Position numbers and translations under genes: made by a program. From Luteimonas deserti (GTDB lineage Bacteria; Pseudomonadota; Gammaproteobacteria; Xanthomonadales; Xanthomonadaceae): a stretch of DNA of 64,000 nt. The number at the start of each line of letters is the position of its first letter. Within the stretch, counting starts at the first letter, position 1. The notes below the pieces were generated by a model. The model was not told the DNA's origin. It did no database searches and saw nothing but the letters and a program-made list of their open reading frames with translations. This document shows positions 1-64,000 of this stretch, piece by piece. The stretch is taken from positions 310,001-374,000 of the forward strand of contig NZ_JACCJZ010000017.1 in NCBI RefSeq assembly GCF_013425765.1. The letters are read 5' to 3'.

Positions 1-207
1 GACGAATTGCGCGTAGACCGACAACGGAGCCGCAAGCTGGGGCCATGGGAAGCCGTGGAGTGCCAGGAAACCGATGAACTCCTGCATGCGCTCGGCGCTC
101 AACACGTTGTCCTGCGTGCCGTGGACCAGGAATGCGCCGGTGACCACGCGGAGCACCATGAGCGTCACGTCGGGCAGAGAATGTCCTCGTTCGATGCCTG
201 CTCTCAC
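1..207 (-). CDS. DoxX family membrane protein (partial, 3' end outside window)
   Basis: The visible 69 codons read off the left edge of the window. After a short hydrophilic start they form a membrane helix with the residues LRVVTGAFLVHGTQDNV. This matches the first transmembrane segment of DoxX proteins, where an Arg, a Gly and a His-Gly pair are conserved. DoxX proteins are small four-helix inner-membrane proteins, often linked to redox or sulfur metabolism, but most have no proven function. I chose the GTG at 207 because a GGGGGAT purine tract lies just upstream. A GTG at 168 or the ATG at 159 are also possible. The rest of the protein, including the other helices, cannot be seen. Confidence 0.62.
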   Translation of the reverse strand, partial: MRAGIERGHSLPDVTLMVLRVVTGAFLVHGTQDNVLSAERMQEFIGFLALHGFPWPQLAAPLSVYAQFV

Positions 208-534
208 CCGGTGATCCCCCCTGACGAACCCGCACCCTAGTCGGCACAGGCCCCGCCCGCACGTGCCGAAAGCTGGGAGCGGCCGGCGGGAGTCGGGATG
301 CGAGCGTGGCCCGCGCCGACATGTGCCTCGGCCATGGACCACTGCCGCGCCTGCGTCGGACGACGGCGGGCATAAGATTGCCGAAAGACGCGCATCGGCC
401 GGAACCCAGGCGCGGCGAACGTGCGTCCATTGCAGCGCATCGAAAGCGGTCCTCGCTCGCCCGACGTCGATCTCTGCGGGGGGGGGCGGTGTGGCCCTTC
501 GGGATTCACAGCGGGATTACAGGCAGAGCAATCG
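208..534. other. Intergenic region
   Basis: Divergent spacer between the DoxX fragment and the esterase gene. I see no gene. The one notable item is a run of nine G residues at 478-486, about 50 bases before the esterase start. Confidence 0.5.
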
Positions 535-1542
535 ATGAAACGTAGCGGATACCTCGTCCTGGGACTTCTGGCGCTGATGGCGTCGGCCGTCTGGTCGCGG
601 GAACGCGCGCACGCAAGCGGCGTCGAGCCGGTCCGCGGTGCGCCGGTGGTGAACGCGGTCGCGGGCGTCCCCTCCATGCCTTACTGGCGGGACATTCCCT
701 TGTGGCCGGAGCGGTCGCCCGTACTTCAGGCGGGGATCGATGCGCTGGCGCACGAAGCGTGGGCGCTGACCCACCCGAGCCTTCTGGTCTATCGCCCGAC
801 CGTCCCTTCGACGCGCACGGCAGTCCTGGTGTTCCCGGGCGGTGGATACAAGACGCTGGCGATTGGTCCCAGGAGTACTCTGGGCCTCTACGGATCGGAC
901 GTGTGCAGCTGGTTGGCCGATGCGGGCATCACCTGCGTTCTCGTCAAATACCGCGTGCCCAATACGGGCTGCAACTGGAATCCCGTCACGAGGCGACACG
1001 AGGCGCCGACCATCCCCATGGCGCTCCAGGACGCACAGCGAGCGATGGCGTTGGTCCGCTACAACGCCGAGGCCTGGGGCATCGAGCCGAACCGCATCGG
1101 CGTCATGGGGTTTTCCGCTGGTGGCAATCTGGCGGTGCTGACCAGCACAGGATTCGCGACGCGCGCGTACAGTGCCTTCGACGCCGCGGATGCAGTGAGC
1201 ATCCGGCCTGATTTTGCGATTCCGGTGTATCCCGGCCATATGACCATGGAGCACAAGAACCTGCGCCCCCGCGACTCGGAGGCCGCGCGGCAGCTCAATT
1301 CGGACATCGTGGTCTCGTCGGCCGTGCCGCCCACCCTGCTGATCCACGCGAACGACGACCCCGTCGATCCGGTCGACTATTCGGTCGTCTACGAACAGGC
1401 GCTGCGCGAGGTCGGTGTCGACGTGTCGCTGATCCGTTACGAGACCGGCGGCCACGCCTTCGGCGTGCACCGGCAGGGGACGGACAGCGATCGATGGACT
1501 CAGGATGCGATGCGCTGGCTGGGCGAGATCGGGATGCGGTGA
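535..1542 (+). CDS. Secreted alpha/beta hydrolase, acetyl-esterase/BD-FAE type
   Basis: A 335-residue serine hydrolase. An N-terminal signal sequence (about residues 1-28: MKR, then a hydrophobic stretch) implies export. The body shows the oxyanion segment PGGGY (101-105), the nucleophile elbow GFSAGG with Ser194, an acid in HANDDPVDP (Asp274 or 275), and the catalytic His307 in GGHAFG. The order and the PYWRDIPLWPER entry motif fit the xylan acetylesterase-like alpha/beta hydrolases that remove acyl groups from plant polysaccharides. The exact substrate is inference. I chose ATG 535, which gives a clean signal peptide. A longer frame extends upstream without coding character. It stands alone, divergent from the DoxX fragment, with no convincing Shine-Dalgarno. 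Confidence 0.8.
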   Translation: MKRSGYLVLGLLALMASAVWSRERAHASGVEPVRGAPVVNAVAGVPSMPYWRDIPLWPERSPVLQAGIDALAHEAWALTHPSLLVYRPTVPSTRTAVLVFPGGGYKTLAIGPRSTLGLYGSDVCSWLADAGITCVLVKYRVPNTGCNWNPVTRRHEAPTIPMALQDAQRAMALVRYNAEAWGIEPNRIGVMGFSAGGNLAVLTSTGFATRAYSAFDAADAVSIRPDFAIPVYPGHMTMEHKNLRPRDSEAARQLNSDIVVSSAVPPTLLIHANDDPVDPVDYSVVYEQALREVGVDVSLIRYETGGHAFGVHRQGTDSDRWTQDAMRWLGEIGMR

Positions 1543-1761
1543 GCGGCGGGGCGCGCCGGCCCCGAAGTGGCGCCGCGGCGGTTGGCAGCTCGCGGACACG
1601 GCGCAAGCCGGTGCCAGAAGCTCGGAAGATCGGCGTTTCGCGACGGGAAACGATGCGCCTCCGCGGGCGTGCACGATCGGCGCGGGTCACGGGCTGCGGA
1701 TCCGGTGCGCAGCCATCGGATGCCTTCGAACGCATCGACGTTCGAGGCCGTGCAGCCGCGA

Positions 1762-2970
1762 TCACTGGACGCCGGCAAGTGATTCGCGGGCGAACGTCCC
1801 CAGCAGAGCGGACAGTGTTCCGTCGTGTCCGAACAGGCCGTGGCCCACGCCTGGCGGTTCCACGAGGGTGGCGCCGAAGGCCTGCACGTAACGCCGGGCA
1901 GTGGGCCCATCGATGAAATCGCATTCGCCGCGGATCACCAGGGCCGGTGCGCGCAGTGCCGAGGCAGCGACGAGCGGTTGCGCCGCGAGGTCTCCGAGCA
2001 GACGCTGGTGCGCATAGAGGCTGCTGCCGCCACTGGAGGCCGGGCGCTCGATCGGACCCGCGCCCTTGCACTGATAGCCACGGAAATCGCGACCCGCGCC
2101 GATCGCATCGTTGTAGGCGTGGTGCTCGGCCTGCGGCATCCAGGCGTCGGCGAGTTGTGGGGCGTAATTGATCAGCAGGTAGAGCACGGCGTCGCGCGGG
2201 GTGGGTGAGAAGGGGACGGCCTGGTCGGTCGCGGTGTAGTCGAGACGTGCGGGTGCGCCGGGGAAATCACCGGGGGATTCGAAGACGACGCCGGCGACGC
2301 GATCCGGATGCGTCAGCACATAGGCAGCCGCCAGCGATGCGCCCCAACTCTGGCCCCACAGCACCATCCGATCCGCCTGCAGCGCCTTGCGCAGGGCTTC
2401 GACATCGGCCACCGCGCGTGCGATCGAGTAGTCGAAGATGGGCAGGTCGGCCGAGGCGCCGCTGCCGGCCTGGTCGAAGTAGACGGTTTCGAAACCGGCG
2501 TCGCGCAGGCCTGCGCCGACCTCGAAATCCCGCGTGCGCACATAGCTGCCCGGGCCGCCATGCAGGAAGACCACAGGCGTTCCGCGTCGTGCGCCATCGG
2601 GCGCGATCCGCCAGGTGGCCAGCGTCGAGCCGGTGTCCACCCGGAGCTGCGCATGAGGCCCCCGCGGATCCTGCAGGCCTTTGATCGGTGTGCGCTCCGG
2701 TGTCATTGCAACCGCGGCCACCAGGCCGAAGAACGGCAACATGGCCGCGAGGCCTGCGCAGACGGCTGCGCGCCGGGGCCGCAGCCGGGCCCAGCGGGCC
2801 GGCCAGCGTGCCAGGGCAGCGGCGAGCAGGGCCGCCACTGCAACGCCGGCCAGCACGAGCACCCACAGGTACGGCGCATGTGCAGCGACGCCATACATCG
2901 CACCTGCACCCGCTGCCACGCCCAGCAGCACCGCGCCCACCAGTCCCAACCAGCCAGCAAGTCGCTTCAT
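1762..2970 (-). CDS. Membrane-anchored alpha/beta hydrolase (prolyl iminopeptidase-like)
   Basis: 402 residues. The first 90 residues contain three hydrophobic segments, so the protein is probably anchored in the inner membrane. The rest is an alpha/beta hydrolase domain with the HGGPGS oxyanion motif (137-142), typical of proline iminopeptidases, and the nucleophile elbow GQSWG with Ser208. An acid follows in RGECDFIDG and a histidine in GVGHGLFGH near the C-terminus. Family knowledge suggests peptidase or esterase activity, but the substrate is unknown. ATG 2970 is chosen because GGAG sits at a suitable distance upstream and the frame before it is not protein-like. Neither neighbour suggests a role. 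Confidence 0.8.
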   Translation of the reverse strand: MKRLAGWLGLVGAVLLGVAAGAGAMYGVAAHAPYLWVLVLAGVAVAALLAAALARWPARWARLRPRRAAVCAGLAAMLPFFGLVAAVAMTPERTPIKGLQDPRGPHAQLRVDTGSTLATWRIAPDGARRGTPVVFLHGGPGSYVRTRDFEVGAGLRDAGFETVYFDQAGSGASADLPIFDYSIARAVADVEALRKALQADRMVLWGQSWGASLAAAYVLTHPDRVAGVVFESPGDFPGAPARLDYTATDQAVPFSPTPRDAVLYLLINYAPQLADAWMPQAEHHAYNDAIGAGRDFRGYQCKGAGPIERPASSGGSSLYAHQRLLGDLAAQPLVAASALRAPALVIRGECDFIDGPTARRYVQAFGATLVEPPGVGHGLFGHDGTLSALLGTFARESLAGVQ

Positions 2971-3160
2971 CGTCAGTGCTCTCCAGGTCGGAGTGTGCAA
3001 CGCAGTCCGGAGTGCCAGCCGGCCAGGGCGCGGCCGGCCGGGCGGCTCTCGGGCGGTGGGCCGATCATCACCTGTCTTCCACCCACGTGGCCCGCCATGG
3101 CGGCGGTTGGCGGGACACGGGACATCCGGCATCCGAGAGGCAATTCCGCCCGAGTTTGGT

Positions 3161-3166
3161 TAGCCT
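3161..3166 (+). promoter_or_regulatory. -10-like element TAGCCT
   Basis: A TAGCCT hexamer ends 28 bases before the ATG at 3195. It is one of a family of TAGnnT hexamers found just upstream of many genes in this window. Confidence 0.35.
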
Positions 3167-3194
3167 TCCGGACGTCCGATGGAGGGTGCAAGGA

Positions 3195-3473
3195 ATGAGA
3201 GCGACTGTCGTGGGGCTCGTGACGCCGCATCTGCTGCGTGTGGTCGACCTCGCCAACGAGGCCCAGAAGGGCGTCAACGTGCATTGGCATCTGAACGACG
3301 CCGTCGCCAGGTCGATGGCCGACCTGTCCGACCAGTTCAACGCGCCGGCGCTGGTGGCGGCATACGTCGAAGGCCTGGAGAACGTCGCGGCGCAGGCACC
3401 CAAGGCCAAGGAGGATTACGTGCGCGTGCTGCAGGAAGCAGCCGGAGCAGCGCGCCGTCTTCGCCGTGACTGA
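3195..3473 (+). CDS. Small hypothetical protein
   Basis: A 92-residue soluble protein that I do not recognise. It has no signal sequence or membrane helix. The sequence is largely helical with alternating Ala, Val and charged residues (for example SDQFNAPALVAAYVEGLENV) and a basic tail (AARRLRRD). Support for a real gene is a strong purine-rich site, GGAGGGTGCAAGGA, just before the ATG, a TAGCCT -10-like element 28 bases upstream, and protein-like composition in this frame only. It lies between the minus-strand hydrolase and a stretch with no genes. No function can be proposed. Confidence 0.55.
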   Translation: MRATVVGLVTPHLLRVVDLANEAQKGVNVHWHLNDAVARSMADLSDQFNAPALVAAYVEGLENVAAQAPKAKEDYVRVLQEAAGAARRLRRD

Positions 3474-4103
3474 ATCCTGCGGGGGAAGACGGCGCCGTGG
3501 CAGCGATTCCATCGATGCGCCTGCAGGGGTATCGGGCGATGCAGTCGTCCGCGCGTGCGTCGCGAGGATCCCGGATGCGCGCAGCGGAGACCGGTCGGCG
3601 CTTCCGTGTCTCGCGTTTCGCTCGGGCGCTTGCGACGGCGCCGGACATGGCGCGGCACGCCCGGGCTTCGCTGATGGACCGTTTCGCGCATCCTGGGTCA
3701 GCGTGTCGACGGGCCGCAGGCCGGCGTGCGGACCCAGTGCGACAGCGCTGCTTCGACTTGGCGTGCAGCTTGTGCGCCGGGTCGACAGGGTGTCCCCGAG
3801 CGCCACCTGGCCCTCCTCGATCACCCTGCAGATCGACCGGACAGGAGGCCCGGGTGGCGCAGTCGAGCGTGTGGAAACGCCACGCACCCGGTCGTGCGGT
3901 CCTCGCGGATCCGGGATCCATCCAGACCGCATTGCAGGCTCGCAGCAATCCGGCGAGGCGCTGCGACTCCGTGGGGTGCGCATCGCGGCGGCGCGCGCGA
4001 ACGCCGGCCGTTCCGCGAAGCGCCATGCGATGGGGGCATCGCGCGTGCCCCGCGCACGTGCAGGTGCTGCACGGGTGGATACCTGCGCGATGAGCCCTCG
4101 CTG
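3474..4103. other. Long intergenic region without recognisable gene
   Basis: About 630 bases with open frames on both strands, all rich in Arg, Pro and Ala as expected for chance frames in GC-rich DNA. I see no gene, repeat or RNA. Confidence 0.45.
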
Positions 4104-4658
4104 ATGGACGCGCCCGTCTCCGGCGCCCCGCTGCCTGCCGTGCGCCATGCACTTCCCTGGGGTGCCCGTTTTCTGTTCATCGCATCGGGTGCGAGCCTCG
4201 CGCTGCTGCCGCTCCACGAGCTCGGGCCCGCAGCGTGGCCGCTCGGATGGGCGTCGCTGCCTGCAGGGTCGATCATCGTCGTCGCAGGCGGCATCGGAAC
4301 GTTGCTCGTGCTTGCCGGCGTGTTGGGCGAGGCCCGGACCTGGGCGTATCCGGCCCGCGCGCTCGTGATCGAACGCAGGCTCTGGGGGCGCAGCTGGGAA
4401 ACCCGACTGGCGGCGGACGATGTCGCCGACGTCGCCGTGGAGCACGTCGTCAATTCCGAGGGGCCCGATGTCTGGCGGGTCGTCGTGGTGCCGCGCTCGG
4501 CGATGACCGGGCCCGGGCGGCAAGCGCGTCGACGTGCCACCTATCGCAGCCACGGCTTTGCCACCCGGGCAGATGCGCAGGCCGCGCGCCGGGCCCTGAT
4601 CCGCCATCTCGGCCTGCGGCTGGAGCCGGAAACGGACGGAGACCGGGGCGCGTCCTGA
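4104..4658 (+). CDS. Inner-membrane protein with PH-like C-terminal domain, unknown function
   Basis: 184 residues. Two hydrophobic segments lie at about residues 20-38 (ARFLFIASGASLALLPL) and 48-72 (PAGSIIVVAGGIGTLLVLAG). A roughly 110-residue soluble domain follows, beginning ARTWAYPARALVIERRLWG, which looks like the beta-rich bacterial PH-like domains found on short membrane proteins. I do not recognise a named family. The ATG at 4104 is the first in-frame start after non-coding sequence and has only a weak ribosome-binding site. Topology suggests the C-terminal domain faces the cytoplasm. It is not obviously linked to the FMN reductase gene 309 bases downstream. Confidence 0.6.
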   Translation: MDAPVSGAPLPAVRHALPWGARFLFIASGASLALLPLHELGPAAWPLGWASLPAGSIIVVAGGIGTLLVLAGVLGEARTWAYPARALVIERRLWGRSWETRLAADDVADVAVEHVVNSEGPDVWRVVVVPRSAMTGPGRQARRRATYRSHGFATRADAQAARRALIRHLGLRLEPETDGDRGAS

Positions 4659-4967
4659 TCGCCGCGGACCGGCTCCTCGTGTTCGACGCGAGCCGGACAG
4701 CAGACGGGGCGACGACCGTGCAGCTGTCGCCCAGGCGGCCGCAACGCGCGCGCCGCCATCCACTCCGCATCGCCTGTGGCCGCGTCCACGCCGGTGTGCG
4801 CGCGCAGCTGCACTGCATCGGCCGAGAGACATCGCGGCGCAGGCCATGCGGGCCGTCCGCGACGCGCACGCGTTTACCGCGCGCGCCGCCGCGAGTGGAT
4901 CCCCGTCAGCTTCGCCCGGCAGTGCGATGATCCTCGAGATCGTCCCGCGACTTCCCGAGGTGAAACC
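4659..4967. other. Intergenic region
   Basis: About 310 bases between the PH-like protein and the FMN reductase. I see no gene or obvious hairpin. Confidence 0.4.
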
Positions 4968-5558
4968 ATGTCCGAGCGCATCCTGGTGTTCTACGGGTCC
5001 TATCGCACTGACCGCATGGGCATCCGCCTCGCCGACTACTGCGTGCGCAGCCTGCGGGCGCGCGGCGTCGATGCCGCGCTGATTGATGCGCAAGCGGTGG
5101 ACCTGCCGATCCTGGACCGCATGTACAAGGAGTATCCCGAAGGCGAGGCGCCCCATGCCATGACGGCGCTGGCTCGCAGGATCCGCGAAGCGGACGGCTT
5201 CGTATTCGTCGCCGGCGAGTACAACTGGGGCGTGCAGCCCGGCCTGAAGAACCTGACCGATCACTTTCTCGAGGAGTGGTTCTGGCGGCCCGCCGGCATC
5301 GTCAGTTATTCGGCCGGTCGCCTCGGCGGTGCGCGCGCGAACCTGGCCTGGCACGGCACATTGTCCGAGATGGGGATGGTGGTGATCCCGAGTACGGTCG
5401 AAGTGGGGCCGCTCGCCAGTACGCTCGATGCGCAGGGCCGGCTGCTGGGCGAGGCCGGCACCTCGCTGGAAGGACGCTTCGCGCGCTTCGCCGACGACCT
5501 TCTCTGGTGGGCGGAGGCGGCGCGCGTGCAGACGGGACGCAGGGCGCTGCCTTACTGA
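4968..5558 (+). CDS. NADPH-dependent FMN reductase family flavoprotein
   Basis: 196 residues, the usual size for this family. The N-terminal segment ILVFYGSYRTDRMG is the flavodoxin-like phosphate-binding loop that grips FMN. The second signature, FVAGEYNWGVQPGLKNLTDH (about residues 83-102), matches the PEYN.s.pg.LKNaiD motif of NADPH-dependent FMN or quinone reductases. The fold transfers electrons from NAD(P)H through FMN to quinones, azo dyes or metals. The acceptor here cannot be told. The start is well placed after GAGGTGA. No partner gene lies next to it, so it is probably transcribed alone. Confidence 0.85.
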   Translation: MSERILVFYGSYRTDRMGIRLADYCVRSLRARGVDAALIDAQAVDLPILDRMYKEYPEGEAPHAMTALARRIREADGFVFVAGEYNWGVQPGLKNLTDHFLEEWFWRPAGIVSYSAGRLGGARANLAWHGTLSEMGMVVIPSTVEVGPLASTLDAQGRLLGEAGTSLEGRFARFADDLLWWAEAARVQTGRRALPY

Positions 5559-5860
5559 CCGCACAGCGGCGTGGGCCTGGCTGTACGCCATCGCCCGGCG
5601 CCGTGTCGTTCGACCGCCACCGGCGTGCCCCCTTGGCCCACCGCATGCCCGGGCCGTGCATGGCGCTCGCCGGCGAGCGGGCGACTTGCGGGTGGGCAGC
5701 TCCATCGAGGCCGGCCGCACGTCACGTGCCCCCACCGCACGCCGCGTACCCCCGGCGTACCCGGCGATAGGGGCATCGGGCGGCCGCTCACCCTGCGCCG
5801 CAGGTTGCGCGATTAGGCTCGCCGTATCGCAGCACTCCGCCGCTGCCGGGAAGATGCGCC
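5559..5860. other. Intergenic region with -10-like element
   Basis: No gene seen. It holds TAGGCT at 5814-5819, 41 bases before the GTG start of the next gene. This hexamer recurs upstream of other genes here. Confidence 0.4.
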
Positions 5861-6616
5861 GTGGATCGGATCACAACGTTGGCCGCCACCGTGCTGTTGC
5901 TGTGCGCAGGCGCGGCCTGTTCCGGCCCGCCGGCCCCGCCGTCGCAAGCCCTGTCCAGCTCCGGCGTCGAAGTCGCCCCGGTCTACGGGGCCGTGCGCCC
6001 GAGCGCCGACGGCATCGGCAAGACCTATCAGGGGCGTGAGATCTCCGCGGTGATGGGGTGGCAGGGCGCGGCCTGGCTGGAGCGCGAGGAGCGCGAGCGC
6101 GAGGAGCGGGGCAGCCTCCTGTTGAAGGAGCTGGCGCTCCGGCCGGGTCTGGATGTCGCGGACGTGGGCGCGGGAACCGGCTATCACGCTCGGCGGATCG
6201 CGCCGCGCGTCGCCCCCGCTGGTCGCGTCTACGCGGTGGACGTGCAGCCGCAGATGGTGGCGATGCTCGCGCGGCTGGCGGCGCAGCCGGGTCTGGAGAA
6301 CATCGTCCCGGTGCAGGCGAGCGCGTCCGACCCCGGCCTGGCGCCAGCGTCGGTGGATCTCGCACTGATGGTCGACGTCTACCACGAGCTGGAGTATCCG
6401 CACGAAGTGCTCGGTGCGCTGGTGCGCGCCCTGCGACCCGGCGGGCGACTGGTCTTCGTCGAATACCGCGCCGAGGACGACCGTGTGCCGATCAAGCCGC
6501 TGCACAAGATGAGCGAAGCCCAGATCCGCCGCGAAGCGGCCCTGCATCCGCTCGATTGGGAGCGCACGGCCGACACCTTGCCCTGGCAGCACGTGGTGAT
6601 CTTCCGCAAGCGCTGA
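5861..6616 (+). CDS. Exported (probable lipoprotein) class I SAM-dependent methyltransferase
   Basis: 251 residues, starting at a GTG. The first 20 residues are a basic, hydrophobic leader ending at Cys20 (LLLCAGAACSG), which could be a lipobox although position -3 is Gly. From residue 84 the protein is a Rossmann methyltransferase: motif I DVGAGTGYHA (101-110), the acidic end of strand 2 in YAVDVQPQM, and later LMVDVYHELEYP and LRPGGRLVFVEYR. These residues would bind S-adenosylmethionine. A methyltransferase with an export signal is odd, because SAM is not expected outside the cytoplasm. Proteins of this layout are common in proteobacteria, but the substrate is not known to me. It precedes a LysE-type exporter gene on the same strand with its own promoter-like hexamer. 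Confidence 0.8.
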   Translation: MDRITTLAATVLLLCAGAACSGPPAPPSQALSSSGVEVAPVYGAVRPSADGIGKTYQGREISAVMGWQGAAWLEREEREREERGSLLLKELALRPGLDVADVGAGTGYHARRIAPRVAPAGRVYAVDVQPQMVAMLARLAAQPGLENIVPVQASASDPGLAPASVDLALMVDVYHELEYPHEVLGALVRALRPGGRLVFVEYRAEDDRVPIKPLHKMSEAQIRREAALHPLDWERTADTLPWQHVVIFRKR

Positions 6617-6628
6617 ACGCGGCTCGTC

Positions 6629-6644
6629 GGCCGCTGCAGCGGCC
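6629..6644 (+). terminator. Perfect palindrome after methyltransferase gene
   Basis: GGCCGCTGCAGCGGCC is a perfect 16-base palindrome 12 bases after the stop codon. It could act as a terminator or mRNA end, but it has no U-tract and no free loop, so this is tentative. Confidence 0.3.
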
Positions 6645-6780
6645 TGCCCGGACCGGACAGGTGGCGACGGGCTCGAACGGCCGTCGCCCGGTCGTGCGCG
6701 GACGGCACCGCGCAAGTCACGCCCGGGCGGATCCAGGCCGCAGTCCGTAATCCGCAGGCGCGGGCCGCCCTCGCGCCCGT

Positions 6781-6786
6781 TAGGCT
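6781..6786 (+). promoter_or_regulatory. -10-like element TAGGCT
   Basis: TAGGCT ends 34 bases before the GTG of the LysE-family gene, repeating the arrangement before the methyltransferase gene. Confidence 0.35.
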
Positions 6787-6820
6787 TGGTCCGGCGGTAT
6801 CGACGGACGCGGGGCGCGCG

Positions 6821-7426
6821 GTGGACGGATGGGGCTTTGCACTGGCGGTGTTGCTCGTGGAGATCACGCCCGGGCCCAACATGGCCTGGCTGGTGTCGCT
6901 GACGCTGGCCGAGGGCAGGCGAGCCGGCCTGATGGCGACCGCGGGCATCGCGATCGGCCTGGCACTCAATGCCGCACTGTCCGGAATCGGGCTCAGCGCC
7001 TTGCTGGTCAAGGTCCCGGTCGTCGGTGCCTGGATCGGTATCGGCGCGGGGCTGATGATGCTGTGGCTCGCGTGGCGGGGGTGGCGGGACGCCGGCGGAG
7101 CGATGGAGGCGGCCCAGGGTCGCACCCTGCTCCAGCTGACCGGCGCGGGGATCGTGCTCAACCTGCTCAACGCGAAGGCCGCCGTTTTTTTCCTGACGGT
7201 GGTGCCGCGGTTCCTCTCGGGGCCGGATGCGCCGTTCCGCGAAATCATCGCGCTCGGCGCGATCAGCGTAGGCGTGGCGACGCTGGTGCATCTCGGCCTG
7301 GTGTTGGGTGCGGCGCGCTTGCGGCGCATCGTCACCAGGCCGGATCGGGTGCGGCCGGTGCGGCGCGTGCTGGCGCTGGGCATGGTCGCCGTGGGTGGCT
7401 GGTTCTTCTACACCGCGCTGCGCTGA
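6821..7426 (+). CDS. LysE/RhtB family amino-acid exporter
   Basis: 201 residues with about six hydrophobic segments, the standard size for this family. The N-terminal signature EITPGPNMAWLVSLTLAEGR matches the conserved TPGPn...v...l..Gr...... motif of LysE/RhtB translocators, which expel amino acids or their analogues using the membrane potential. A second family motif, LLNAKAAVFFLTVVPRF (about residues 113-129), corresponds to the NPKa..ff....PqF segment, with Ala in place of Pro. The substrate cannot be predicted. The GTG start follows a purine-rich stretch (ACGCGGGGCGCGCG), and ATG alternatives are internal to the first helix. No LysR-type regulator sits next to it. Confidence 0.85.
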   Translation: MDGWGFALAVLLVEITPGPNMAWLVSLTLAEGRRAGLMATAGIAIGLALNAALSGIGLSALLVKVPVVGAWIGIGAGLMMLWLAWRGWRDAGGAMEAAQGRTLLQLTGAGIVLNLLNAKAAVFFLTVVPRFLSGPDAPFREIIALGAISVGVATLVHLGLVLGAARLRRIVTRPDRVRPVRRVLALGMVAVGGWFFYTALR

Positions 7427-7558
7427 AATGGACGCTGCCGGGTGACGCCGGCGATTGCGTGCCCCGTCGGATCCAGTCCGGGGCGGAGCCGGCACGGCCC
7501 CTTCGGTCGCGGCTTTGTGTACCGTGCTCGGCCCGATCACCTGCGACGCTTCGGCCCC

Positions 7559-9745
7559 ATGCAACGTCCGTTCCCGGCCACCTGCCGAACCGCCCGCCCA
7601 CTCGCCGCCGTCCTTCTGTCCGCAGCCCTCATGCCCTTTTTTACCTCCCTGTTCGCCGCGCCCCGGGGCGCGGCCTTTCCGCGGCTGTCCGAGAACCTCG
7701 CGACCTCGGACAGCTTCGAGATCCGCCGCCAGATCCGCGGCCCGGTCCGGGCGATGTTCGCCCTGCCGCAGCGACGCGAGGTCATCGTCGCCGCCGACGG
7801 CTACCTCTGGCGGTTCAGCGCGGACGGCAGGCTGCTCGACACCCTGGACGCACCGGGCGACATGCATCGCAACGGGATCGCCTTCGGCGATGACGGGTTC
7901 GTCGACTGGGTGCACACCGGCAAGCGCACGCGACAGGCTTACGGTCCCGAGGTCGACGGCAATGCGTTCACCACCGCGCAACTGCACGCGGCACTTTCCG
8001 CGGCGCGAGCGGTCGCCTTCGGCAAGCGGGACGAGCGCGCGTGGGCCTGGCTGTGGACGGGCGATGCGGCCTGGAAGATGGATATCACCCGCCACCGCGC
8101 GCAGGTGGATACCAGTTGCACCCTGCGCTCGTCGACCGACGAGACGGTCGCATGGTCCGATACGTGTCTGGATGGATTCGAGTCCCCGGCGCCGCTGATG
8201 GTGGAGGTCCGGCCCGGCGCCTTCGACGGCGGTGGCGCAGGCATCCCGTCGCGCGTGGACGTGGTCGCCTTCGACCGGCGCCATTACCACCTCGAGGGCG
8301 GCGTGGCCGGGTACGTCTCGGAAACCGTCGTCGGCGGTGCGATCAAGGCCGTCGCGCCCCACCTGCCGGGCGCATTGCCGCGGCGTTACTGGTTCGGCGA
8401 TGCGTCGGTGCGTCTGCGCGTCGACGACGAGGCGCTCCAGTTCAAGGTGTTCGTGGGCCGGGATGCGGACGATTACGAGTTCGAACACATGGTGGACTGG
8501 TGGGATCCGTCGATCGTCATACCCGGTGCGAGCCCATGGCTGCGGGTGCGCATGCGCGGGTACATGAACCACCCCGGCGAAGACGCGCTGTGGACGCTGT
8601 ACGGGCCCGATTTCGGCCTGTATGCGGTACGTCCGCGCACGCCCGTGCAAGCATCCGCACCATCCGCCCATCCGGTGCCGGCATGGCGGCCGGCGTTCGA
8701 AGGGCCGATGACGCCACGCGACGCGGTCACCGGCATCGTGGTGCTGGACACCGGCGATCGGGTGCACCGCTGGTGGCGTGCCAAACCCGCTGGGCCCCGG
8801 ATCGTGGGGCCGACCGTCGCGCTCGACGCCGACAGTCCCGCGCTGCATGCCTTGCCGGTCTCGCTGCAGGTGGAGTGGGGCTCACCCTGGAGCCGGGACA
8901 CGCACGCGGTGCTGGAGGTCGAGCTCGATCCGGCCGCGACCCGTTCCGCGTTCGCGGCGCTGCCGCGCGCGGACGGGCCGGCCACGTTGCTGCTCGAAGT
9001 GCCGGACCTGTTCGGCGAGGTGGACGACATGCGGCTGTCCCTGCGCCGCGGCGGCAGCGTCGTCCCGCTCGATCGGGTCCGGCTCGCCTACAGCCGACGT
9101 CCGCCGTTCCGGCCTTGGCGGCCACGCGACGGCCAGCCCGCGCCGCCCACGCGCATCGAGCAGCTCCAGCGCACCGCCGACGTCGTGCCGGCCGGTGGTG
9201 CGGAGGTGCTCGCGCGCTTCCGGGCGCAGGCCGAGGCCCTGGCCCACGCGCCCGACATGGTCGCGCGGGCGACACCCTTCATCACCGCCGCGTATGCGCG
9301 CCTGTTGGGCGAACTCAATGCCGGTGGACGCGCCGACGCCTCGGTGACCCTGGCCCGGCACTATCTCGCCGAGGTGCATCCCCATACGTCGAAGCACGCG
9401 ACCGACCCGGCCACCGCCTACAACACCAGCGTCATCGCCAGCCAGACGCTCGCCGTCGCGGTGCACCGGCCGCAGGATGCCGCGCTGGTGGATACGGTAC
9501 TGGCCCGGCTCGTCGGCTCCCGCTTCGATCCCGATACCCACACCAATGCCACGCTGCTCTACAACCTGGCCTGCTATTACGCACTGACCGACGACCGGTC
9601 GCGGATGTTGCGGCACGTCGCCGCTGCAGCGCGGCTCGGCAAACCGGCGGCGCAGTTCCTCGGCGATCGTGATTTCGAACGCTACTGGGACGATCCGGCA
9701 TTCACGGCCGCCACGCGCGGTGAACGCGGACGCCCGTCGGACTGA
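7559..9745 (+). CDS. Large secreted protein of unknown function with C-terminal TPR-end domain
   Basis: 728 residues. The N-terminus carries a signal peptide (basic start, hydrophobic LAAVLLSAALMPFF, then Ala-rich cleavage region near residue 34). Residues 55-110 (VRAMFALPQRREVIVAADGY) look like a beta-propeller-type repeat. The middle is beta-rich with many Trp and Asp. The last 60 residues, YNLACYYALTDDRSRM through LGDRDFERYWDDPAF, match the TPR-end-of-group pattern seen after tetratricopeptide repeats: a helix pair, then D.DF..l..dp.F. No catalytic motif was found, and I do not recognise the rest. ATG 7559 was chosen because the signal peptide begins there and TACCGT, a -10-like hexamer, lies 33 bases upstream. 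Probably periplasmic or surface-exposed. Confidence 0.65.
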   Translation: MQRPFPATCRTARPLAAVLLSAALMPFFTSLFAAPRGAAFPRLSENLATSDSFEIRRQIRGPVRAMFALPQRREVIVAADGYLWRFSADGRLLDTLDAPGDMHRNGIAFGDDGFVDWVHTGKRTRQAYGPEVDGNAFTTAQLHAALSAARAVAFGKRDERAWAWLWTGDAAWKMDITRHRAQVDTSCTLRSSTDETVAWSDTCLDGFESPAPLMVEVRPGAFDGGGAGIPSRVDVVAFDRRHYHLEGGVAGYVSETVVGGAIKAVAPHLPGALPRRYWFGDASVRLRVDDEALQFKVFVGRDADDYEFEHMVDWWDPSIVIPGASPWLRVRMRGYMNHPGEDALWTLYGPDFGLYAVRPRTPVQASAPSAHPVPAWRPAFEGPMTPRDAVTGIVVLDTGDRVHRWWRAKPAGPRIVGPTVALDADSPALHALPVSLQVEWGSPWSRDTHAVLEVELDPAATRSAFAALPRADGPATLLLEVPDLFGEVDDMRLSLRRGGSVVPLDRVRLAYSRRPPFRPWRPRDGQPAPPTRIEQLQRTADVVPAGGAEVLARFRAQAEALAHAPDMVARATPFITAAYARLLGELNAGGRADASVTLARHYLAEVHPHTSKHATDPATAYNTSVIASQTLAVAVHRPQDAALVDTVLARLVGSRFDPDTHTNATLLYNLACYYALTDDRSRMLRHVAAAARLGKPAAQFLGDRDFERYWDDPAFTAATRGERGRPSD

Positions 9746-9980
9746 GCACGTACACGGGGCGGGAACGCCGCGGGCCTCCGTGCAATGTCGGTGTGGCCCG
9801 TCACCGGCGGATGCCGGCCGACCCGACGGGGGCAGCGTGCGCCGACGCCTCCGGACACGTCCGCGTCCGCGGCGCCTCGTCTCCACCGAGCGCATCCAGC
9901 GGGCCGGGCCCGCGCGATGCTCATGCCGCGCAGGCGGGCGGCAGTGCAGGCTGCAGGCCATGCCCACGCAGGAGATTCGG

Positions 9981-10508
9981 ATGGACGGCCTCATCTTCGA
10001 CGGCTGGGACCACGTGCGACGCACGCTCGTGATCGGTGTCCTGGCCTATCTTGCACTCGTCGCATTGCTGCGTCTCTCGGGCAAGCGCACGCTGTCCAAG
10101 ATGAATGCATTCGACTTCGTCGTGACCGTCGCGCTCGGCTCGACGCTCGCGACGATCCTGCTCGACAGCGGCGTGAGCCTGGTCGAAGGCGTCACCGCGC
10201 TGGCACTGCTGGTCGCGCTGCAGTTCGTCGTGACCTGGACCAGCGTGCGCTGGCCGTGGCTGAAGCGTGCGGTCACCGGGGAGCCCACCCTGCTGCTGCA
10301 TCGCGGCCGCCTGCTCGGTGACGCGATGCGTCGAGCACGTGTCACGGAGGAGGAAATCCGGGCCGCGGCGCGACAGGCCGGCTCCGGCGCCCTGACGGAA
10401 ATCGATGCGGTGGTCCTCGAGACCGACGGCACCATCAGCGTGGTGGCGACAGCGCGCGAAGAGGGGAGGGTCCGACTGCCGGGGCTCCGGGTGGACCCGC
10501 CGGCATGA
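9981..10508 (+). CDS. DUF421 (YetF-type) membrane protein
   Basis: 175 residues. Three hydrophobic segments fill the first 90 residues, including the family hallmark LRLSGKRTLSKMNAFDFVV (about 29-47), which matches R..GKR.l.q...fD.vv in DUF421 proteins such as YetF. The soluble C-terminal domain begins at GEPTLLLHRGRLLGDAMRRA and ends in a short beta strand (VVATAREE), again as in the family. Its role is not established; YetF-type proteins sit in the inner membrane. I chose ATG 9981 because AGGAG lies 6 bases upstream. An in-frame ATG at 9960 has no such site. It stands alone. Confidence 0.83.
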   Translation: MDGLIFDGWDHVRRTLVIGVLAYLALVALLRLSGKRTLSKMNAFDFVVTVALGSTLATILLDSGVSLVEGVTALALLVALQFVVTWTSVRWPWLKRAVTGEPTLLLHRGRLLGDAMRRARVTEEEIRAAARQAGSGALTEIDAVVLETDGTISVVATAREEGRVRLPGLRVDPPA

Positions 10509-10644
10509 CCGGGCGCGTGGCGCCGGCGACGAACCGGGCCGCCTGACGTCCCGCGCAATCTGCCGGCGTCGTGCCCGCCGCAGCGGCGTGTCCGTCCGCG
10601 ATCGTCGCGGGGCCCGGCACACATGCGTCTCACCTGCGCGCGCC

Positions 10645-10650
10645 TAGTCT
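10645..10650 (+). promoter_or_regulatory. -10-like element TAGTCT
   Basis: TAGTCT ends 27 bases before the ATG of the DUF2254 gene. The identical hexamer precedes the gene at 26640. Confidence 0.35.
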
Positions 10651-10677
10651 TCACGTCTCCCGCAGCCCGGCACGCCC

Positions 10678-11967
10678 ATGGACCGCCTGTTCCGCCTCTG
10701 GTACCGCGTGCACGCGACCTTCTGGTTCCTGCCGACCCTCATCGTGACCGCAGCGGTGATGCTGGCGTTCATGGCGATCGAGGCGGACTCGCGCTTTGTC
10801 GCGTCGGGCGCGCTGGAGCGCTGGCCACGGATCTTCGGCGCCGGGGCGAGTGCCTCGCGCAGCATGCTCGACGCGGTCGCCGGCTCGATGATCACCGTGG
10901 CCGGCACGGTGTTCTCGATCACCCTGGTCGCACTCTCGCTGGCCTCGAGTCAGTACAGCTCACGGGTGCTGCGAAACTTCATGGCCGACCGGGCCAACCA
11001 GTCCGTCCTCGGCATCTTCGTCGGCATCTTCGCCTACTGCCTGGTGGTGCTGCGCTCCATCCACGGCGAGGGCGACGACGCGTTCATTCCCTCGGTGGCC
11101 GTGCTCGTCGGCCTGCTGCTCGGATTCGGCGGAATCGGGGTGCTGGTGTTCTTCATCCACCACATCGCGCAGTCGATCCAGGCCTCGCGGATCATCGATG
11201 CGGTGCGCGCCGATACCTTCGAGGCCATCGACCGTCTGTTTCCCCACCGCTTCGCATGCGCTCCCGACACGCCGCGTTCGCCGGCCGGTGCGAGCTGGCA
11301 GGCGGCATGCCGGGCGAAGAAGGGCGGCTATCTGCAGTTCGTCGACCACGTGCGACTGGGCGAGTTGGCGGTCCTGCATGGCGTCCGGCTCGAGGTGCAC
11401 CCGCGGGTCGGCGATTACCTGCTCGAGGACGATCTGCTGCTGTCGGCATCCCCCGCCGCGCCTGCGGGCCTCGGCGACGCCGTCCGCGGCTGCTGGTCGA
11501 TCGGACCGCAGCGCACACTGGAACAGGACGTCGGCTTCGGCATTCGCCAGCTCGTGGACGTGGCCTTGCGGGCACTGTCGCCCGGCATCAACGACACGAC
11601 GACGGCGGTGATGTGCATCGATGCATGCACCGCCGTGCTGCGTCACGCCGCGACACGGCGCCTGCAGTTCGACGGCTGCGAGCGTGAGGGGGTGGCCTGG
11701 GTCGAGACGCGCCATCCGGTGTTCGCGGAACTGCTCGACGAGGCCTTCGACCAGATCCGGCATGCGGCAGGCGACAACGTCGTCGTGCTCGACCGGTTGC
11801 GCTGGGCGCTTGCCGCCCTTGCCGACGCGACGCCCGAATTCCCGCACCGTCAGGCGATGCGGCGGCATGCGGGGCGCATCCGGGACTGTGTCGACCGGCG
11901 GGTCCAGGATCCGGAGGCGCGGACGCGCCTGCAGGAGGCGCTCGACGTGCTGCAGCGCAGGCTGTGA
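10678..11967 (+). CDS. DUF2254 family inner-membrane protein
   Basis: 429 residues. Four hydrophobic segments occupy the N-terminal half (about residues 15-38, 68-95, 105-124, 137-162). The sequence GTVFSITLVALSLASSQYSSR (split here around Val-Ala) between segments is the DUF2254 signature, in which Ser-Gln-Tyr-Ser-Pro/Ser-Arg follows the second helix. The C-terminal half is soluble and includes ALRALSPGINDTTTA (about 297-311), also conserved in the family (RALSPGiNDP.TA). The function is unknown; the topology suggests a channel or transporter-like pore with a cytoplasmic domain, which is inference. ATG 10678 is supported by the -10-like TAGTCT 27 bases upstream. Confidence 0.85.
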   Translation: MDRLFRLWYRVHATFWFLPTLIVTAAVMLAFMAIEADSRFVASGALERWPRIFGAGASASRSMLDAVAGSMITVAGTVFSITLVALSLASSQYSSRVLRNFMADRANQSVLGIFVGIFAYCLVVLRSIHGEGDDAFIPSVAVLVGLLLGFGGIGVLVFFIHHIAQSIQASRIIDAVRADTFEAIDRLFPHRFACAPDTPRSPAGASWQAACRAKKGGYLQFVDHVRLGELAVLHGVRLEVHPRVGDYLLEDDLLLSASPAAPAGLGDAVRGCWSIGPQRTLEQDVGFGIRQLVDVALRALSPGINDTTTAVMCIDACTAVLRHAATRRLQFDGCEREGVAWVETRHPVFAELLDEAFDQIRHAAGDNVVVLDRLRWALAALADATPEFPHRQAMRRHAGRIRDCVDRRVQDPEARTRLQEALDVLQRRL

Positions 11968-12244
11968 TCCGCTCCGCGCGACATGTGCGGTCATACCGCG
12001 TGGATGTGGCGGCGTGTCCGGCATCGCCGTGCCCTCTGCGCGCGTCTAGGCGATGCCCGGGATCGCCCGGTCCGCCGCGGCGAAGTTGGCGTGCAAGCGC
12101 CCGTCGACTGCCGACAGGGCGTTCACCCGGTCCGGTGACCGGAACCCGTCGGCGACGCCGAGCCGACCGTGGGGCGGCCCCACGCGGTCACGGAGTCTTC
12201 CGCAGTGGATCGCACAGGCCCGCCATGCGTGCCTGCGGGCGCGA

Positions 12245-13039
12245 TCAGCCAGGCAGCAGTGCGAACAGGGCGATCGCCAGCGCCACCGCGGCGACCAGCA
12301 TGATCGGCACCCATCGCCGCGCCGCGCCCCGGGCGACGGGCGCGGCGTCGATACGCGTACCGCGCGCGGCATCGGGTGGGATGTCCAGTTCCGGGGCGAC
12401 CAGCAGGAAGCTCACGGCATCGAGCCGCAGCGCGTCACCCGGGCTCAGGAAGCCGTGCTGCACACGTCTGTCGTTGATGTAGGTGCCGTTGGAGGAGTCG
12501 AGATCCTCGACCGACAGGCCGTCGCCGACCGGCTTCACCAGGGCGTGCCGGCGCGAGATCTCGTCGTCCGGGAGCGTGATGTCGCATTCCGGCGCGCGCC
12601 CGATCACGACGGGCCCTCCGACGGGAAACGCCCTGTCGGCCACGGCCCCGGAGATGCCCCGCAGCACGAATCTCGGCAACGCGGCCCGCACCCGGGTGGC
12701 ACCGGTGTCCTCGTCGGCATGTCGTGCGACGTCCGGCGCCGCCGTGCCGCGCTCGGGTTCGAGCGGCGCGAACGTCGCCACGACCGCACCGATGTCGATC
12801 TGGTCACCGCTGCGCAGCGCCATGATGTGTTCCACCGGCTTGCCGTTGACCGCCACGGGACCGCCGCCCTGGGGCACCTGCAGGTTGGCGCCGGTGCCGG
12901 TCACGTGGATTTCGCAGTGGAGCGGATTGAGCGCATGCCCCGAAAGCACCACCGCGCCCTCGGCAGCCGTGCCGATCCGGTTGACGCCTGCGCTCAGCAG
13001 GACCTGGCCATGCTCGCCGTTGGGAAACACCAGCTTCAT
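12245..13039 (-). CDS. FHA-domain protein with C-terminal membrane anchor
   Basis: 264 residues with two forkhead-associated domains. The first (about 5-85) is degenerate: it starts MKLVFPNGEHGQVLL and keeps only HCEIH of the core. The second (about 112-200) is complete, with IGRAPECD, SRRHALV and LDSSNGTYIND. These are the Arg, Ser-x-x-His and Asn-Gly residues that read phosphothreonine. A transmembrane helix ends the protein (IMLVAAVALAIALFALLPG), so the FHA domains face the cytoplasm. Such proteins usually recruit phosphorylated partners of Ser/Thr kinases or secretion systems, but no kinase or secretion gene is adjacent. I chose ATG 13039 (GAGAGCGAAGAG upstream). An in-frame ATG at 13084 would add 15 residues and lies only 8 bases from a TAGAAT hexamer. 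Confidence 0.83.
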   Translation of the reverse strand: MKLVFPNGEHGQVLLSAGVNRIGTAAEGAVVLSGHALNPLHCEIHVTGTGANLQVPQGGGPVAVNGKPVEHIMALRSGDQIDIGAVVATFAPLEPERGTAAPDVARHADEDTGATRVRAALPRFVLRGISGAVADRAFPVGGPVVIGRAPECDITLPDDEISRRHALVKPVGDGLSVEDLDSSNGTYINDRRVQHGFLSPGDALRLDAVSFLLVAPELDIPPDAARGTRIDAAPVARGAARRWVPIMLVAAVALAIALFALLPG

Positions 13040-13440
13040 CTCTTCGCTCTCATGCGCAACGGCGCGGGCATGCAGTGCCGACATCCGCCCGTATTCTAGT
13101 CATGCCGGTGTGGACGCGGGCACACGGGGACTCCAGCGGGTGACGGTTCGCCGGCGGCAGCGCGGCGGCCCGCGCAGGGCATGAGCAGGACTGCGGCGCG
13201 CTCGCAGACCACCGGCTGCAGGCCTCATGCGGGACCGCCGGCCGTCGTTCGGGCGCGTGCGGCCCGGGCGAGTCCGCATCGCCACCCGCGGCGACACGGG
13301 TCCGCACATCCGCCCCGGACGGTGCACGCTCCGGATCGACTGCCGTGCGATCACCGGGGCTCACGTTCGCGCCACGCCCGCCTCGCTAGAACGTCCAGAC
13401 CGGATACACCGAGCAACCGTCGGTGGAGTGGGAGACACAT
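13040..13440. other. Divergent intergenic region with -10-like elements
   Basis: About 400 bases between the FHA gene and a small acidic-protein gene. It holds TAGAAT on the minus strand (13098-13093) facing the FHA gene and TAGAAC (13387-13392) facing right. I see no gene in it. Confidence 0.4.
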
Positions 13441-13644
13441 ATGAGCATGCAGGACGAGAAGCAGGCGAGGCCCGTCGCGGACTCGGATCAGACCGAAGCC
13501 GATCGGCAGCAGGACGTCAGCGTATGGGCGCGCGCGTTCGGCGTGTCGTCGGATGCGCCGGCCACGACGCCCGAGGCGGAGACGCCCGAAGCGCGGGAGG
13601 CCGATGCGCAGGCCGAGCGGACCGGGCGGACGCCGCGCGCATAG
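13441..13644 (+). CDS. Small acidic hypothetical protein
   Basis: A 67-residue hydrophilic protein rich in Glu, Asp, Ala and Thr and without signal or membrane segments. The central VSVWARAFGVSSD resembles the core of small DUF3606 proteins, where a Trp-Ala-x-x-Phe-Gly-Val-Ser segment forms the main helix. However, the flanking residues do not match well, so this is a weak hint. A good ribosome-binding site (GGAGTGGGAG) precedes the ATG. The C-terminal half (TPEAETPEAREADAQAERT) looks disordered. The role is unknown; it may be a small stress-related protein. Confidence 0.55.
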   Translation: MSMQDEKQARPVADSDQTEADRQQDVSVWARAFGVSSDAPATTPEAETPEAREADAQAERTGRTPRA

Positions 13645-13665
13645 TGCTCGGCGGGCGGCGCCGGC

Positions 13666-14531
13666 TCAGACATCGCCCGGATCGACGGCGTCGAGCTGCG
13701 CAGACACAGCGTCGGGGAGTGCGAGGGAGGCGGCTCAGATGCGCGACCGACGCGGTGCCGGGGATGGCCAGGATGTTCGGTGAGCGATGCAGCAGCCAGG
13801 CGAGGGCAAGCTGCATCGGCGCCACGCCCAGTGCGTGGCCCAGCGCACCCAGCGTCTTCGACTGCAAAGGCGTGAATCCACGAGCGGGGAGAACGGCACG
13901 TAGGTGATGCCGCGCCGGGCCGTCTGGTCGATGAGCGCGTCGTCTTCGCGAGGCACGAGGTTGTAGAGATTCTGGACACAGACGATGTCGCAGATTCGCG
14001 CGGCGTCCTCCACCTGGCGCCGCGTGACGTTGCTCAGCCCGACGTGGCGGACGAGGCCCCGCTGCTGCAGCTCGGCAAGCGCCGTCAGCGGCGCCTCCAG
14101 CGCACCGTCGACCGGCGTGCGACATCGAACATGCTGCGCAGATTGACGACATCCAGCACCTCCAGGCGCAGGTTGTCGTGCACCTGGCGGATGTCCTCGG
14201 ATGATTGCGCCGTCAGCCAGGCACCGTCGACGCCGCGGATCGCGCCGACCTTGGTCACGATGGCCAGGGACTCCGCATCGGGATGCAGCGCCTCGCGGAC
14301 GAGACGGTTGTTCGCGTGGGGGCCGTAGGCATCGCTGGTGTCGATGTGGTCCACGCCCAGCTCGACCGCTTCGCGCAGCAGGGCCATGGCGGCGGCCGGA
14401 TCCTCGGGCGGGCCCATCACGCCGGGGCCGGCGTGTTGCATGGCGCCGTAACCGATGCGTTTCACGCGGCGATCACCGAGCGGAGCGGTCGCGCGATCAG
14501 ATGTGACGGAGCGGAAATCGGGACGGGTCAT
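13666..14531 (-). pseudogene. Aldo/keto reductase, frameshifted
   Basis: The remains of an aldo/keto reductase of about 285 residues. The first 135 codons are intact and include the AKR landmarks RIGYGAMQ, LGVDHIDTSDAYGP (with the catalytic Asp and Tyr) and VTKVGA (catalytic Lys). The frame then breaks near 14105, where GCACGCCGGTCGAC would read RPVDGALEAPL if one C were restored. It continues in a second frame (EDAARICDIVCVQNLYNLVP, then YVPFSPL) and breaks again near 13886, where one G is missing before GFTPLQSKTLGALGHALG. The third frame carries ALAWLLHRSPNILAIPGTAS and is disturbed once more near 13736 before a stop at 13668-13666. Three breaks in 870 bases suggest real decay, since the large genes around it are intact, but assembly error cannot be excluded. 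Confidence 0.75.
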
Positions 14532-14645
14532 GACGGGGACTCCAGGGAGACGAACGGGCGACGCTGCGCGGCAGGCATCGGCAGGACCGGCGTGGCGGCC
14601 TGCCGAAGTCGGTCAGGCCGCGTTTGACGCTCGGGGCGAGCCGGG

Positions 14646-15107
14646 TCAGAGCCGCCCGGTCGCGAGCAGTTCCCGTGTGCGCGCCAGCGTCGAGTGCAGC
14701 GCCGCGCGGAAGCCCTGTTCGCCGTCCATCGCGGCCTGTTCGGGCCCACCGGGCCGTTTGCCGCGAAGGCCGAGGTAGCCGGTGTAGCGCAAGTGCAGGG
14801 CGCCGGCCTCGTCCTCGAACAGCTCGTTGATGATGGCGCCCTCGCGGGGCCCGGCGGCCTGGAAGAACGTCACCTTGTGCCCGGGTTCGAAGCTGATGAG
14901 CTCGCGCAGGTCCTGGCCTGCGATCGTGGCTTCGCGGACGATGTGGGTGGCGCTCTCCTCGACCACGTCGCAGCGTGTGCACAGGCCGGGCGGCAGGAAC
15001 AGGCGGGCGTCGCGGGCTTTGAGGACGAGCGCCTGCCAGAGCTGGTCGCGGCTGAGCTGCACGTCGCCGGGCGGGTTGACGGCGGCGGTGGCGGTGGAAT
15101 GGATCAT
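14646..15107 (-). CDS. AtaL-like SRPBCC (DUF1857) protein
   Basis: 153 residues, no signal sequence. The pattern LSRDQLWQALVLKARDARLF followed by beta strands (HIVREATIAGQDLRELISF, HKVTFFQA) and a final helix is that of the AtaL-like branch of the SRPBCC/START superfamily, which bind hydrophobic ligands in a helix-grip fold. Family members near NmrA-type reductases and LysR regulators often belong to small aromatic or stress-response modules. No catalytic residue can be assigned. The gene sits 31 bases downstream of the NmrA-type gene on the same strand and is probably co-transcribed with it. The start follows GGAGACC. Confidence 0.72.
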   Translation of the reverse strand: MIHSTATAAVNPPGDVQLSRDQLWQALVLKARDARLFLPPGLCTRCDVVEESATHIVREATIAGQDLRELISFEPGHKVTFFQAAGPREGAIINELFEDEAGALHLRYTGYLGLRGKRPGGPEQAAMDGEQGFRAALHSTLARTRELLATGRL

Positions 15108-15138
15108 GTCGGTCTCCTTCGGATGGGGCGGCCCGCGA

Positions 15139-16008
15139 TCACGCGGACCGTCCGGCCAGCTCGGACGCGAACGCGCGGTAGGAGGACAGCGGGCGCCCCA
15201 GCAGCGAGGTCAACCGCGCCACGTCGCCCGCCTCGGGGCGCATGCCGTCGGTGAGGAAGCGTTCGCTCATCAGGCGCATGTCGTAGGCCATCCAGCCGGG
15301 CATGACGTGGCGCATGGTCTGCTCGAAGGCCGCGGTGTCGTCGCCGCCGTAGGCGACGGCACGTCCGAGCACCTCGCTCCAGATCGCCGCCACGTCCGCG
15401 CCGGTGAGGATGTCGGGGCCGACGAGGTTGATCACCTCGAAGGGAAGCGGCCCGGCCGACGCGCGCCGGAGCAGTTCCAGTGCCGCGACCTCGGCGATGT
15501 CGCGGGTGTGGACCATCGCCAGCCCCCGGTCGCCGATCGGCATCGGGTACACGCCGTGCTGCACCACCACGTCGCGGATGCTGACGTCGTTGTCCATGTA
15601 GTAGGCCGGGCGCAGCACGGTGGCGCCGAAGCCCATCTGGTCGAGCATCCGCTCCACAGCGAATTTGCCGGCGAAATGCGGCACGTTGACGTACACGTCG
15701 CTGTGGATCACCGACAGGTAGACGACGCGTTCGACGCCTGCGGCCCGCGCCAGGTTCAGTGCGACGAGGGCCTGGGTGAACTCGTCGGGCACCACGGCGT
15801 TGAGCAGGAAGAGGGTGGAGACGCCGTCGAAGGCCGAGCGCAGCGCGTCCACGTCGAGCAGGTCGCCCTGCACGACGGTGACGCCGTCGGGGAACGTCGC
15901 CTTGGCGGAATCGCGGACGAGGGCGCGGACATCGGCGCCGCGACGCGCCAGCTGGTCGACGACCTGGCGGCCGACATTGCCGGTGGCACCGGTGACGAGA
16001 ATGGTCAT
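15139..16008 (-). CDS. NmrA/NAD(P)H-binding Rossmann oxidoreductase
   Basis: 289 residues. The N-terminus ILVTGATGNVGRQVVDQL is the GxxGxxG dinucleotide-binding loop of atypical short-chain dehydrogenases, and an Arg-rich stretch (VRALVRDS) after strand 2 favours NADP(H). Later segments, VVQGDLLDVDAL, VERVVYLSVIHSD and LRPAYYMDN, follow the NmrA/quinone oxidoreductase-2 pattern, in which the usual Tyr-x-x-x-Lys is lost. Such proteins act as redox sensors or quinone reductases. It is transcribed away from a LysR regulator 98 bases distant, which probably controls it. The AtaL-like gene follows in the same operon, and the broken aldo/keto reductase lies beyond. Confidence 0.83.
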   Translation of the reverse strand: MTILVTGATGNVGRQVVDQLARRGADVRALVRDSAKATFPDGVTVVQGDLLDVDALRSAFDGVSTLFLLNAVVPDEFTQALVALNLARAAGVERVVYLSVIHSDVYVNVPHFAGKFAVERMLDQMGFGATVLRPAYYMDNDVSIRDVVVQHGVYPMPIGDRGLAMVHTRDIAEVAALELLRRASAGPLPFEVINLVGPDILTGADVAAIWSEVLGRAVAYGGDDTAAFEQTMRHVMPGWMAYDMRLMSERFLTDGMRPEAGDVARLTSLLGRPLSSYRAFASELAGRSA

Positions 16009-16106
16009 GGGAAAGCTCCTTGCGGTTGGGGTGGAGCGATGATTGGTGATCCGCTCGCGACCCGATAGCCCTAATATCTGGACCTCCCGTCTCTCTGGTG
16101 GAACAC

Positions 16107-16997
16107 ATGGACCTGCTCGCCCTGGCCGACTTCAATCTCGTGGCGCGTCATGGCGGCTTCGGCCGGGCGGCGCGGGCGGCGGAGCGCCCGAAGGCCACGC
16201 TGTCGCGCCGGGTCGCGGAACTGGAGGCGGGCCTCGGCCTGCGGCTGTTCGAGCGCGGCGCCCATGTCCTCAAGCTCACCGAGGAGGGCCGCGCGCTGCA
16301 CGCGCGCACGGCGGTCTTGCTCACCGAGCTCGAGGAGACCGCCGCCGAGATCGCCTCGGGGGGCAGCGTGCCGCGCGGGCGCCTGCGCATCAGCGTGCCG
16401 CTGCTGTTCTCGCAGGTCGCGATGGGCGCATTGGCGGCGCGCTTCGCGATGCGTCACCCCGAAGTGCAGCTGGAGGTCACTACCGAGGATCGCGCGGTCG
16501 ACATGGTCGAGGAGGGCTACGACCTCGTGATCCGCATCAATCCCGATCCCGACGAGAGCCTGATCGGACGCATCCTGCTCCGCGATCGCCTGGTCGTGGT
16601 CGCCGGGCCCGACCTGCCGCGTCCCGCGGACGGGCGGACGGTGCCTGCGGTCACGCGCGGTGCCGCGGGCCCGGCGGGAACGTGGACCTTGGGGTCCGGC
16701 CCGGAGGCGACGGCGCTCGCGGTGGAACCGGTCCTCGGCCTGTCCTCGATGATCATGGTGCGTGACGCGGTCCGCGCCGGCGCCGGCGTGGCCAGGCTGC
16801 CGGTGTCGCTGGTCACCCGCGATCTCGCGGTCGGACGGCTGGTCCTGTGGGGCGAGGTGGCCGGTCCCGACATCGAACTGTGGATGCTCTACCCGTCGCG
16901 GCGCCTGCTGAGCGCACGGGTCGCCGCGTTTCTCGAATTCTGCAGGCACGCGTTTCCATCCGGCACGCCGGAGGAACTCGCCGCATACGTGGGCTGA
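16107..16997 (+). CDS. LysR family transcriptional regulator
   Basis: 296 residues. The winged helix-turn-helix occupies about residues 3-62: ALADFNLVARHGGFGRAARA, then KATLSRRVAELEAGLGLRLF and ERGAHVLKLTEEGRAL, the standard LysR arrangement. The C-terminal two-lobed effector domain follows (RLRISVPLLFSQ onwards). It is divergent from the NmrA-type gene, the usual placement for a LysR protein that controls its neighbour, so the AtaL-like and NmrA-type pair is its likely target. I chose ATG 16107 over the in-frame GTG at 16098. TAATAT at 16072-16077 is the best -10 candidate. No clear T-N11-A operator could be picked with confidence. Confidence 0.87.
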   Translation: MDLLALADFNLVARHGGFGRAARAAERPKATLSRRVAELEAGLGLRLFERGAHVLKLTEEGRALHARTAVLLTELEETAAEIASGGSVPRGRLRISVPLLFSQVAMGALAARFAMRHPEVQLEVTTEDRAVDMVEEGYDLVIRINPDPDESLIGRILLRDRLVVVAGPDLPRPADGRTVPAVTRGAAGPAGTWTLGSGPEATALAVEPVLGLSSMIMVRDAVRAGAGVARLPVSLVTRDLAVGRLVLWGEVAGPDIELWMLYPSRRLLSARVAAFLEFCRHAFPSGTPEELAAYVG

Positions 16998-17098
16998 TCC
17001 CGCGCGCGTCGTGCCGTTGGCAAGGTGGTCACCGGGCGAGGCGCAGAGTGGCCGGCCCCTGCCACCGCACGCTCCGATGCGAACCCAGGAGAACCCGC

Positions 17099-17539
17099 AT
17101 GCGTCGCCCGTTGTCGCCACGTGATCTCGGCTTCGAGGTCCACCCCGGCGACGAACTCTCGCTGTTCAAGTGGTTCCTCGCGAGCTTCCTGTTCGGCAAG
17201 CGCATCTCGCAGGCCATCGCGGCGAAGACCTGGCGGATCATCGTGGTCGTCCACGGCTGCGACACGCCGCGCAAGCTCGGCGCGTGCAGTCACGCCAGGC
17301 TGGTGCGGATGCTCGGTGAAGGCGGCTACCGGCGCTATGACGAATCCACCGCGCCACGACTCGCGCAGGTGTGCCGGACCTTGATCGACGACTACGACGG
17401 ACGCATCACCGGGATCGCCGACGCCGCGTCCGGTCGCGCCGGCTTCGAGCGGCGCCTGCTCGCATTTCCGGGAGTCGGACCGGTCACGCTGGCCATCTTC
17501 ATGCGCGAGGCGGCCGCCGCGCTCTACGGTCCGGAGTGA
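17099..17539 (+). CDS. Small helix-hairpin-helix protein, unknown function
   Basis: 146 residues. The C-terminal third has RLLAFPGVGPVTLAIFMREA (about 121-140), a helix-hairpin-helix of the type LPGVGpkTA found in endonuclease III-like DNA glycosylases. The catalytic Lys of the hairpin is replaced by Val, the second catalytic Asp is not evident, and no [4Fe-4S] cysteines are present. The N-terminal part (FKWFLASFLFGKRISQAIAA, KTWRIIVVVHGCDTPRKLG) suggests a compact helical domain. It may bind DNA without cutting it, or act as a minimal glycosylase; neither can be shown. The CAGGAG site upstream supports ATG 17099. A strong hairpin follows the gene. Confidence 0.68.
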   Translation: MRRPLSPRDLGFEVHPGDELSLFKWFLASFLFGKRISQAIAAKTWRIIVVVHGCDTPRKLGACSHARLVRMLGEGGYRRYDESTAPRLAQVCRTLIDDYDGRITGIADAASGRAGFERRLLAFPGVGPVTLAIFMREAAAALYGPE

Positions 17540-17550
17540 CGCTGCGCGCC

Positions 17551-17579
17551 CCGGGACGATCCGTCGCGGATCGTCCCGG
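17551..17579. terminator. Strong hairpin between convergent genes
   Basis: CCGGGACGATCCG and CGGATCGTCCCGG form a perfect 13-base stem with a TCG loop, 11 bases after the helix-hairpin-helix gene and facing the convergent FKBP gene. There is no U-tract, but position and stability suit a bidirectional terminator. Confidence 0.6.
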
Positions 17580-17668
17580 CCACGTCCCGGAGCCCGTGTC
17601 CGGCGGACGCGCGTTGCCGGGTCACGCGACTGCGGATCGGGGCGACCTCCAACGGCGTCCGCGCGCGC

Positions 17669-18112
17669 CTACTTCTGGATTTCGACCAGCTCGACTTCGA
17701 ACACCAGCGACGCACCGGGCGGGATCACCTGACCCGCTCCGCCCGCGCCGTAACCGAGCCACGCCGGGATGTGCAGGATGCGCGTACCTCCTGCCTGCAT
17801 GCCGGCCACGCCTTCGTCCCAGCCGCGGATGACGCGGCCGGCGCCGAGCCGGAATACGAACGGCTGTCCGCGCTCCAGCGAGCTGTCGAACTGCGTGCCG
17901 CGCTTGTCGGGGGCGTTCTCGTCGTAGAGCCAGCCGGTGTAGTGCACGGCGACGTCATCCCCGCTGCGGGCGGCGGGACCCTCGCCGCGCGTCACGTCGA
18001 TACGCTGCAACTCCGCGACATCGCCGCCGGTGTAGGGCGGCGGACTCCCGCAGGCGCCCAACAGCAGGGCGGCGAGCAGCAGGGCGACGTGGCGCAGCGG
18101 GCGTCGGGTCAT
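17669..18112 (-). CDS. FKBP-type peptidyl-prolyl isomerase lipoprotein
   Basis: 147 residues. The N-terminus MTRRPLRHVALLLAALLLGACGS ends in a classic lipobox (LGAC), so the protein is lipid-anchored in the periplasm. The rest is one FKBP domain: VHYTGWLYDE, GTQFDSSLERGQPFVFRLGA, VIRGWDEGVAGM, RILHIPAWLGYG and a final strand SLVFEVELVEIQK. The aromatic and hydrophobic pocket residues of active FKBPs (Tyr, Phe, Asp, Phe, Val-Ile, Trp, Tyr) are present, so it should isomerise prolyl bonds and help fold exported proteins. I start at the ATG giving the lipobox. A longer frame upstream is not protein-like. Confidence 0.88.
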   Translation of the reverse strand: MTRRPLRHVALLLAALLLGACGSPPPYTGGDVAELQRIDVTRGEGPAARSGDDVAVHYTGWLYDENAPDKRGTQFDSSLERGQPFVFRLGAGRVIRGWDEGVAGMQAGGTRILHIPAWLGYGAGGAGQVIPPGASLVFEVELVEIQK

Positions 18113-18376
18113 GGGGACTTCGTCGGGAAGCGGAGCCGCAGCATAGCCGTTGCGGTATCCGGTCACGGCGCAGGCCGGCTGCACCGTCCGTGCGCATGGC
18201 GCCGTCCGGCCGGGCGCGGTCTGCGGCGGCGGGCGCCCCGCCGCGGACGGCGCGGAGGCGTGACGCCCTAGACCGGATCCGCTTTGCTGTCACGTGATGC
18301 GAGACAGGACACGGGCGGCGCGTCGTGGGCAAGGGCGTAGCCGCATTCCCCGTCTCGCGGCCCACACGCGCGCTGC

Positions 18377-18382
18377 TAGCAT
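18377..18382 (+). promoter_or_regulatory. -10-like element TAGCAT
   Basis: TAGCAT ends 30 bases before the ATG of the Gfo/Idh/MocA oxidoreductase, in line with the recurring TAGnnT pattern. Confidence 0.35.
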
Positions 18383-18412
18383 CGGGCGCTCCCCCTCCGC
18401 CATGGAGACGAC

Positions 18413-19537
18413 ATGCACACCCGCCGACCGGACGGTTTTTCACGTCGCCGCGCACTGCAGGCGTTGGTGCTCGCCGGCGCGGCCACCGCGCTTCCCAAGG
18501 GCTTCGCGGTGAGCCCGCAGGCTCGCCGGCTCGGCGTCGCGCTCGTCGGCCTGGGCGGCTACAGCCGGGACCTCCTGGCGCCCGCACTGCAGCTGACCCG
18601 GCACTGCCGGCTGGCCGGCATCGTGACCGGCTCGCCGGACAAGGTGCCCGCGTGGCAGGCGGAGTACGGCATTCCGGATAGCGGCGTCTACAGCTACGAC
18701 GACATGCACCGCATCGCCGACAATCCCGACATCGACGTGGTCTACATCGTCACACCCAACCATCTGCACAAGCCGCTGACCCTGGCCGCGGCGAACGCGG
18801 GCAAGCACGTCTGGTGCGAGAAGCCGATGGCGATGGATGCAGGCGAGGCCGAGTCGATGGTCCGCGCTTGCCGCGACAACAAGGTGCAGCTCGCCATCGG
18901 CTACCGCATGCAGCACGAGCCCAATACGCGGCGCTTCATGGCGATGGCGCAGGAGCGTCCGTTCGGGCGCATCGTGCAGCTGCGGGCCGACGCGGGCTGG
19001 TTCGGCTGGCGCCAGGGCGCGGACGATGCCTGGCGCCTCGACCCGGCGTGCGGCGGCGGCGCGATGTACGACATGGGCGTGTACTGCGTGAACGCCGCGC
19101 GTTACAGCACCGGCCTCGAGCCGGTGGCGGTGCGTGCCTGGGACGAGACCGCGCGCCGCGACATCTTCGCAGGCGTCGACGAGACCATGCGCTTCACGCT
19201 GGAGTTTCCCGACGACGTCATCGCCCGATGCGTCACCAGTTTCGGTCGCAACCTCAACACGCTGCACGTCGACTGCGAACGCGGCTGGTACGAGTTGTCG
19301 CCGTTCCAGTCCTACGACGGCAACGTGGGCCGCGCCAGCGACGGGACGCGTTTTCCCGCACAACTCGGAGAGCGTCCGCGCATGCAGGCCGAGCAGATGG
19401 ACCAGGACGCGCTCGCCATTCTCGAGGGCCGGTCGCCGCGTGCTCCGGGCGAGGAGGGGCTGCGGGACATGCGGGTGCTCGATGCGGTGTTCGCGTCGGT
19501 GCGGCAGGGCAATGAGCGGGTGCGCGTGGCCGGTTAG
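18413..19537 (+). CDS. Tat-exported Gfo/Idh/MocA family oxidoreductase (glucose-fructose oxidoreductase-like)
   Basis: 374 residues. A twin-arginine signal (FSRRRALQALVLAG, about 9-22) directs the folded enzyme to the periplasm, as for Zymomonas glucose-fructose oxidoreductase. The Rossmann loop is LVGLGGYSRD (44-53), the conserved sugar-binding EKPM lies at 136-139, and the catalytic Asp-x-x-x-Tyr pattern is seen in MYDMGVYCVNAAR (Asp220, Tyr224). These proteins keep NADP tightly bound and interconvert sugars or oxidise them. The exact sugar is unknown. GGAGACG before ATG 18413 is a good ribosome-binding site. It stands alone, with a non-coding spacer of 289 bases after it. Confidence 0.87.
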   Translation: MHTRRPDGFSRRRALQALVLAGAATALPKGFAVSPQARRLGVALVGLGGYSRDLLAPALQLTRHCRLAGIVTGSPDKVPAWQAEYGIPDSGVYSYDDMHRIADNPDIDVVYIVTPNHLHKPLTLAAANAGKHVWCEKPMAMDAGEAESMVRACRDNKVQLAIGYRMQHEPNTRRFMAMAQERPFGRIVQLRADAGWFGWRQGADDAWRLDPACGGGAMYDMGVYCVNAARYSTGLEPVAVRAWDETARRDIFAGVDETMRFTLEFPDDVIARCVTSFGRNLNTLHVDCERGWYELSPFQSYDGNVGRASDGTRFPAQLGERPRMQAEQMDQDALAILEGRSPRAPGEEGLRDMRVLDAVFASVRQGNERVRVAG

Positions 19538-19826
19538 CGACCGGTGGTCCGGAGGTGCGGCGTCGTGCATAGTGTGCCACCGCCGCCACGTCCGGACCGC
19601 CCTGCGCCGGTGCTTGGCCCCGCTTGGCGGCAAGCTCCCGCTTGTCCCGATCAGGCCGCCCCTGCGGACACGCCCGCCGCGTCGCGCCGCACCCGTGAAC
19701 TGGATGACCCGCGAGGCCACGTTTCGCATTCGGTTATCGTCTCCGGGCCGGTGCGTGGAGAGGGTCTCCGCGCCCGGATCGTTCGACCGCGCGTACGATT
19801 GAACCGCGCCCCGCCCGGAGACCGTG

Positions 19827-20048
19827 ATGGACCTGTTGCTCGAAACCCGGCTTGTGCAGGCCGCGCTGATCTTCAACGGTCTGATCCTGGTCACCGTGGC
19901 CTGGACACGCTTCCGCCTGCCCGGCACAGCGATTCCGCTGGCCGCACCGGTGTGGCGCTCGCATCGTTATCTGACACCGCGCGGGGTTGCGCTGCAGGTC
20001 GCCGGTCTGGTGATGGCCACGCTTGGCGTGGCCCTGCTTGTCCTGTAG
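19827..20048 (+). CDS. Small two-helix membrane protein, unknown
   Basis: 73 residues with two hydrophobic segments, about 8-26 (RLVQAALIFNGLILVTVAW) and 54-73 (ALQVAGLVMATLGVALLVL), joined by a hydrophilic loop (RFRLPGTAIPLAAPVWRSHR). I know no family for it. The CCCGGAG site before the ATG and the clear hydropathy pattern support it. It ends two bases before the stop of the convergent PhoX gene, so the two transcripts probably overlap at their 3' ends; no terminator is visible between them. Confidence 0.6.
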   Translation: MDLLLETRLVQAALIFNGLILVTVAWTRFRLPGTAIPLAAPVWRSHRYLTPRGVALQVAGLVMATLGVALLVL

Positions 20049-20050
20049 GT

Positions 20051-22126
20051 CTACGCAGCAGGGTCGGGCGGCGTCCCGCCGCCGATCACACCGCCGTCTT
20101 CCCGGGTGATGACCAGGCACGCGGAGCGTGGACGATGCGGCGCACCGTCGGGCCAGTGCGAGGTGTAGCGCCCCTGCCTGAACGCGTCGAGTGACGTCGT
20201 CTCGCCCGGATGCTGCACGTTGACGAACAGCGTGCGGCCATCGGGCGTGCCGACCACGCCGGTGATTTCCTGGCCCACCGGCCCAACGAGGAACCGGCGC
20301 AGATCGCCTGTCGCCGGGTCGGCGCAGAGCATCTGGTTGTTGCCGAAGCGCGCGTGAGGCCCTTGGTTGACGACCTCGGCCGACACGTCGCACTGGATCC
20401 ACAGCCGGCCGTCGCCGTCGAACCAGAGCCCGTCGGGCGCAGCGAAGATGTTGCCCGCGTCGAGCGGTTTCCCGGCGACCGAACCGCTGCGCTCGTCGCC
20501 CGCGAAGGCGAAGATGTCCCAGGCGAAGCCTTCGACCGCCGGATCGTCGGCCGACGCCGGCAGCGCGGCATCCTCGCGCCAGCGCACGATGTGCCCGAAC
20601 GGGTTCGGCCCGCGCGGATTGGCGGGATCGCCCTGTCCGGCCGTGCGCGACGTGTTGTTGGTGAGGGTGAAGTAGACCTCGCGCGATTGCGGGTGCACCG
20701 CGCCCCATTCGGGGCGGTCCATCGCCGTCGCGCCGACATGATCCGCCGCCAGCCGCGCGTGGATCAGCACCTCGCCCTGGTCGGCAAACCCGTTCTCAGC
20801 AGTGAGTCCGTTCTCGCCATGGCGCAGCGCGAGCCAGCGTCCACGTCCGTCGGGCTCGAACCGCGCCACGTACAGCGTGCCGTCGTCGAGCAGATGCCCG
20901 CCCGCGTCCACTGCGCGGTAGGGATGACGGCTGACGTACTTGTAGATGTACTCGAAGGTGGCATCGTCGCCGGAATACGCCACCAGCGGCCGGCCCTCCA
21001 CGGGCGGCTGGAACACGATGCCCTCGTGCGCGAAGCGTCCGAGCGCGGTGCGCTTGACCGGGGTGCTGTGCGGGTCGTTGGGATCGATCTCGACGATCCA
21101 GCCGAAGGTGTGGGGTTCGTTGCGGTAGTCGGTCTCCGCCCGCGGGCCCTGCGCGGTGGCGTCGAAACGGGCGAAGAGCGCGTCCGGATCCGCTTCGGAG
21201 GGCACGGTCTCCCAGCCGCGCGTGCTGTACCAGCCGAAGCGTCCCGGCGCATGGCTGACGCTGTAGCGGTCCAGCGCGGGGCGCGCCGCGGCATCGCGAT
21301 AACCGAAATAATGGTTCCAGTTTTCCTCGCAGGTGAGATAGGTGCCCCACGGGGTCACGCCGTGCGAACAGTTGTTCATGGTGCCGCGTGCGCGCGTACC
21401 TTCGGGGCTGTAGGCGGTGCGCATCAGCCTGTGCCCGCGCGCCGGCCCGGTGACCGTCATCGGCGTGCAGGCGGTGATGCGCCGGTTGCGTACGTCACGG
21501 ACCAGTGTCCACTCCCCGTCTTCGCCGCGGCGTACGCTGCACACGCTCACGCCGTGCGCGTTCATTTCCTTCAGCACCTCGTCGGCCGGGCGCGGCGCGG
21601 TCAGCGTCGGTCCGCGCGGATGCAGGAACAGCCAGTCGACGTACTCGTGATTCATCACCAGCAAGCCCGCGTCTGAACGCGGGCGGCCCGTGGCGTCCTC
21701 GGCGGGGAAGAAATGCATGCCGTCGTGGTGCATGCCCATCTGCTCGGCCTGCTCCGAGGCACTGTTGCCACCGTGCCGGTCGAAGTCAGGGTAGGTGCCG
21801 CAGATCGGTTCACCCCAGGGCAGGAACACCTGCACGCGATAGCCAGGCGGCACCGAGACCGCATCCGCCGCGCTGGTGGGAACGCACTCGAAGCCCAGCA
21901 GCGTGCTCGGCGACGCCGCCGGACGCGCCGCCCGCACGGCGCCTCCGCTCAGCGGCAGGCCGAAGAGTCCGATCACCGCCGCGCCCAGCCCGCCCTTGAG
22001 GAGCGCGCGGCGCGAGAAGGCTTGACGCATCACGGAATGGAAGTCGGATCGCGGGATCGGGCTGCGCGGGGGATCCTCGTCAAGCCCGTCGCGTGCGGGG
22101 TCGAACTTGCGCTGGGTCATCGGCAC
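20051..22126 (-). CDS. PhoX family phosphatase, Tat-exported
   Basis: 691 residues. The N-terminus has the Tat motif FSRRALLKG (37-45) after a long hydrophilic lead, as in PhoX. Family segments include FECVPTSAADAVSVPPGYR, LLVMNHEYVDW, MNNCSHGVTPWGTYLTCEEN (Cys and Glu ligands of the Ca/Fe centre), EPHTFGWIVEIDP and GEITGV-like VGQEITGVVGTPDGRTLF. PhoX enzymes are calcium/iron alkaline phosphatases that release phosphate from organic esters in the periplasm under phosphate limitation. A candidate Pho box lies about 55 bases upstream. An in-frame ATG six bases into the gene (22120) is an equally good start. It is convergent with the small membrane protein. Confidence 0.9.
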   Translation of the reverse strand: MPMTQRKFDPARDGLDEDPPRSPIPRSDFHSVMRQAFSRRALLKGGLGAAVIGLFGLPLSGGAVRAARPAASPSTLLGFECVPTSAADAVSVPPGYRVQVFLPWGEPICGTYPDFDRHGGNSASEQAEQMGMHHDGMHFFPAEDATGRPRSDAGLLVMNHEYVDWLFLHPRGPTLTAPRPADEVLKEMNAHGVSVCSVRRGEDGEWTLVRDVRNRRITACTPMTVTGPARGHRLMRTAYSPEGTRARGTMNNCSHGVTPWGTYLTCEENWNHYFGYRDAAARPALDRYSVSHAPGRFGWYSTRGWETVPSEADPDALFARFDATAQGPRAETDYRNEPHTFGWIVEIDPNDPHSTPVKRTALGRFAHEGIVFQPPVEGRPLVAYSGDDATFEYIYKYVSRHPYRAVDAGGHLLDDGTLYVARFEPDGRGRWLALRHGENGLTAENGFADQGEVLIHARLAADHVGATAMDRPEWGAVHPQSREVYFTLTNNTSRTAGQGDPANPRGPNPFGHIVRWREDAALPASADDPAVEGFAWDIFAFAGDERSGSVAGKPLDAGNIFAAPDGLWFDGDGRLWIQCDVSAEVVNQGPHARFGNNQMLCADPATGDLRRFLVGPVGQEITGVVGTPDGRTLFVNVQHPGETTSLDAFRQGRYTSHWPDGAPHRPRSACLVITREDGGVIGGGTPPDPAA

Positions 22127-22175
22127 ATGTGGAAAACGGATGCGTCGCTCCGGCAGGCCAGCCTGACATGGGGCG

Positions 22176-22193
22176 ATGAAACTTCGATGTCAG
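22176..22193 (-). promoter_or_regulatory. Candidate Pho box upstream of phoX-like gene
   Basis: On the minus strand the sequence CTGACATCGAAGTTTCAT has the 7-4-7 direct-repeat layout of PhoB sites (CTGTCAT spaced by four bases). The first half matches 6 of 7 and the second 5 of 7. It lies about 50 bases before the PhoX start, a plausible position for PhoB control. Confidence 0.4.
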
Positions 22194-22561
22194 CGTGAAC
22201 TGGTGCCTGGCGTGGGATCGCAGCATGCATCCATGCCTCGGCACGGATGGCCGACGTGACGCCTGACCGCAGCGCTTGCAAGGGCCTGTTCCGAAGCAGC
22301 GCGCAAGCGACTCCCGCGCAGGCGGGATCGAAGCCGCAGGATGCCGGCGATCCGCCCGACGCGTCGATCGTGCCAGCTGCGGCAGCCTGATACGTGCCAC
22401 GTCCTGGGCCAGCTGTGCGAGTACCGGCGTCGACCGTCGGATCCCGAGGCCGCACTGCCGCACGCGGCGATCGATGGCCGGCTCGGCCGAAGTGTCATCG
22501 ACAACCGGCATCGTTACGTAGAATGCGATGTCGGACTCCGTCGATTCCTGCCCACACGCAT
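22194..22561. other. Divergent intergenic region
   Basis: Spacer between the Pho box candidate and the 2-oxoglutarate oxygenase gene. Frames here look like chance ORFs. I see no gene. Confidence 0.4.
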
Positions 22562-23293
22562 ATGCAGCCTGCCAGTCCAGCGTTCATCCTCAACCGGCAA
22601 CTCGACATCGGCCAAGCGGCCCGTCGTTTCGCGCAGCAGCGCATCGTGCAGATCCCGGACGTCTTCGACGCCGGCACTGCGCAAAGACTGCATGCCTGCC
22701 TGGAGACCGAAGTGCCCTGGGGCCTCGCCTATGAGCTCGATGGCAGTCCCCAATATCTCGATAGCGCTCACCTCGCCAGGATCCAACCCGGGGCGATGGC
22801 TGACATCGAGCGGCAGATCCGCAGCGAGGCCGGTCAGGGGTTCCAGTATCGGTATCTCAATTATCCGATCCTCGACGCCTACCTGCAGCAATGGCCCAAC
22901 GAAGTACCGCTGCTGCATGCGTTTCTCGAGTACATCAACGGACCGCAGTGGCTGTCGTTGATCCGGGCGGTCTCGGGAATGCCGGAACTGGTCAAGTGCG
23001 ATGCGCAGGCCTCGCTCTACGCGCCCGACTGTTTCCTGCATCGCCATAGCGATGCCAAGAGCAGCGAGGGCTGGCGGATCGCCTACGTACTCGGCATGAC
23101 GCGCGATTGGCGCCCGGACTTCGGCGGTGCCCTGCAGTTCCTCGACGATGCGGGCAATACCACCTTGGGTCTGATGCCGCAGTTCAACACCCTCAACCTG
23201 TTCGCTGTCCCGCGCTGGCACATGGTGACGCATGTTCCACCGTATGCACCCGTCGGCCGCTACGCGATCACGGGCTGGCTGAGGGATCGCTGA
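22562..23293 (+). CDS. 2-oxoglutarate/Fe(II)-dependent oxygenase (prolyl hydroxylase-like)
   Basis: 243 residues, cytoplasmic. Iron ligands of the double-stranded beta-helix fold are visible: the HxD motif in FLHRHSDAK (His162, Asp164), a distal His in PRWHMVTHVPP (His220 or His224), and Arg233 in VGRYAITGWLRD, which would hold 2-oxoglutarate. The layout, including WRIAYVLGMTRDWRPDFGGA, resembles the prolyl 4-hydroxylase/Ofd1 branch rather than small-molecule hydroxylases. Hence a protein substrate, perhaps a ribosomal protein or elongation factor, is likely but not shown. The ATG at 22562 gives the domain's natural start. It stands alone. Confidence 0.82.
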   Translation: MQPASPAFILNRQLDIGQAARRFAQQRIVQIPDVFDAGTAQRLHACLETEVPWGLAYELDGSPQYLDSAHLARIQPGAMADIERQIRSEAGQGFQYRYLNYPILDAYLQQWPNEVPLLHAFLEYINGPQWLSLIRAVSGMPELVKCDAQASLYAPDCFLHRHSDAKSSEGWRIAYVLGMTRDWRPDFGGALQFLDDAGNTTLGLMPQFNTLNLFAVPRWHMVTHVPPYAPVGRYAITGWLRDR

Positions 23294-23590
23294 GCATGGT
23301 GAGCGGCGAGTGGGCTCTGCGTCGCCCAGTGCGACGAGAGAATGGGTGGCGCCCGAGGTCGGAACGCGTTTCCGGTCGTGCCTGGGACGTCCACTCCTCG
23401 GCGACGCGATGCCCGCGCGTCGCCAGCATCGTGTTCCATGTTCCAAGCCGGCTGCCGGACGCGGATGTCCGAGCGCTTCGGGCACTGGATGCGTCGTGCG
23501 CACGATCCGGCCGGTTCCGCACGTGTTCACCATCCTTCGATCCGGGCGCCCTCAGGCTGTGTTTTCAACCCGATCGCAGCGAGAAGCGCA

Positions 23591-23812
23591 ATGGCCACAC
23601 GTCTGAGGAAAGGCAGCCACGTGGAGTGGGAGACGTCGCAAGGCAAGACCCGGGGCAAGGTGGAGCGGAAGCTGACGTCCGACACCACCATCAAAGGGCA
23701 TCACGTCGCCGCGTCCCCCGAGTCGCCGCAGTATCTGGTGGTCAGCGACAAGACCGGCGCCAAGGCGGCGCACAGGGCCGATGCCTTGAAACGGGTGGAT
23801 GGATCCTCGTGA
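23591..23812 (+). CDS. HVA1/DUF2945 family small protein
   Basis: 73 residues. The sequence LRKGSHVEWETSQGKTRGKV, followed by the polar TIKGHHVAASPESPQYLVVS and AAHRADALKRV, matches the hypervirulence-associated protein (DUF2945) family: small Tudor-like barrels with conserved G..V.W....g...G.v and a C-terminal H....L. motif. Such proteins are widespread in bacteria and fungi, often stress-linked, with no known biochemical role. The upstream region has no strong ribosome-binding site. The gene is flanked by two long spacers. Confidence 0.8.
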   Translation: MATRLRKGSHVEWETSQGKTRGKVERKLTSDTTIKGHHVAASPESPQYLVVSDKTGAKAAHRADALKRVDGSS

Positions 23813-24585
23813 GCAGGACTGGTTCCATCGCCTGAGTCCCTCGCTGTCCGGCGCGTGATCCGCCGGCAGGCCACACATGACGTTGGGTCGACTGCGCCGG
23901 GCACCGTCATGCCGGCACGCGACATCGCGTCCGGTCCGAGCGGGCACTTGACCGCGGGCTTGCCGCCCATGCCTCGCAGCCCGTATCCACGCCCGCGTCG
24001 CGCGGACCGAGGTGTGCCTTGTCGCCAGTGGGCCCTCGGGCCTTCGGCGTCGACCACGCCGGGTATCGCCAACCGCATCGACGACGGACTGCTTTCGCGT
24101 GCACAGGGCGGATTCCTTGGGTCCGCATCCCGCTGCTCGTCGGTCTTCGTGTCGACCAGCGATCGCGTTCGTCCGACGTACGCCGCGGTCACGCATCCGG
24201 CCGAGGTGGCGCGTGGTCGCGCTCGTTGCGTCGATCGTCGCGATCGACGTCCGGCGGCTGGTCGCGACCTCGAACCTGCACACCCGTTTGATCCGGCGGC
24301 GGGGGGGCGTCGACGGCAGTCGGGCTGCCAGGGCGTCACGTCCGGACGCAGGCGGCACTGCGACACATGCGCACTTCGACCGGCCGGCCGCGAGCATGCG
24401 TCTGGCGGTATTTTTGTGCTGGTTCATGCAGTGCTGTCCGCGCCCCTTTCCGACTGCATCGCCGTCCTTGGCGCACCGCCTCCCCAGAGGAGATCTGGCG
24501 GTCCGTGCCGTAGGCAAGCCCCCCTTGTCACCCGCGGCGCTGCACCCGGGGTCCAACAAAGGGAGTGCGAGTGACGGGTCCGGCC
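23813..24585. other. Long intergenic region before motA
   Basis: About 770 bases with only low-complexity chance frames (Arg, Pro, Ser rich) on both strands. I see no gene, repeat or RNA in it. It ends at the sigma-28 promoter of motA. Confidence 0.45.
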
Positions 24586-24612
24586 TCAAGCGCCGGGCCG
24601 GGCCGCCGATAC
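24586..24612 (+). promoter_or_regulatory. Sigma-28 (FliA) promoter of motAB
   Basis: TCAAGCGC, an 11-base spacer, then GCCGATAC. This matches the flagellar sigma-28 consensus (TCAAG or TAAAGTTT, N11, GCCGATAA) in both elements and spacing. It ends 35 bases before the motA ATG, as expected for a late flagellar gene. Confidence 0.65.
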
Positions 24613-24647
24613 AGGCTTGACCGTCCAGCATTCCGGATCCAAGGCAC

Positions 24648-25508
24648 ATGTATCTGATCATCGGCGCCGTCGTCGTCATCGCCAGCATGGTGGGCGGCTT
24701 CACGATGGTGGGCGGCAATCTGCTGTCGCTGTGGCACGTGAACGAGATCATTGTGATCTGCGGCTGCGCGCTGGGCGCCTACGTGATCGCCACACCGGTC
24801 AAGGTGATGAAGAGCGCGATGCAGAGCATGATCGCGCTGCTCAAGGGGCCGAAGTACCGGCGCGCCGACTACGTGGATCTGCTCAAGCTGATCTACGAGA
24901 TGCTGGTGAAGATGCGACGCGACGGCACCATGTCGATCGAGGACCACATCGAGAACCCCGACAAGAGCCCGATCTTCCAGAAGTATCCCAAGGTGTCGGG
25001 CGATCACCACATGCTCACCTTCATTACCGACTGCCTGCGGCTGATGGTGGGCGGCAACATGAACCCGCACGAGCTGGAATCGTTGCTGGAATACGAGCTG
25101 GAGACCCATCACCAGGAGGCGCTCGAGCCCTCGCACTCCGTGCAGAAGGTGGCCGATGCGCTGCCGGGCTTCGGTATCGTCGCGGCGGTGCTGGGCATCA
25201 TCCTGACGATGTCCATCGTCGGCAGCGCGCCGCCTGCCGAGATCGGCGCCAAGGTGGCGTCGGCACTGGTCGGCACCTTCCTCGGCATCTTCATCGCCTA
25301 CGGCTTTGTCGGCCCGATCGCCAGTGCGATGGAGAGCCGGGCGCACGAGGAGGGCAAGGCCTTCGAAGTGGTCAAGATGGCGCTGGTGGCGTCGCTGCGC
25401 GGCTATGCCCCCTCGGTGGCCATCGAGTTCGCGCGCAAGCTGCTGTTCTCCGACGTGCGCCCGAGCTTCCAGGACCTCGAGGCCGACCTCAAGGCCGCCA
25501 AGGGCTGA
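24648..25508 (+). CDS. motA: Flagellar motor stator protein MotA
   Basis: 286 residues, the usual size. It has four membrane helices, starting YLIIGAVVVIASMVGGF, and the large cytoplasmic loop between helices 2 and 3 bearing the charged residues that touch the rotor (including KMRRDGTMSIEDHIENP). The conserved LPGFGIVAAVLGIILTMSIV and GTFLGIFIAYGFVGPIAS helices 3 and 4 carry the prolines important for motor function. With MotB it forms the proton-driven stator of the flagellum. It is transcribed from a sigma-28 promoter and precedes motB by 12 bases. No other flagellar gene is in the window, which is normal for motAB in this group. Confidence 0.96.
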   Translation: MYLIIGAVVVIASMVGGFTMVGGNLLSLWHVNEIIVICGCALGAYVIATPVKVMKSAMQSMIALLKGPKYRRADYVDLLKLIYEMLVKMRRDGTMSIEDHIENPDKSPIFQKYPKVSGDHHMLTFITDCLRLMVGGNMNPHELESLLEYELETHHQEALEPSHSVQKVADALPGFGIVAAVLGIILTMSIVGSAPPAEIGAKVASALVGTFLGIFIAYGFVGPIASAMESRAHEEGKAFEVVKMALVASLRGYAPSVAIEFARKLLFSDVRPSFQDLEADLKAAKG

Positions 25509-25520
25509 TCCGGGTGCGCC

Positions 25521-26483
25521 ATGAGTGACGTCCTGCAACCCATCATCGTCGTCCGCAAGAAGAAGCACGGCGGCGGCCATCACGGCGGCGCCTGGAAAGT
25601 GGCCTATGCGGACTTCGTGACCGCGATGATGGCGTTCTTCATGGTCATGTGGCTGGTGGCGACCATGCCGCAGGAACAGCTGGGCGGGATCGCGGACTAC
25701 TTCAAGAATCCGAGCGCCGTTGCCGGAACGGCTTCGTCGATGGCGGCCGGTTCGAACGGGCCGGGCGGCGCCGGCGACGTGCCGATCAAGATGTTCGACC
25801 ACATCCGCAACCCGCCCGGCGCCGGCCCTGCCCAGGGCGCGGACGAAGTCGCGCAGGCGGCGCGCGACCTGGCCGACCGCGAGCGGCTCGAGGCCCTGCA
25901 GCGCGCACTGGAGAAGGCGGTGGCCAGCAGTCAGGCGCTGGCGCCGTTCAAGGACCAGCTGCTGATCGACATCACCCCCGAAGGCCTGCGCATCCAGATC
26001 GTCGACACACACAACCGGCCGATGTTCGACCTCGGCTCGCCGAACCTCAAGGATTACACCACCCAGATCCTCGTCGAGCTGGCGACCTACTTCAACCAGG
26101 TCGAGAACCGCATCGCGATCTCCGGGCACACCGACAACACGCCCTATACAGGCGTCAGCGGTCTCAGCAACTGGGAGCTCTCCACCCAGCGTGCCAACGC
26201 GGCGCGGCGGGCGCTCGTGACCGGCGGCCTGCAGGACGGCAAACTCTCGCGGGTCGTGGGCCTGGCATCCTCGGTGCCGTTCGACAAGACCGACGAAGGC
26301 AATCCGATCAACCGGCGCATCAGTATCGTGGTGCTCAACAACGCGGCCGAGCGCAGTGCGGCCGAAGTGAACGATGCGGTGGCGGCCGTCGGTCCGCAGG
26401 CAGGCGCGCCATTGCCCGGCGACGCCCGGCCCGGCGCGTCGGCGGATATCGGGCCGAGCGCGGATGCGTTGCCCGCGCGCTGA
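25521..26483 (+). CDS. motB: Flagellar motor stator protein MotB
   Basis: 320 residues. A cytoplasmic basic start (IIVVRKKKHGGGHHGGAW) leads into the single membrane helix KVAYADFVTAMMAFFMVMW, which holds the proton-carrying Asp (VAYADFVTAMMAFF). A plug and linker follow, then an OmpA-type peptidoglycan-binding domain: DLGSPNLKDYTTQIL, IAISGHTDNTPYTG (about 197-210) and LSTQRANAARRALV. The C-terminal 40 residues are an extra Ala/Pro-rich tail (GDARPGASADIGPS). It anchors MotA to the cell wall. It is co-transcribed with motA. Confidence 0.96.
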   Translation: MSDVLQPIIVVRKKKHGGGHHGGAWKVAYADFVTAMMAFFMVMWLVATMPQEQLGGIADYFKNPSAVAGTASSMAAGSNGPGGAGDVPIKMFDHIRNPPGAGPAQGADEVAQAARDLADRERLEALQRALEKAVASSQALAPFKDQLLIDITPEGLRIQIVDTHNRPMFDLGSPNLKDYTTQILVELATYFNQVENRIAISGHTDNTPYTGVSGLSNWELSTQRANAARRALVTGGLQDGKLSRVVGLASSVPFDKTDEGNPINRRISIVVLNNAAERSAAEVNDAVAAVGPQAGAPLPGDARPGASADIGPSADALPAR

Positions 26484-26603
26484 GCGCGGCGTCGACGCAA
26501 CGGAGCGTGGGTGCGAAGTGGCGGTTGCGCTGGGCATGCGCCCCGGCGTGGTGTGGGCACACCTGTAGCGACCGTGCGGCTGTACCGTGTGCCGCCCGTC
26601 GAC

Positions 26604-26609
26604 TAGTCT
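26604..26609 (+). promoter_or_regulatory. -10-like element TAGTCT
   Basis: TAGTCT ends 30 bases before the ATG at 26640, the same hexamer and nearly the same spacing as before the DUF2254 gene. Confidence 0.35.
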
Positions 26610-26639
26610 GTCCGGCCGTCGCAGTGCCGAGCCGTCCCG

Positions 26640-27515
26640 ATGAAGCTGCAGCTCTCCCTCGAGTGGTTCCTCAATCCCGACCACCTGCCGCTGATCGCCG
26701 GCATCGAGCGCGGCTGGTATCGCGACGCCGGAATCGAACTCGAACTGCTGGTGCCGGACGATCACTACGACGGGCTGGCCGCGGTGGTCGAGGGCGAGAT
26801 CGCCTTCGCCTGCAACGAGCCGCTGCACATGATCGATGCGCACCGGCCCGGCTTGCGCGCATTGGGCTGTTTCTTCGAGACCGAGGGCGGAATCCTGCTG
26901 AAACGCGAGGCCGGCGCACGTCTGCTCGCGGGCGGCGCGGTGCGCCTTGCGTCGCCGGTGGCCGGCGGCGTCACCGATGCGATCGCCGTCGAGATCCTTT
27001 CGCGCTGGTGCACGGCCCAGGGAGCGTCATTCGGCGCCACACAGGTGCGCATCGAGAGCGCCGGCTTCGAACATCTGGCCAACCTGCGCGCCGGGTACGA
27101 CGGGGCATGGCTGTGCTTCGCCAATTTCGAAGGCGTGGAAGCGCGACTGGCAGGAATGGATACCCGGTTCATCGCCACGCACGACGTCGGCATGCACAAC
27201 TTCTCGGCGCTGGAACTCTTCACCTCGCAGCGCTTCATGGCCGAGCATCCGGATGTGGTGGACACCGTGACGCGACTGGTCGGGCAGGGCGCGCGCCTGT
27301 GCCGCGACGATCCCGCGGAGGCGGCCGCCCTGTGGTACCGCTACAGCCGCACCGAACCGACGGCGCTGATGGATGCGATTGTGGCCGATACCTGCCCGCG
27401 ACTCGTCGGCCCGGTGCGGCGCGATGCGGCGCGCTGGCAGGGCATGTGGCAGCAGTTCGAAGCACTCGGGCTGAGCCAGGTCGATCGCACCGGATACGAG
27501 GCCCTGTACGCCTGA
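26640..27515 (+). CDS. NMT1/THI5-like solute-binding protein without signal peptide
   Basis: 291 residues. The start KLQLSLEWFLNPDHLPLIAG and GIERGWYRDAGIELELLVPD match the NMT1/THI5-like periplasmic binding fold used by ThiY and taurine-type importers (l.w.pn..h.p...A...g.y...gl.v). It begins directly with the first beta strand, so there is no signal peptide, and no ABC importer genes are adjacent. It could be a cytoplasmic sensor or enzyme using this fold. The yeast THI5 cysteine/histidine centre HCCCF is absent (the nearest text is FACNEPLHM), so pyrimidine synthesis of that kind is unlikely. It converges with the ABC operon on the other strand. Confidence 0.75.
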   Translation: MKLQLSLEWFLNPDHLPLIAGIERGWYRDAGIELELLVPDDHYDGLAAVVEGEIAFACNEPLHMIDAHRPGLRALGCFFETEGGILLKREAGARLLAGGAVRLASPVAGGVTDAIAVEILSRWCTAQGASFGATQVRIESAGFEHLANLRAGYDGAWLCFANFEGVEARLAGMDTRFIATHDVGMHNFSALELFTSQRFMAEHPDVVDTVTRLVGQGARLCRDDPAEAAALWYRYSRTEPTALMDAIVADTCPRLVGPVRRDAARWQGMWQQFEALGLSQVDRTGYEALYA

Positions 27516-27685
27516 CGGGCTCCGGGCGCGGCTCCGGACCTCCGACCTGCCGCAAGGCCGGGCGCGAAGCCGCGCCGCGTGCGGCGCCGAAGGTGAATGG
27601 ACGCAGGCATCGACGGTCGATCCGGCGGCACCGGCCCGGGGTAGCGCGCGGCCGGGCCGCCCCGTACCGCGCGAGAGCGTTCGCG

Positions 27686-28408
27686 TCAGGCGACCTGCGC
27701 GGTCTCGGCGGCCATCGCCTCCAGGTACGCCGACTCGAGCTGCTGGGCGCTGAGCACGCCCGCCTCGAGGCTGCGCACGAGCCGGCCGGCGCGCATGATG
27801 CCGATCCGGTCGGCGACCTGCCGCGCGCGGAACAGGTCGTGGGTGGCCATGAGCACCGCAGCACCGGCGTCGCGGCGACGCGCGACCAGATCGTGGAACT
27901 CGGCCGACGCCTGTGGATCGAGGCCCGAGGTCGGTTCGTCCAGCAGCAGTACGCGCGCCTCCTTGGCGATCGCGAGCGCCACGCCGACTTTCTGACGCAT
28001 GCCCTTGGAGTAGGTCGCGGCCCGGCGGTCGACCGCTGCGGCCTGCAGGCCGGCGTCTGCCAGGCACGCCCTGAGACGCGAAGGTGAAGCGTCTTCGATA
28101 CCGGCGAGCGTTGCGAAGTAGCGCAGGTTCTCGAAGCCGGTCAGCTCGTCGTGCAGCGCGACCAGTTCGGGAATGTAGAGCAGGCGCCGGCGTGCGCCGA
28201 GCGGGTCGAGCACCACGTCGATGCCATCCACGAGGGCGCGTCCCGACGTCGGCTTCAGGAAGCCGAGAAACAGCTTGATGGTCGTGCTCTTGCCGGCGCC
28301 GTTGGCACCGAGCAGGCAGTAGACCTCGCCGGCCTGGATTTCGAGGTCCAGGCCGTCCAGCGCGGTACGGTCGCCGAAGCGTTTGGTGAGTGCGTCTGAC
28401 TTCAGCAT
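27686..28408 (-). CDS. ABC transporter ATP-binding protein
   Basis: 240 residues. All nucleotide-binding motifs are present: Walker A LGANGAGKSTT (33-43), the signature YSKGMRQKVGVAL, Walker B VLLLDEPTSGLDP and the switch His in VLMATHDLF. The signature starts YSKGM instead of LSGGQ, typical of exporter-type, CcmA/NosF-like ATPases. It is the last gene of a four-gene operon that begins with a TonB receptor. It starts 7 bases after the stop of the second permease gene and would energise the two DUF3526 permeases. Substrate unknown. Confidence 0.92.
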   Translation of the reverse strand: MLKSDALTKRFGDRTALDGLDLEIQAGEVYCLLGANGAGKSTTIKLFLGFLKPTSGRALVDGIDVVLDPLGARRRLLYIPELVALHDELTGFENLRYFATLAGIEDASPSRLRACLADAGLQAAAVDRRAATYSKGMRQKVGVALAIAKEARVLLLDEPTSGLDPQASAEFHDLVARRRDAGAAVLMATHDLFRARQVADRIGIMRAGRLVRSLEAGVLSAQQLESAYLEAMAAETAQVA

Positions 28409-28415
28409 GGGGACC

Positions 28416-29792
28416 TCATGTCTCGAGCGGATGGCGGCGGCCGAGCCGCCACAGGGTGGCGCCGGCGATCAGCAGCGTGCCGGCCAGAAGAACGGCCCAG
28501 TCCCACAGCAACGGCGTGCGCTGGTCCGGTTCGCGGAATGCGAACTGCGGCACGCGGGCATAGTCGTCGAGCGTGATCGGGGCGTCGGCGTCGAGTCGCC
28601 CGGCCAGCCATGCGCGGGTCTCGCCGCGGAAGGCCAGCACCTGCGCCCGGAAATCCACCGCGCGATCGGCGTCGGATCCGGCGATGCGGTCCAGTGCGTC
28701 CTGGGCGGCCACCGAGGGCAGCACGAAGCGGATCGCGTCGATATGGGCGCGGCGATCGGCAAGTGCGGCTTCGTACGGTGCGCGGATCGGCGCCTTGCGC
28801 GCTTCCAGCCGCAGCGCGTCGTCCACGAACACACGCAGCCGCTGCGGCAGGCGCGGCGGCGGAACCGGTTCGACCAGGGGGGGACGGCCCCGTACCTCCG
28901 CGCGATGTTCGAGATAGACCGCGCGCAGCGCATTGCCCTGTGCGATCGCCGAGGGGGCGGGACGGACGATGTCCACCACGGCCAATGCCAGCGCCGGCCC
29001 AAGGGCGACCACGAGCAGCCACAGCACACCGCAGGCGACCGCGGCTGCGGCGGTGCGCCGCACCAGCACGTTCACCATCAGCGCCAGTGCGAGCCAGAAG
29101 AGGCCATAACCCACGATCGTCAGCAGGGTCATCGCCAGGCCGGTGGGATGCGGACCCGAGACCCAGGCCAGCGCCGCGCAAGCAAGCAGGGCCATCGGCG
29201 CGAGCACCAGCAGGCCGCGCGCCAGCAGCTTGGCGAGCAGCAGCGTGCGCGGCAGCAGAGGCTGCGACAGCGCCATCGCACCGGGGCCGCGTTCGCGCTC
29301 CCGCACCCAGACGTCGTAGGTCGCGGCGAGGAGCAGCAAGGGCATCAGCGCGACGATGACGAAGGCCAGATCGAAACGGCCGGCGGCCTTCATCGCCGGG
29401 TTGTCCACGTGCACCCGGAACGCATCGAAGATGGTGTCGTCGCTGAGCGGCAGCATGCGGCCGGCATAGGGATAGGCCTCCGCCTGGCCGATCGACAGCG
29501 CGCCCAGCGGCCCGGGTTCGAGCACCGGCCGGAACGGCACGCCCTGCGGCTGGGCGGCGAACGGCTGCTCGCCCGGCGCGGCCTTGGCGAACTGCTCGCG
29601 CCGCGTCTCCATGATCTCGTCGATCTCGGCCACGACACCGGCCACCGTGGCCGCGCGCTCGGCGCGCCATTGGGCGCCGGTCCAGGCGCCGTAGAAGGCG
29701 GTCAGCGCGAAGGCGAGCAGCAGCCAGGGCAAGGCGCGGTCGCGCGCGGCCAGCCGCAGTTCCTGGCCCAGGATCGGCAGGATGCCGCTCAT
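28416..29792 (-). CDS. DUF3526-type ABC transporter permease
   Basis: 458 residues. The layout is that of ABC-2/NosY-like permeases of the DUF3526 kind: one membrane helix near the N-terminus (ALPWLLLAFALTAFYGAWTG), a long extracytoplasmic domain of about 130 residues, then a bundle of five helices (for example RFDLAFVIVALMPLLLLAAT, with YDVWVRERERGPG after it), a second long loop (residues 285-410) and a final helix. The segment RERERGPGAMALSQPLLPRT is the family's conserved cytoplasmic coupling region. It overlaps the upstream permease gene by four bases (ATGA), which implies translational coupling. Confidence 0.85.
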   Translation of the reverse strand: MSGILPILGQELRLAARDRALPWLLLAFALTAFYGAWTGAQWRAERAATVAGVVAEIDEIMETRREQFAKAAPGEQPFAAQPQGVPFRPVLEPGPLGALSIGQAEAYPYAGRMLPLSDDTIFDAFRVHVDNPAMKAAGRFDLAFVIVALMPLLLLAATYDVWVRERERGPGAMALSQPLLPRTLLLAKLLARGLLVLAPMALLACAALAWVSGPHPTGLAMTLLTIVGYGLFWLALALMVNVLVRRTAAAAVACGVLWLLVVALGPALALAVVDIVRPAPSAIAQGNALRAVYLEHRAEVRGRPPLVEPVPPPRLPQRLRVFVDDALRLEARKAPIRAPYEAALADRRAHIDAIRFVLPSVAAQDALDRIAGSDADRAVDFRAQVLAFRGETRAWLAGRLDADAPITLDDYARVPQFAFREPDQRTPLLWDWAVLLAGTLLIAGATLWRLGRRHPLET

Positions 29793-31216
29793 CGAGGTCG
29801 CCCCAGTCGCGCGCCGGCGTAGCTGGCCAGCGCCAGTGCGGCCAGGGCCCAGGCCAGCAGGATCGCCGCATTGACCGCCTGGCTGCGCCAGATCGCGCCG
29901 AGCGCCCGCCGTTCCGGCGCGAAGACCAGGCTCGCGGTGAGGGCGCCGACATCGGTCAGGTATGGACCATCGCCCTGGGGAAGATGCCGGGCGACATCGG
30001 CATTGAGGGTCTGGATCAGCCGGTAGCGGTAGTCCTCGGCCTGGCGCAGGAAGGCCAGGTGCGCGTCGGTGTCCGTGCCGGCGAACGCCATCGACAGCGG
30101 GGCGATCGCCAGCTCCGGGGCGAGCACGGCGGCGACACGCTGCACGCGTGCCTGGCCCGCGTAACGGTCGAACAGGTCGGCGTAATGGCGGTTGTAGGTC
30201 TCGGTGGAGTTGCGCTCGCCGAACTCCAGCGCCAGACCTGCGAAGTTCACCGGCAGATCTTCCACGCGACTCACCCCGTAGCGGAGAAGTGTCGCTTCGC
30301 GGAAGGCATCCAGACGCTGGTCGGCCGGGTCGTGGCCGCTGATGCCGTTGCGGGCTTCATCGGTGACCGCCTTCTCGAACGCGGGTGCGCTGGGCGTCGG
30401 ATGCCGGTGCTCGGCCAGCGCCGGCACCAGCCGCGGCGCGATCAGGGTTGAGAACGCCCAGAAGCAGAGCAGGGCCACCAGCGCTCCGCGCGCGGTGCGG
30501 AAATGTGCGGAGGCTGCCAGGGTCAGGCCGACGAACAACAGCAGATAGGCGAGAAATCCGGCACCGATGCTCACGGCCGAGAGGTAGTCCTGCATGTCGG
30601 CGTTGCCCCGGGCGAGCAGCACGAGGCCGGCGCCGGTGAACACCGCGACGAGGGCGAGCGCCCAGCCGCCGAGCGCGAGCAGCTGCCCCGTCATGAGGGT
30701 GCGCGCCGGCACGCCGGCGGCCAGCTCCTGCATCAGCAGCTCGCGCGAACGCTCGCCTGCGAACGTGGAGAACCCGGCCAGGATGATCACCAGCGGTGCG
30801 AGCACCTTGAGCGCCCACGCCGCACTGAAGCCGCCGAAGCGCGAGGCCGCGGCTCCGGACTCGGTCGGCCGGTCCCGCGCCGGATTCTGCGAGTGTCCCT
30901 CGAGCCGGACCGACACGCCCAGTTGGTCGGTCAGTCCGGGATCGAGCGCGGCCAGTGGTGAAACCGGTGCGTAGACGTCACGTCCGAAATGCGCGGCCCC
31001 GTGTGGATTGGTGGGACCCTGGTCGTTCCAGATCCGCGCCGCTTCGAGCTCGGCGGCGCTGCGCTCGAGCCCGAGCCGGCTGAAGCGCCCATGCCCGGTC
31101 AGCAGACTGGTCAGCATCACCAGCACCACCAGGGCACTGACCCAGACCAGGCGGCGGTCGCGCCAGTGCAGCCGGGTCTGGGTGCCGGCGATGGCCAGCA
31201 GGTGACGGGTCGACAT
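29789..31216 (-). CDS. DUF3526-type ABC transporter permease
   Basis: 475 residues, a paralogue of the next gene in the operon with the same arrangement: helix at about 22-42 (LVWVSALVVLVMLTSLLTG), periplasmic domain, helical bundle, second periplasmic domain and last helix. The coupling segment TFAGERSRELLMQELAAGVP corresponds to the RERERGPG region of its partner. The two would form a heterodimeric permease driven by the ATPase at 27686. Its ATG overlaps the TGA of the TonB receptor gene by one base (TGATG), so receptor and permease are translated as one unit. An upstream extension of this frame has no protein character. Confidence 0.85.
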   Translation of the reverse strand: MSTRHLLAIAGTQTRLHWRDRRLVWVSALVVLVMLTSLLTGHGRFSRLGLERSAAELEAARIWNDQGPTNPHGAAHFGRDVYAPVSPLAALDPGLTDQLGVSVRLEGHSQNPARDRPTESGAAASRFGGFSAAWALKVLAPLVIILAGFSTFAGERSRELLMQELAAGVPARTLMTGQLLALGGWALALVAVFTGAGLVLLARGNADMQDYLSAVSIGAGFLAYLLLFVGLTLAASAHFRTARGALVALLCFWAFSTLIAPRLVPALAEHRHPTPSAPAFEKAVTDEARNGISGHDPADQRLDAFREATLLRYGVSRVEDLPVNFAGLALEFGERNSTETYNRHYADLFDRYAGQARVQRVAAVLAPELAIAPLSMAFAGTDTDAHLAFLRQAEDYRYRLIQTLNADVARHLPQGDGPYLTDVGALTASLVFAPERRALGAIWRSQAVNAAILLAWALAALALASYAGARLGRPR

Positions 31217-33405
31217 CAGTAGCGCGCCCGCAGGGTGAGGGTGACGTTCCGCGGCTCGCCGAAGGTGTTGTACGTGTTCGGCCCGCCCACCCGCGCGTAG
31301 TACACCTTGTCCAGCAGGTTGTTGAAGGAGGCGGAGATCGCCAGCGTCGGCGAGAGTGCATAGCCGCCATGCAGGCTCAGCAGCGCATAGGACGGCTGCT
31401 CGCGCACGCCTTTGACACCTCCGCCCACGAACAGGCTCTGCGCCTGCAGGCCCGCGGCGATCCACCCGCGGTCCCAGCCGGGAGCGCCCGGCGTGTACTT
31501 GGCGAAGGCCTTGACGGTGTGTTCCGGCTCCCAGGTGTCGATCGGCTGGCCGATCAGGTTCGCGTTCTGGTTCTGGATGTGCTCCGTTTCCAGGAACGTG
31601 TAGCCGAACGAGAGATCGATGCCCTGCGTCGGACTGCCGTTGATCTCGAGATCGACACCGCGCACTTCCACTTCGCCCAGAGGAATGAAGAAGCCGGGAT
31701 GGGCGGGGTCGGCGAACGGACGGTTCACGTCGCGGGTGCGGAACGCCGCCAGCGAGGCATTGAGGCCGGAATCGAAGAAGGTGCCCTTGACCCCGACCTC
31801 GAACTGCTTGCCCACGCGCGGGTCGAGCGCCGTTCCGGCGCCACCGTCGTACTGCAGCGAGGTCTGCGGAATGAAGATGTCCGAGTAGCTGCCGTAGAGG
31901 CTGACGTTCGGCTGCACGTAATAGACGAGGCCGCCGTACGGCGTGACCACCCCGGACTCGCGCCCGCGGTTGGCGAATGCCGTGGGATTGGGGTTGGGCG
32001 CGATCGTGCGGAACTTGGAATTGAAATCGCTGACCCGCGCACCGAGTACGGCGGTGAGGCCGTCGACGATCTCGAAGCGGCCCTGCCCGTACACGCCCCG
32101 CTGGATGGTGCGCGTGTGCCCGCCGTTGTTGGCCACGAAGTTCGGGCGTGGCACCGACGCGGCGTCCTCCAGTACAACGCCAGATCCCGGCGGCGTGCCG
32201 GTGTAGGGGACATTGGAAATGCCGGTGTTGACGTTCTCGTACAGCTCGTAGCTGTGGCCCACCGTCAGCGTGTGCTCGCGCCCGAAGAGTGCGAGCGGAC
32301 CGGACGCGTAGAGGTCGGTGCCGGTGCGCTCGGTAGTGCCGTCGTTGGTGCGCCGGTTGTAGCTCGGGAAGCGCCCGGTGACCGGATTCAGCCCAACGCC
32401 AGGCGTCGGGTAGCCGTCGGTGAAGACCTTCTGCTGGTCGCGGTAGGTGACCTTGGCCCGCACGACCCAGCGGTTGGCGAACTGGTGACGCAGGTCGGCG
32501 GCGTACTCGATGGTCTCGTAGACATTGAGGTTCCAGTCCGGGTACTGGTTGGTGGAGCGCGGCACGTCGAGGAACCGGTTGTGCAGCGGATGGCCGGGCA
32601 GGTTGTAGTTGGCCAGTCCCATGCTCATCGCGTCGCCGCGGTCATCCTGGTAGGTGACCATCGCCGAGGCGAGCGTCCGGTCGCTGATGTCGAAATCCAG
32701 CACGCCGTAGGCGACCACCTTCTCCTGGTGCGAGCGGTCGACGAAGAAGTCGCGCTCCTGGTAGGAGCCGGCGAAGCGACCACGCAGGCGGCCGTCGAAC
32801 CCCAGAGGCGCGCCGACATCGGCCTCGACGCGGTAATTGTTCCAGGAGCCCGCCGAGACCGCGCCGGTCGCGCCGAAGACGCCCGGCGCACGCTTGCGGA
32901 TGAAGTTCGCCGTGCCGCTCGGCTGGCCCGAGCCCTTGAAGATGCCGGCTGGACCGCGCAGGACTTCCACCTGCTCGTAGACGACGAGATCGAATTCCTG
33001 TGCCTGGCCGCTGTTCCAGGCCGGAATGCCGTCGTACGACACATCGAGCAGATAGCCGCGCGAGCGGATCTGCCCGATCAGTCCGTCCCAGGTGGTGACG
33101 TAGACACCCGGCACCTGGGCAAGGGCATCGGTCATCGTGACCAGGTTCTGGTCGAGGATCCGCTGTTGCGTGATCACGCTGACCGTATTGGGCACATCGA
33201 GGATGGACACCGGCTCCTTGCCGCCGATGCTCACCGATTCCGCGGCGTAGCTTCCACGTGCACCCGTGACCCGGATGGTGTCCAGATCACTGGCCGGCGA
33301 AGTCTGTGCCAGGGCAGGCAGCATCGCGGCGAACAGGGGCGCGACCACGAGGGCGCGTGTGCCACGGCGAGGCGATCGGAGGACAGCGGGCGAGACGAGG
33401 TTCAT
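31216..33405 (-). CDS. TonB-dependent siderophore-type outer-membrane receptor
   Basis: 729 residues. A signal peptide ends near ALAQTSP (residue 35). The plug domain shows the TonB-box region DTIRVTGAR, the siderophore-receptor signature SILDVPNTVSVITQQRILDQ, LAQVPGVYV and RSRGYLLDVSYDGIPAW, then EVLRGPAGIFKGSGQPSGTA. A 22-strand barrel ends in the aromatic FNNLLDKVYYARVGGPNTYN and the terminal TLRARY. Family knowledge suggests uptake of a ferric siderophore or similar chelate. It is the first gene of the operon with two permeases and an ATPase, and its stop overlaps the first permease start. No clear Fur box was found. Confidence 0.9.
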   Translation of the reverse strand: MNLVSPAVLRSPRRGTRALVVAPLFAAMLPALAQTSPASDLDTIRVTGARGSYAAESVSIGGKEPVSILDVPNTVSVITQQRILDQNLVTMTDALAQVPGVYVTTWDGLIGQIRSRGYLLDVSYDGIPAWNSGQAQEFDLVVYEQVEVLRGPAGIFKGSGQPSGTANFIRKRAPGVFGATGAVSAGSWNNYRVEADVGAPLGFDGRLRGRFAGSYQERDFFVDRSHQEKVVAYGVLDFDISDRTLASAMVTYQDDRGDAMSMGLANYNLPGHPLHNRFLDVPRSTNQYPDWNLNVYETIEYAADLRHQFANRWVVRAKVTYRDQQKVFTDGYPTPGVGLNPVTGRFPSYNRRTNDGTTERTGTDLYASGPLALFGREHTLTVGHSYELYENVNTGISNVPYTGTPPGSGVVLEDAASVPRPNFVANNGGHTRTIQRGVYGQGRFEIVDGLTAVLGARVSDFNSKFRTIAPNPNPTAFANRGRESGVVTPYGGLVYYVQPNVSLYGSYSDIFIPQTSLQYDGGAGTALDPRVGKQFEVGVKGTFFDSGLNASLAAFRTRDVNRPFADPAHPGFFIPLGEVEVRGVDLEINGSPTQGIDLSFGYTFLETEHIQNQNANLIGQPIDTWEPEHTVKAFAKYTPGAPGWDRGWIAAGLQAQSLFVGGGVKGVREQPSYALLSLHGGYALSPTLAISASFNNLLDKVYYARVGGPNTYNTFGEPRNVTLTLRARY

Positions 33406-33436
33406 CTGAAGCTCAATAAGGTGAAGGTGACGTTAA

Positions 33437-33442
33437 GTTATA
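33437..33442 (-). promoter_or_regulatory. Candidate -10 of the receptor/ABC operon
   Basis: TATAAC on the minus strand, 31 bases before the receptor ATG, inside a short AT-rich island (about 33415-33480) that stands out from the GC-rich surroundings. The 8-base palindrome GTTATAAC is centred there. The -35 region is weak. Confidence 0.4.
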
Positions 33443-33893
33443 ACATGACTCTCGATTCGTATTCATCTTGTCTGTTATCGGACACGCCGGCCGCGGAAAT
33501 CCAGGGCGAGAGGACTTGTGTTCTGAGCCCCCCGAACCGTGTGGAAGACCATGTCCGGCGAGGCCCATTTCCAGCAGGGGGTTCAGAAAGCTTGCAGGAC
33601 CCCATCCGCCGTCGCGGGCGCGACGCTCCGTACTCCGCCGACAAATGTCTGCCTGAGGCAACGGGGCAATACCGGGCGACGCTGCGAGCAGCCGACTTCG
33701 GAATCGAACCGGCGTCTACGGCGCTTTCGTCAAGCACTCGACACGTCCACCGACGGAGACCGCAAGAACGGTGCGGCCGGAGGCGACGCCGTCCGGAGGA
33801 GCGTGTGCCCCGCCAGGACGCCGCTCTTCGATGGCCACGTATCCTGTGCCGTCGCTGCGCACGCGCAGCACTTCGATACCGAGGATGCGACTG
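33443..33893. other. Intergenic region upstream of receptor operon
   Basis: About 450 bases between the receptor operon and a small rightward gene. I see no convincing gene. A stretch resembling a tRNA T-arm (about 33698-33710) does not fold and was rejected. Confidence 0.4.
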
Positions 33894-34094
33894 ATGGCCC
33901 GGATGCAACGCGACCCGACCCGGGAACGCAATCTCAGCCACGACTACGCGAAGTGGCTGCTGCAGGAAAAGCGCGAGCGCACCCAGGCGAACGGCGCCCT
34001 GTTCGCCCGCACCCACACCACGCGGGGCCGCCGCTTTCACGGCTACAACCAGGAAGAGGTCTGCCGGATCATCGGCGTCGATTTCGATAGCTGA
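33894..34094 (+). CDS. Small basic hypothetical protein
   Basis: A 66-residue, highly charged, soluble protein, for example LSHDYAKWLLQEKRERTQ and RGRRFHGYNQEEVCRIIGVD. I do not recognise a family. The ATG at 33894 has GAGG nine bases upstream, and the composition (Lys, Glu, Tyr, Asn, few Pro) differs from chance GC-rich frames, which supports a real gene. An in-frame ATG at 33885 is possible. The short size and basic patches might suit a nucleic-acid-binding or regulatory role, but nothing proves it. Confidence 0.5.
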   Translation: MARMQRDPTRERNLSHDYAKWLLQEKRERTQANGALFARTHTTRGRRFHGYNQEEVCRIIGVDFDS

Positions 34095-34673
34095 GCGCCG
34101 CGATCGTGGTGAAACTTCCGCCGCGGCATGGGGCACGACTTACGTAAGCCGACGGGTTCCGTGCTGCGAACGGGACGTCAAAATCCGGGAGCCCGACTTC
34201 GTCGAGAGACCGTGTGCATCACGAACGCTGCGTTTTGTGGTGCGCCGGCGCAAAAAAACTGCCTCTCGAAGAGCTCTCCCAGTCCTTGCTGCGTACGGAG
34301 CCTGAGGTGCGACGGCGTGAGCGCCGCGCGTCGGGCACTGCGCAGCGTGTGCACGAGTACGTCGCTGCCTGCATGCTGCGCAACACGGCGGTATTCCGGC
34401 AAAGATGTCGTCAATCTGGTTGGTTCCGTCGGACGATCGCGTCGCTCGTGTCCGCTCTTCATTCACCGTCGGCGCTGACTCCTCATGTTTACTCGGCCGG
34501 GTGCCTGCGAACAGGGCTACGCAGGCCGCTTTGATGTACCCATGCGATGCCGGTCCTAGTGGTTGGGTGATCTCATCCCGCGCGGGGAGACGTACCGTAC
34601 GACCAGGAGGAGGCAGTTGGCGGGCGGGGGCTCGAGATTGCAAATTGAGCAGTAAGGCATGTAACTCAGCGCA
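34095..34673. other. Lower-GC intergenic region
   Basis: About 580 bases, visibly less GC-rich than the surroundings. Frames on both strands (for example minus 34688-34140) lack protein-like composition and start signals. I see no gene; it may be old transferred or decayed sequence. Confidence 0.4.
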
Positions 34674-34687
34674 TGTCACCGGTGTCA
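34674..34687. promoter_or_regulatory. Candidate LacI-type operator 1
   Basis: TGTCACCGGTGTCA: central palindrome CACCGGTG flanked by TG and CA, matching 13 of 14 bases of a LacI-family-type palindrome TGACACCGGTGTCA at the same spacing. It lies about 390 bases before the large TonB receptor gene. Confidence 0.4.
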
Positions 34688-34744
34688 CCAGTTGAGCGCG
34701 TGAGCAGCAGCTGCGAATGTCCGATCACTTTGTTGCGCTGCACG

Positions 34745-34773
34745 GTGACAAAATCCTCAGCGCGTAATAAATC
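34745..34773 (+). promoter_or_regulatory. Candidate promoter of the TonB receptor gene
   Basis: GTGACA (34745-34750, five of six against TTGACA), a 17-base spacer and the AT-rich TAAATC (34768-34773, weak -10). It lies just upstream of the operator at 34787, so a bound repressor would sit near the start site. The leader would be about 295 bases. Confidence 0.3.
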
Positions 34774-34786
34774 TGCGTCAACGATG

Positions 34787-34800
34787 TGTTAGCGCTATCA
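34787..34800. promoter_or_regulatory. Candidate LacI-type operator 2 (TGTTAGCGCTATCA)
   Basis: TGTTAGCGCTATCA has the palindromic core TAGCGCTA framed by TG and CA. This is the classic LacI-family operator form TGnTAGCGCTAnCA known from Caulobacter and Xanthomonas sugar-uptake genes. It lies 275 bases before the TonB receptor ATG, 113 bases from operator 1. Confidence 0.55.
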
Positions 34801-35075
34801 CGGTGGATGCGGCTGCTGGCTCTACTAGAGATGCGACAACGCTCGATAAGGAGTGCCGGAAGGGGCGGCGCACCTTGTGACATGAAGTGCGACGCGAGGG
34901 GAAGCAAAGGCCGCATCGAGTATTTGCATATGCGGCGCAGACGATCCTGCGGATGTGAGAGGTCGATAGCGACTCGGATCGTGTCATCGGTTCGCGAGCG
35001 GACATGCGTGAAAAAAGGGTGCCGGGGGCGACGTGCTCACGGTCGTTGCAATCCTGGTGCTGAGGGAAAGGCCAC

Positions 35076-38000
35076 ATGAATCGTAAGTTGAAGCGTTTGA
35101 AATCGCGTGCGATGTTCACCTTCGTCGGGGGGGTGCTGATTCTCAATCCCGCATTCGCGCAGGAGCCGCAGCAGACTGCCCGGCCTGCGTCCGAGTCTGC
35201 CCCGTCGTCGAGCCAGGCGGCGACCAATCTCGATACGGTCACCGTCACCGCGTTGCGCAGCAGCCTCAACCAGTCGATGGAGACGAAGCGCGAAGCCGCG
35301 GGCGTGGTCGATGCGATCAGCGCCGAGGACATCGGCAAGTTCCCGGATACCAATCTCGCCGAATCCCTGCAGCGCATTACCGGCATCTCGATCGAGCGAC
35401 GCGATGGCGAGGGCGCGCAGGTCACGGCGCGCGGTTTCGGTCCTCAGTTCAACATGGTCACGCTCAATGGACGTCAGGTGCCCGGCGCCGACGCCTTCGG
35501 TGCCGCCGGCCAGGTGGCGATCGGTGGTGTGGATGGCGGCACGCGCGCTTTCAATTTCGCGCAGCTCGCGGCCGAGTCCATCAGCGGGATCGAGGTCTAC
35601 AAGACCAGCCAGGCCCACGTGCCCAGCGGCGGTATCGGCGCGACGATCAACATCCTCACCGACCGACCGTTCAACCATTCGGGCGTCGTCGCCAGTGCGG
35701 GTGCCAAGGTCGTTTCCGACCGCAGCCAGCCGTTCGAGAACGATCTGACGCCCGAACTGTCCGGCATCTTCAGCTACACCAATCCCGACAAGACCTTCGG
35801 CGTGGGACTGAGCACCAGTTACCAGAAGCGCCAGGGCGGCTCGGTGCAGGCCACCAACAACTACTGGAACATCCAGCCGTGGACGGGCTCGATGCCGGGC
35901 AATCCGGCGGTGGTCAACGCGCCGGCCATCGGCGAGCTGTACGCGCGCCCCAATGACCTGCGTTACGCGTTTTCCGAATTCGAACGCGAGCGCATCAATG
36001 GCCAGGCCGTCGTGCAGTTCGCGCCGACCGACAGCGTCACGCTGACGTTGGACTACACCTACTCGACGAACGAGATCACCGAGAACCGCGGCGAGCAGGG
36101 GATGTGGTTGCAGAACAGCGACTACACCAACATCGAGTTCGACACGTCCGGCGCGGTGGCGACGCCGACCTACATCCGCGAGATCGCCGGCACCAAGGAT
36201 TTCGGCCTCGAGCAGCAGCGCAGCATGCAGGAGTACAAGCTCGGTTCGCTGGGCTTGAACGCGGTCTGGGACGTCAGCACCGATTTCCGGCTGAGCTTCG
36301 ACGCTCACAACTCGAAGACCGAGAGCCGGCCGAACGATCCGCTCACCGGCGGCGGCTCGATCTTCATGAGCATCGCGGGCACCAACAACTGCACCACGGG
36401 CCCGCATTGCGGCGGCTCGTGGGTGCAGGAACTCGCCTTCAACAACGGCATGCCGGTCGGCACGCAGACCTGGTATCCCTCGACCGCGGATGCGATCGCG
36501 CGCACCAACGGTGTCGTCAACCCGGGCTTCGTGGCTGGCGAGATCGGCAGTCAGGTGCTCCGCGTCAATGCGCAGACCCAGGTCAGCGAGATCAAGCAGG
36601 GACGGGTCGACGGCGAGTGGAGCTTCGACCAGGGCCGCTTCCAGTTCGGCGTCGACAGCAACAAGGTCACGACACATCGTCTGCAGGCGGCCGAGGCCTA
36701 TTCGGCCCTCGGCGACTGGAGCGTGGCGAACGTCGATTCCGACGTGGCCGGCGGCCTGATGAACTTCCTGCAGCCGGTCAACATCGTGGGTCTGTTCGAC
36801 GACTACTCCTTCAGCAGCTGGCCGGCGTGGCGCGGCGACGCCGGTGCGCTCGCGCAGTGGGCGGCCGGTCAGTACGGTGTGGGCCTGGGCGTAAGCCCGC
36901 AGAACTCGGCCGACAACCGGGTCGAAGAGAAGACCAATTCGGCGTACATGCAGCTCTCGCTCGAGGGTGAGCTCGGCGGCATGCGCACCAACACCCGTAT
37001 CGGCGTGCGCTACGAAACCACCGACATCACCTCGACCTCGATCATCGCCATTCCCGAGGCGATCGAGTGGCAGTCCAACAACGACTTCCGCATCCTGCTG
37101 TCGGACGAGAAGCAGCCCTTCAGCGAACGCTCGAGCTACAGCTACATCCTGCCGAATCTCGATTTCAGTCTCGATTTCACCGACCAGTTGAAGGGGCGCG
37201 CGTCGTTCGGCAAGAGCATCGCGCGTGCGCCTTACGGAAACCTCTATGCAGGCCCGGGGGCCCAGCAGCCGACCGGCTCGGTCCTGCTGGATTCCTCGGT
37301 CCGCGCTCAGGGCAACTCGCAGAACCCGAGCCTCAAGCCGCTGGAGTCGGACAACCTCGATCTGGCGCTCGAATGGTATTTCGCCAACGCGAGTTACCTG
37401 TCGGTGACGTACTGGACCAAGTCGGTGAACAACTTCATCGGCAACACCATCACCCAGGAGCCGCTCTACGGACTGCGCGACCCGACCTCGGGCCCGGATG
37501 CCCAGGCCGCGCTCGCCTTCCTGCTCAGCCCGGCATGCGCGGCGCAGGTGGGCGCTGCCAATGCGTCGGCGTGTTCCGGCAACGACACATCGCTGTTCAG
37601 TGCGCTGGCCTTGCTGCGCAACGACCCGGCCGGTCTCGGCGCGTTCGACGGCACGGGCGCCCAGGCGCTCGCGCTGGAAGCGGCTTACGACGTCTACGGC
37701 AACGCCAACGACCCGCTGTACCAGTTCAACGTCAGCCAGCCGATCAACCAGAGCGCGGCCACGCTGCGCGGCTGGGAGCTGGGCGGCCAGTACTTCTTCG
37801 GCGACAGCGGGTTCGGCATCCTCGCCAACTACACGATCGTCAACGGCGACGTCGGCTACGACAACGCGGGCGATCCGAACGTCGACCAGTTCGCGCTCAC
37901 CGGCCTCAGCGACACCGCCAACGCGGTCTTCATGTACGAGAAGTACGGCTGGACGGTGCGCCTGGCCTGGAACTGGCGTGATGAATATCTGATCCTCGCC

Positions 38001-38216
38001 AACCAGGGCAACAGCAAGAATCCGTACTACGTCGAGGCTTACGACCAGTGGGACCTCAGCGTGAACTACGCGCTGAACCGGAACTGGTCGTTCGGGTTCG
38101 AGGCGATCAACCTGACCGGCGAGGACGTCCGCTGGCACGCCCGCACCGACCAGCAGATCGTCAAGCTGGCCGACCAGAGCCCGCGCTACATGCTGGGTGT
38201 GCGGTACCGGTTCTGA
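35076..38216 (+). CDS. Large TonB-dependent receptor (TIGR01782, Xanthomonas/Caulobacter type)
   Basis: 1046 residues. The signal peptide ends at NPAFAQ (residue 29). The TonB box region reads NLDTVTVTALRSSLNQS, and the plug has the TIGR01782 signature VVDAISAEDIGKFPDTNLAE, SLQRITGISIERRDGEG and VTARGFGPQFNMVTLNGR. The long barrel ends with YMLGVRYRF, whose terminal Phe is used for outer-membrane insertion. Receptors of this subfamily import plant-type or complex carbohydrates rather than iron chelates. Two LacI-type operators upstream suggest induction by a sugar or its product. SapC, cupin-8 and halogenase genes follow, as in related bacteria. A strong hairpin lies just after the stop. Confidence 0.93.
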   Translation: MNRKLKRLKSRAMFTFVGGVLILNPAFAQEPQQTARPASESAPSSSQAATNLDTVTVTALRSSLNQSMETKREAAGVVDAISAEDIGKFPDTNLAESLQRITGISIERRDGEGAQVTARGFGPQFNMVTLNGRQVPGADAFGAAGQVAIGGVDGGTRAFNFAQLAAESISGIEVYKTSQAHVPSGGIGATINILTDRPFNHSGVVASAGAKVVSDRSQPFENDLTPELSGIFSYTNPDKTFGVGLSTSYQKRQGGSVQATNNYWNIQPWTGSMPGNPAVVNAPAIGELYARPNDLRYAFSEFERERINGQAVVQFAPTDSVTLTLDYTYSTNEITENRGEQGMWLQNSDYTNIEFDTSGAVATPTYIREIAGTKDFGLEQQRSMQEYKLGSLGLNAVWDVSTDFRLSFDAHNSKTESRPNDPLTGGGSIFMSIAGTNNCTTGPHCGGSWVQELAFNNGMPVGTQTWYPSTADAIARTNGVVNPGFVAGEIGSQVLRVNAQTQVSEIKQGRVDGEWSFDQGRFQFGVDSNKVTTHRLQAAEAYSALGDWSVANVDSDVAGGLMNFLQPVNIVGLFDDYSFSSWPAWRGDAGALAQWAAGQYGVGLGVSPQNSADNRVEEKTNSAYMQLSLEGELGGMRTNTRIGVRYETTDITSTSIIAIPEAIEWQSNNDFRILLSDEKQPFSERSSYSYILPNLDFSLDFTDQLKGRASFGKSIARAPYGNLYAGPGAQQPTGSVLLDSSVRAQGNSQNPSLKPLESDNLDLALEWYFANASYLSVTYWTKSVNNFIGNTITQEPLYGLRDPTSGPDAQAALAFLLSPACAAQVGAANASACSGNDTSLFSALALLRNDPAGLGAFDGTGAQALALEAAYDVYGNANDPLYQFNVSQPINQSAATLRGWELGGQYFFGDSGFGILANYTIVNGDVGYDNAGDPNVDQFALTGLSDTANAVFMYEKYGWTVRLAWNWRDEYLILANQGNSKNPYYVEAYDQWDLSVNYALNRNWSFGFEAINLTGEDVRWHARTDQQIVKLADQSPRYMLGVRYRF

Positions 38217-38246
38217 TCGCGACCGGTACCCGGTCCGACGCGAAGG

Positions 38247-38275
38247 CGATCCCGCTGCGGCGTGCAGCGGGATCG
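38247..38275 (+). terminator. Hairpin after the TonB receptor gene
   Basis: CGATCCCGCTGC and GCAGCGGGATCG form a perfect 12-base stem with a 5-base loop, followed by GCGCTTTCG. It begins 30 bases after the receptor stop. It may end most transcripts there, so that the SapC, cupin and halogenase genes are made at a lower level. Confidence 0.6.
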
Positions 38276-38329
38276 GCGCTTTCGGGTTCGGTGGTGCATC
38301 CGGGTGCCCGGTCCACGCGCCGCACCCGG

Positions 38330-38335
38330 TAACAT
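38330..38335 (+). promoter_or_regulatory. -10-like element TAACAT before SapC gene
   Basis: TAACAT ends 45 bases before the SapC-family ATG and comes after the hairpin, so these genes may have their own promoter. No good -35 was seen. Confidence 0.25.
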
Positions 38336-38380
38336 CGTGCCGGTCGCAGCCGCATCCGCGACGTCCGGTAGGGAGGGGCG

Positions 38381-39136
38381 ATGGCCCGTTACGAACTGCT
38401 CAACAACGTGGCCCACGCCGCGCTTCGCGTGGCCACGGGCTTCGGGCCGCAATACGGCGACGACGTGGGCATGGTGCCTGCGTTTCCGAGCGAGTACGCG
38501 GAGCTCCAGCGCGAGTATCCGATCTTCTTCCGGAAGGACGCGGAGGGGGCTTGGACGTCGGTGGCACTGCTCGGTTTCGAGCAGAGGGAGAACCTGTTCC
38601 TGCGCGACGGGCGCTGGAATGCCAGCTATCTGCCGGGTGCGGTCGCCAAGGGACCGTTCCTCATCGGCTTCCAGACGCAGCATATCGACGGCGAGCTGCG
38701 GCAGGAGCCGGTGATCCACGTCGACCTCGAGCATCCGCGCGTGGTTGAAGAGACGGGTGAACCGGTGTTTCTTCCTCAGGGCGGCAACAGTCCCTACCTC
38801 GAACATATCGCCGGCGTGCTGCGCGGCATCCGTGACGGGACCGATTTTGGCGCACAGATGTTCGACGCTTTCGATGCGCTGGGACTGATCCAGCCGGTGT
38901 CGCTGGCGGTCGAGCTCGACGACCGGCACCGCGTCGATGTCGCCGGCCTGCACGGCATCGACCGTGACCGTCTGGTCGCGCTGGACGGCGCGGCGCTCGA
39001 AGGTCTCAGCCGCGCGGGATATCTGGAAGGGGCCTATCTGGTGCTGGCGTCGCTGCACAACATGCGCCGCCTGATGGCCGAGAAGCAGCGGCGTTTGCGC
39101 GAGCAGGACATGCCGGTGGCGACCCGAGGACGCTGA
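38381..39136 (+). CDS. SapC family protein
   Basis: 251 residues, no signal peptide. The start YELLNNVAHAALRVATGFG, then MVPAFPSEYAELQREYPIFF, GFEQRENLFL and WNASYLPGAVAKGPFLIGFQ match the SapC family (historically named from the Campylobacter surface-layer gene sapC). In Xanthomonas and Caulobacter relatives, SapC genes are regularly coupled to TonB receptors and halogenase-like genes; the biochemical role is unknown. GGGAGGGG precedes the ATG. The cupin-8 gene follows after 3 bases, so the two are surely co-transcribed. Confidence 0.9.
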   Translation: MARYELLNNVAHAALRVATGFGPQYGDDVGMVPAFPSEYAELQREYPIFFRKDAEGAWTSVALLGFEQRENLFLRDGRWNASYLPGAVAKGPFLIGFQTQHIDGELRQEPVIHVDLEHPRVVEETGEPVFLPQGGNSPYLEHIAGVLRGIRDGTDFGAQMFDAFDALGLIQPVSLAVELDDRHRVDVAGLHGIDRDRLVALDGAALEGLSRAGYLEGAYLVLASLHNMRRLMAEKQRRLREQDMPVATRGR

Positions 39137-39139
39137 GAC

Positions 39140-40156
39140 GTGACGCCCGCCGCCATGCGCACGCTGGACGACTGCGATCCGGGTGCACTCCCGCTGGATG
39201 CATTGACGGCCGAGGGCCAGCCTGCGGTGCTCAAGGGGGTCGCCCGCGACTGGGGTCTGGTGCGTGCCGGGGGGGCGTCCGTCGCCGATGCCATGGCATA
39301 TCTGCGCGGCTTCGACGGGGGCCGTGCGGTGCCGTATTCCTTCGGCCCACCGGAGATCGAAGGGCGCCCGTTCTACAACGCCGACTGCACCGCATTGAAC
39401 TTCGAGGTGCGCCGCGGCGGGCTCGGCGAGGTGCTCGACGCGATCTCGAACCATCTCGACGATCCGCAGCCACCGACATACTACGTCGCCTCACTGCCGG
39501 TGGCCGGCGCGCTGCCCGGCTTTTCCGAACACAATGCGCTGCCGCTCGCGGGACTCGGCATCGACGCACCGCCCAGTATCTGGATCGGCAACCGCGTCGT
39601 GGCGTCGTGCCACTTCGACGCGCCCGACAACCTCGCGGTCTGCGCGGTCGGCCGTCGCAGGTTCACGCTGTTTCCGCCCGAGCAGATCGACAACCTCTAT
39701 CCGGGCCCGCTGGAGCCCACGCCGGGGGGCCAGGTCGTGAGCCTGGTCGATTTCACGAACCCGGACGAGTCTAGGTTTCCACGCTTCCGAGATGCGATGG
39801 CGTCTGCGCAGACCGCCGTGCTGGAACCGGGCGACGCGATCTTCATCCCCAGCATGTGGTGGCACCAGGTGCAGGGACTCGCACCGTTCAATGTGCTGGT
39901 GAACTACTGGTGGCGTCGGTCGCCGGCCTACCTCGCGTCGCCGCTGCTCGCGCTGCAGCATGCGCTGTGGACGGTGCGGGACCTCCCCGAGCGCGAAAAG
40001 CAGGCCTGGGCCCGGATCTTCGACTACTACGTCTTCGGCCCGGCCGACCGTGCAGGCGCGCATCTTCCTGCAGCGGCACGCGACGTGCTCGGCCCCATCG
40101 ACGAGACGCTGGCGCGCCGCATGCGCGCCATGCTGATCGCGCGTCTCAACCGCTGA
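39140..40156 (+). CDS. Cupin-8 (JmjC-like) domain protein
   Basis: 338 residues, no signal peptide. The cupin core has the iron-binding HxD in SCHFDAPDNLAV (His158, Asp160) and the distal His242 in IPSMWWHQVQG. GDAIFIPSMWWHQV is the usual strand before it. Together with GRRRFTLFPPEQIDNLYPGP this fits the cupin-8 group, which includes protein and small-molecule hydroxylases of the FIH/JmjC type using 2-oxoglutarate. Here it sits between SapC and a flavin-dependent halogenase, so it may modify the same molecule. GTG 39140 or ATG 39155 could be the start; I used the longer form. Confidence 0.87.
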   Translation: MTPAAMRTLDDCDPGALPLDALTAEGQPAVLKGVARDWGLVRAGGASVADAMAYLRGFDGGRAVPYSFGPPEIEGRPFYNADCTALNFEVRRGGLGEVLDAISNHLDDPQPPTYYVASLPVAGALPGFSEHNALPLAGLGIDAPPSIWIGNRVVASCHFDAPDNLAVCAVGRRRFTLFPPEQIDNLYPGPLEPTPGGQVVSLVDFTNPDESRFPRFRDAMASAQTAVLEPGDAIFIPSMWWHQVQGLAPFNVLVNYWWRRSPAYLASPLLALQHALWTVRDLPEREKQAWARIFDYYVFGPADRAGAHLPAAARDVLGPIDETLARRMRAMLIARLNR

Positions 40157-40178
40157 ACCGCATCAGGAGCACGCCTGG

Positions 40179-41711
40179 ATGAATGAGGCAGCACCCGGGG
40201 CCGGCGGCCCCGTTCGCAAGGTGGTGATCGCAGGCGGCGGAACTGCAGGCTGGCTCGCGGGCTGCGCGCTCGCGCACCAGTTCCGTGATCGCCTCGACAT
40301 CACCCTGGTGGAGTCGGACCAGATCGGCACCATCGGAGTGGGCGAGTCCACCGTGCCGCCCATTCGCAGCTTCCACCGCTTCCTGCAGATCGACGAGCAG
40401 GCCTTCCTGCGCGCGGTGGCCGGCACTTTCAAACTCTCGATCTCGTTCGAGGGCTGGCGACGCCCGGGGCACCACTACATCCACCCGTTCGGAATGACGG
40501 GGCAGGGCACCCTGGCCGCCGGCTTCCATCATTTCTGGCTCGACAGCCTGCGCCGCGGCATGTCCTCCGAGCTGGGCGACTTCTGCCTGGAGTCGGTGGC
40601 CTCGCGCGCGGCTCGCTTCTCGCTGCAGACCCGGCCCCAGGTGAACTATGCCTACCACCTCGACGCCGGTCTCTACGCCCAATTCCTGCGCGGTATCGCC
40701 GAACGGCACGGACTGGTCCGTATCGAGGGCCGCATCGGCGCCGTGAGCCGGCATGCGACCAGCGGTGATGTCGACGCCCTGGTGCTCGACGATGGCCGAC
40801 GCATCGAGGGCGACCTGTTCATCGACTGCACCGGTTTTCGCGGACTGTTGATCGAGCAGGCGTTGCAGACCGGCTACGAGGACTGGAGCCACTGGCTGCC
40901 GAGCGACCGGGCCGTCGCAGTGCAGACCGCGCTGTCGGGCTCACCGGTGCCGTATACGCGGGCGATCGCGCACAAGGCCGGTTGGCGCTGGCAGATCCCG
41001 CTGCAGCACCGGGTGGGGAATGGACTGGTGTATTCCAGCCGCTACATGTCCGACGACGAGGCCCACGCGAAACTGCTGCGCGACATCGAGGGCCCGCCTT
41101 TGGCGGAGCCGAGGGTGGTGCCGTTCCGCACCGGCCGCCGGCTCAAGACCTGGAACCGGAACGTGATCGCGCTGGGGCTGGCCAGCGGCTTCATCGAGCC
41201 GCTGGAATCGACCAGCCTGCACCTGGCGATCAGTGCGGTGGTGCGTCTGATCCAGCTGTTCCCGTTCGAAGGCATCGCATCGTCGCTCGTGGATCTGTTC
41301 AACGATGCCGCCCGCGCCGAAGCCGAGCACGTGCGCGACTTCATCGTGCTGCACTACCACGCCACCCGGCGCGAGGAGCCGATGTGGACCGCATGCCGCG
41401 AGATGCCATTGCCGCCTTCGCTCGAGCTGCGACTGCGCGCCTGGCGCGAGCGCGGCCACGCCTGGCAAGGCGCGGACGAACTGTTCCGCGTCGACTCCTG
41501 GACCCATGTGCTGCTGGGCCAGGGAATCGAGCCGAGGCAGCATCATCCGCTGGCGCGCGCCCTGGGGGACGACGACCTGCAGCGGCTGCTGGCATCGATC
41601 CGCGATCCGATCCGGCGCACGGTGGACGGGATGCCATCCCAGCAGGCCTTCATCGAGCACTACTGCAAGTCGCCTGCGGCTGTCTGGGGCTCGCGCGCAC
41701 CCGCAGCCTGA
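40179..41711 (+). CDS. Flavin-dependent tryptophan-halogenase family enzyme
   Basis: 510 residues. FAD-binding GGGTAG (19-24), catalytic Lys85 in VAGTFKLSISFEGW, and the halogenase signature WxWxIP as GWRWQIPLQHRVGNG (268-282). The conserved Glu-Ser pair lies in SGFIEPLESTSLHLAIS. These are the residues that let FADH2, oxygen and halide make a chlorinating or brominating agent. So the enzyme looks competent, although it probably acts on something other than free tryptophan. Relatives from Xanthomonas and Brevundimonas with the same neighbours halogenate indole-like compounds in vitro. A separate flavin reductase would be needed; none is adjacent. Confidence 0.9.
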   Translation: MNEAAPGAGGPVRKVVIAGGGTAGWLAGCALAHQFRDRLDITLVESDQIGTIGVGESTVPPIRSFHRFLQIDEQAFLRAVAGTFKLSISFEGWRRPGHHYIHPFGMTGQGTLAAGFHHFWLDSLRRGMSSELGDFCLESVASRAARFSLQTRPQVNYAYHLDAGLYAQFLRGIAERHGLVRIEGRIGAVSRHATSGDVDALVLDDGRRIEGDLFIDCTGFRGLLIEQALQTGYEDWSHWLPSDRAVAVQTALSGSPVPYTRAIAHKAGWRWQIPLQHRVGNGLVYSSRYMSDDEAHAKLLRDIEGPPLAEPRVVPFRTGRRLKTWNRNVIALGLASGFIEPLESTSLHLAISAVVRLIQLFPFEGIASSLVDLFNDAARAEAEHVRDFIVLHYHATRREEPMWTACREMPLPPSLELRLRAWRERGHAWQGADELFRVDSWTHVLLGQGIEPRQHHPLARALGDDDLQRLLASIRDPIRRTVDGMPSQQAFIEHYCKSPAAVWGSRAPAA

Positions 41712-41896
41712 CCGGAGGCTGCGTGGACGCGCCTTGGCGCGCCGGCACGGACCGGCACCTCGGCATGCGACGCGCGCTCGCTCTCGCGGAGCTGACCTGT
41801 CGCGCGCCGCGACGGGCCTGCTCGTCGGGCGCGAAACAAGGTGACGGATCCACCGCATGCGGCCACCATGCTCGCCCCGAACCCTGGAACCGCTGG

Positions 41897-43201
41897 ATGC
41901 CTCGCCTGCGCCCTGCAGCCCTGCTCGTGCTCTGCCTGGTCCCGTTGCTCGCCGCCGGCGCGCGTGAGCCGCACCGTGTGGCTGGAGACGCTTGCGACGG
42001 CTACCCGCGTCTGGCCATCGGCACGATGCGCGGCATGTGCGCAGGCCTGGTGCTCGGCCCCACGACGCAGGACCCGACGCGGCCGCTGCGCCTGCCGCGG
42101 TCACTGCTGCAACTCGATGCCGACACCTGGCTGGTGACCGACCTCGGCGCCTGGGAAGGCGCGCGTGGCGCGGTCTGGCGGATCCGGACGGGCGTGGGCA
42201 CCAAGGCTCGGCTGGACCGCGTGCTGGATGGCCTGCACCTGCCGCATGCCATCGCCCGCGGCCCCGACGGCGCGATCTACGTCGGCGAGATGAGCCGGAT
42301 CCTGCGATTCGATCCCGGCGCCGTGGAGCCGGCCGCGACCGTGCAGACGGTGATCGACGGACTTCCCGACAACCGCCTGCATGCCCACCGGCATCCCTTG
42401 TCCAAGTTCGTCTTTCTTCCGGGCGGCGATCTGCTGGTCAACGTCGGCGCACCGAGCGACCAGTGCGCGGGGCCGGCGCTGCGTACCGACGAAGGCCGCT
42501 GCGCACAGAGCGAAGGCGACGAGGATGCGGCCAGTCTTCGGCTGTACCGGTACGCCGGAGGCGGGCGATGGTCGTCCGACCACGAAGTCTTCGCGCGTGG
42601 CCTGCGCAATTCGGTGGCCCTCGCGGTGCATGCATCGGGCACGGTGCTGCAGGGCGAGAACAGTTACGACTTCGCTACCCGGTGGTCACCGTTCGAGGAA
42701 CTCAACATCGTCGAGGCCGGACACCACTATGGCTGGCCCTACTGTTTCGATCGGGACCGGGCGACCCCCGCCTGGCCGGAGCGTGCCGGATGGTGCCGGG
42801 CGGCGACGCATACCGCGCCCGCCCTGCTGCTGCCGCCCCATGCCGCACCGTTGGACATGCTCTGGTACGAGGGGGCCATGTTCCCCGCATTGCAGGGTCG
42901 GCTGCTGATGAGCTGGCACGGCCATCGCTCGGTGGGTGGACGCATCGCGAGTTTCGCGGTCGATGACCGGGGTGTGCCGACGGTCGATGCGCACCCGCGC
43001 TTTCCGGTCCATGGCCAGGGCATGCGTGCCTACGGCGCCGGTCCCGCCGCCACGCCGGTGGAGCTGACCCCCGGCTGGGGTCTGGAGCGCGGCGTGCGGC
43101 CCCAGGGGTCGCCGGTCGGCCTGGCGGTCGCCGATGACGGCGCCATCTGGGCCACCGACGATCGCGCGGGCCTGGTCATCCGCTTCGCCCGCGACGACTG
43201 A
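41897..43201 (+). CDS. PQQ-type sugar/sorbosone dehydrogenase-like secreted protein
   Basis: 434 residues with a signal peptide (PRLRPAALLVLCLVPLLAAG). A six-bladed propeller follows: YPRLAIGTMRGMCAGLVLG, HLPHAIARGPDGAIYVGEMS, LHAHRHPLSKFVFLPGGDLL, VFARGLRNSVALAVHASG, NIVEAGHHYGWPYCF and PQGSPVGLAVADDGAIWATD. This is the GDH-B/sorbosone dehydrogenase (Gdh) family, which binds pyrroloquinoline quinone; the asp/arg/his residues cannot be fully checked by eye. It oxidises a sugar in the periplasm, perhaps the product of the receptor system upstream, since it is the last gene in the same direction. A second, fused paralogue is at 50685. Confidence 0.8.
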   Translation: MPRLRPAALLVLCLVPLLAAGAREPHRVAGDACDGYPRLAIGTMRGMCAGLVLGPTTQDPTRPLRLPRSLLQLDADTWLVTDLGAWEGARGAVWRIRTGVGTKARLDRVLDGLHLPHAIARGPDGAIYVGEMSRILRFDPGAVEPAATVQTVIDGLPDNRLHAHRHPLSKFVFLPGGDLLVNVGAPSDQCAGPALRTDEGRCAQSEGDEDAASLRLYRYAGGGRWSSDHEVFARGLRNSVALAVHASGTVLQGENSYDFATRWSPFEELNIVEAGHHYGWPYCFDRDRATPAWPERAGWCRAATHTAPALLLPPHAAPLDMLWYEGAMFPALQGRLLMSWHGHRSVGGRIASFAVDDRGVPTVDAHPRFPVHGQGMRAYGAGPAATPVELTPGWGLERGVRPQGSPVGLAVADDGAIWATDDRAGLVIRFARDD

Positions 43202-43237
43202 GCCGGGCGCCAGGGCCGAATCCGCGCACCGCGCTGC

Positions 43238-44203
43238 TCACTGCTCGAGATAGCGTGCGGCTTCGTCCTCGTAGATCTCGTAGCCGGGCGCGAGATGCGG
43301 CAGCAGCAGCCGCAGCCATGCACGGCTGATCAGTCGTGTTTCGCGCGCGCAGCCGCGGGCACGCTGGGCGGTGAGGTCGCCGGTATCCACCATGCCGGCG
43401 AAACTGTCCGGATCGGTCCCGTAGATCAGGCATTGCAGATTGAAGTACCGCTGCTCGCCCAGCGCGTGTTCCGCTGCGTACGCCTCCAGATCGTAGGCGC
43501 CAGTGCTGTCGGAGAGCATCCAGTTGGCGGCCATGCGCAGGTTGGCGATCACCTCGGCGGGCGTCTCCTCCACCCCGGCGAAGCGCAGCATCAGGATTGC
43601 CGCGAGCTGGTCGACCGCGTCTTCCTGGCGTCCGGTCACCGGGAGATCCAGCAGGTGCACGAGCGCATGTCCGGTTTCGTGCAGCACGATGAAGCGGATA
43701 TTGGCCCGCGTGTAACGCAGGGGATGGTCCTCCGCCAGGCGGCTCGCGCGCTGCTGGTCCTGGCCGCGCTCGTACAGCGTGCGCAGCGTCTCGTAGCACA
43801 GCACGACTTCGGCATCGGCCGGGCGGTAGAACGCGCCGAATTCGCCACACTCCTGGGTGACATAGCGCAGGCGGCGCGGCAGCGCGAACATGCCGTCGAT
43901 CGCCTGCACCTCCGGCAAGCGCTGCAGCAGATCGGCTTCCAGGACGCGCTCGTGGATCGCCTGCAGATCGTGCGAACGCGGGGGGCGGTAGACGTACTCG
44001 AACGGCGGCGGGGCCGGGCGCGCAGATACGTGCGGATGCCCACGGCGCACCTGCACCACCGCACGCAGGGCGTCCGCCCACGCCTGCGGGGCCGGATCGA
44101 CGCGGCCGGGATTGCGCAGGCGGTCGCCTGCGCCGCCTGTGCACCCGAGGGCGAGCAGCGCCGCCATCAGCCCCGCTACGGTCGCGCGGTGGCAACGGGA
44201 CAT
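43238..44203 (-). CDS. DUF4344-type zinc metallopeptidase lipoprotein
   Basis: 321 residues. The start MSRCHRATVAGLMAALLALG, followed at once by CTGG, ends in a lipobox with Cys21, so it is anchored in a membrane facing the periplasm. The zinc motif HETGHALVHL (175-184) with a further acidic ligand in REDAVDQLAA (about 193) is that of DUF4344 metallopeptidases, which share the M-type HExxH fold. Substrate unknown. I chose ATG 44203 for the lipobox; longer frames are not supported. It is convergent with the PQQ-type dehydrogenase and next to the EF-Tu-like gene on the same strand, 126 bases downstream of it. Confidence 0.82.
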   Translation of the reverse strand: MSRCHRATVAGLMAALLALGCTGGAGDRLRNPGRVDPAPQAWADALRAVVQVRRGHPHVSARPAPPPFEYVYRPPRSHDLQAIHERVLEADLLQRLPEVQAIDGMFALPRRLRYVTQECGEFGAFYRPADAEVVLCYETLRTLYERGQDQQRASRLAEDHPLRYTRANIRFIVLHETGHALVHLLDLPVTGRQEDAVDQLAAILMLRFAGVEETPAEVIANLRMAANWMLSDSTGAYDLEAYAAEHALGEQRYFNLQCLIYGTDPDSFAGMVDTGDLTAQRARGCARETRLISRAWLRLLLPHLAPGYEIYEDEAARYLEQ

Positions 44204-44329
44204 CCGCCAGTGCAGGACACGGGACTCGGTGCCGGAACCGCGGATGTCGGGCGTCGTCGGGTCGCCGGCGGCAGTGGGCAGCCGCGTGCGCATCGCAGGT
44301 ATCACGTCGACGGCGCCGTCGAAGGAGGC

Positions 44330-44737
44330 TCAGGGGCGAGCGGACGTCGGGGTTTCCGGCGCGCGTACCAGGACATGCCCCACGTTCTTGCCGCCTTCGC
44401 GCACCGTCACACGCGTTCCGGGCGCCACCGAAACGGCGTTGCGGCAGTCCAGGGTGACGTCGCCGGTTTCGCCCGGGGCGATCGTGCGCACCCCTTGCGC
44501 AAGATGGATCGTGCAGATCACCTCGCGCCCACCGAACACGAGCGTCGGCCTGTATTTGCTGAAGATGGGCGTCCTGCGCGCATCGCGTCCGCTCTCCGAC
44601 CCGTTCAAGCTCAGTGCGCCCGCGATGGGTCGGCCGGCATCGAAGTCGATGGCGGCAGGTCCGGGCTCGCTTGCACCTGCAGAGGTGGCGAGAAGCAGCG
44701 CGAGCAGGCCTGCGGTGGTTGCGCAGATGAGATTCAT
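44330..44737 (-). CDS. Exported protein resembling domain III of elongation factor Tu
   Basis: 135 residues with a signal peptide (NLICATTAGLLALLLATSAG, then Ala-Ser-Glu). The mature part reads like EF-Tu domain III alone: LNGSESGRDARRTPIFSKYR (compare EF-Tu LSKDEGGRHTPFF..YR), PTLVFGGREVICTIHL, GVRTIAPGETGDVTLDC and GTRVTVREGGKNVGHVLV (compare FAIREGGRTVGAGVV). No GTPase domain is present and the export signal is clear, so this cannot be a translation factor. Such a beta-barrel could bind another protein or a ligand at the cell surface. TAGCCT, a -10-like hexamer, lies 28 bases upstream. The finding deserves a structural check. Confidence 0.75.
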   Translation of the reverse strand: MNLICATTAGLLALLLATSAGASEPGPAAIDFDAGRPIAGALSLNGSESGRDARRTPIFSKYRPTLVFGGREVICTIHLAQGVRTIAPGETGDVTLDCRNAVSVAPGTRVTVREGGKNVGHVLVRAPETPTSARP

Positions 44738-45203
44738 GGCATGGCGTCCGTGCGGGTGAACCGCAAGGCTAGCCGCGCACGCGATGGAGTGCCACCGCGT
44801 TCGCCATGGCTGCGCACGTGCGGCGCCACGAATGCGACGGCGTGCCGCGCCCACCGCAGTCGCATGCCGCGCAGCCTGAACCCCGCCACTTGATCAAGGG
44901 TCAGCGCTCCGTATGCGTCGGCCCGCCCTGGCCGATGCGTGGTGATGACATCGGCGTGGTGATGAACCCGGACGGCCATCCTGCAGGCCGGCGCGCCGGT
45001 ATCGCGGCGGAGAAAAGCGCCCAGCGAGCACCCATGGCCGAAACCGACGCATCACTGCTCGCCACGGGAGGGACGTGGCCGGGGCCGGGGTTGTTCCGGC
45101 CACGGTCGCTGCTGGCGTGGAAACCCTGTCCGTCAGGACGGACCGCCTCATCGATGCCCGTGCTGGCAGTCGGCGACGGAACATGCCCGCAGCCGTGCAG
45201 GCC
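44738..45203. other. Intergenic region
   Basis: About 465 bases between the EF-Tu-like gene and the HPF-like gene. Frames here look like chance ORFs. It holds the TAGCCT -10-like element (44771-44766, minus) of the EF-Tu-like gene. Confidence 0.45.
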
Positions 45204-45533
45204 TCAATACCCGCGTTGCTTCTCGATCCGCGAATCCAGGAGGCTCTTGAGCTTGTCGCAGGCACCGCGGATCGCACGCTCCACATCCTGGTCGTCGTGG
45301 CTCGCGCCGATCGGATCGTCGTTCTGCATGCGCGCCTCGAGCGCGCAGCGCTTGTCGTTCGGCCCGCCCTTGCTGGAGTTGCTGTCGGACAGGAACACCT
45401 CGATCCGGCTCAGACGCGGGTAGAAACGGCCCAGATGCTGCTCGAGCATCGCGTTGACCCGCGCTTCGAGTGCGTCGTTGCCATCGATGTGGTTGTCGGT
45501 GTTGAACTGGATATTCAAGAAGCGCTCCTGCAT
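45204..45533 (-). CDS. HPF/RaiA family ribosome-associated protein
   Basis: 109 residues, the short hibernation-factor size. It begins ERFLNIQFNTDNHIDGNDAL and continues EARVNAMLEQHLGRFYPRLS, RIEVFLSDSN, then KRCALEARMQNDDPIGASHD and a helix DVERAIRGACDKLKSLLDSR. This is the beta-alpha-beta-beta-beta-alpha fold of HPF/YfiA, which lies in the ribosomal decoding channel and keeps idle ribosomes inactive. The acidic-polar loop after the third strand (SDSNSSKGGPND) is longer than in E. coli HPF. It is followed on the same strand by nothing convincing; a sodium channel gene lies upstream. Confidence 0.82.
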   Translation of the reverse strand: MQERFLNIQFNTDNHIDGNDALEARVNAMLEQHLGRFYPRLSRIEVFLSDSNSSKGGPNDKRCALEARMQNDDPIGASHDDQDVERAIRGACDKLKSLLDSRIEKQRGY

Positions 45534-45608
45534 CTACGGATGGAGTCAGCGTAACGACGACGCACTTGAGTCACCGTGAAGCCCCGGCGCGGCGCAACCC
45601 GGCATGGC

Positions 45609-46457
45609 CTAGGGTGCGGCGCGCGCTTCAAGCAGGGTGCGCAGGCTGCGGATCTCGTCGCGCAATGCACGCACTTCCGCATGGACGTCAGCTTCGATGT
45701 GCTCCTGGGTGCGGTCCAGCGCATCCAGCGTGTCGGCGTGCTCGGCTTCGGACACCGTCTGCATCGCGTCCACGATGACGCCGATGAACAGGTTGAGCAT
45801 GGTGAATGTGGCGATGAGGATGAAGGGAATGAAGAATGCCCAGGCATACGGGAACTCCTGCATCACCGGTCGCGAAATGCCCATCGACCAGCTCTCCAGA
45901 GTCATGATCTGGAACAGCGAGTAGAACGAGCGGCCGATGTTGCCGAACCAGTCCGGAAACGCGGCCCCGAACAGGTTGGTGGCGATCACCGCACAGACGT
46001 AATAGATCAGCACGAGCACCATGCCGATCGACAGCAGGCCCGGCACCGCGCCGAGCAGGGCGCCCACCACGCGGCGCATCGACGGCACGATGGTCAGCAC
46101 GCGCAACACGCGCAGCACCCGCAACGCACGCAGTACCGAGAACGGGCCGGACGCGGGCACCAGCGCGATGGTGACCACCGCGAAATCGAACAGGCTCCAG
46201 GGATCGGTGAAGAACCGGGCGCGGTGCACGAACAGGCGGATCGCGATCTCGGTCACGAAGACCGCGAGGATCGCCGTGTCGGCCAGGCGGATCAGGTCGC
46301 CGTAGGCCGCGACGATGCGCGGCGAGGTCTCCATGCCCAGCAGGATCGCATTGACGATGATCAGTACGAGGATGCCGGTCTGCACCCGGGGATGGGCGAT
46401 GACGGTATGCAGGCGGCCGCGCAGGCCGTGGTGTTCGGTCACACTGGTGTCGCGCAT
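45609..46457 (-). CDS. Bacterial voltage-gated sodium channel (BacNaV type)
   Basis: 282 residues, the right length for a NaChBac-like subunit, four of which form the channel. Six helices are visible. S4 carries arginines every third residue, RALRVLRVLRVLTIVPSMRR (about 110-129), the voltage sensor. The pore loop has TLESWSM (186-192), almost the TLESWAS/TLESWSM selectivity filter of bacterial Na channels, where the Glu ring selects sodium. After S6 a soluble tail forms a coiled coil (EHIEADVHAEVRALRDEIRS). It probably helps pH or salt homeostasis or motility-linked signalling. No regulatory gene is adjacent. Confidence 0.88.
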   Translation of the reverse strand: MRDTSVTEHHGLRGRLHTVIAHPRVQTGILVLIIVNAILLGMETSPRIVAAYGDLIRLADTAILAVFVTEIAIRLFVHRARFFTDPWSLFDFAVVTIALVPASGPFSVLRALRVLRVLRVLTIVPSMRRVVGALLGAVPGLLSIGMVLVLIYYVCAVIATNLFGAAFPDWFGNIGRSFYSLFQIMTLESWSMGISRPVMQEFPYAWAFFIPFILIATFTMLNLFIGVIVDAMQTVSEAEHADTLDALDRTQEHIEADVHAEVRALRDEIRSLRTLLEARAAP

Positions 46458-47215
46458 GGGAGCTCCGGAGCAAGTGACGCGCGGCCGGGTCGCCGGGCGA
46501 GCCGGCGGGCCGGGGCCGCAAACCGGCCCATGCTAGCGGGCATGGGCGACGGACGCAGCTTCGCGTGAGTCCGGACGCCAGGTGCGGCGAGCAGCCTCGG
46601 CGCAGGGCGCCACGGGCCCGTGCCCGGCACGTCTGTCGCCCGGCCTGTGCCGCCCGACGAGCAGGAAGATCTGCGTCTCGCCGCGTCGACGGGTGCGGGC
46701 GCATCGAGCCGCCGATTCCCACGTGTGATCTGTCCGGCCCAGCAGGCGGTGCGCCGATCGGGGGGCGGCCTCAGGGTGCTCGAACGCTGCGGCTACGCAC
46801 CCCGATACGCGGTGCGCGTCTCGACCGGCTGCACTCAACAGACCTATGTCCACCGCCGCTACGTCGGTCACCCGGCGGCGGGTGAAAGCGAGCGCTACGC
46901 TGGGGGGTCGTCCGCAGCCCCCGATCTCCGCACGTTCCGACGTTCGACACGGTGCCGGGCTTCTTGCGTTCATGACGCTGCAGCGTAGGGGTGTGCGCCC
47001 CTCGGTGCCTCGGCACCTCCAGCCCGATATCCGTCGCGTCTCGAGGTGACGTGCGCGGGTGCTGGGGGGTGGGGCGAGTGCGCCGGACAATGTGCACCGG
47101 ACGCGGAGCGGTCGATCGAACGCGCGTTCGTTTGTGATCACCTGCTTCGAGCCGTGTCGTCACGCCATGGAGCAAGACTCGAATCGAGCGTTCGCTGCGC
47201 CGCTCGCGAGAGCTT
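46458..47215. other. Long intergenic region
   Basis: About 760 bases with no gene that I can support. Frames on both strands are Arg/Pro/Ser-rich. TAGCAT on the minus strand (46536-46531) may be the -10 of the channel gene, 73 bases before its ATG. Confidence 0.45.
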
Positions 47216-48106
47216 TCAGTCTGTTGCGCACTCCCGTCGCCAGGCCTTGAAGCGACGGCGCCAGGCCTTGACCAGCCCGGTCGGTGGCTCGGCGTAGAGG
47301 CGGGCGCCGAGCGCGCCCGCCTGCCGGGCGAGTGCGTGCTGACGCGCGCGGATGCGGGTGTCCAGCGCTGCGACCGCTTCCGGGCCGATGTCGGGTCGCG
47401 TCGGCACTCGCTCGGCGAGGACGGCGAGATCGTGGTGGTCGCCCAGCAATGCGCCGAGGGCATCCGCGCAGTTGCGCTGGGCCCGCATGGGGCCTGGCCA
47501 GATCGGCTGCAGGATGCGCAGGTGCATGGCGTGATCCTTGGCGCGCTTGCGCCAGGTGTGGAAGGCATCGTCATCACCCTGCTCGTCGGCGGTGCGCATC
47601 GCCTTGCGGCCGCGGCGATAACTGTCTTCCAGGCCGTCGGCGACCGCATCGAAGCCCCGGGCGTCGATCCGCCATGTGTCGATGCGGAGCAGGGCGTCCT
47701 GCAGTGCGCTGCGAGCAGCAGCGAGCAACGCATCGGGCGCCTCCAGCCGCGCGGTGGCGTCGCGGCGCATGCGCAGCGCATCGCGCACCGCCGTCATGGC
47801 GGCAGGAGCGTCGGACCGGATCAGCTGCTCGAAGGTGTCGAGCTGGACCGTGGCATCGCGCAGCGGCCCGAGCGGACCCGCGATGTCGCGGAACCTGGCG
47901 TTCTCGTCCTTGTAGCCGGAGAACGATGGCCGCACGAGACGCAGCAGTCCACGTACCTTCTTGCAGCGCTTGCGCACATCGTGGATCACCGTATCCGGCG
48001 CGTCCCGGCTGTCGATCCGGTCGACCGCCTTGCGTACCTGCTCGCATGCGATCCGGCGTACCGCCGCCTGCATGTCGGGGTCCTCGCGCAGAAGGTGATA
48101 CGCCAT
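47216..48106 (-). CDS. CHAD domain protein
   Basis: 296 residues of repeated alpha-helices with conserved His and Arg/Lys positions: AVDRIDSRDAPDTVIHDVRK, RCKKVRGLLRLVRPSFSGYK, NARFRDIAGPLGPLRDATVQ, FHTWRKRAKDHAMHLRIL and LGALLGDHHDLAVLAE. The HDVRKRCKK and HTWRKRAKDH blocks are the two copies of the CHAD signature, which makes a positively charged channel for polyphosphate. It is not fused to a CYTH triphosphatase and none is nearby. The last 30 residues have a small internal repeat (KAWRRRFKAWRRE). GGAG lies 8 bases before the ATG. Confidence 0.88.
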   Translation of the reverse strand: MAYHLLREDPDMQAAVRRIACEQVRKAVDRIDSRDAPDTVIHDVRKRCKKVRGLLRLVRPSFSGYKDENARFRDIAGPLGPLRDATVQLDTFEQLIRSDAPAAMTAVRDALRMRRDATARLEAPDALLAAARSALQDALLRIDTWRIDARGFDAVADGLEDSYRRGRKAMRTADEQGDDDAFHTWRKRAKDHAMHLRILQPIWPGPMRAQRNCADALGALLGDHHDLAVLAERVPTRPDIGPEAVAALDTRIRARQHALARQAGALGARLYAEPPTGLVKAWRRRFKAWRRECATD

Positions 48107-48304
48107 GCAGATACTCCATCGGGTGGGACACCGGTCTAGCAGGACGGGCGTGATCGAACAGGCAGCGTCCCCGGACGCGTGCGGGTCGGACCGTGGAGGT
48201 ACGGCGGTTCCCGCGGAGATTCCGGTGCCGTGGAGGCTTTCCCCCGGTTCACGCCGGCGCAACATGCGCGTGTCGAGACTCGCCCGACCAGGCAGGGGGC
48301 GGCG

Positions 48305-49120
48305 ATGCAGCGAGCGGATGCAGGTGGGCACATGGTGCGCAGGGCTGGCGGCTGGGTGCCGCCCCTGGCGAGGCTCGGGTACGCGGCCAAGGGCATCGTG
48401 TTCATGCTCGTCGGCTGGATCGCACTGCAGGCCGCGATGGATGCCGGCAGTCCCCAGGGATCGGCGGGCGCGCTCGCCTCCCTGACCGACGAGCGTGGTG
48501 GACGGGTCGCGTTGTTGATGATCGCAGCAGGGCTGCTGTGCCACGTCGCCTGGCGCGCGGTGCAGGCGCTGATCGATCCCGAACATCCGGGTGGCATCGA
48601 TGCGCGCCGTGTGGCCATGCGGGCGTTCTACGCACTCAGCGGCGTGATCTACACATCGCTGGCCTTGACCGCATGGCGCCTCAGTCAGGGCCGGCCGGAC
48701 GGCTCCGGCGAGGGCCAGACCCTGTGGGTCCGCAGGCTGCTGGAACAGCCATTCGGGACCTGGCTGGTGATGGCGGTCGGCATCGGTGTGATGCTCTATG
48801 GTCTGCAGCAGATCCATGCCGCCTGGACCGGGAACCTCGACAAGCGCATGACCGGCAGCGCGCATGCCCACGTCTCGCGGGGGGTGCGCCTGGTCGGGCG
48901 CATCGGCACGGCGGCACGCGGCATCGTGTTTCTTCCCATCGGCTGGTTCGTCTTCGGCGCCGGACGCGAATACCGTGCCGAGAACGCGGCCGACACCGCC
49001 GAGGTCTTGCGGATGCTCGGGCACGGCTGGCTGCTGATGGCCGTCGCCGCGGGACTCGTGGCCTACGGCATCTACCAGCTGGCGAAAGCGGTGTATCGCC
49101 GGATCGACGCGCCCGCCTGA
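48305..49120 (+). CDS. DUF1206 family membrane protein
   Basis: 271 residues with six hydrophobic segments arranged as three tandem pairs, as in DUF1206. Each pair starts with a motif of the type LARLGYAAKGIVFMLVGWIA, MRAFYALSGVIYTSLALTAW, or LVGRIGTAARGIVFLPIGWF, where an Arg/Lys-Gly-x-x-Tyr/Phe run follows the helix start. Function unknown; members sit in the inner membrane. I chose ATG 48305; an in-frame ATG at 48332 is also possible. It is divergent from the CHAD protein gene, with about 200 bases between them. Confidence 0.83.
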   Translation: MQRADAGGHMVRRAGGWVPPLARLGYAAKGIVFMLVGWIALQAAMDAGSPQGSAGALASLTDERGGRVALLMIAAGLLCHVAWRAVQALIDPEHPGGIDARRVAMRAFYALSGVIYTSLALTAWRLSQGRPDGSGEGQTLWVRRLLEQPFGTWLVMAVGIGVMLYGLQQIHAAWTGNLDKRMTGSAHAHVSRGVRLVGRIGTAARGIVFLPIGWFVFGAGREYRAENAADTAEVLRMLGHGWLLMAVAAGLVAYGIYQLAKAVYRRIDAPA

Positions 49121-49184
49121 GCGGGGTGGTTAGGCGCGGCGTCGAAGCGCCCCCGATCGAACGCACAAGTGTGCGCTCGACGTC

Positions 49185-49781
49185 TCAGCCCGCGGTGTCG
49201 AGCGCGTGGTGGATCAATACCACGCACTGCGATGCGAACAGCATCCGCGGACCGAGCGCGAGTTTGCGCGCGCCCAGGCGCTCCAGTCCTTGCAGGCTTT
49301 TCTTCGGCATCGGGATGTGGTCGGTCAGGAGAAAGCAGGGCGCGTCCGCGAAGGACTGTTCGCCGATCGGCGCGCCCTTGCGGTCCATGACGAACAGCTG
49401 GTGATCCGAGGCGAGGTGCTGCACCACCCGCTCGAAGCTCGAGGTCTGCACCGTGACACCCGCAGCTACAGGCCGGATTTCGTCCTTGCCCATGCCGACG
49501 GAGACGTCGAGCGCCCGGGCGATTCCGGCCAGCAACGTGCGTTCGTCGAATCCGCCGATATCCTGCATCGCGGCCGCCTCGAACCGGATGGTCCGCGAGA
49601 AGTCACGCGTGCTCTCGAGCACCAGGTAGACCACTACGTCGTCGCGGTGCGATTGCGCGACGAAGATCGCGTTCATCAGCGTGTGCGCCAGAATCTCCGT
49701 GTGCGCGTCCCGGCCCACCGAAGCCAGCAGCGCCCGGCTGTCGGTCGGAGCGGCCCGTGCCCTCAGTACGAACGTGCGCAT
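49185..49781 (-). CDS. TrmY-type tRNA (pseudouridine) methyltransferase, DUF358
   Basis: 198 residues of the SPOUT fold. Characteristic segments are RALLASVGRDAHTEILAHTL, RDDVVVYLVLESTRDFSRTI, RFEAAAMQDIGGFDERTLLA and, near the end, CFLLTDHIPMPKKSLQGLER with LALGPRMLFASQCVVLIHHAL forming the knotted SAM-binding site. Archaeal TrmY makes N1-methylpseudouridine at position 54 of tRNA. Bacterial members are often annotated the same way, but their target is less certain because bacterial T-loops normally carry ribothymidine at 54. I chose ATG 49781 (GGTGAAT upstream); a longer frame reaches 49946 without support. Confidence 0.78.
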   Translation of the reverse strand: MRTFVLRARAAPTDSRALLASVGRDAHTEILAHTLMNAIFVAQSHRDDVVVYLVLESTRDFSRTIRFEAAAMQDIGGFDERTLLAGIARALDVSVGMGKDEIRPVAAGVTVQTSSFERVVQHLASDHQLFVMDRKGAPIGEQSFADAPCFLLTDHIPMPKKSLQGLERLGARKLALGPRMLFASQCVVLIHHALDTAG

Positions 49782-50037
49782 GTGATTCACCGTCGGTGCT
49801 GCCCTCTTGGCCGGGCGGCTATTGTCCCGGGAAGCCGTGTGGAGGTCGACAGCGGATCCGCGTGGATCGCAGGCGAGCGCGAGCCGGACGTGCATGCGCG
49901 CCGCGCGTCCCGGCGTGAGGGTGGCCGTGCACGACGGTGGATTCACCGCGATGCACGGAGGATGGACGTGCCGGCCTGCTCATCGCGCGGATGACGCGGC
50001 TGTGGCACGTCACGTTCGAGAGGGGACCGCGTCGCCT

Positions 50038-50493
50038 ATGCACATTCCGGATGATTCGCACCGACCCGCGGGCGCGACCTGCGACGAGGTGGTGGGCACG
50101 TGGCGACTGGTCGCCTACGACGTGGAGATAGCGGGCTCGGGTGAGCGCTTTCCCCCGATGGGCGAGCGTCCGTCAGGCTACGTGATCTTCAGCGCGCAGG
50201 GGCGCGTGTGGTTCATGCTCACGGCCGAGGGCCGCGAGCCGGGCGACACCGATCGCGAACTCGCGCGACTGCTCGAGACCCTCATCGCCTACACCGGCCG
50301 GTATCGCATCGAAGGGGATGACTGGATCACCGCGGTGGACGTGGCCTGGAACCCTGCCTGGGTGGGTACCGAACAGCGCCGGCAGTTCAGGCTCGCCGAC
50401 GACCGGCTCGAGGTGCTGACGCCCTGGCGGGTGATGCCGAACTGGGCGGAAAAGGGTGACACGCGGAGCATCATCACCTTCGTCCGCGAATAG
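50038..50493 (+). CDS. Lipocalin-like domain protein
   Basis: 151 residues, no signal peptide. The segments VGTWRLVAYDVEIAG, SGYVIFSAQGRVWFMLTAEG, GRYRIEGDDWITAVDVAWNP and FRLADDRLEVLTPW are those of the lipocalin-like (lipocalin-5) family, where GTW starts the first strand of an eight-stranded barrel. Ligand unknown. It ends before two small inverted repeats (about 50493-50533), which may form a terminator, and is followed by the PQQ-PEBP fusion gene in the same direction. Confidence 0.78.
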   Translation: MHIPDDSHRPAGATCDEVVGTWRLVAYDVEIAGSGERFPPMGERPSGYVIFSAQGRVWFMLTAEGREPGDTDRELARLLETLIAYTGRYRIEGDDWITAVDVAWNPAWVGTEQRRQFRLADDRLEVLTPWRVMPNWAEKGDTRSIITFVRE

Positions 50494-50517
50494 CCGGGAT
50501 CATGCCCGGGCACGCCG

Positions 50518-50533
50518 CAGGCGTTGACGCCTG
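50518..50533 (+). terminator. Inverted repeat after lipocalin-like gene
   Basis: CAGGCGT and ACGCCTG, 24 bases after the stop, form a 7-base stem with a 2-base centre. Weak, no U-tract, tentative. Confidence 0.25.
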
Positions 50534-50645
50534 TGCGACGCAGTCCGTGGCGGCCGGGTGAGCATTCGTTGCGCGGCGGTGAAAAAACGTCGCGGGTAAC
50601 GCCCTGGTGGGGCGCGGATTCTCGTTGGCACGACACCTTGACACC

Positions 50646-50651
50646 TAGCGT
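50646..50651 (+). promoter_or_regulatory. -10-like element TAGCGT
   Basis: TAGCGT ends 34 bases before the ATG of the PQQ-PEBP gene and touches the large inverted repeat that follows. Confidence 0.35.
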
Positions 50652-50677
50652 CCGAGGCTTCGCCCGAAGCCACGGAC
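50650..50677. promoter_or_regulatory. 28-base inverted repeat, operator or 5'-UTR hairpin candidate
   Basis: Arms GTCCG-A-GGCTTCG and CGAAGCC-A-CGGAC around a two-base centre (CC). Only the central A/A pair is mismatched. It overlaps the -10-like TAGCGT and ends 8 bases before the ATG, so it could be a repressor operator or an mRNA hairpin that affects translation. Confidence 0.45.
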
Positions 50678-50684
50678 AGACGCC

Positions 50685-52493
50685 ATGACTGCCAGACCCG
50701 CACCCCGCTTGCTCTCCCTCGCAGTCTCGGCGCTGCTCGTCGCCGCGGGTCCCGTGCTTGCCCAGCAGGGCGACGGCACCGACACCGCCAGCCGCAATAC
50801 CGTGTTCAAGCCGGCGCCCGCGGAGCCGACGCCCGAGCGCCTCGCAGAGCTCACCATGCCCGACGGCTTCGAAATCGGGGTGTTCGCTTCCGGGTTGCAG
50901 AACCCGCGGATCCTCGCCATGCATCCCGATGGCCACGTCTACGTCTCGCGGCGCGAGCAGGGCGATGTCCTGCTGCTGCACGACACCGATGGCGATGGAC
51001 GTGCGGACGGTGCGCCGGTCCCCGTGCTGCATCGGCCTGCGGCGCACGGACTCGCCGTCCACGGCGACCATCTCTATGTCGTCACCGTGAAGGAACTGCT
51101 GCGCGCGCCGATCCAGGCCGATGGCCGCCTCGGCGAACCCGAACTGCTCGTCGACGACTTGCCCGACGGTGGCCAGCACCCCAACCGCACCATGGCCTTC
51201 GGCCCGGACGGCAAGCTCTATCTGAGCATCGGGTCGACCTGCAACGCCTGCAACGAGACCAATCCGGAACACGCGACCCTGCTGCGCATGGAGCCCGACG
51301 GCAGCTCGCGCACCATCTTCGCCAGCGGGCTGCGCAATACCGTCGGCTTCGGCTGGCAGCCGACCACCGGCGAGCTGTGGGGGATGGACCACAACATCGA
51401 CAGTCTCGGTGACGACCAGCACCCGGAAGAACTCAACCGGATCGAGCTGGGCAAGCAATACGGTTGGCCGCACGTATTCGCAGACGGCGGCCTGCATCCG
51501 CAGACCACGCCGCCCGGCGGCATCAGCAAGGCGCAGTGGCGGGAAATGAGCGAGCCGATGGTCATGGGCTACACCGCCCATGCAGCGCCGATGCAGATGG
51601 CGTTCTACCAGGGCGCCTCCTTCCCGGCCGAATACCGCGGAGATGCCTTCGTGGCGATGCGGGGCTCGTGGAACGCGAAGCCGGCCGTGGGCTACGAAAT
51701 CGTGCGCGTGCGGTTCGACCGCGGCCGCCCCACCGGCATCGAGCCCTTCGTCAGCGGGTTTCTAGTCGATGACGGGACCGCGCATCTCGCCCGTCCGGTC
51801 GGGCTCGCAGTGTTGCCCGACGGCGCGCTGCTGCTCAGCGACGACGGCAACGGCGTGATCTACCGCATCGCCTACAGCGGCGGCTCGCGGTCACCGCGCG
51901 CCGCGTCGCGGACTCCGGCCGTTCCGGCCGGCCCGATGGAGCAGCAAGCGTTGAAGGGGCACGGGGTGCCGCTGGCCCTGGATCGACGTGAGACGCGGGC
52001 ACGCTCGAGTACACCGGGGTCGCTGCAATCCGCAGCCTTCGCCGATGGACAGCCGATTCCCGAGCGCTACAGTGATTACGGCGAGGGGGTTTCGCCGCCG
52101 CTGAGCTGGCAGGCCGTCGAAGGCGCGCGCTCGTACGCGCTGATCATGGAGGATCCCGATGCCGACCAGCCCAAGCCGTTCGTGCACTGGGTGGCCTGGA
52201 ATATTCCCGGCACGATCACCTCGTTGCCCGAAGCCATGCATACGCATCCACGCCTGACCGAACCCGACGGCCTGCGCCAGGGCCGCAACAGTCGCGGCTC
52301 CACCGGATACTTCGGCCCCAAGCCGCCGCCGGGCACGGGCGTGCACCATTACCATTTCCAGTTGTTCGCGCTGGACACCACGCTCGACGTGCTGCCCGGG
52401 GCCGATCGCGACAGCGTGCTCAAGGCGATGCAGGGGCACGTCATCGGCCGTGCACGTGTGGTCGGCACGTTCGCGGCGCCCGGCGAGGACTGA
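50685..52493 (+). CDS. Secreted PQQ-type sugar dehydrogenase fused to PEBP (YbhB/YbcL) domain
   Basis: 602 residues with a signal peptide (APRLLSLAVSALLVAAG, then VLAQQG). Residues 50-405 are a sorbosone/GDH-B-like propeller: LTMPDGFEIGVFASGLQNPR, HPDGHVYVSRREQGDVLLLH, HPNRTMAFGPDGKLYLSIGS, WGMDHNIDSLGDDQHPEELN, QYGWPHVFADGG and LARPVGLAVLPDGALLLSDD. A linker follows, then a phosphatidylethanolamine-binding (YbhB-type) domain from about residue 440, with SPPLSWQAVEGARSYALIME and DPDADQPKPFVHWVAWNIPG, where the HWV segment lines the anion pocket. The linker is short and no internal start is evident, so the two are one polypeptide. The pairing of a sugar oxidase with a PEBP module is unusual. 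It lies behind a long palindrome. Confidence 0.85.
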   Translation: MTARPAPRLLSLAVSALLVAAGPVLAQQGDGTDTASRNTVFKPAPAEPTPERLAELTMPDGFEIGVFASGLQNPRILAMHPDGHVYVSRREQGDVLLLHDTDGDGRADGAPVPVLHRPAAHGLAVHGDHLYVVTVKELLRAPIQADGRLGEPELLVDDLPDGGQHPNRTMAFGPDGKLYLSIGSTCNACNETNPEHATLLRMEPDGSSRTIFASGLRNTVGFGWQPTTGELWGMDHNIDSLGDDQHPEELNRIELGKQYGWPHVFADGGLHPQTTPPGGISKAQWREMSEPMVMGYTAHAAPMQMAFYQGASFPAEYRGDAFVAMRGSWNAKPAVGYEIVRVRFDRGRPTGIEPFVSGFLVDDGTAHLARPVGLAVLPDGALLLSDDGNGVIYRIAYSGGSRSPRAASRTPAVPAGPMEQQALKGHGVPLALDRRETRARSSTPGSLQSAAFADGQPIPERYSDYGEGVSPPLSWQAVEGARSYALIMEDPDADQPKPFVHWVAWNIPGTITSLPEAMHTHPRLTEPDGLRQGRNSRGSTGYFGPKPPPGTGVHHYHFQLFALDTTLDVLPGADRDSVLKAMQGHVIGRARVVGTFAAPGED

Positions 52494-52504
52494 TGCCGGG
52501 CCGA

Positions 52505-52533
52505 TGCGGGCACGCCTCCAGGGTGTGCCCGCA
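52505..52533 (+). terminator. Hairpin after PQQ-PEBP gene
   Basis: TGCGGGCAC and GTGCCCGCA form a perfect 9-base stem with an 11-base loop, 11 bases after the stop codon. No U-tract follows. Confidence 0.45.
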
Positions 52534-53157
52534 GTCGCATGTCCGGGATCAGTTTGCGTTGTCGCTGCGGGTGGCGAACGGCAGGCCGCATCCTAGCGCC
52601 GGGTCGCCTGCGCAAGCCGTTCGGCGAGAACTTCCGGGCGGACAGTGCACGTCGACGTCCGTGAGGATCGTCGGTGGGTCGTGGTCGCCTCATCCGTTTG
52701 CAAAGTCGGCTGAACCCGCTGCGACAGTGCGACCGCGCGTTGGATGCAAGCCATCGCGTGCCGCGCGATCTGCAACAGCCGCTAGAGCCTCGAAGGCAAC
52801 GTAGCAAGCTGCGGCGCGGGGCAGCCCGCCCGATCAAAGCTCGAAACAGCCCGACAGCGGAGCGGGCGGGCGAGGCAGGATCACCACGTGGGAGCGCCTG
52901 CCATTTCGCGACATCCGGTCGTGCCAGGCCATGCGGCGAGCCACCCCACCATCGGCAGGCCGGCCGGTCTGCCACGCGGTGGACGACGTCGCGCAGAGGC
53001 GGCAGGAACGTGCATCCGCCGGGCCTGTGCCCGCCCGCGTCGGTCGGTTCCGGGCAGTGCGATCGGCGGACGCGGCGTGGCGCGTGGTCCGACGTGCAGT
53101 CGGGCCAAGCAGGTCCGCGCGCGGGGTCCACGGGTCCCGGTCCCGCAGCCGCCCCGG
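52534..53157. other. Intergenic region
   Basis: About 620 bases with only chance-like frames. I see no gene. Confidence 0.45.
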
Positions 53158-53163
53158 TAGACT
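53158..53163 (+). promoter_or_regulatory. -10-like element TAGACT
   Basis: TAGACT ends 28 bases before the ATG of the DUF1456 gene, in line with the recurring TAGnnT pattern. Confidence 0.35.
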
Positions 53164-53191
53164 GCCGCCTTCCCGTACGCATCCCGGATCG

Positions 53192-53662
53192 ATGATCAAC
53201 AACGATGTTCTGCGCAGCATCCGCTACATGCTCGACCTCAGCGACCAGAAGCTGGCCGACATTGCGGCCCTGGCCGATCCGGCCTTCATCGTGGACAGGG
53301 CCGACGTGCGCGCCATGCTGCTCAAGGACGACGATCCGGAGTATCTGCCGTGCAGCGATGCCATGCTCGCGCACGTGCTCGACGGGCTGATCGTGCACCG
53401 GCGCGGACGCGACGGCGACCGGCCGGTGCGACCGGTGGAGCCGCGCATCACCAACAACGCGGTGTTGAAGAAGTTGCGGGTCGCGTTCGAGCTCACCGAT
53501 GTCGACATGCAGTCGGTGTTCGCCGCGGCGGGCTTTCCAATCGCCAAGCCCGAGCTGTCCGCCCTGTTCCGGCAGGCCGGCCACCGCAACTACCGCCCCT
53601 GCGGCGACCAGGTGCTGCGCAACTTCCTCAAGGGGCTGACGCTCCGCGTGCGTCCTGCCTGA
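53192..53662 (+). CDS. DUF1456 family protein
   Basis: 156 residues made of two similar halves. Each half starts with an Asn-Asn run and a helical block: INNDVLRSIRYMLDLSDQKL in the first and ITNNAVLKKLRVAFELTDVD in the second. Each then ends with a strand and a small Cys/Tyr-bearing loop (PEYLPCSDAMLAHVLDGLIV, RNYRPCGDQVLRNFLKGLTL). This is the tandem repeat of DUF1456 (YehS-type). It is cytoplasmic and its role is unknown. No neighbouring gene is linked to it. Confidence 0.88.
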   Translation: MINNDVLRSIRYMLDLSDQKLADIAALADPAFIVDRADVRAMLLKDDDPEYLPCSDAMLAHVLDGLIVHRRGRDGDRPVRPVEPRITNNAVLKKLRVAFELTDVDMQSVFAAAGFPIAKPELSALFRQAGHRNYRPCGDQVLRNFLKGLTLRVRPA

Positions 53663-54090
53663 GCCATCGTCCAACGCGCCGCGCGCCACGCCGCCGGACC
53701 GGACCGCGGCATCGATCCGGCCCGCGCATCGCACACGGCGGCCGCCGATTCGGCGTCAGTGACCCGGACGCTGGAATCGTCGACGCGGCCTCGGAACATG
53801 TAGCCGATGCGCCTGCGATGCATCGAGACGCCCGCGGCAGTGCGGCGAGGCCCGTCTGCTGCGACGTGCCGGTGGCGGCGTTCGGCCGATCCACCCGTGC
53901 ATCGACGTCGGCCGCCGGGCACGTGGACGCGTGGCCCGCAAGCCCGCGCGTCACGTTGCGTCGGCCCATCGATCGCCGGTGTCGAACCCTTGGACTATCC
54001 CCGGGGGGAGCTGGATGAAGCGCCGACGCCCGCGCCGCGCTGCGTGCCCTCGCTTCACTGCCGGCATCGGCCTCGGATGTGCCGATGCCG
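53663..54090. other. Convergent intergenic region
   Basis: About 430 bases between the DUF1456 gene and the end of rlmF. I see no gene and no strong terminator. Confidence 0.4.
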
Positions 54091-55086
54091 CTAGCGTGCA
54101 CCCGACCGCCACGCCGCGCGTCGATCGGCGTCCAGAAACGTCCAGGCCACGAACCGGCTCTGCTTGCTGCCCTGGGCCATGGCCACCTCGCGCACGTCGA
54201 CGGCGCCTGCCAGGCGCAGCTGCCGACGCAGGCCGGAGAGGTGCTCAGCGCGCGCCACGAGGCTGGTGAACCAGAGCACCTGGGCCTGCACTTCGACACT
54301 GTCGCGCACCATGCGCCGGAGAAACTCCGCCTCGCCGCCGGCGCACCACAGTTCGTGCGCATGTCCGCCGAAGTTCGTCGCGGATGCGGCGACCACGGGG
54401 CCGGCCTGCGCCGGCCTTCGCCCGGCCAGCTGGCGGCGCTTGCGCTGGTGCACGCCCCGCGCCTCGTCGGCGGATGCATGGAACGGCGGGTTGCAGACGG
54501 TGGCGTCGAAACGCTCATCGGGAAGGAGCACGCCGCGGAAGATGTCGCTGCGGTGTGGCTGCCGACGCAGGGTGATCGCACGGTCGAGGCCATTGGCGGT
54601 CACGATGGCGGCCGCCACCTGCAGCGAGGTGGGCTGGATATCGCTGCCGACGAAATGCCAGCCGTATTCGGCATGGCCGAGCAGGGGATAGATGCAGCTG
54701 GCGCCGACGCCGACGTCGAGCACCCGCACTGCCGCCCCGCGCGGGATCGCGTCCCCTGCGGAGCCGGCGAGCAGGTCGGCCACGCCATGCAGGTAGTCCG
54801 CGCGCCCGGGGATGGGCGGACACAGCGCGCCGTCGGGCAGATCCCAATGCTGGATGCGGTAGTCGCAGCGCAGGATGGCGCGGTTCAGGGCGCGCACCGC
54901 CATCGGGTCGCCGAAGTCGATGCTGGTGTCGCCGCGGGGCGTGGTCACCAGGTGCGTGGACAGCGTCGGCCAGGCCTGGACCAGCCGTGCGAAGTCGTAA
55001 TGCCCCTGGTGCCGGTTGCGCGGGTGCAGCGCGGGCCGGGCGGCGGGGCCGGGTGATCGGAGCGGGCGGGGCGGTGGTGTCGTCAT
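54091..55086 (-). CDS. rlmF: 23S rRNA (adenine-N6) methyltransferase RlmF
   Basis: 331 residues. The N-terminus has LHPRNRHQGHYDFARLVQAW, typical of RlmF (YbiN), the enzyme that methylates A1618 of 23S rRNA. The Rossmann part shows RVLDVGVGASCIYPLLG (motif I, about 121-137), FVGSDIQPTSL and the catalytic NPPFH (199-203), then ATNFGGHAHELWCAGGEAEF. The NPPF motif is that of N6-adenine methyltransferases. The Arg/Pro-rich lead (first 20 residues) is longer than usual. Downstream on the same strand there is nothing; upstream, 38 bases away, is the RIO1 kinase gene, so both may be co-transcribed. Confidence 0.88.
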   Translation of the reverse strand: MTTPPPRPLRSPGPAARPALHPRNRHQGHYDFARLVQAWPTLSTHLVTTPRGDTSIDFGDPMAVRALNRAILRCDYRIQHWDLPDGALCPPIPGRADYLHGVADLLAGSAGDAIPRGAAVRVLDVGVGASCIYPLLGHAEYGWHFVGSDIQPTSLQVAAAIVTANGLDRAITLRRQPHRSDIFRGVLLPDERFDATVCNPPFHASADEARGVHQRKRRQLAGRRPAQAGPVVAASATNFGGHAHELWCAGGEAEFLRRMVRDSVEVQAQVLWFTSLVARAEHLSGLRRQLRLAGAVDVREVAMAQGSKQSRFVAWTFLDADRRAAWRSGAR

Positions 55087-55123
55087 CGGGCTCGTGGGAG
55101 AAACGCGGGCATCGGACGCGAGC

Positions 55124-55978
55124 TCAGTCCTCGTCGGCCGCCTCGCGGCCCTGCTGGCGGATCAGCGCGAGCTCGCGTGCATCGTTGATGGCATCGCGCA
55201 CGCCGTCGAGGTCGACCGCGTGCTCGTCGGGCGTGAAGTGGCCGGTCAACGGGGTGTCGGGCGCGAGCTGGCCGGCCTCGAACAGTGCCCACATCTCCTC
55301 GCCGTACCAGGTGTCGAGCAGGTCCGGCGCCCAGCGGCCCAGGGTGGCGGTGAGGTTGTTCACGTCGCGCAGCAGCATGGTGCGCGCGGCGTTGTTGCCG
55401 GTGGCGCTCACCACCTGGGGAAAATCGATCAGCACCGGACCCTCCGGATCCACGAGCACGTTGTAGGCGGACAGATCGCCGTGGATCAGGCCGCAGCACA
55501 GCATCCGCACCACGTCGCGCACCAGCGCCTGGTGGAACCGACGCGCGCGCGCCGGCTCCAGCTCCACTTCGCCCAGGCGCGGCGCGGAGAACCCGTCGGC
55601 GTCGGTGACCAGTTCCATCACCAGCACCCCGTGGAAGAAGCCGTAGGGTTCCGGCACGCGGACGCCGGCTTCGCGCAACTGGTAGAGCGCCTCCACCTCG
55701 GCGTTCTTCCATTCCGCTTCCTGCTGCCGGCGGCCGTAACGGCTGCCGGTGGCGACCGCGCGGGCCTCACGGCTGCCCCGGGATTTACGGCCTTCCTGGT
55801 ATTGCACCCGCTTCTGGAAGCTGCGCTGCGCCATGTCCTTGTAGACCTTGGCGCAGCGCACGTCGTCGCCCGCGCGCACGACGTAGACGGCCGCTTCCTT
55901 GCCACTCTTGAGAGGGCGCATCACTTCGTCGATGACGCCCTCGTCGATCAGCGTCAGGAGGCTCGCAGGTGTCTTCAC
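55124..55978 (-). CDS. RIO1-type serine protein kinase
   Basis: 284 residues. The sequence starts VKTPASLLTLIDEGVIDEVM, then RPLKSGKEAAVYVVRAGDDV, with the ATP-binding Lys in CAKVYKD. The catalytic loop is CCGLIHGDLSAYNVLVD and the metal-binding IDFPQV replaces DFG, as in RIO kinases. Conserved YQEGRKSRGSREARAVATGS and WKNAEVEALYQLREAGVRVP are typical of the bacterial PA4780 branch. RIO kinases act in small-subunit maturation in eukaryotes and archaea; the bacterial target is unknown. The GTG at 55978 matches the family's usual start (KTP). Longer frames upstream lack coding sense. Confidence 0.88.
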   Translation of the reverse strand: MKTPASLLTLIDEGVIDEVMRPLKSGKEAAVYVVRAGDDVRCAKVYKDMAQRSFQKRVQYQEGRKSRGSREARAVATGSRYGRRQQEAEWKNAEVEALYQLREAGVRVPEPYGFFHGVLVMELVTDADGFSAPRLGEVELEPARARRFHQALVRDVVRMLCCGLIHGDLSAYNVLVDPEGPVLIDFPQVVSATGNNAARTMLLRDVNNLTATLGRWAPDLLDTWYGEEMWALFEAGQLAPDTPLTGHFTPDEHAVDLDGVRDAINDARELALIRQQGREAADED

Positions 55979-56138
55979 AGGCTCGGGAACATGGCGCGCG
56001 TGCTCGCGCGGCGGGCGTGCAGTGTGGCGGAAAGCGCGTCCGCGTGCTGCGCGCGCGGTTTCCGCGACTGCGCACGGTCGATGTCGAATCCTGGCCCTGT
56101 CGCTCGTCGTCTCCACACATCCCCCCGCTGGAGTCCGC

Positions 56139-56777
56139 ATGATCATCCTCTACGGAACACCACCCACCCGCGCCGTGCGGGTCATCTGGCTCCTCAACGA
56201 GCTCGGGCTCGCCTATGAATGCCGGAGTGTCGACCTGATGCAGGGCGAGGCGCGGCGTGCACCGTTCATCGACCTCAACCCGGCTGCACGCGTGCCGGTG
56301 CTGGTGGACGGCGACGTGGTGCTCACCGAGTCCTCGGCGATTCCGCTCTATCTGGCGGAGAAGCACCCCGAAGCCGGTCTGATCCCGGCGTCGCTGGCCG
56401 ATCGCGCCCAGATGTACCGCTGGCTGTTCTTCCTCGCGACCGAGATCGAGCAGCCCCTGTGGCGGATCGTCCGCCATGGCGAACTCTATCCACCGGAGCG
56501 ACGACTGCCTGCGGACATCGCGCTCGCACGGGAGGAGTGCCTGGAGATGCTCGATGTCCTGGAGCGTCATCTCGCGGGCCGCGAAGTCATCGCCGGCGAC
56601 CGGCTGAGCGTGGCGGATTTCAATGCCGCATACACTCTCGACTGGGCCGAGGAGACCGGCCTGCTCGGGCAGACGCCCCGTCTCCGGGCGTATCTGGACG
56701 GCATGTACGCGCGGCCCACGGCGCCGCCGACCATCGCCGAAGCCGTGGCGGCGATCACCGCGGGCCCGGGCCGATGA
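56139..56777 (+). CDS. Glutathione S-transferase family protein
   Basis: 212 residues. The N-terminal thioredoxin-like domain reads ILYGTPPTRAVRVIWLLNEL, with the cis-Pro and binding Ser in LNPAARVPVLVDGDVVLTES, SAIPLYLAEKHP. The C-terminal helical domain follows (RAQMYRWLFFLATEIEQPLW, LSVADFNAAYTLDWAEETG). The conserved Glu-Ser that grips glutathione is present. Substrate unknown. GGAG lies upstream of the ATG. Its TGA overlaps the ATG of the DUF4287 gene (ATGA), so the two are translated together. Confidence 0.88.
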   Translation: MIILYGTPPTRAVRVIWLLNELGLAYECRSVDLMQGEARRAPFIDLNPAARVPVLVDGDVVLTESSAIPLYLAEKHPEAGLIPASLADRAQMYRWLFFLATEIEQPLWRIVRHGELYPPERRLPADIALAREECLEMLDVLERHLAGREVIAGDRLSVADFNAAYTLDWAEETGLLGQTPRLRAYLDGMYARPTAPPTIAEAVAAITAGPGR

Positions 56778-56989
56778 CCGGGCCGCGCGTATCCGGACCA
56801 GCCGCCTACTTCCCGTCGATCGAGGCCACGTACGGCCTGCCGGTATCGCACTGGCTGGACCTGCTCTCCGGCATGCAGGACCTGCCGCACATGGCGCAGG
56901 TGGCGGTCCTGAAACGCGAACACGGACTGGGACATGGTCACGCGAATGCGCTCGTGGCCTACCGGCGCTCGCAGCGGGGCGGAGGATGA
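56774..56989 (+). CDS. DUF4287 family small protein
   Basis: 71 residues. YFPSIEATYGLPVSHWLDLL, then MAQVAVLKREHGLGHGHANA and LVAYRR match the DUF4287 family: a small helical protein with an IE..yG....hW and LK..yglghghAnaLv signature. Role unknown. It overlaps the glutathione S-transferase gene by four bases, so it probably shares its transcript and perhaps its stress setting. An alternative longer frame in the same phase lies inside the transferase gene and is not used. Confidence 0.82.
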   Translation: MTGPRVSGPAAYFPSIEATYGLPVSHWLDLLSGMQDLPHMAQVAVLKREHGLGHGHANALVAYRRSQRGGG

Positions 56990-57273
56990 TGCGTCCATGG
57001 GCGCTCGACGGCTTTGCCGCGGTCGAGATGGCGCGCCTCGCCCGCGGGGGACGCACGCCGCGCGGGCTTGCGCCACGAGCGCACGAACGCACCCCGGATG
57101 CAATTCGGTCCCGTGGTGAGGTGCGCGTCGTCCGTCCGCTGCACCATCGCGGACCGGCGGGAATGCGCGCACGATCGCGCGCGCTGTCCTCAAGACCCCA
57201 GCCGGGCGGCCGATAGGATGACCACCGCCCCCGTGCGCGATCCGCCCCAGGGGCGACGCCGCGCCGTTCATGG

Positions 57274-59103
57274 ATGTTCCCCGTGTCCCAGACCTTCGTC
57301 GCCGATCCCTTACCGGCCGCCGGGCTTCCGCATTGCGATACCCCTGTCGACGCGGACGCCGCGGAAGCCGGCAGGCTCGCAGCCCTGCGTGATCTGGCAC
57401 TGCTCGATACTCCGGAGAGCGAGAGCTTCGATCGCATCACCCGGATGGCCGGCCGCCTGTTCGCCGCGCCGATCGCCGCGGTTTCGTTGACCGATGCGCA
57501 CCGGCAATGGTTCAAATCCCATGTCGGCACGGCCGGCCGCGAGATACCGCGCGAACTGGCGCCATGCGCCGAAGTGACCGCACGCGGCGACGTGCTGATG
57601 GTGTCGGACCTGCAGCAGGATCCGCGGTTCCGCGACAGCGTACTCGCACGGTCGGGCATTCGTTTCTACGCCGGCGCACCCCTGGTCACCCGGGATGGCC
57701 ACACGCTCGGCGCCATGTGCGTGCTCGACCAGCACCCGCGCGAGGCGAGCGAGGACGAGCTGGCGTCCCTGCGCGATCTGGCCGCGATGGTGATGGCGCA
57801 GATCGAGCTCGAACACGACTACGGCCGCCGCGATCCGCTCAGCGGCCTGCCCAACCGTCACCAGTTCGCCGACGACCTCGCCGATCTCGCACGCGCGCAT
57901 GCGGGGGCCCAGCGCGTCCTGCTTCTGGTAAGCCTGCTGGATCCCGCACGCCTGCAGGAGCTCATCGGTGTCATGGGCACGGGCTGCATCGACAGCCTCG
58001 TGCAGGCCAGCAGCCGCATCGTCAAGGACCGCTCAGGGCAGGGGTGCACGGCCTATCACGTCGACGTCGTGTCTTATGCCGTGCTGCTGGACGAGGCCCA
58101 GGCCGGCACGTGGACGTCGGTGATGGACGCGCTGTCGGCCGCCCTCTCCGCGCCCGTCGTCAGCAACGGAATCCCGGTGCAGATGGCGCCCGTCTTCGGC
58201 GTCTCGCCGCTGCTGGTGGGCGGTGCGAGCGCGGATGACGCGCTGCGCACGGCGATCAGCGCAGCCAGCGATGCACGTGCAGCCGACCTTGGTTGCGCGG
58301 TCTACAGCCCGGCCAGCGACGCCGCCAACCGCCGGCGCCTGACCCTGCTCACCGACTTCTCGACCGCGCTGGCGGGCGGGGACGCGCTGTCGCTGGTGTA
58401 CCAGCCACGCATCGATCTGCACAGTGGGCGCTGCGCCGGCGCCGAGGCGCTGCTGCGCTGGCGGCATCCGGTGCTCGGCGACATTTCGCCGGCCGAGTTC
58501 GTGCCGCTCGTCGAGCAGACCGCCTTTGCCCGCCCGATGACCGAATGGGTCATCGGCGCGGCACTCGACCAGCAGGCAGCGTGGCGAGCGCACGGGGCGA
58601 TCATCCCGGTTTCGGTGAACGTGTCGGCGCGCAACCTGGAAGAGGCGGACTTCATGCCGCGCCTGGCGGACCACCTCGCGCGACGCGGCCTGCCTGCGGA
58701 CGGGCTGGAGCTGGAACTCACCGAGACCGCGCTGATCCGCAATGCCGAGCATGTCCTGGCCCAGCTCGAGGGCCTGCGCGCCATGGGCGTGACCATCGCG
58801 ATCGACGATTTCGGCACCGGTTACAGCAACTTCGAATATCTACGCAAGCTGCCGGCCCGCGCGGTGAAACTGGACCGGAGTTTCGTCGGCGACCTGGGCC
58901 CCGACATCGAGGCTCGCGCACTCGCCCGCGCGATGATCGGCATCGCCCACGACCTGGGGTTGCGCGTCGTCGCCGAGGGCGTCGAGACGCAGGCGACCCT
59001 CGACGTGCTGCGCGCCTGGCACTGCGACGAGGTGCAGGGCTATCTGACCGGGCGGCCCATGAGCGCCGACGCGCTGGTGTGCCAGCTCGACGACGACCAT
59101 TGA
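57274..59103 (+). CDS. GAF - degenerate GGDEF - EAL cyclic-di-GMP phosphodiesterase
   Basis: 609 residues, no membrane segment. The GAF domain occupies about 50-180 (SFDRITRMAGRLFAAPIAAV, GIRFYAGAPLVTRDGHTLGA, MCVLDQHPREAS). A GGDEF-like region follows (RRDPLSGLPNRHQFADDLAD), but where GG[DE]EF should be there is YHVDVVSYAVLLDE, so it cannot make cyclic-di-GMP. The EAL domain from about 365 is intact: GAEALLRWRHP, LELELTETALI, AIDDFGTGYSNFEYLRKLPA, VVAEGVETQATL and CDEVQGYLTGRPMS, with the Glu, Asp-Asp and Lys residues that bind metal and substrate. So it should break down cyclic-di-GMP under control of a small-molecule GAF signal. Start uncertain (ATG 57274 or GTG 57283). Confidence 0.88.
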   Translation: MFPVSQTFVADPLPAAGLPHCDTPVDADAAEAGRLAALRDLALLDTPESESFDRITRMAGRLFAAPIAAVSLTDAHRQWFKSHVGTAGREIPRELAPCAEVTARGDVLMVSDLQQDPRFRDSVLARSGIRFYAGAPLVTRDGHTLGAMCVLDQHPREASEDELASLRDLAAMVMAQIELEHDYGRRDPLSGLPNRHQFADDLADLARAHAGAQRVLLLVSLLDPARLQELIGVMGTGCIDSLVQASSRIVKDRSGQGCTAYHVDVVSYAVLLDEAQAGTWTSVMDALSAALSAPVVSNGIPVQMAPVFGVSPLLVGGASADDALRTAISAASDARAADLGCAVYSPASDAANRRRLTLLTDFSTALAGGDALSLVYQPRIDLHSGRCAGAEALLRWRHPVLGDISPAEFVPLVEQTAFARPMTEWVIGAALDQQAAWRAHGAIIPVSVNVSARNLEEADFMPRLADHLARRGLPADGLELELTETALIRNAEHVLAQLEGLRAMGVTIAIDDFGTGYSNFEYLRKLPARAVKLDRSFVGDLGPDIEARALARAMIGIAHDLGLRVVAEGVETQATLDVLRAWHCDEVQGYLTGRPMSADALVCQLDDDH

Positions 59104-59155
59104 GTCCGGCGTGCCCGCGTCGCGGAACCCGGCGATCGAAGCAACGCCCTCTCAA

Positions 59156-59192
59156 CCGCGGCATGGCGCCCGCCGCATGGCCCATGCCGCGG
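59156..59192. terminator. Bidirectional hairpin between convergent genes
   Basis: CCGCGGCATGG and CCATGCCGCGG form a perfect 11-base stem with a 15-base loop between the EAL gene (ends 59103) and the minus-strand nei-type gene (ends 59194). It could stop both transcripts. Confidence 0.55.
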
Positions 59193-59193
59193 C

Positions 59194-59979
59194 TCAGGGG
59201 CGGCGGGGTGCCCGCGCCGGTTCTGCGACCGCGCTCGTGTCCGCGCCATAGCGTCGCTGGCAGGTCTCGCACCAGAAAGCACGCCGCTGCGCCAGGCCGA
59301 GTTGTTTGCGGTAGCTCAGCGGCGTGCCGTCCCGCGGACAGACGCGCTTGGTGTGCACCTGGTAGTGCTTCTTGAGCACATACGCCTGCTTCCACTCGTA
59401 GAAATCGAAGCTGTAGGTGCGCGCCTCGTCCACGAGCTGCGACAGCTTGCGTGCGGGCAAAGCGCCGATGCGGCTCTCGGGATGGACGCGGATCCGGTGC
59501 AGCACTTCGTTCTTGATGATGTTGCCGACGCCGGCGAAGACGTCCTGGTCGAGCAGGGCATCGGCGACCAGTGCATCCGGGCGGGCGCGCAGACGCCGCC
59601 GCGCCGTGGCGGGATTCCAGGCCGTGCCCATCACGTCGGCGCTCCAGTCGTAGGCGTCGTCCAGGGCGCCCTTGATGAAGCGTACGGAGCAGGCGTAGAC
59701 GTTGAGCACCTCGCCGCCGCTGAAGTGCAGCCCCAGGCGTTCGGGGCGGTCCTTGGCCTCGTTGATGCGCCAGCTGCCGAACAGCAGGAAATGGATGCGC
59801 ACACTGAATCCGTCGAACGCGAGCAGAAAATGCTTGCCCCAGCTGTGCACCCCGCGCAGCGTGCGGTTGCGCAGGCGTTGGATGTCCTGGGTGCTGTTGC
59901 CGGTGACGTCCAGCACCTTGCGGCCGGCGAGATGCCCGGCAGCCTCGCGCAGAATGACGATCGACGGGCCTTCGGGCAT
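59194..59979 (-). CDS. Endonuclease VIII (Nei)-type DNA glycosylase
   Basis: 261 residues. The start PEGPSIVILREAAGHLAGRK gives the catalytic Pro2 and Glu3 of the Fpg/Nei family, and WGKHFLLAF the essential Lys. The helix-two-turn-helix is in DALLDQDVFAGVGNIIKNEV, as in Nei (LL.Q...aGiGN...dE). The C-terminal zinc finger reads RVCPRDGTPLSYRKQLGLAQ and RRAFWCETCQRRYG: only three cysteines are visible (CPRD, then CETC), so one ligand may be Asp or another residue. It removes oxidised pyrimidines and cuts the strand. It is convergent with the EAL gene across a hairpin. Confidence 0.88.
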   Translation of the reverse strand: MPEGPSIVILREAAGHLAGRKVLDVTGNSTQDIQRLRNRTLRGVHSWGKHFLLAFDGFSVRIHFLLFGSWRINEAKDRPERLGLHFSGGEVLNVYACSVRFIKGALDDAYDWSADVMGTAWNPATARRRLRARPDALVADALLDQDVFAGVGNIIKNEVLHRIRVHPESRIGALPARKLSQLVDEARTYSFDFYEWKQAYVLKKHYQVHTKRVCPRDGTPLSYRKQLGLAQRRAFWCETCQRRYGADTSAVAEPARAPRRP

Positions 59980-60840
59980 GGGCGGACTATGGCGGGCGCG
60001 TGCATGCGTGCCGCGTCAAGGCCGCGTCGGCCCGGCCTTCGCGGCGGGCAGGTCTGGCGCGCTTGGACCGGTGTGCGCATCTGCCTGAGGGGCGCACGCA
60101 TGCCGTGGACCGCGATCGCCGTGTCGCGACTCACCGAGGGTGTCGCGCGGCCTGGCTACCGGCCGCGTCGCGTCGCTTCGATGGCAGGGATCTCGCGCCG
60201 GCGCATGTCTACGATGGCGAGGAACGCCCGCTGTGCGGTGGCCGGTCCGGATCACTGATGGCGTCGGTCAGAAGCGCGCGGCGTGATCTGCCAGAACACG
60301 CCCAGCGATCCTTGCACCTGTCGCATGCGCTCCCCCGGCCGCCGTTGCCGACCGTCGCGTCCCCACAGGTGGAGCGTTCTCGGTTCTCGGCTGTGGCGAT
60401 CTGGACCGGGAATGCTCCGCTCTGCGGGAACTGCGGCCCGTGTCGAGGCCCAGGCAGACGATGCCGCATGCGCTGAACTGCACCGTGAGCGTATCGCCCT
60501 GGCGGCCGGCCGGGCAATCGGCCGGCGCGTGATGGACCGCGTGTGTTGCGCTATCGGGACAGGTAACGGCCTGGCCGTTCGCGGCGTCGGGGCGCTGCCC
60601 TCGCAATGGAGACAGGCCGTGGCGCTGGTCGTGGTGGGATGGCTGGATTCCGTCTGCCCAGGTCGACCTGCGTGATGGTGGTCCATGTCGTGCCGGTCGG
60701 CGCGCGGCCACCCGTGCAGGGTGCACGCCATCGCCCGCGCGGACTTCACCCGAAGCGCGCCGGGCGCGGGCGTGGTCGATGACCGGAGACTCACTCGCAG
60801 GTGGCTATGGTCGTGCGTGTTTTTCGGACAGGACTTCACG
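59980..60840. other. Long intergenic region before DUF3247 gene
   Basis: About 860 bases without a gene that I can support. A minus-strand frame at about 60670-60540 is rich in His, Asp and Cys in two neighbouring frames and may be a broken small metal-related gene (see findings). TATGGT at 60806-60811 is a -10-like element of the DUF3247 gene. Confidence 0.4.
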
Positions 60841-61128
60841 ATGAGCGAAACCGCACCGCAGGTTTACACCGATTCCGCCGATATCGAGCGTCTCAAACGG
60901 CTGCAGCTGGCGCTCGACGGTGAGTCCGTGGTCGAGGTGACTTTCCACGATGGGCGCGTGGTCAGCGGCACCATTCCCGAGCGCCCCACGCTGCAGACGT
61001 TCTTCGATCCCGACGGTCGCGAGGGCACCAATGGCGTGTTCCGTCTCGATCACGGCCAGGAGGACATCGCCGTGCGCCTGTTCTGGCTCGGGGATGTCAC
61101 CGGCGTGCGGCGGATCGATTCGCGCTAG
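60841..61128 (+). CDS. DUF3247 family protein
   Basis: 95 residues, no signal. It begins ETAPQVYTDSADIERLKRLQ and has LALDGESVVEVTFHDGRVVS, GTIPERPTLQTFFDPDGREG and TNGVFRLDHGQEDIAVRLFW, ending GDVTGVRRIDSR. This is the DUF3247 pattern known from Xanthomonas and relatives, an SH3-like small protein of unknown function. It supports placing the organism in the Xanthomonadaceae. A TATGGT hexamer lies about 30 bases before the ATG. Confidence 0.85.
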   Translation: MSETAPQVYTDSADIERLKRLQLALDGESVVEVTFHDGRVVSGTIPERPTLQTFFDPDGREGTNGVFRLDHGQEDIAVRLFWLGDVTGVRRIDSR

Positions 61129-61763
61129 CCGCGCGCTTCCGGCGACCAGCGCATGCGCGCGCCCGATGAGCGCCACGGCACGCCGGCGTCTACCGCCCGG
61201 GCATCTTCTTTTTCCGCTCGATGCACATCGCGGAGCGATTCCATAGGGCATGTCGGGGTTTGCGGGCGGCGGCGCAGGGCTGTCGGTCCCCGGCGCGACC
61301 GCGTGCACCGTCGAACGGACCGACTCGCCCGCGTGCCAGCCGTGGGCGAGAATGTCGGAGGCGTCCGGCGCAGAGCGGCAATCACCGGCACGCCGATCGT
61401 CCTGCGCGAGCGGTGCGGACCGCTTGCCAGCCAAGGCACCGCGTTGCAGGCCGATCAGCGCTGCCACGGACGACGCCCCTGAAAACACGTGGCACTGGCC
61501 GCGAGCAGGATCCTGCGCAAGGCCGAGACCGCATCAGGAGACGACCAGCGTGCTCGCGTCGAGTTTTTGCCGGGCGCGGTTGCCCGTCATCGGCGAGACC
61601 AGGGTCGGCACCGCGCAAGAACGCCGAGCCGAACGGTGTGCCCAGCCGTTCCAGCCCCGCAAGACCCATCGCCCGGCGTGTCAGCCCATCACGGTCGATG
61701 CAAAGCGCGCTCTGCCGACGGTGGGGCGGACGACGATCCGCGGCGCGCGCACGGCGCCTCAGC
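61129..61763. other. Convergent intergenic region
   Basis: About 635 bases between the DUF3247 gene and the rRNA pseudouridine synthase gene. Chance-like frames only; I see no gene. Confidence 0.45.
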
Positions 61764-62489
61764 TCAGAACCGCTCGCGCGCGGGCAGATAACGCCAGGTC
61801 CCCACCGGCATTCTGGCCAGCGGCACCTTGCCGATGCGGATGCGTCGGATGGCGACGACGCCCAGACCGACCTGCTCGCACATCGCCTGCAACTGGCCGC
61901 CCTGCACGCCCTTGATGGCGAACCGGAGTCGCACTTCGTTCTGCCAGCTCACCTTGCACGGCGGAAGTTCGCGGCCGCCGTACTGCAGGCCGTGATTGAG
62001 CCTGCGCAGTCCGTAGGGCGCAATTTCGCCGCTGACCTCGACCACGAATTCCTGCTCGATCTCGTCGCGGTCTTCGGTCAGACGACGCCACACACGTCCA
62101 TCCTGGCTCAGCACCATCAGGCCGCTGGCTTCCGCGTCCAGCGGCACCAGCGGCGTCAGGCGCTGGAAATGGCGCGGCAGCAGGCGCACGCCCGATGCAT
62201 CGTCGGCCCAGCGCGTTTCGGGACGGACCAGCGGCGCTGCCGGGCGCGAGCCGCTGATGGTGTCGAAACCGACCGGCTTGTGCAGCAGGATCGTCGCCGG
62301 TTCCGCCGCCTCCAACCGGGCGTCCGGATCCACGGCCACGTGCGCCCCGGGTGCCACCGGGTGCTGCGGAGCGTCCACCACGCGCCCGTCCACCGTCACC
62401 CAGCCGCCCTCGATGTAGCGCTCGGCCTCGCTGCGCGAGCAGCGGACGAGTTCGGCGACACGCTTGGCCAATCGGACGGATACGTTCAT
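61764..62489 (-). CDS. RluF/RsuA-family rRNA pseudouridine synthase
   Basis: 241 residues. An S4 RNA-binding domain fills the first 55 residues (VRLAKRVAELVRCSRSEAER, then YIEGGWVTVDGRVV). The catalytic domain has LLHKPVGFDTISG and the active-site loop RLTPLVPLDAEASGLMVLSQ with Asp118, where the usual RLD appears as PLD. Then EIEQEFVVEVSGEI and the C-terminal LRFAIKGVQGGQLQAMCEQV, typical of RluF (23S U2604) and RsuA/RluB. RluF is the best guess from the wording MCEQVGLGVVAIRRIRIGKV, but the exact uridine is not certain. Standalone gene. Confidence 0.86.
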   Translation of the reverse strand: MNVSVRLAKRVAELVRCSRSEAERYIEGGWVTVDGRVVDAPQHPVAPGAHVAVDPDARLEAAEPATILLHKPVGFDTISGSRPAAPLVRPETRWADDASGVRLLPRHFQRLTPLVPLDAEASGLMVLSQDGRVWRRLTEDRDEIEQEFVVEVSGEIAPYGLRRLNHGLQYGGRELPPCKVSWQNEVRLRFAIKGVQGGQLQAMCEQVGLGVVAIRRIRIGKVPLARMPVGTWRYLPARERF

Positions 62490-62949
62490 GGACCACTTCA
62501 GCGCGGAGAGCCGGGCAGTGTAGCGGGCGCGACCGCATGGCCACTGGCCCTGCGAGGCGCATGGCGATGCGCATTGCCAGCGTAGGCATGCAGTCGTGCT
62601 GCACAGAAGTGACGAAGGCGGGGCCGCATGCGCGTTTCTGGTGGAGTCGCAGGCGACAGGGCGTGGGATATCGGGACGCTCGCGGGCATGCAGTCAGTCG
62701 AGGTGCGAGCGCCGGCTGCTGATCGATAAGGCCGACATCTCGCTGCCCGACAAGGCGGAAGCCCGAACGACGCACACCGTGGCGCGTGGGGAGCCGCGCC
62801 ACGTGTCATCCGGGCCGGCCCGTAGAGCGCTCGTGCAGAAACTGCAGACACTACGGATTCCGGAAGACGGCGGCGCGACGTCACTGAACCCAAGGCATCC
62901 GCGACAGGCGCGATGTCGCGCATACACGGTCCCGTGCCGGCCGCTTGGC
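62490..62949. other. Divergent intergenic region
   Basis: About 460 bases between the pseudouridine synthase and YcgG genes. I see no convincing gene. Confidence 0.4.
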
Positions 62950-62955
62950 TAGCGT
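62950..62955 (+). promoter_or_regulatory. -10-like element TAGCGT
   Basis: TAGCGT ends 42 bases before the ATG of the YcgG-type gene and matches the hexamer before the PQQ-PEBP gene. Confidence 0.3.
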
Positions 62956-62997
62956 GCGCTGCATCTCCTCACCGGGCCCACGCCCGTCGGACCACAC

Positions 62998-63732
62998 ATG
63001 ACCGCATGTCCCCATCGCCAGGCCCCCGAACCGCTTTCACCCGACGTGGCGGACGCGTCCGGAGGCGATGCACTCGCCGCCCGGTTCCTCGCCTTTGTCG
63101 ACGCGCCTGAGTTTCCCTGCGTCGGCTCGAAAGCGGCGCTGGCGCGCGGTGCGATCCAGCCCCATGCATTCGGACGCCTCGGCGATCGCGACAACGATGC
63201 GCACCTGCTCGATGCACTGACCGGTTTCGCGCGGCAGGTCGACGCGACCGATCCCGACGACCGCACCGTGCACTCGTTCGTCGCGCTGTTTCAGGGCCCA
63301 CTCGATACCGGTGAGCAGCGCTTCGAAGCCCTGCTGTGGTCACAGCTGCAGCGTCTGCACGATCTGGATGCGCGGCGTGGCACGCGCTGGGCCAGGGACG
63401 TCAGTCGGGACCCGGACGATCCCCGCTTCAGCCTCAGCCTGGCCGGCCACCCGTTCTTCGTGATCGGCCTGCATCCGGGGGCATCCCGGCTCGCGCGCCG
63501 TTTCGAGGCGCCGGCGCTGGTGTTCAATTCCCACCGGCAGTTCGAACGCCTGCGTGCCGACGGCCGCTACCAGAAGATGCAGGCTGCGACCCGCGAGCGC
63601 GACATCGCGCTTCAGGGTTCGATCAATCCCAACCTGGCCGATTTCGGCGCAGCGGCCGAAACACGGCAGTACAGTGGTCGCGCGGCCGAGCCGGAATGGA
63701 CATGTCCCTTTCGCGTCCGGAGCAGTGCATGA
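62998..63732 (+). CDS. YqcI/YcgG (FPC/CPF motif) family protein
   Basis: 244 residues. The family marks are FPCVGSKAALARG (about 39-51) and, near the end, EWTCPFRVRS: these are the FPC and CPF motifs that name the group. Between them are FSLSLAGHPFFVIGLHPGAS and RFEAPALVFNSHRQFERLRA, also conserved. The conserved Cys and His may bind a metal or heme-like group; a role in N-oxygenation or cyano chemistry has been suggested for relatives, but I cannot confirm it. The stop overlaps the ATG of the DUF1989 gene (ATGA), so the two are coupled. Confidence 0.85.
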   Translation: MTACPHRQAPEPLSPDVADASGGDALAARFLAFVDAPEFPCVGSKAALARGAIQPHAFGRLGDRDNDAHLLDALTGFARQVDATDPDDRTVHSFVALFQGPLDTGEQRFEALLWSQLQRLHDLDARRGTRWARDVSRDPDDPRFSLSLAGHPFFVIGLHPGASRLARRFEAPALVFNSHRQFERLRADGRYQKMQAATRERDIALQGSINPNLADFGAAAETRQYSGRAAEPEWTCPFRVRSSA

Positions 63733-64000
63733 GTGTAGTAGTGGCCGAATCCGTCGACACACGCATTCCCCCATGCTCGGGCCGTGCGGTGGAACTCGAG
63801 GCAGGTGACGAACTCGTGGTGATCGACCCGATGGGCCAGCAGGTCAGTGACCTGACGGCCTTCGCCCGGGACGACATGGCCGAGTACCTCTCCTCCGGAC
63901 GCTCGATCGATTACGCCGCCAAACTCTGGCTCAGCACCGGCGATGTGCTCTATTCGAACCGCAGCCGAGTGATGTTCACGATCCTCGAAGACACCTGCGG
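63729..64000 (+). CDS. DUF1989 / urea carboxylase-associated family protein (partial, 3' end outside window)
   Basis: The first 90 codons are visible, up to the window end. They read VVAESVDTRIPPCSGRAVEL, EAGDELVVIDPMGQQVSDLT, AFARDDMAEYLSSGRSIDYA and AKLWLSTGDVLYSNRSRVMF. This is the DUF1989 (urea carboxylase-associated) pattern: a cupin-like start with DP.G.QvsDl.af and S..rSrd...kl..s.Gd.lYSn. It overlaps the YcgG gene by four bases and is surely in the same operon, a pairing that recurs in bacteria. The missing half carries the metal-binding residues. Confidence 0.88.
   Translation, partial: MSVVVAESVDTRIPPCSGRAVELEAGDELVVIDPMGQQVSDLTAFARDDMAEYLSSGRSIDYAAKLWLSTGDVLYSNRSRVMFTILEDTC

Follow-up and report, generated by a model that had tools for sequence, protein, structure and literature searches.

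A TonB receptor, SapC, cupin and halogenase module in Luteimonas deserti as the probable outer-membrane end of a split xylan regulon, with receptor Trp548 as a hypothetical halogenation site

The CUT loci of Xanthomonas campestris and Caulobacter crescentus (XCC2828/CC0999 and XCC4120/CC2832) contain TonB receptors for xylose and xylan, and xylose-induced receptors associated with a xylose palindrome are described from both organisms (PMC1790865). Flavin-dependent halogenases related to BrvH and Xcc4156 have been studied as biocatalysts: these two enzymes accept indoles and refuse free tryptophan, and a peptide has been proposed as their substrate (PMC5945002, PMC7336383). BrvH and the X. campestris enzymes are described as lacking a known native substrate (PMC7336383). 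The main text of PMC1790865 contains neither “SapC” nor “halogenase”, that of PMC7336383, PMC5945002 and PMC8269204 neither “TonB” nor “SapC”, and that of PMC5945002 and PMC8269204 no “cupin”; a review of peptide halogenation (PMC12615548) is likewise silent in its main text on TonB, SapC, the outer membrane and receptors. In the open-licence literature, no paper was found that links a halogenase to SapC, or to a TonB-dependent receptor together with SapC and a cupin, a LacI regulon, polysaccharide utilization or xylose in Caulobacter. A search of the same openly available texts for halogenase, TonB-dependent and xylan returned only a species description.

This report concerns a module of the Luteimonas deserti genome in which such a receptor and such a halogenase are encoded together. 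It lies in a stretch of 64,000 nucleotides, hereafter the window, which is numbered from its first nucleotide. The features of the locus are as follows:

34674..34687, no strand: second palindrome, TGTCACCGGTGTCA, 6/7 pairs, unsupported as a conserved operator
34787..34800, no strand: LacI-type operator, TGTTAGCGCTATCA, common to the xylan cluster of the genome
35076..38216, plus strand: TonB-dependent receptor of 1046 aa, TIGR01782 (TonB-Xanth-Caul), 772.9 bits against a cut-off of 310
36717..36719, plus strand: codon of receptor Trp548, hypothetical candidate halogenation site
38381..39136, plus strand: SapC-family protein, PF07277, 212.9 bits
39140..40156, plus strand: cupin_8/JmjC-type 2-oxoglutarate oxygenase, FIH-like, PF13621, 228 bits
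40179..41711, plus strand: flavin-dependent halogenase, post-cupin subfamily (type A), PF04820, 620.5 bits
41897..43201, plus strand: glucose/sorbosone-dehydrogenase-like protein with a signal-like N-terminus, PF07995, 45.9 bits, a neighbour outside the module

Receptor, SapC, cupin_8 and halogenase are all encoded on the plus strand and their family matches are confirmed, as the original prediction had it. The receptor possesses both Plug and barrel domains, its TIGR01782 score exceeds the family cut-off, and its AlphaFold2 model (pLDDT 82.2) matches the TonB-transporter fold with an E value of 2.2e-25. The recurrence anticipated in Xanthomonas and Caulobacter relatives was borne out, the order receptor-SapC-cupin-halogenase being kept in 68 of the best 80 related loci, with representatives in Xanthomonas, Sphingomonas, Caulobacter and marine Gammaproteobacteria. 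Among these 80 loci, the receptor is present in 78, SapC in 72 and cupin_8 in 69, and some of the 68 ordered loci bear an extra halogenase before SapC or behind the module. The control genome of C. vibrioides also gives matches to SapC and PF04820. When gene order was compared across relatives, the neighbours proved conserved, and the refuting case of a halogenase without conserved neighbours was not encountered. XCC2828 itself is presumably also followed by SapC, cupin and halogenase genes. The PQQ-type dehydrogenase (41897..43201), once counted as a member of the set, was excluded from it on finding PF07995 in none of the best 80 related loci; the related-locus scan met this family only once the window's own genome was considered, on a different contig. 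The reported absence of LacI and flavin reductase genes from the window stands for the families covered by the search, the five Peripla_BP_3 (LacI-type) matches of the genome and its one PF01613 reductase domain all being located outside. The nine proteins scanned around the module, from 31216 to 46457, likewise comprise no glycoside hydrolase (GH), as noted earlier, and no CUT-locus enzyme, inner-membrane transporter or regulator.

Two LacI-type palindromes had been proposed upstream of the receptor; the one at 34787..34800 is real and conserved, and the one at 34674..34687 is undistinctive. In the 3.72-Mb genome, TGNTAGCGCTANCA is found at two places, namely 34787..34800 and C19:181764, beside a GH10 xylanase gene on contig C19. 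When up to two mismatches are allowed, four operator sites lie in a 19.9-kb stretch of C19 vs. two in 154.7 kb, the latter made up of nine other stretches of the same genome. The operator stands upstream of all 26 orthologous receptors examined and of none of 62 other receptors, and the X. citri xyl-box TGGTAGCGCTAACA differs from the site at 34787..34800 in 2 of 14 positions (PMC10380989). The palindrome at 34674..34687 is unsupported as an operator, its pattern occurring at nine places in the genome vs. four for a backwards control, with no counterpart listed upstream of related receptors; the window holds 259 14-mers that are palindromic as well as it is or better.

A xylan cluster with the same operator sits elsewhere in the genome. 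The module is carried by contig C16 and the cluster by contig C19, where it comprises genes for an FGGY kinase, a xylose-isomerase-like protein, a LacI repressor, GH67, GH43 and two GH10 enzymes, the LacI gene being located at C19:170337 between the isomerase-like gene and GH67. An operator common to the genome's own xylan genes and a LacI repressor among them are features of a XylR-type regulon. In four relatives (L011, L149, L150, and L151), orthologues of the C19-type kinase (71–73% identical) and isomerase (85–87% identical) directly follow the module, and the operator of L011 is closely preceded, on its upstream side, by a LacI gene with 62.7% identity to that of C19. As judged from these sequence comparisons, the module is very probably the outer-membrane part of a xylan regulon divided between two genome locations. 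The uptake of a plant-polymer ligand, as first suggested, is supported and can be narrowed to xylan-derived sugars on account of the shared operator and of the linkage between module and xylose genes in relatives.

The residues on which the catalytic assignments depend were found intact, as had been announced for both enzymes. The halogenase shows the features of its class, i.e., GGGTAG at 19, Lys85, Glu343, Ser344, and GWRWQIP at 268–274 (the WRWQIP of the original prediction), and its closest solved structures are Xcc4156, 9luq and BrvH. Two subfamilies of these halogenases, types A and B, correspond to two operon positions, type A being the post-cupin enzyme. When the cupin is aligned with human FIH, its HxD...H motif falls on the metal-binding residues of the latter, the Fe(II) triad being made up of His and Asp in CHFD and His in WWHQ. 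Its best solved relatives are FIH and JMJD5, both protein hydroxylases, and from these nearest solved relatives alone we infer that the window cupin may hydroxylate a protein side chain. SapC shows no signal peptide by eye and has a confidently predicted fold for which a search of the PDB returned no match, so the fold gave no access to its function. Its other genomic settings were no more informative: a class-wide search yielded 50 SapC places, 40 of which were taken up for neighbour comparison, and 36 of these 40 hold a distant SapC with no cupin, no halogenase and no receptor except one 27-bit match (L187); frames overlapping SapC aside, none of the neighbouring families is shared by more than 6 of these 36 places. 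SapC Trp79 was rejected as a target because it is kept in a low-scoring SapC set as well (43/46 vs. 111/112 in the high-scoring set), the low-scoring set being mostly without a nearby receptor or halogenase.

Taken as a whole, our reading, i.e., a split xylan regulon combined with a trio (SapC, cupin and halogenase) that modifies a polypeptide, most probably the receptor itself, is evenly balanced between right and wrong. By analogy with characterized relatives, the trio may act on a protein rather than on a small molecule, a proposal that we place slightly below an even chance. The receptor, which is the constant neighbour of the trio (78 of the best 80 related loci), is its possible but rather doubtful target. 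The most specific proposal, in which the post-cupin halogenase would brominate or chlorinate Trp548 in the TonB receptor encoded with it, while cupin and SapC would complete the modification, has a small likelihood. In the proposed course of events, xylan breakdown products would relieve repression by the LacI-type repressor encoded in the C19 cluster, receptor and trio would be made together once derepressed, and the receptor would import xylan-derived oligosaccharides. Before its export, and while still unfolded, the receptor would be hydroxylated by the cupin and brominated or chlorinated by the halogenase; the outer loop so marked would have a part in ligand binding or a protective function. 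Since the trio proteins lack signal peptides by eye and are predicted to be cytosolic, modification of the receptor would have to precede its export, a point that counts against it.

The case for Trp548 comes from the distribution of receptor residues. Trp344, Trp548, Trp665, and Trp967 are invariant in linked receptors, i.e., in those that entered the profile. In a first form of the analysis, in which linked receptors were compared with 11 unlinked ones, all four stood out as candidate targets; with 130 receptors and a tree, this form was rejected as largely a matter of clade membership, many columns differing between linked and unlinked receptors through ancestry, and Trp548 emerged as the invariant Trp whose specificity for halogenase type A held up best. 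It is kept in 72 of 75 type-A-linked receptors, in 2 of 16 linked to type B only, and in 7 of 33 without linked enzymes, and among 87 columns conserved in type-A-linked receptors it is the least kept with type B only. An alignment-free search for its motif gave 53/75, 1/16, and 1/33 for the same three groups. In phylogeny-controlled pair tests, Trp548 vs. type A gave 5 independent pairs (on average 0.9 changing the same way, 0 the opposite way and 4.1 unchanged), Trp548 vs. type B only 3 pairs (1.7 the same way), and presence of any halogenase 11 pairs, with 2.1 the same way and 1.0 the opposite way for Trp548 and 3.7 and 1.0, respectively, for Trp344; none of these tests is significant, the independent pairs being too few and the tests underpowered. 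Trp548 is also kept in four receptors without linked enzymes (L222, L227, L209, and L230). Halogenases are present elsewhere in the genomes of these four. A comparable search for a cupin target residue was abandoned, since none of 124 receptor columns conserved alongside the cupin was prominent: of the Asp, Asn, His and Arg positions, the one that depends most on the cupin is Asp375 (66/67 receptors with cupin; without cupin, 58% of 12 type-A-linked receptors and 33% of all 27 halogenase-linked receptors), and it ranks behind a Tyr, a Gln and Trp665.

The strongest competing explanation, to which we grant a substantial chance short of one half, holds that the invariant Trp, Trp548 among them, stack against sugars in the outer binding site, that the link to halogenase type reflects shared ancestry and that the target of the trio lies elsewhere. 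Glycan stacking fits equally well because three further receptor Trp are invariant in the linked set. In the model, Trp344 and Trp665 end long strands and Trp548 lies within a long loop, a stretch of ~70 residues between long strands that is predicted to face outward, as expected of a carbohydrate-binding rim. There are too few independent pairs to exclude ancestry, and G047, with no halogenase match in its genome, yet keeps all four invariant Trp, beside a cupin. General sugar binding, however, would not lead one to expect that Trp548 is the most type-A-specific of the 87 conserved columns.

Modification of a polypeptide by the trio has also to be weighed against chemistry on small molecules. 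Plant xylan can bear phenolic esters, and in a module tied to the xylan regulon these are conceivable substrates, so that xylan aromatic esters (e.g., ferulate) might be hydroxylated and halogenated after uptake. That the halogenase has relatives with an open active site that take indoles as substrates (PMC7336383) would be compatible with this explanation, which is close to the oxidation and halogenation of an imported ligand proposed originally. We nevertheless consider it unlikely. In other bacteria, including marine ones, receptors with this trio stand next to glycan-degrading genes of very different families (GH3, GH1, GH94, GH16, GH43, and GH95), for which a common aromatic ligand is improbable, and halogenating a carbon source has no obvious use. 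Modification of the ligand is unsupported, as the trio accompanies diverse glycan loci, the PQQ-type dehydrogenase falls outside the set and, among solved structures, the cupin is nearest to protein hydroxylases. Less probable still is the production, upon xylan sensing, of a small halogenated indole or phenol as signal or inhibitor, the linkage to the receptor being co-regulation only: the catalytic residues of the halogenase are preserved, and relatives from X. campestris can brominate substrates of the indole type in vitro (PMC7336383), but the 20 recurrent neighbour clusters with annotated representatives, out of 60 listed, showed no biosynthetic genes, nearly every one of the best related loci has the receptor, and neither SapC nor the cupin has an obvious role in making such a compound. 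Finally, a coincidental operator match, with the module under another regulator or ligand, is highly improbable, for although the relevant LacI gene and the module are on different contigs and repressor binding is a prediction, the operator occurs at only two genome places, each beside relevant genes, it precedes all the orthologues examined, and module and xylose genes are joined in four relatives.

Strict gene order, operator and residue pattern together tie this halogenase branch to sugar receptors and provide a target to test. A modified receptor would mean that bacteria halogenate nutrient transporters of their own. Should Trp548 be the halogenated residue, the receptor would be the first nutrient transporter of the outer membrane seen to be halogenated post-translationally, and the orphan halogenases of the BrvH/Xcc family would gain a native role; should the receptor prove unmodified, the real target of the trio would be narrowed to the sugar-uptake step.

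The window cupin belongs to the same Cupin_8/JmjC family as the JmjC-type protein hydroxylases FIH (factor inhibiting HIF) and JMJD5; it aligns with FIH over only 120 residues (74 bits) and has an Arg at the position of FIH Lys214, which we take to be a 2-oxoglutarate contact. The halogenase falls with BrvH (6frl), Xcc4156 (6y1w) and Xcc-b100_1333 in one PF04820 branch and shares with them the catalytic Lys and Glu. As tabulated in PMC8269204, Xcc-b100_1333 has the STVPPI of the window halogenase, and its next motif is HPFGS instead of HPFGM, a difference that leaves orthology between the two sequences only likely. MibH, from a lanthipeptide pathway, serves in the literature as the parallel for halogenases to which Trp is acceptable only inside a peptide (PMC5945002, PMC7336383), and Xcc4156 is 26% identical to it (PMC7336383); no precursor peptide or RiPP maturation genes were seen among the proteins scanned in the window and among the neighbours in relatives, a scan that leaves small ORFs aside. 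As in the CUT loci, a xylose-type palindrome precedes a TonB receptor, and xylan/xylose genes stand under a like operator (PMC1790865). Unlike in the CUT loci, the receptor module of the window is on another contig than the xylan enzymes and carries SapC, cupin and halogenase genes. Since the modules of four relatives adjoin kinase, isomerase and transporter genes, the window locus is best regarded as a partial, split CUT locus.

The module of the window comprises four genes on the forward strand, behind which lies a dehydrogenase-like gene:

35076-38216, +, TonB receptor (TIGR01782)
38381-39136, +, SapC
39140-40156, +, cupin_8
40179-41711, +, halogenase (PF04820)
41897-43201, glucose/sorbosone-dehydrogenase-like gene, behind the halogenase gene

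As originally predicted, receptor, SapC, a cupin with HxD...H and a halogenase with Lys85 and GWRWQIP are all present; Glu343 and Ser344 of the halogenase are also intact, and the HxD...H of the cupin aligns with that of FIH, a JmjC-type protein hydroxylase. The gap is 3 bases between SapC and cupin, 22 bases between cupin and halogenase, and 164 bases from the end of the receptor gene to the start of SapC, a spacing that fits co-transcription of the four genes and does not show it. Judged by eye, the receptor begins with a signal-like stretch and a TonB-box-like LDTVTV, and no signal peptide was seen in SapC, cupin or halogenase. Upstream, on the opposite strand (31216-33405, -), lies a siderophore-type TonB receptor that resembles the FauA/FhuE models below their cut-offs and scores above that of TIGR01783. 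Downstream, a DUF4344 putative metallopeptidase (43238-44305, -) is convergent with the dehydrogenase gene; 44330-44854 (-) encodes a protein of 174 aa that has a signal-like stretch and whose sole match is the third domain of EF-Tu (PF03143, 31.3 bits), i.e., an EF-Tu domain outside EF-Tu.

Scanning public genomes with the halogenase returned at least 575 relatives, the best 80 of which were taken as loci; neighbours were called by phmmer searches (E <= 1e-5) with the proteins of the window, over 83 loci, three of which came from the genome of the window itself and were subtracted. Among these best 80 of at least 575, the receptor is found in 78 (both remaining loci are short contigs), SapC in 72 and cupin_8 in 69, and 68 show the order receptor-SapC-cupin-halogenase, some with an extra halogenase before SapC or behind. 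Variant orders are receptor-halogenase-halogenase, receptor-SapC-halogenase and receptor-halogenase-SapC-cupin-halogenase. The dehydrogenase gene, originally counted in the set, recurs in none of the 80 and was dropped. The predicted recurrence in Xanthomonas and Caulobacter holds over a wider range, including Sphingomonas, Alteromonadales and Cellvibrio relatives and three large Sphingomonadaceae plasmids (L282, L283, L284), one without the cupin. On a plasmid of Sphingobium sp. RAC03, the module is followed by GH16, LacI, MFS transporter, GH3, GH43 and GH95 genes. A distant SapC has neither cupin nor halogenase beside it in 36/40 fetched places of a class-wide SapC sample (L168-L207), and the low-scoring SapC set retains Trp79, Pro85 and Phe93.

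A midpoint-rooted FastTree tree of 129 receptor-linked halogenases splits into type A (n = 82), mostly after cupin or SapC, and type B (n = 47), most of which come immediately after the receptor; support for the two sides of the split is 0.999 and 0.76. Type A, to which the window's halogenase belongs, has Ser344 in 81/82 and the Pro of WxWxIP in 77/82. All 47 type B enzymes keep the Lys and Glu, with Ala replacing Ser344 in 46 and Gly replacing the Pro in 41. Chemistry or target is probably different between the two types.

Oxidation and halogenation of an imported ligand, as initially proposed, is not supported. Our tentative choice for the target of the trio (SapC, cupin and halogenase) is a protein, the receptor first, with Trp548 as named candidate; the trio would act in the cytosol before receptor export. 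From 179 receptors with downstream genes, 130 diverse ones were retained (94 with a linked halogenase, 33 without linked enzyme and three with other enzymes only). The halogenase label requires 17 changes on the receptor tree vs a shuffled mean of 31.7; linkage is therefore clustered, but was gained or lost several times. Trp344 is found in 88/93 receptors with a typed halogenase vs 12/33 without enzymes, and Trp548 in 72/75 type-A-linked receptors, 4/18 B-only ones (2/16 once two rows cut by contig ends are removed) and 7/33 without linked enzymes. Trp548 is, among 87 columns conserved in at least 93% of A-linked receptors, the least retained in B-only ones. The motif [GNDT][DNTE]W[GSA], sought alignment-free at 44-60% of protein length, occurs in 53/75 A-linked receptors, 1/16 B-only ones and 1/33 without linked enzymes. 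TonB receptors have long loops that face outward, and since the model of the receptor, whose pLDDT is 82.2 overall and 72 for the block around Trp548, places this residue between strands 520-538 and 610-633, it likely lies in an outer loop.

An equally fair reading is that the conserved receptor Trp are sugar-stacking residues. In five independent pairs differing in type A, Trp548 changed on average in the same direction in 0.9, in the opposite direction in 0 and not at all in 4.1. In 11 pairs differing in any halogenase, the same-direction and opposite-direction averages were 2.1 and 1.0 for Trp548 and 3.7 and 1.0 for Trp344. None of these tests was significant. Trp548 is kept without a linked enzyme in L222, L227, L209 and L230; all four genomes have halogenases elsewhere (G426, G443 and G429 contain loci L072, L085 and L033, respectively, and G405 has three matches), so a halogenase could still act in trans on these receptors. 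Genome G047 has no PF04820 match, and its receptor, which a cupin adjoins, keeps Trp344, 548, 665 and 967; the closest tree row, L224, differs little from it, so the loss could be recent. Both L161 (G047) and L224 (G447) have receptor and cupin only, with no adjoining SapC or halogenase. In G340, also without halogenase and on a long branch, positions 344 and 548 are Gly and Phe, respectively.

The link of the module to a xylan regulon, like its genes, is well supported. The palindrome TGTTAGCGCTATCA (34787-34800) matches the pattern TGNTAGCGCTANCA, which occurs at two places in the 3.72-Mb genome, upstream of the module and at C19:181764, on another contig, where a GH10 gene begins shortly downstream. 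The 19.9-kb stretch around this second place (L278) encodes an FGGY kinase, a xylose-isomerase-like protein and a LacI repressor, together with GH67, GH43 (whose C-terminal domain is of the beta-xylosidase type) and two GH10, and it has three more operator sites at one or two mismatches. The operator precedes 26/26 orthologous receptors, a count that leaves out the split receptor of L032, vs 0/62 other receptors of the clade. In L032 (Xanthomonas phaseoli pv. phaseoli), receptor (4427-7845) and halogenase (9971-11535) genes are each split over two overlapping frames. Some LacI-like palindrome occurs in 44/80 upstream regions (those of 79 loci plus that of the window) vs 11% of random places; LacI operators therefore seem to differ in other branches. 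The other palindrome originally proposed (34674-34687) was not counted as an operator: its pattern TGNCANCGNTGNCA occurs at 9 genome places vs 4 for the backwards control, and it has no counterpart among the palindromes listed upstream of related receptors.

In four relatives of one family, Stenotrophomonas sp. BIGb0135 (L011), L149, L150 and L151, the module is directly followed by kinase and isomerase genes (71-73% and 85-87% identical to the C19 proteins) and a sugar transporter. GH3 comes next in L011 and L150; the L149 and L151 stretches end within the transporter, and apparent GH3 matches there were rejected as an overlapping frame of the query. L011 continues with LacI (73% identical) and GH67; a further LacI gene, which diverges from the receptor gene, immediately precedes the operator there. 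In L151, a LacI gene (66%) precedes the receptor. In Xanthomonas, the operator is retained and no xylan gene is found among ten annotated representatives of recurrent neighbour clusters (peptidases, metallo-hydrolase, alpha/beta hydrolase, amino-acid permease and five frames without family), so there too the module seems separate from xylan enzymes.

The window's own genome carries a second module (L090, C1:28000-47900), in which 4635-12528 hold receptor, type-B halogenase, SapC, cupin, type-A halogenase and then GH3; a LacI-type gene adjoins it, and TGACAACGCTGTCA occurs at three places on this contig and one on C10. Two far more divergent PF04820 relatives (C1:53615-54643 and C1:66261-67334) lie on this contig outside the module.

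Very likely, then, the module is one part of a xylan regulon that occupies two separate genome places: the LacI and glycoside hydrolases originally noted as missing from the window would be supplied in trans (LacI, GH67, GH43 and GH10 on C19), and the plant or polymer-derived ligand can be specified as probably xylan-derived. A repressor would bind the predicted operator, and the module would be inducible. Among known systems, a xyl-box of X. citri is given as TGGTAGCGCTAACA (PMC10380989), and for X. campestris and C. crescentus, receptors that are induced by xylose and have a xylose palindrome are described (PMC1790865).
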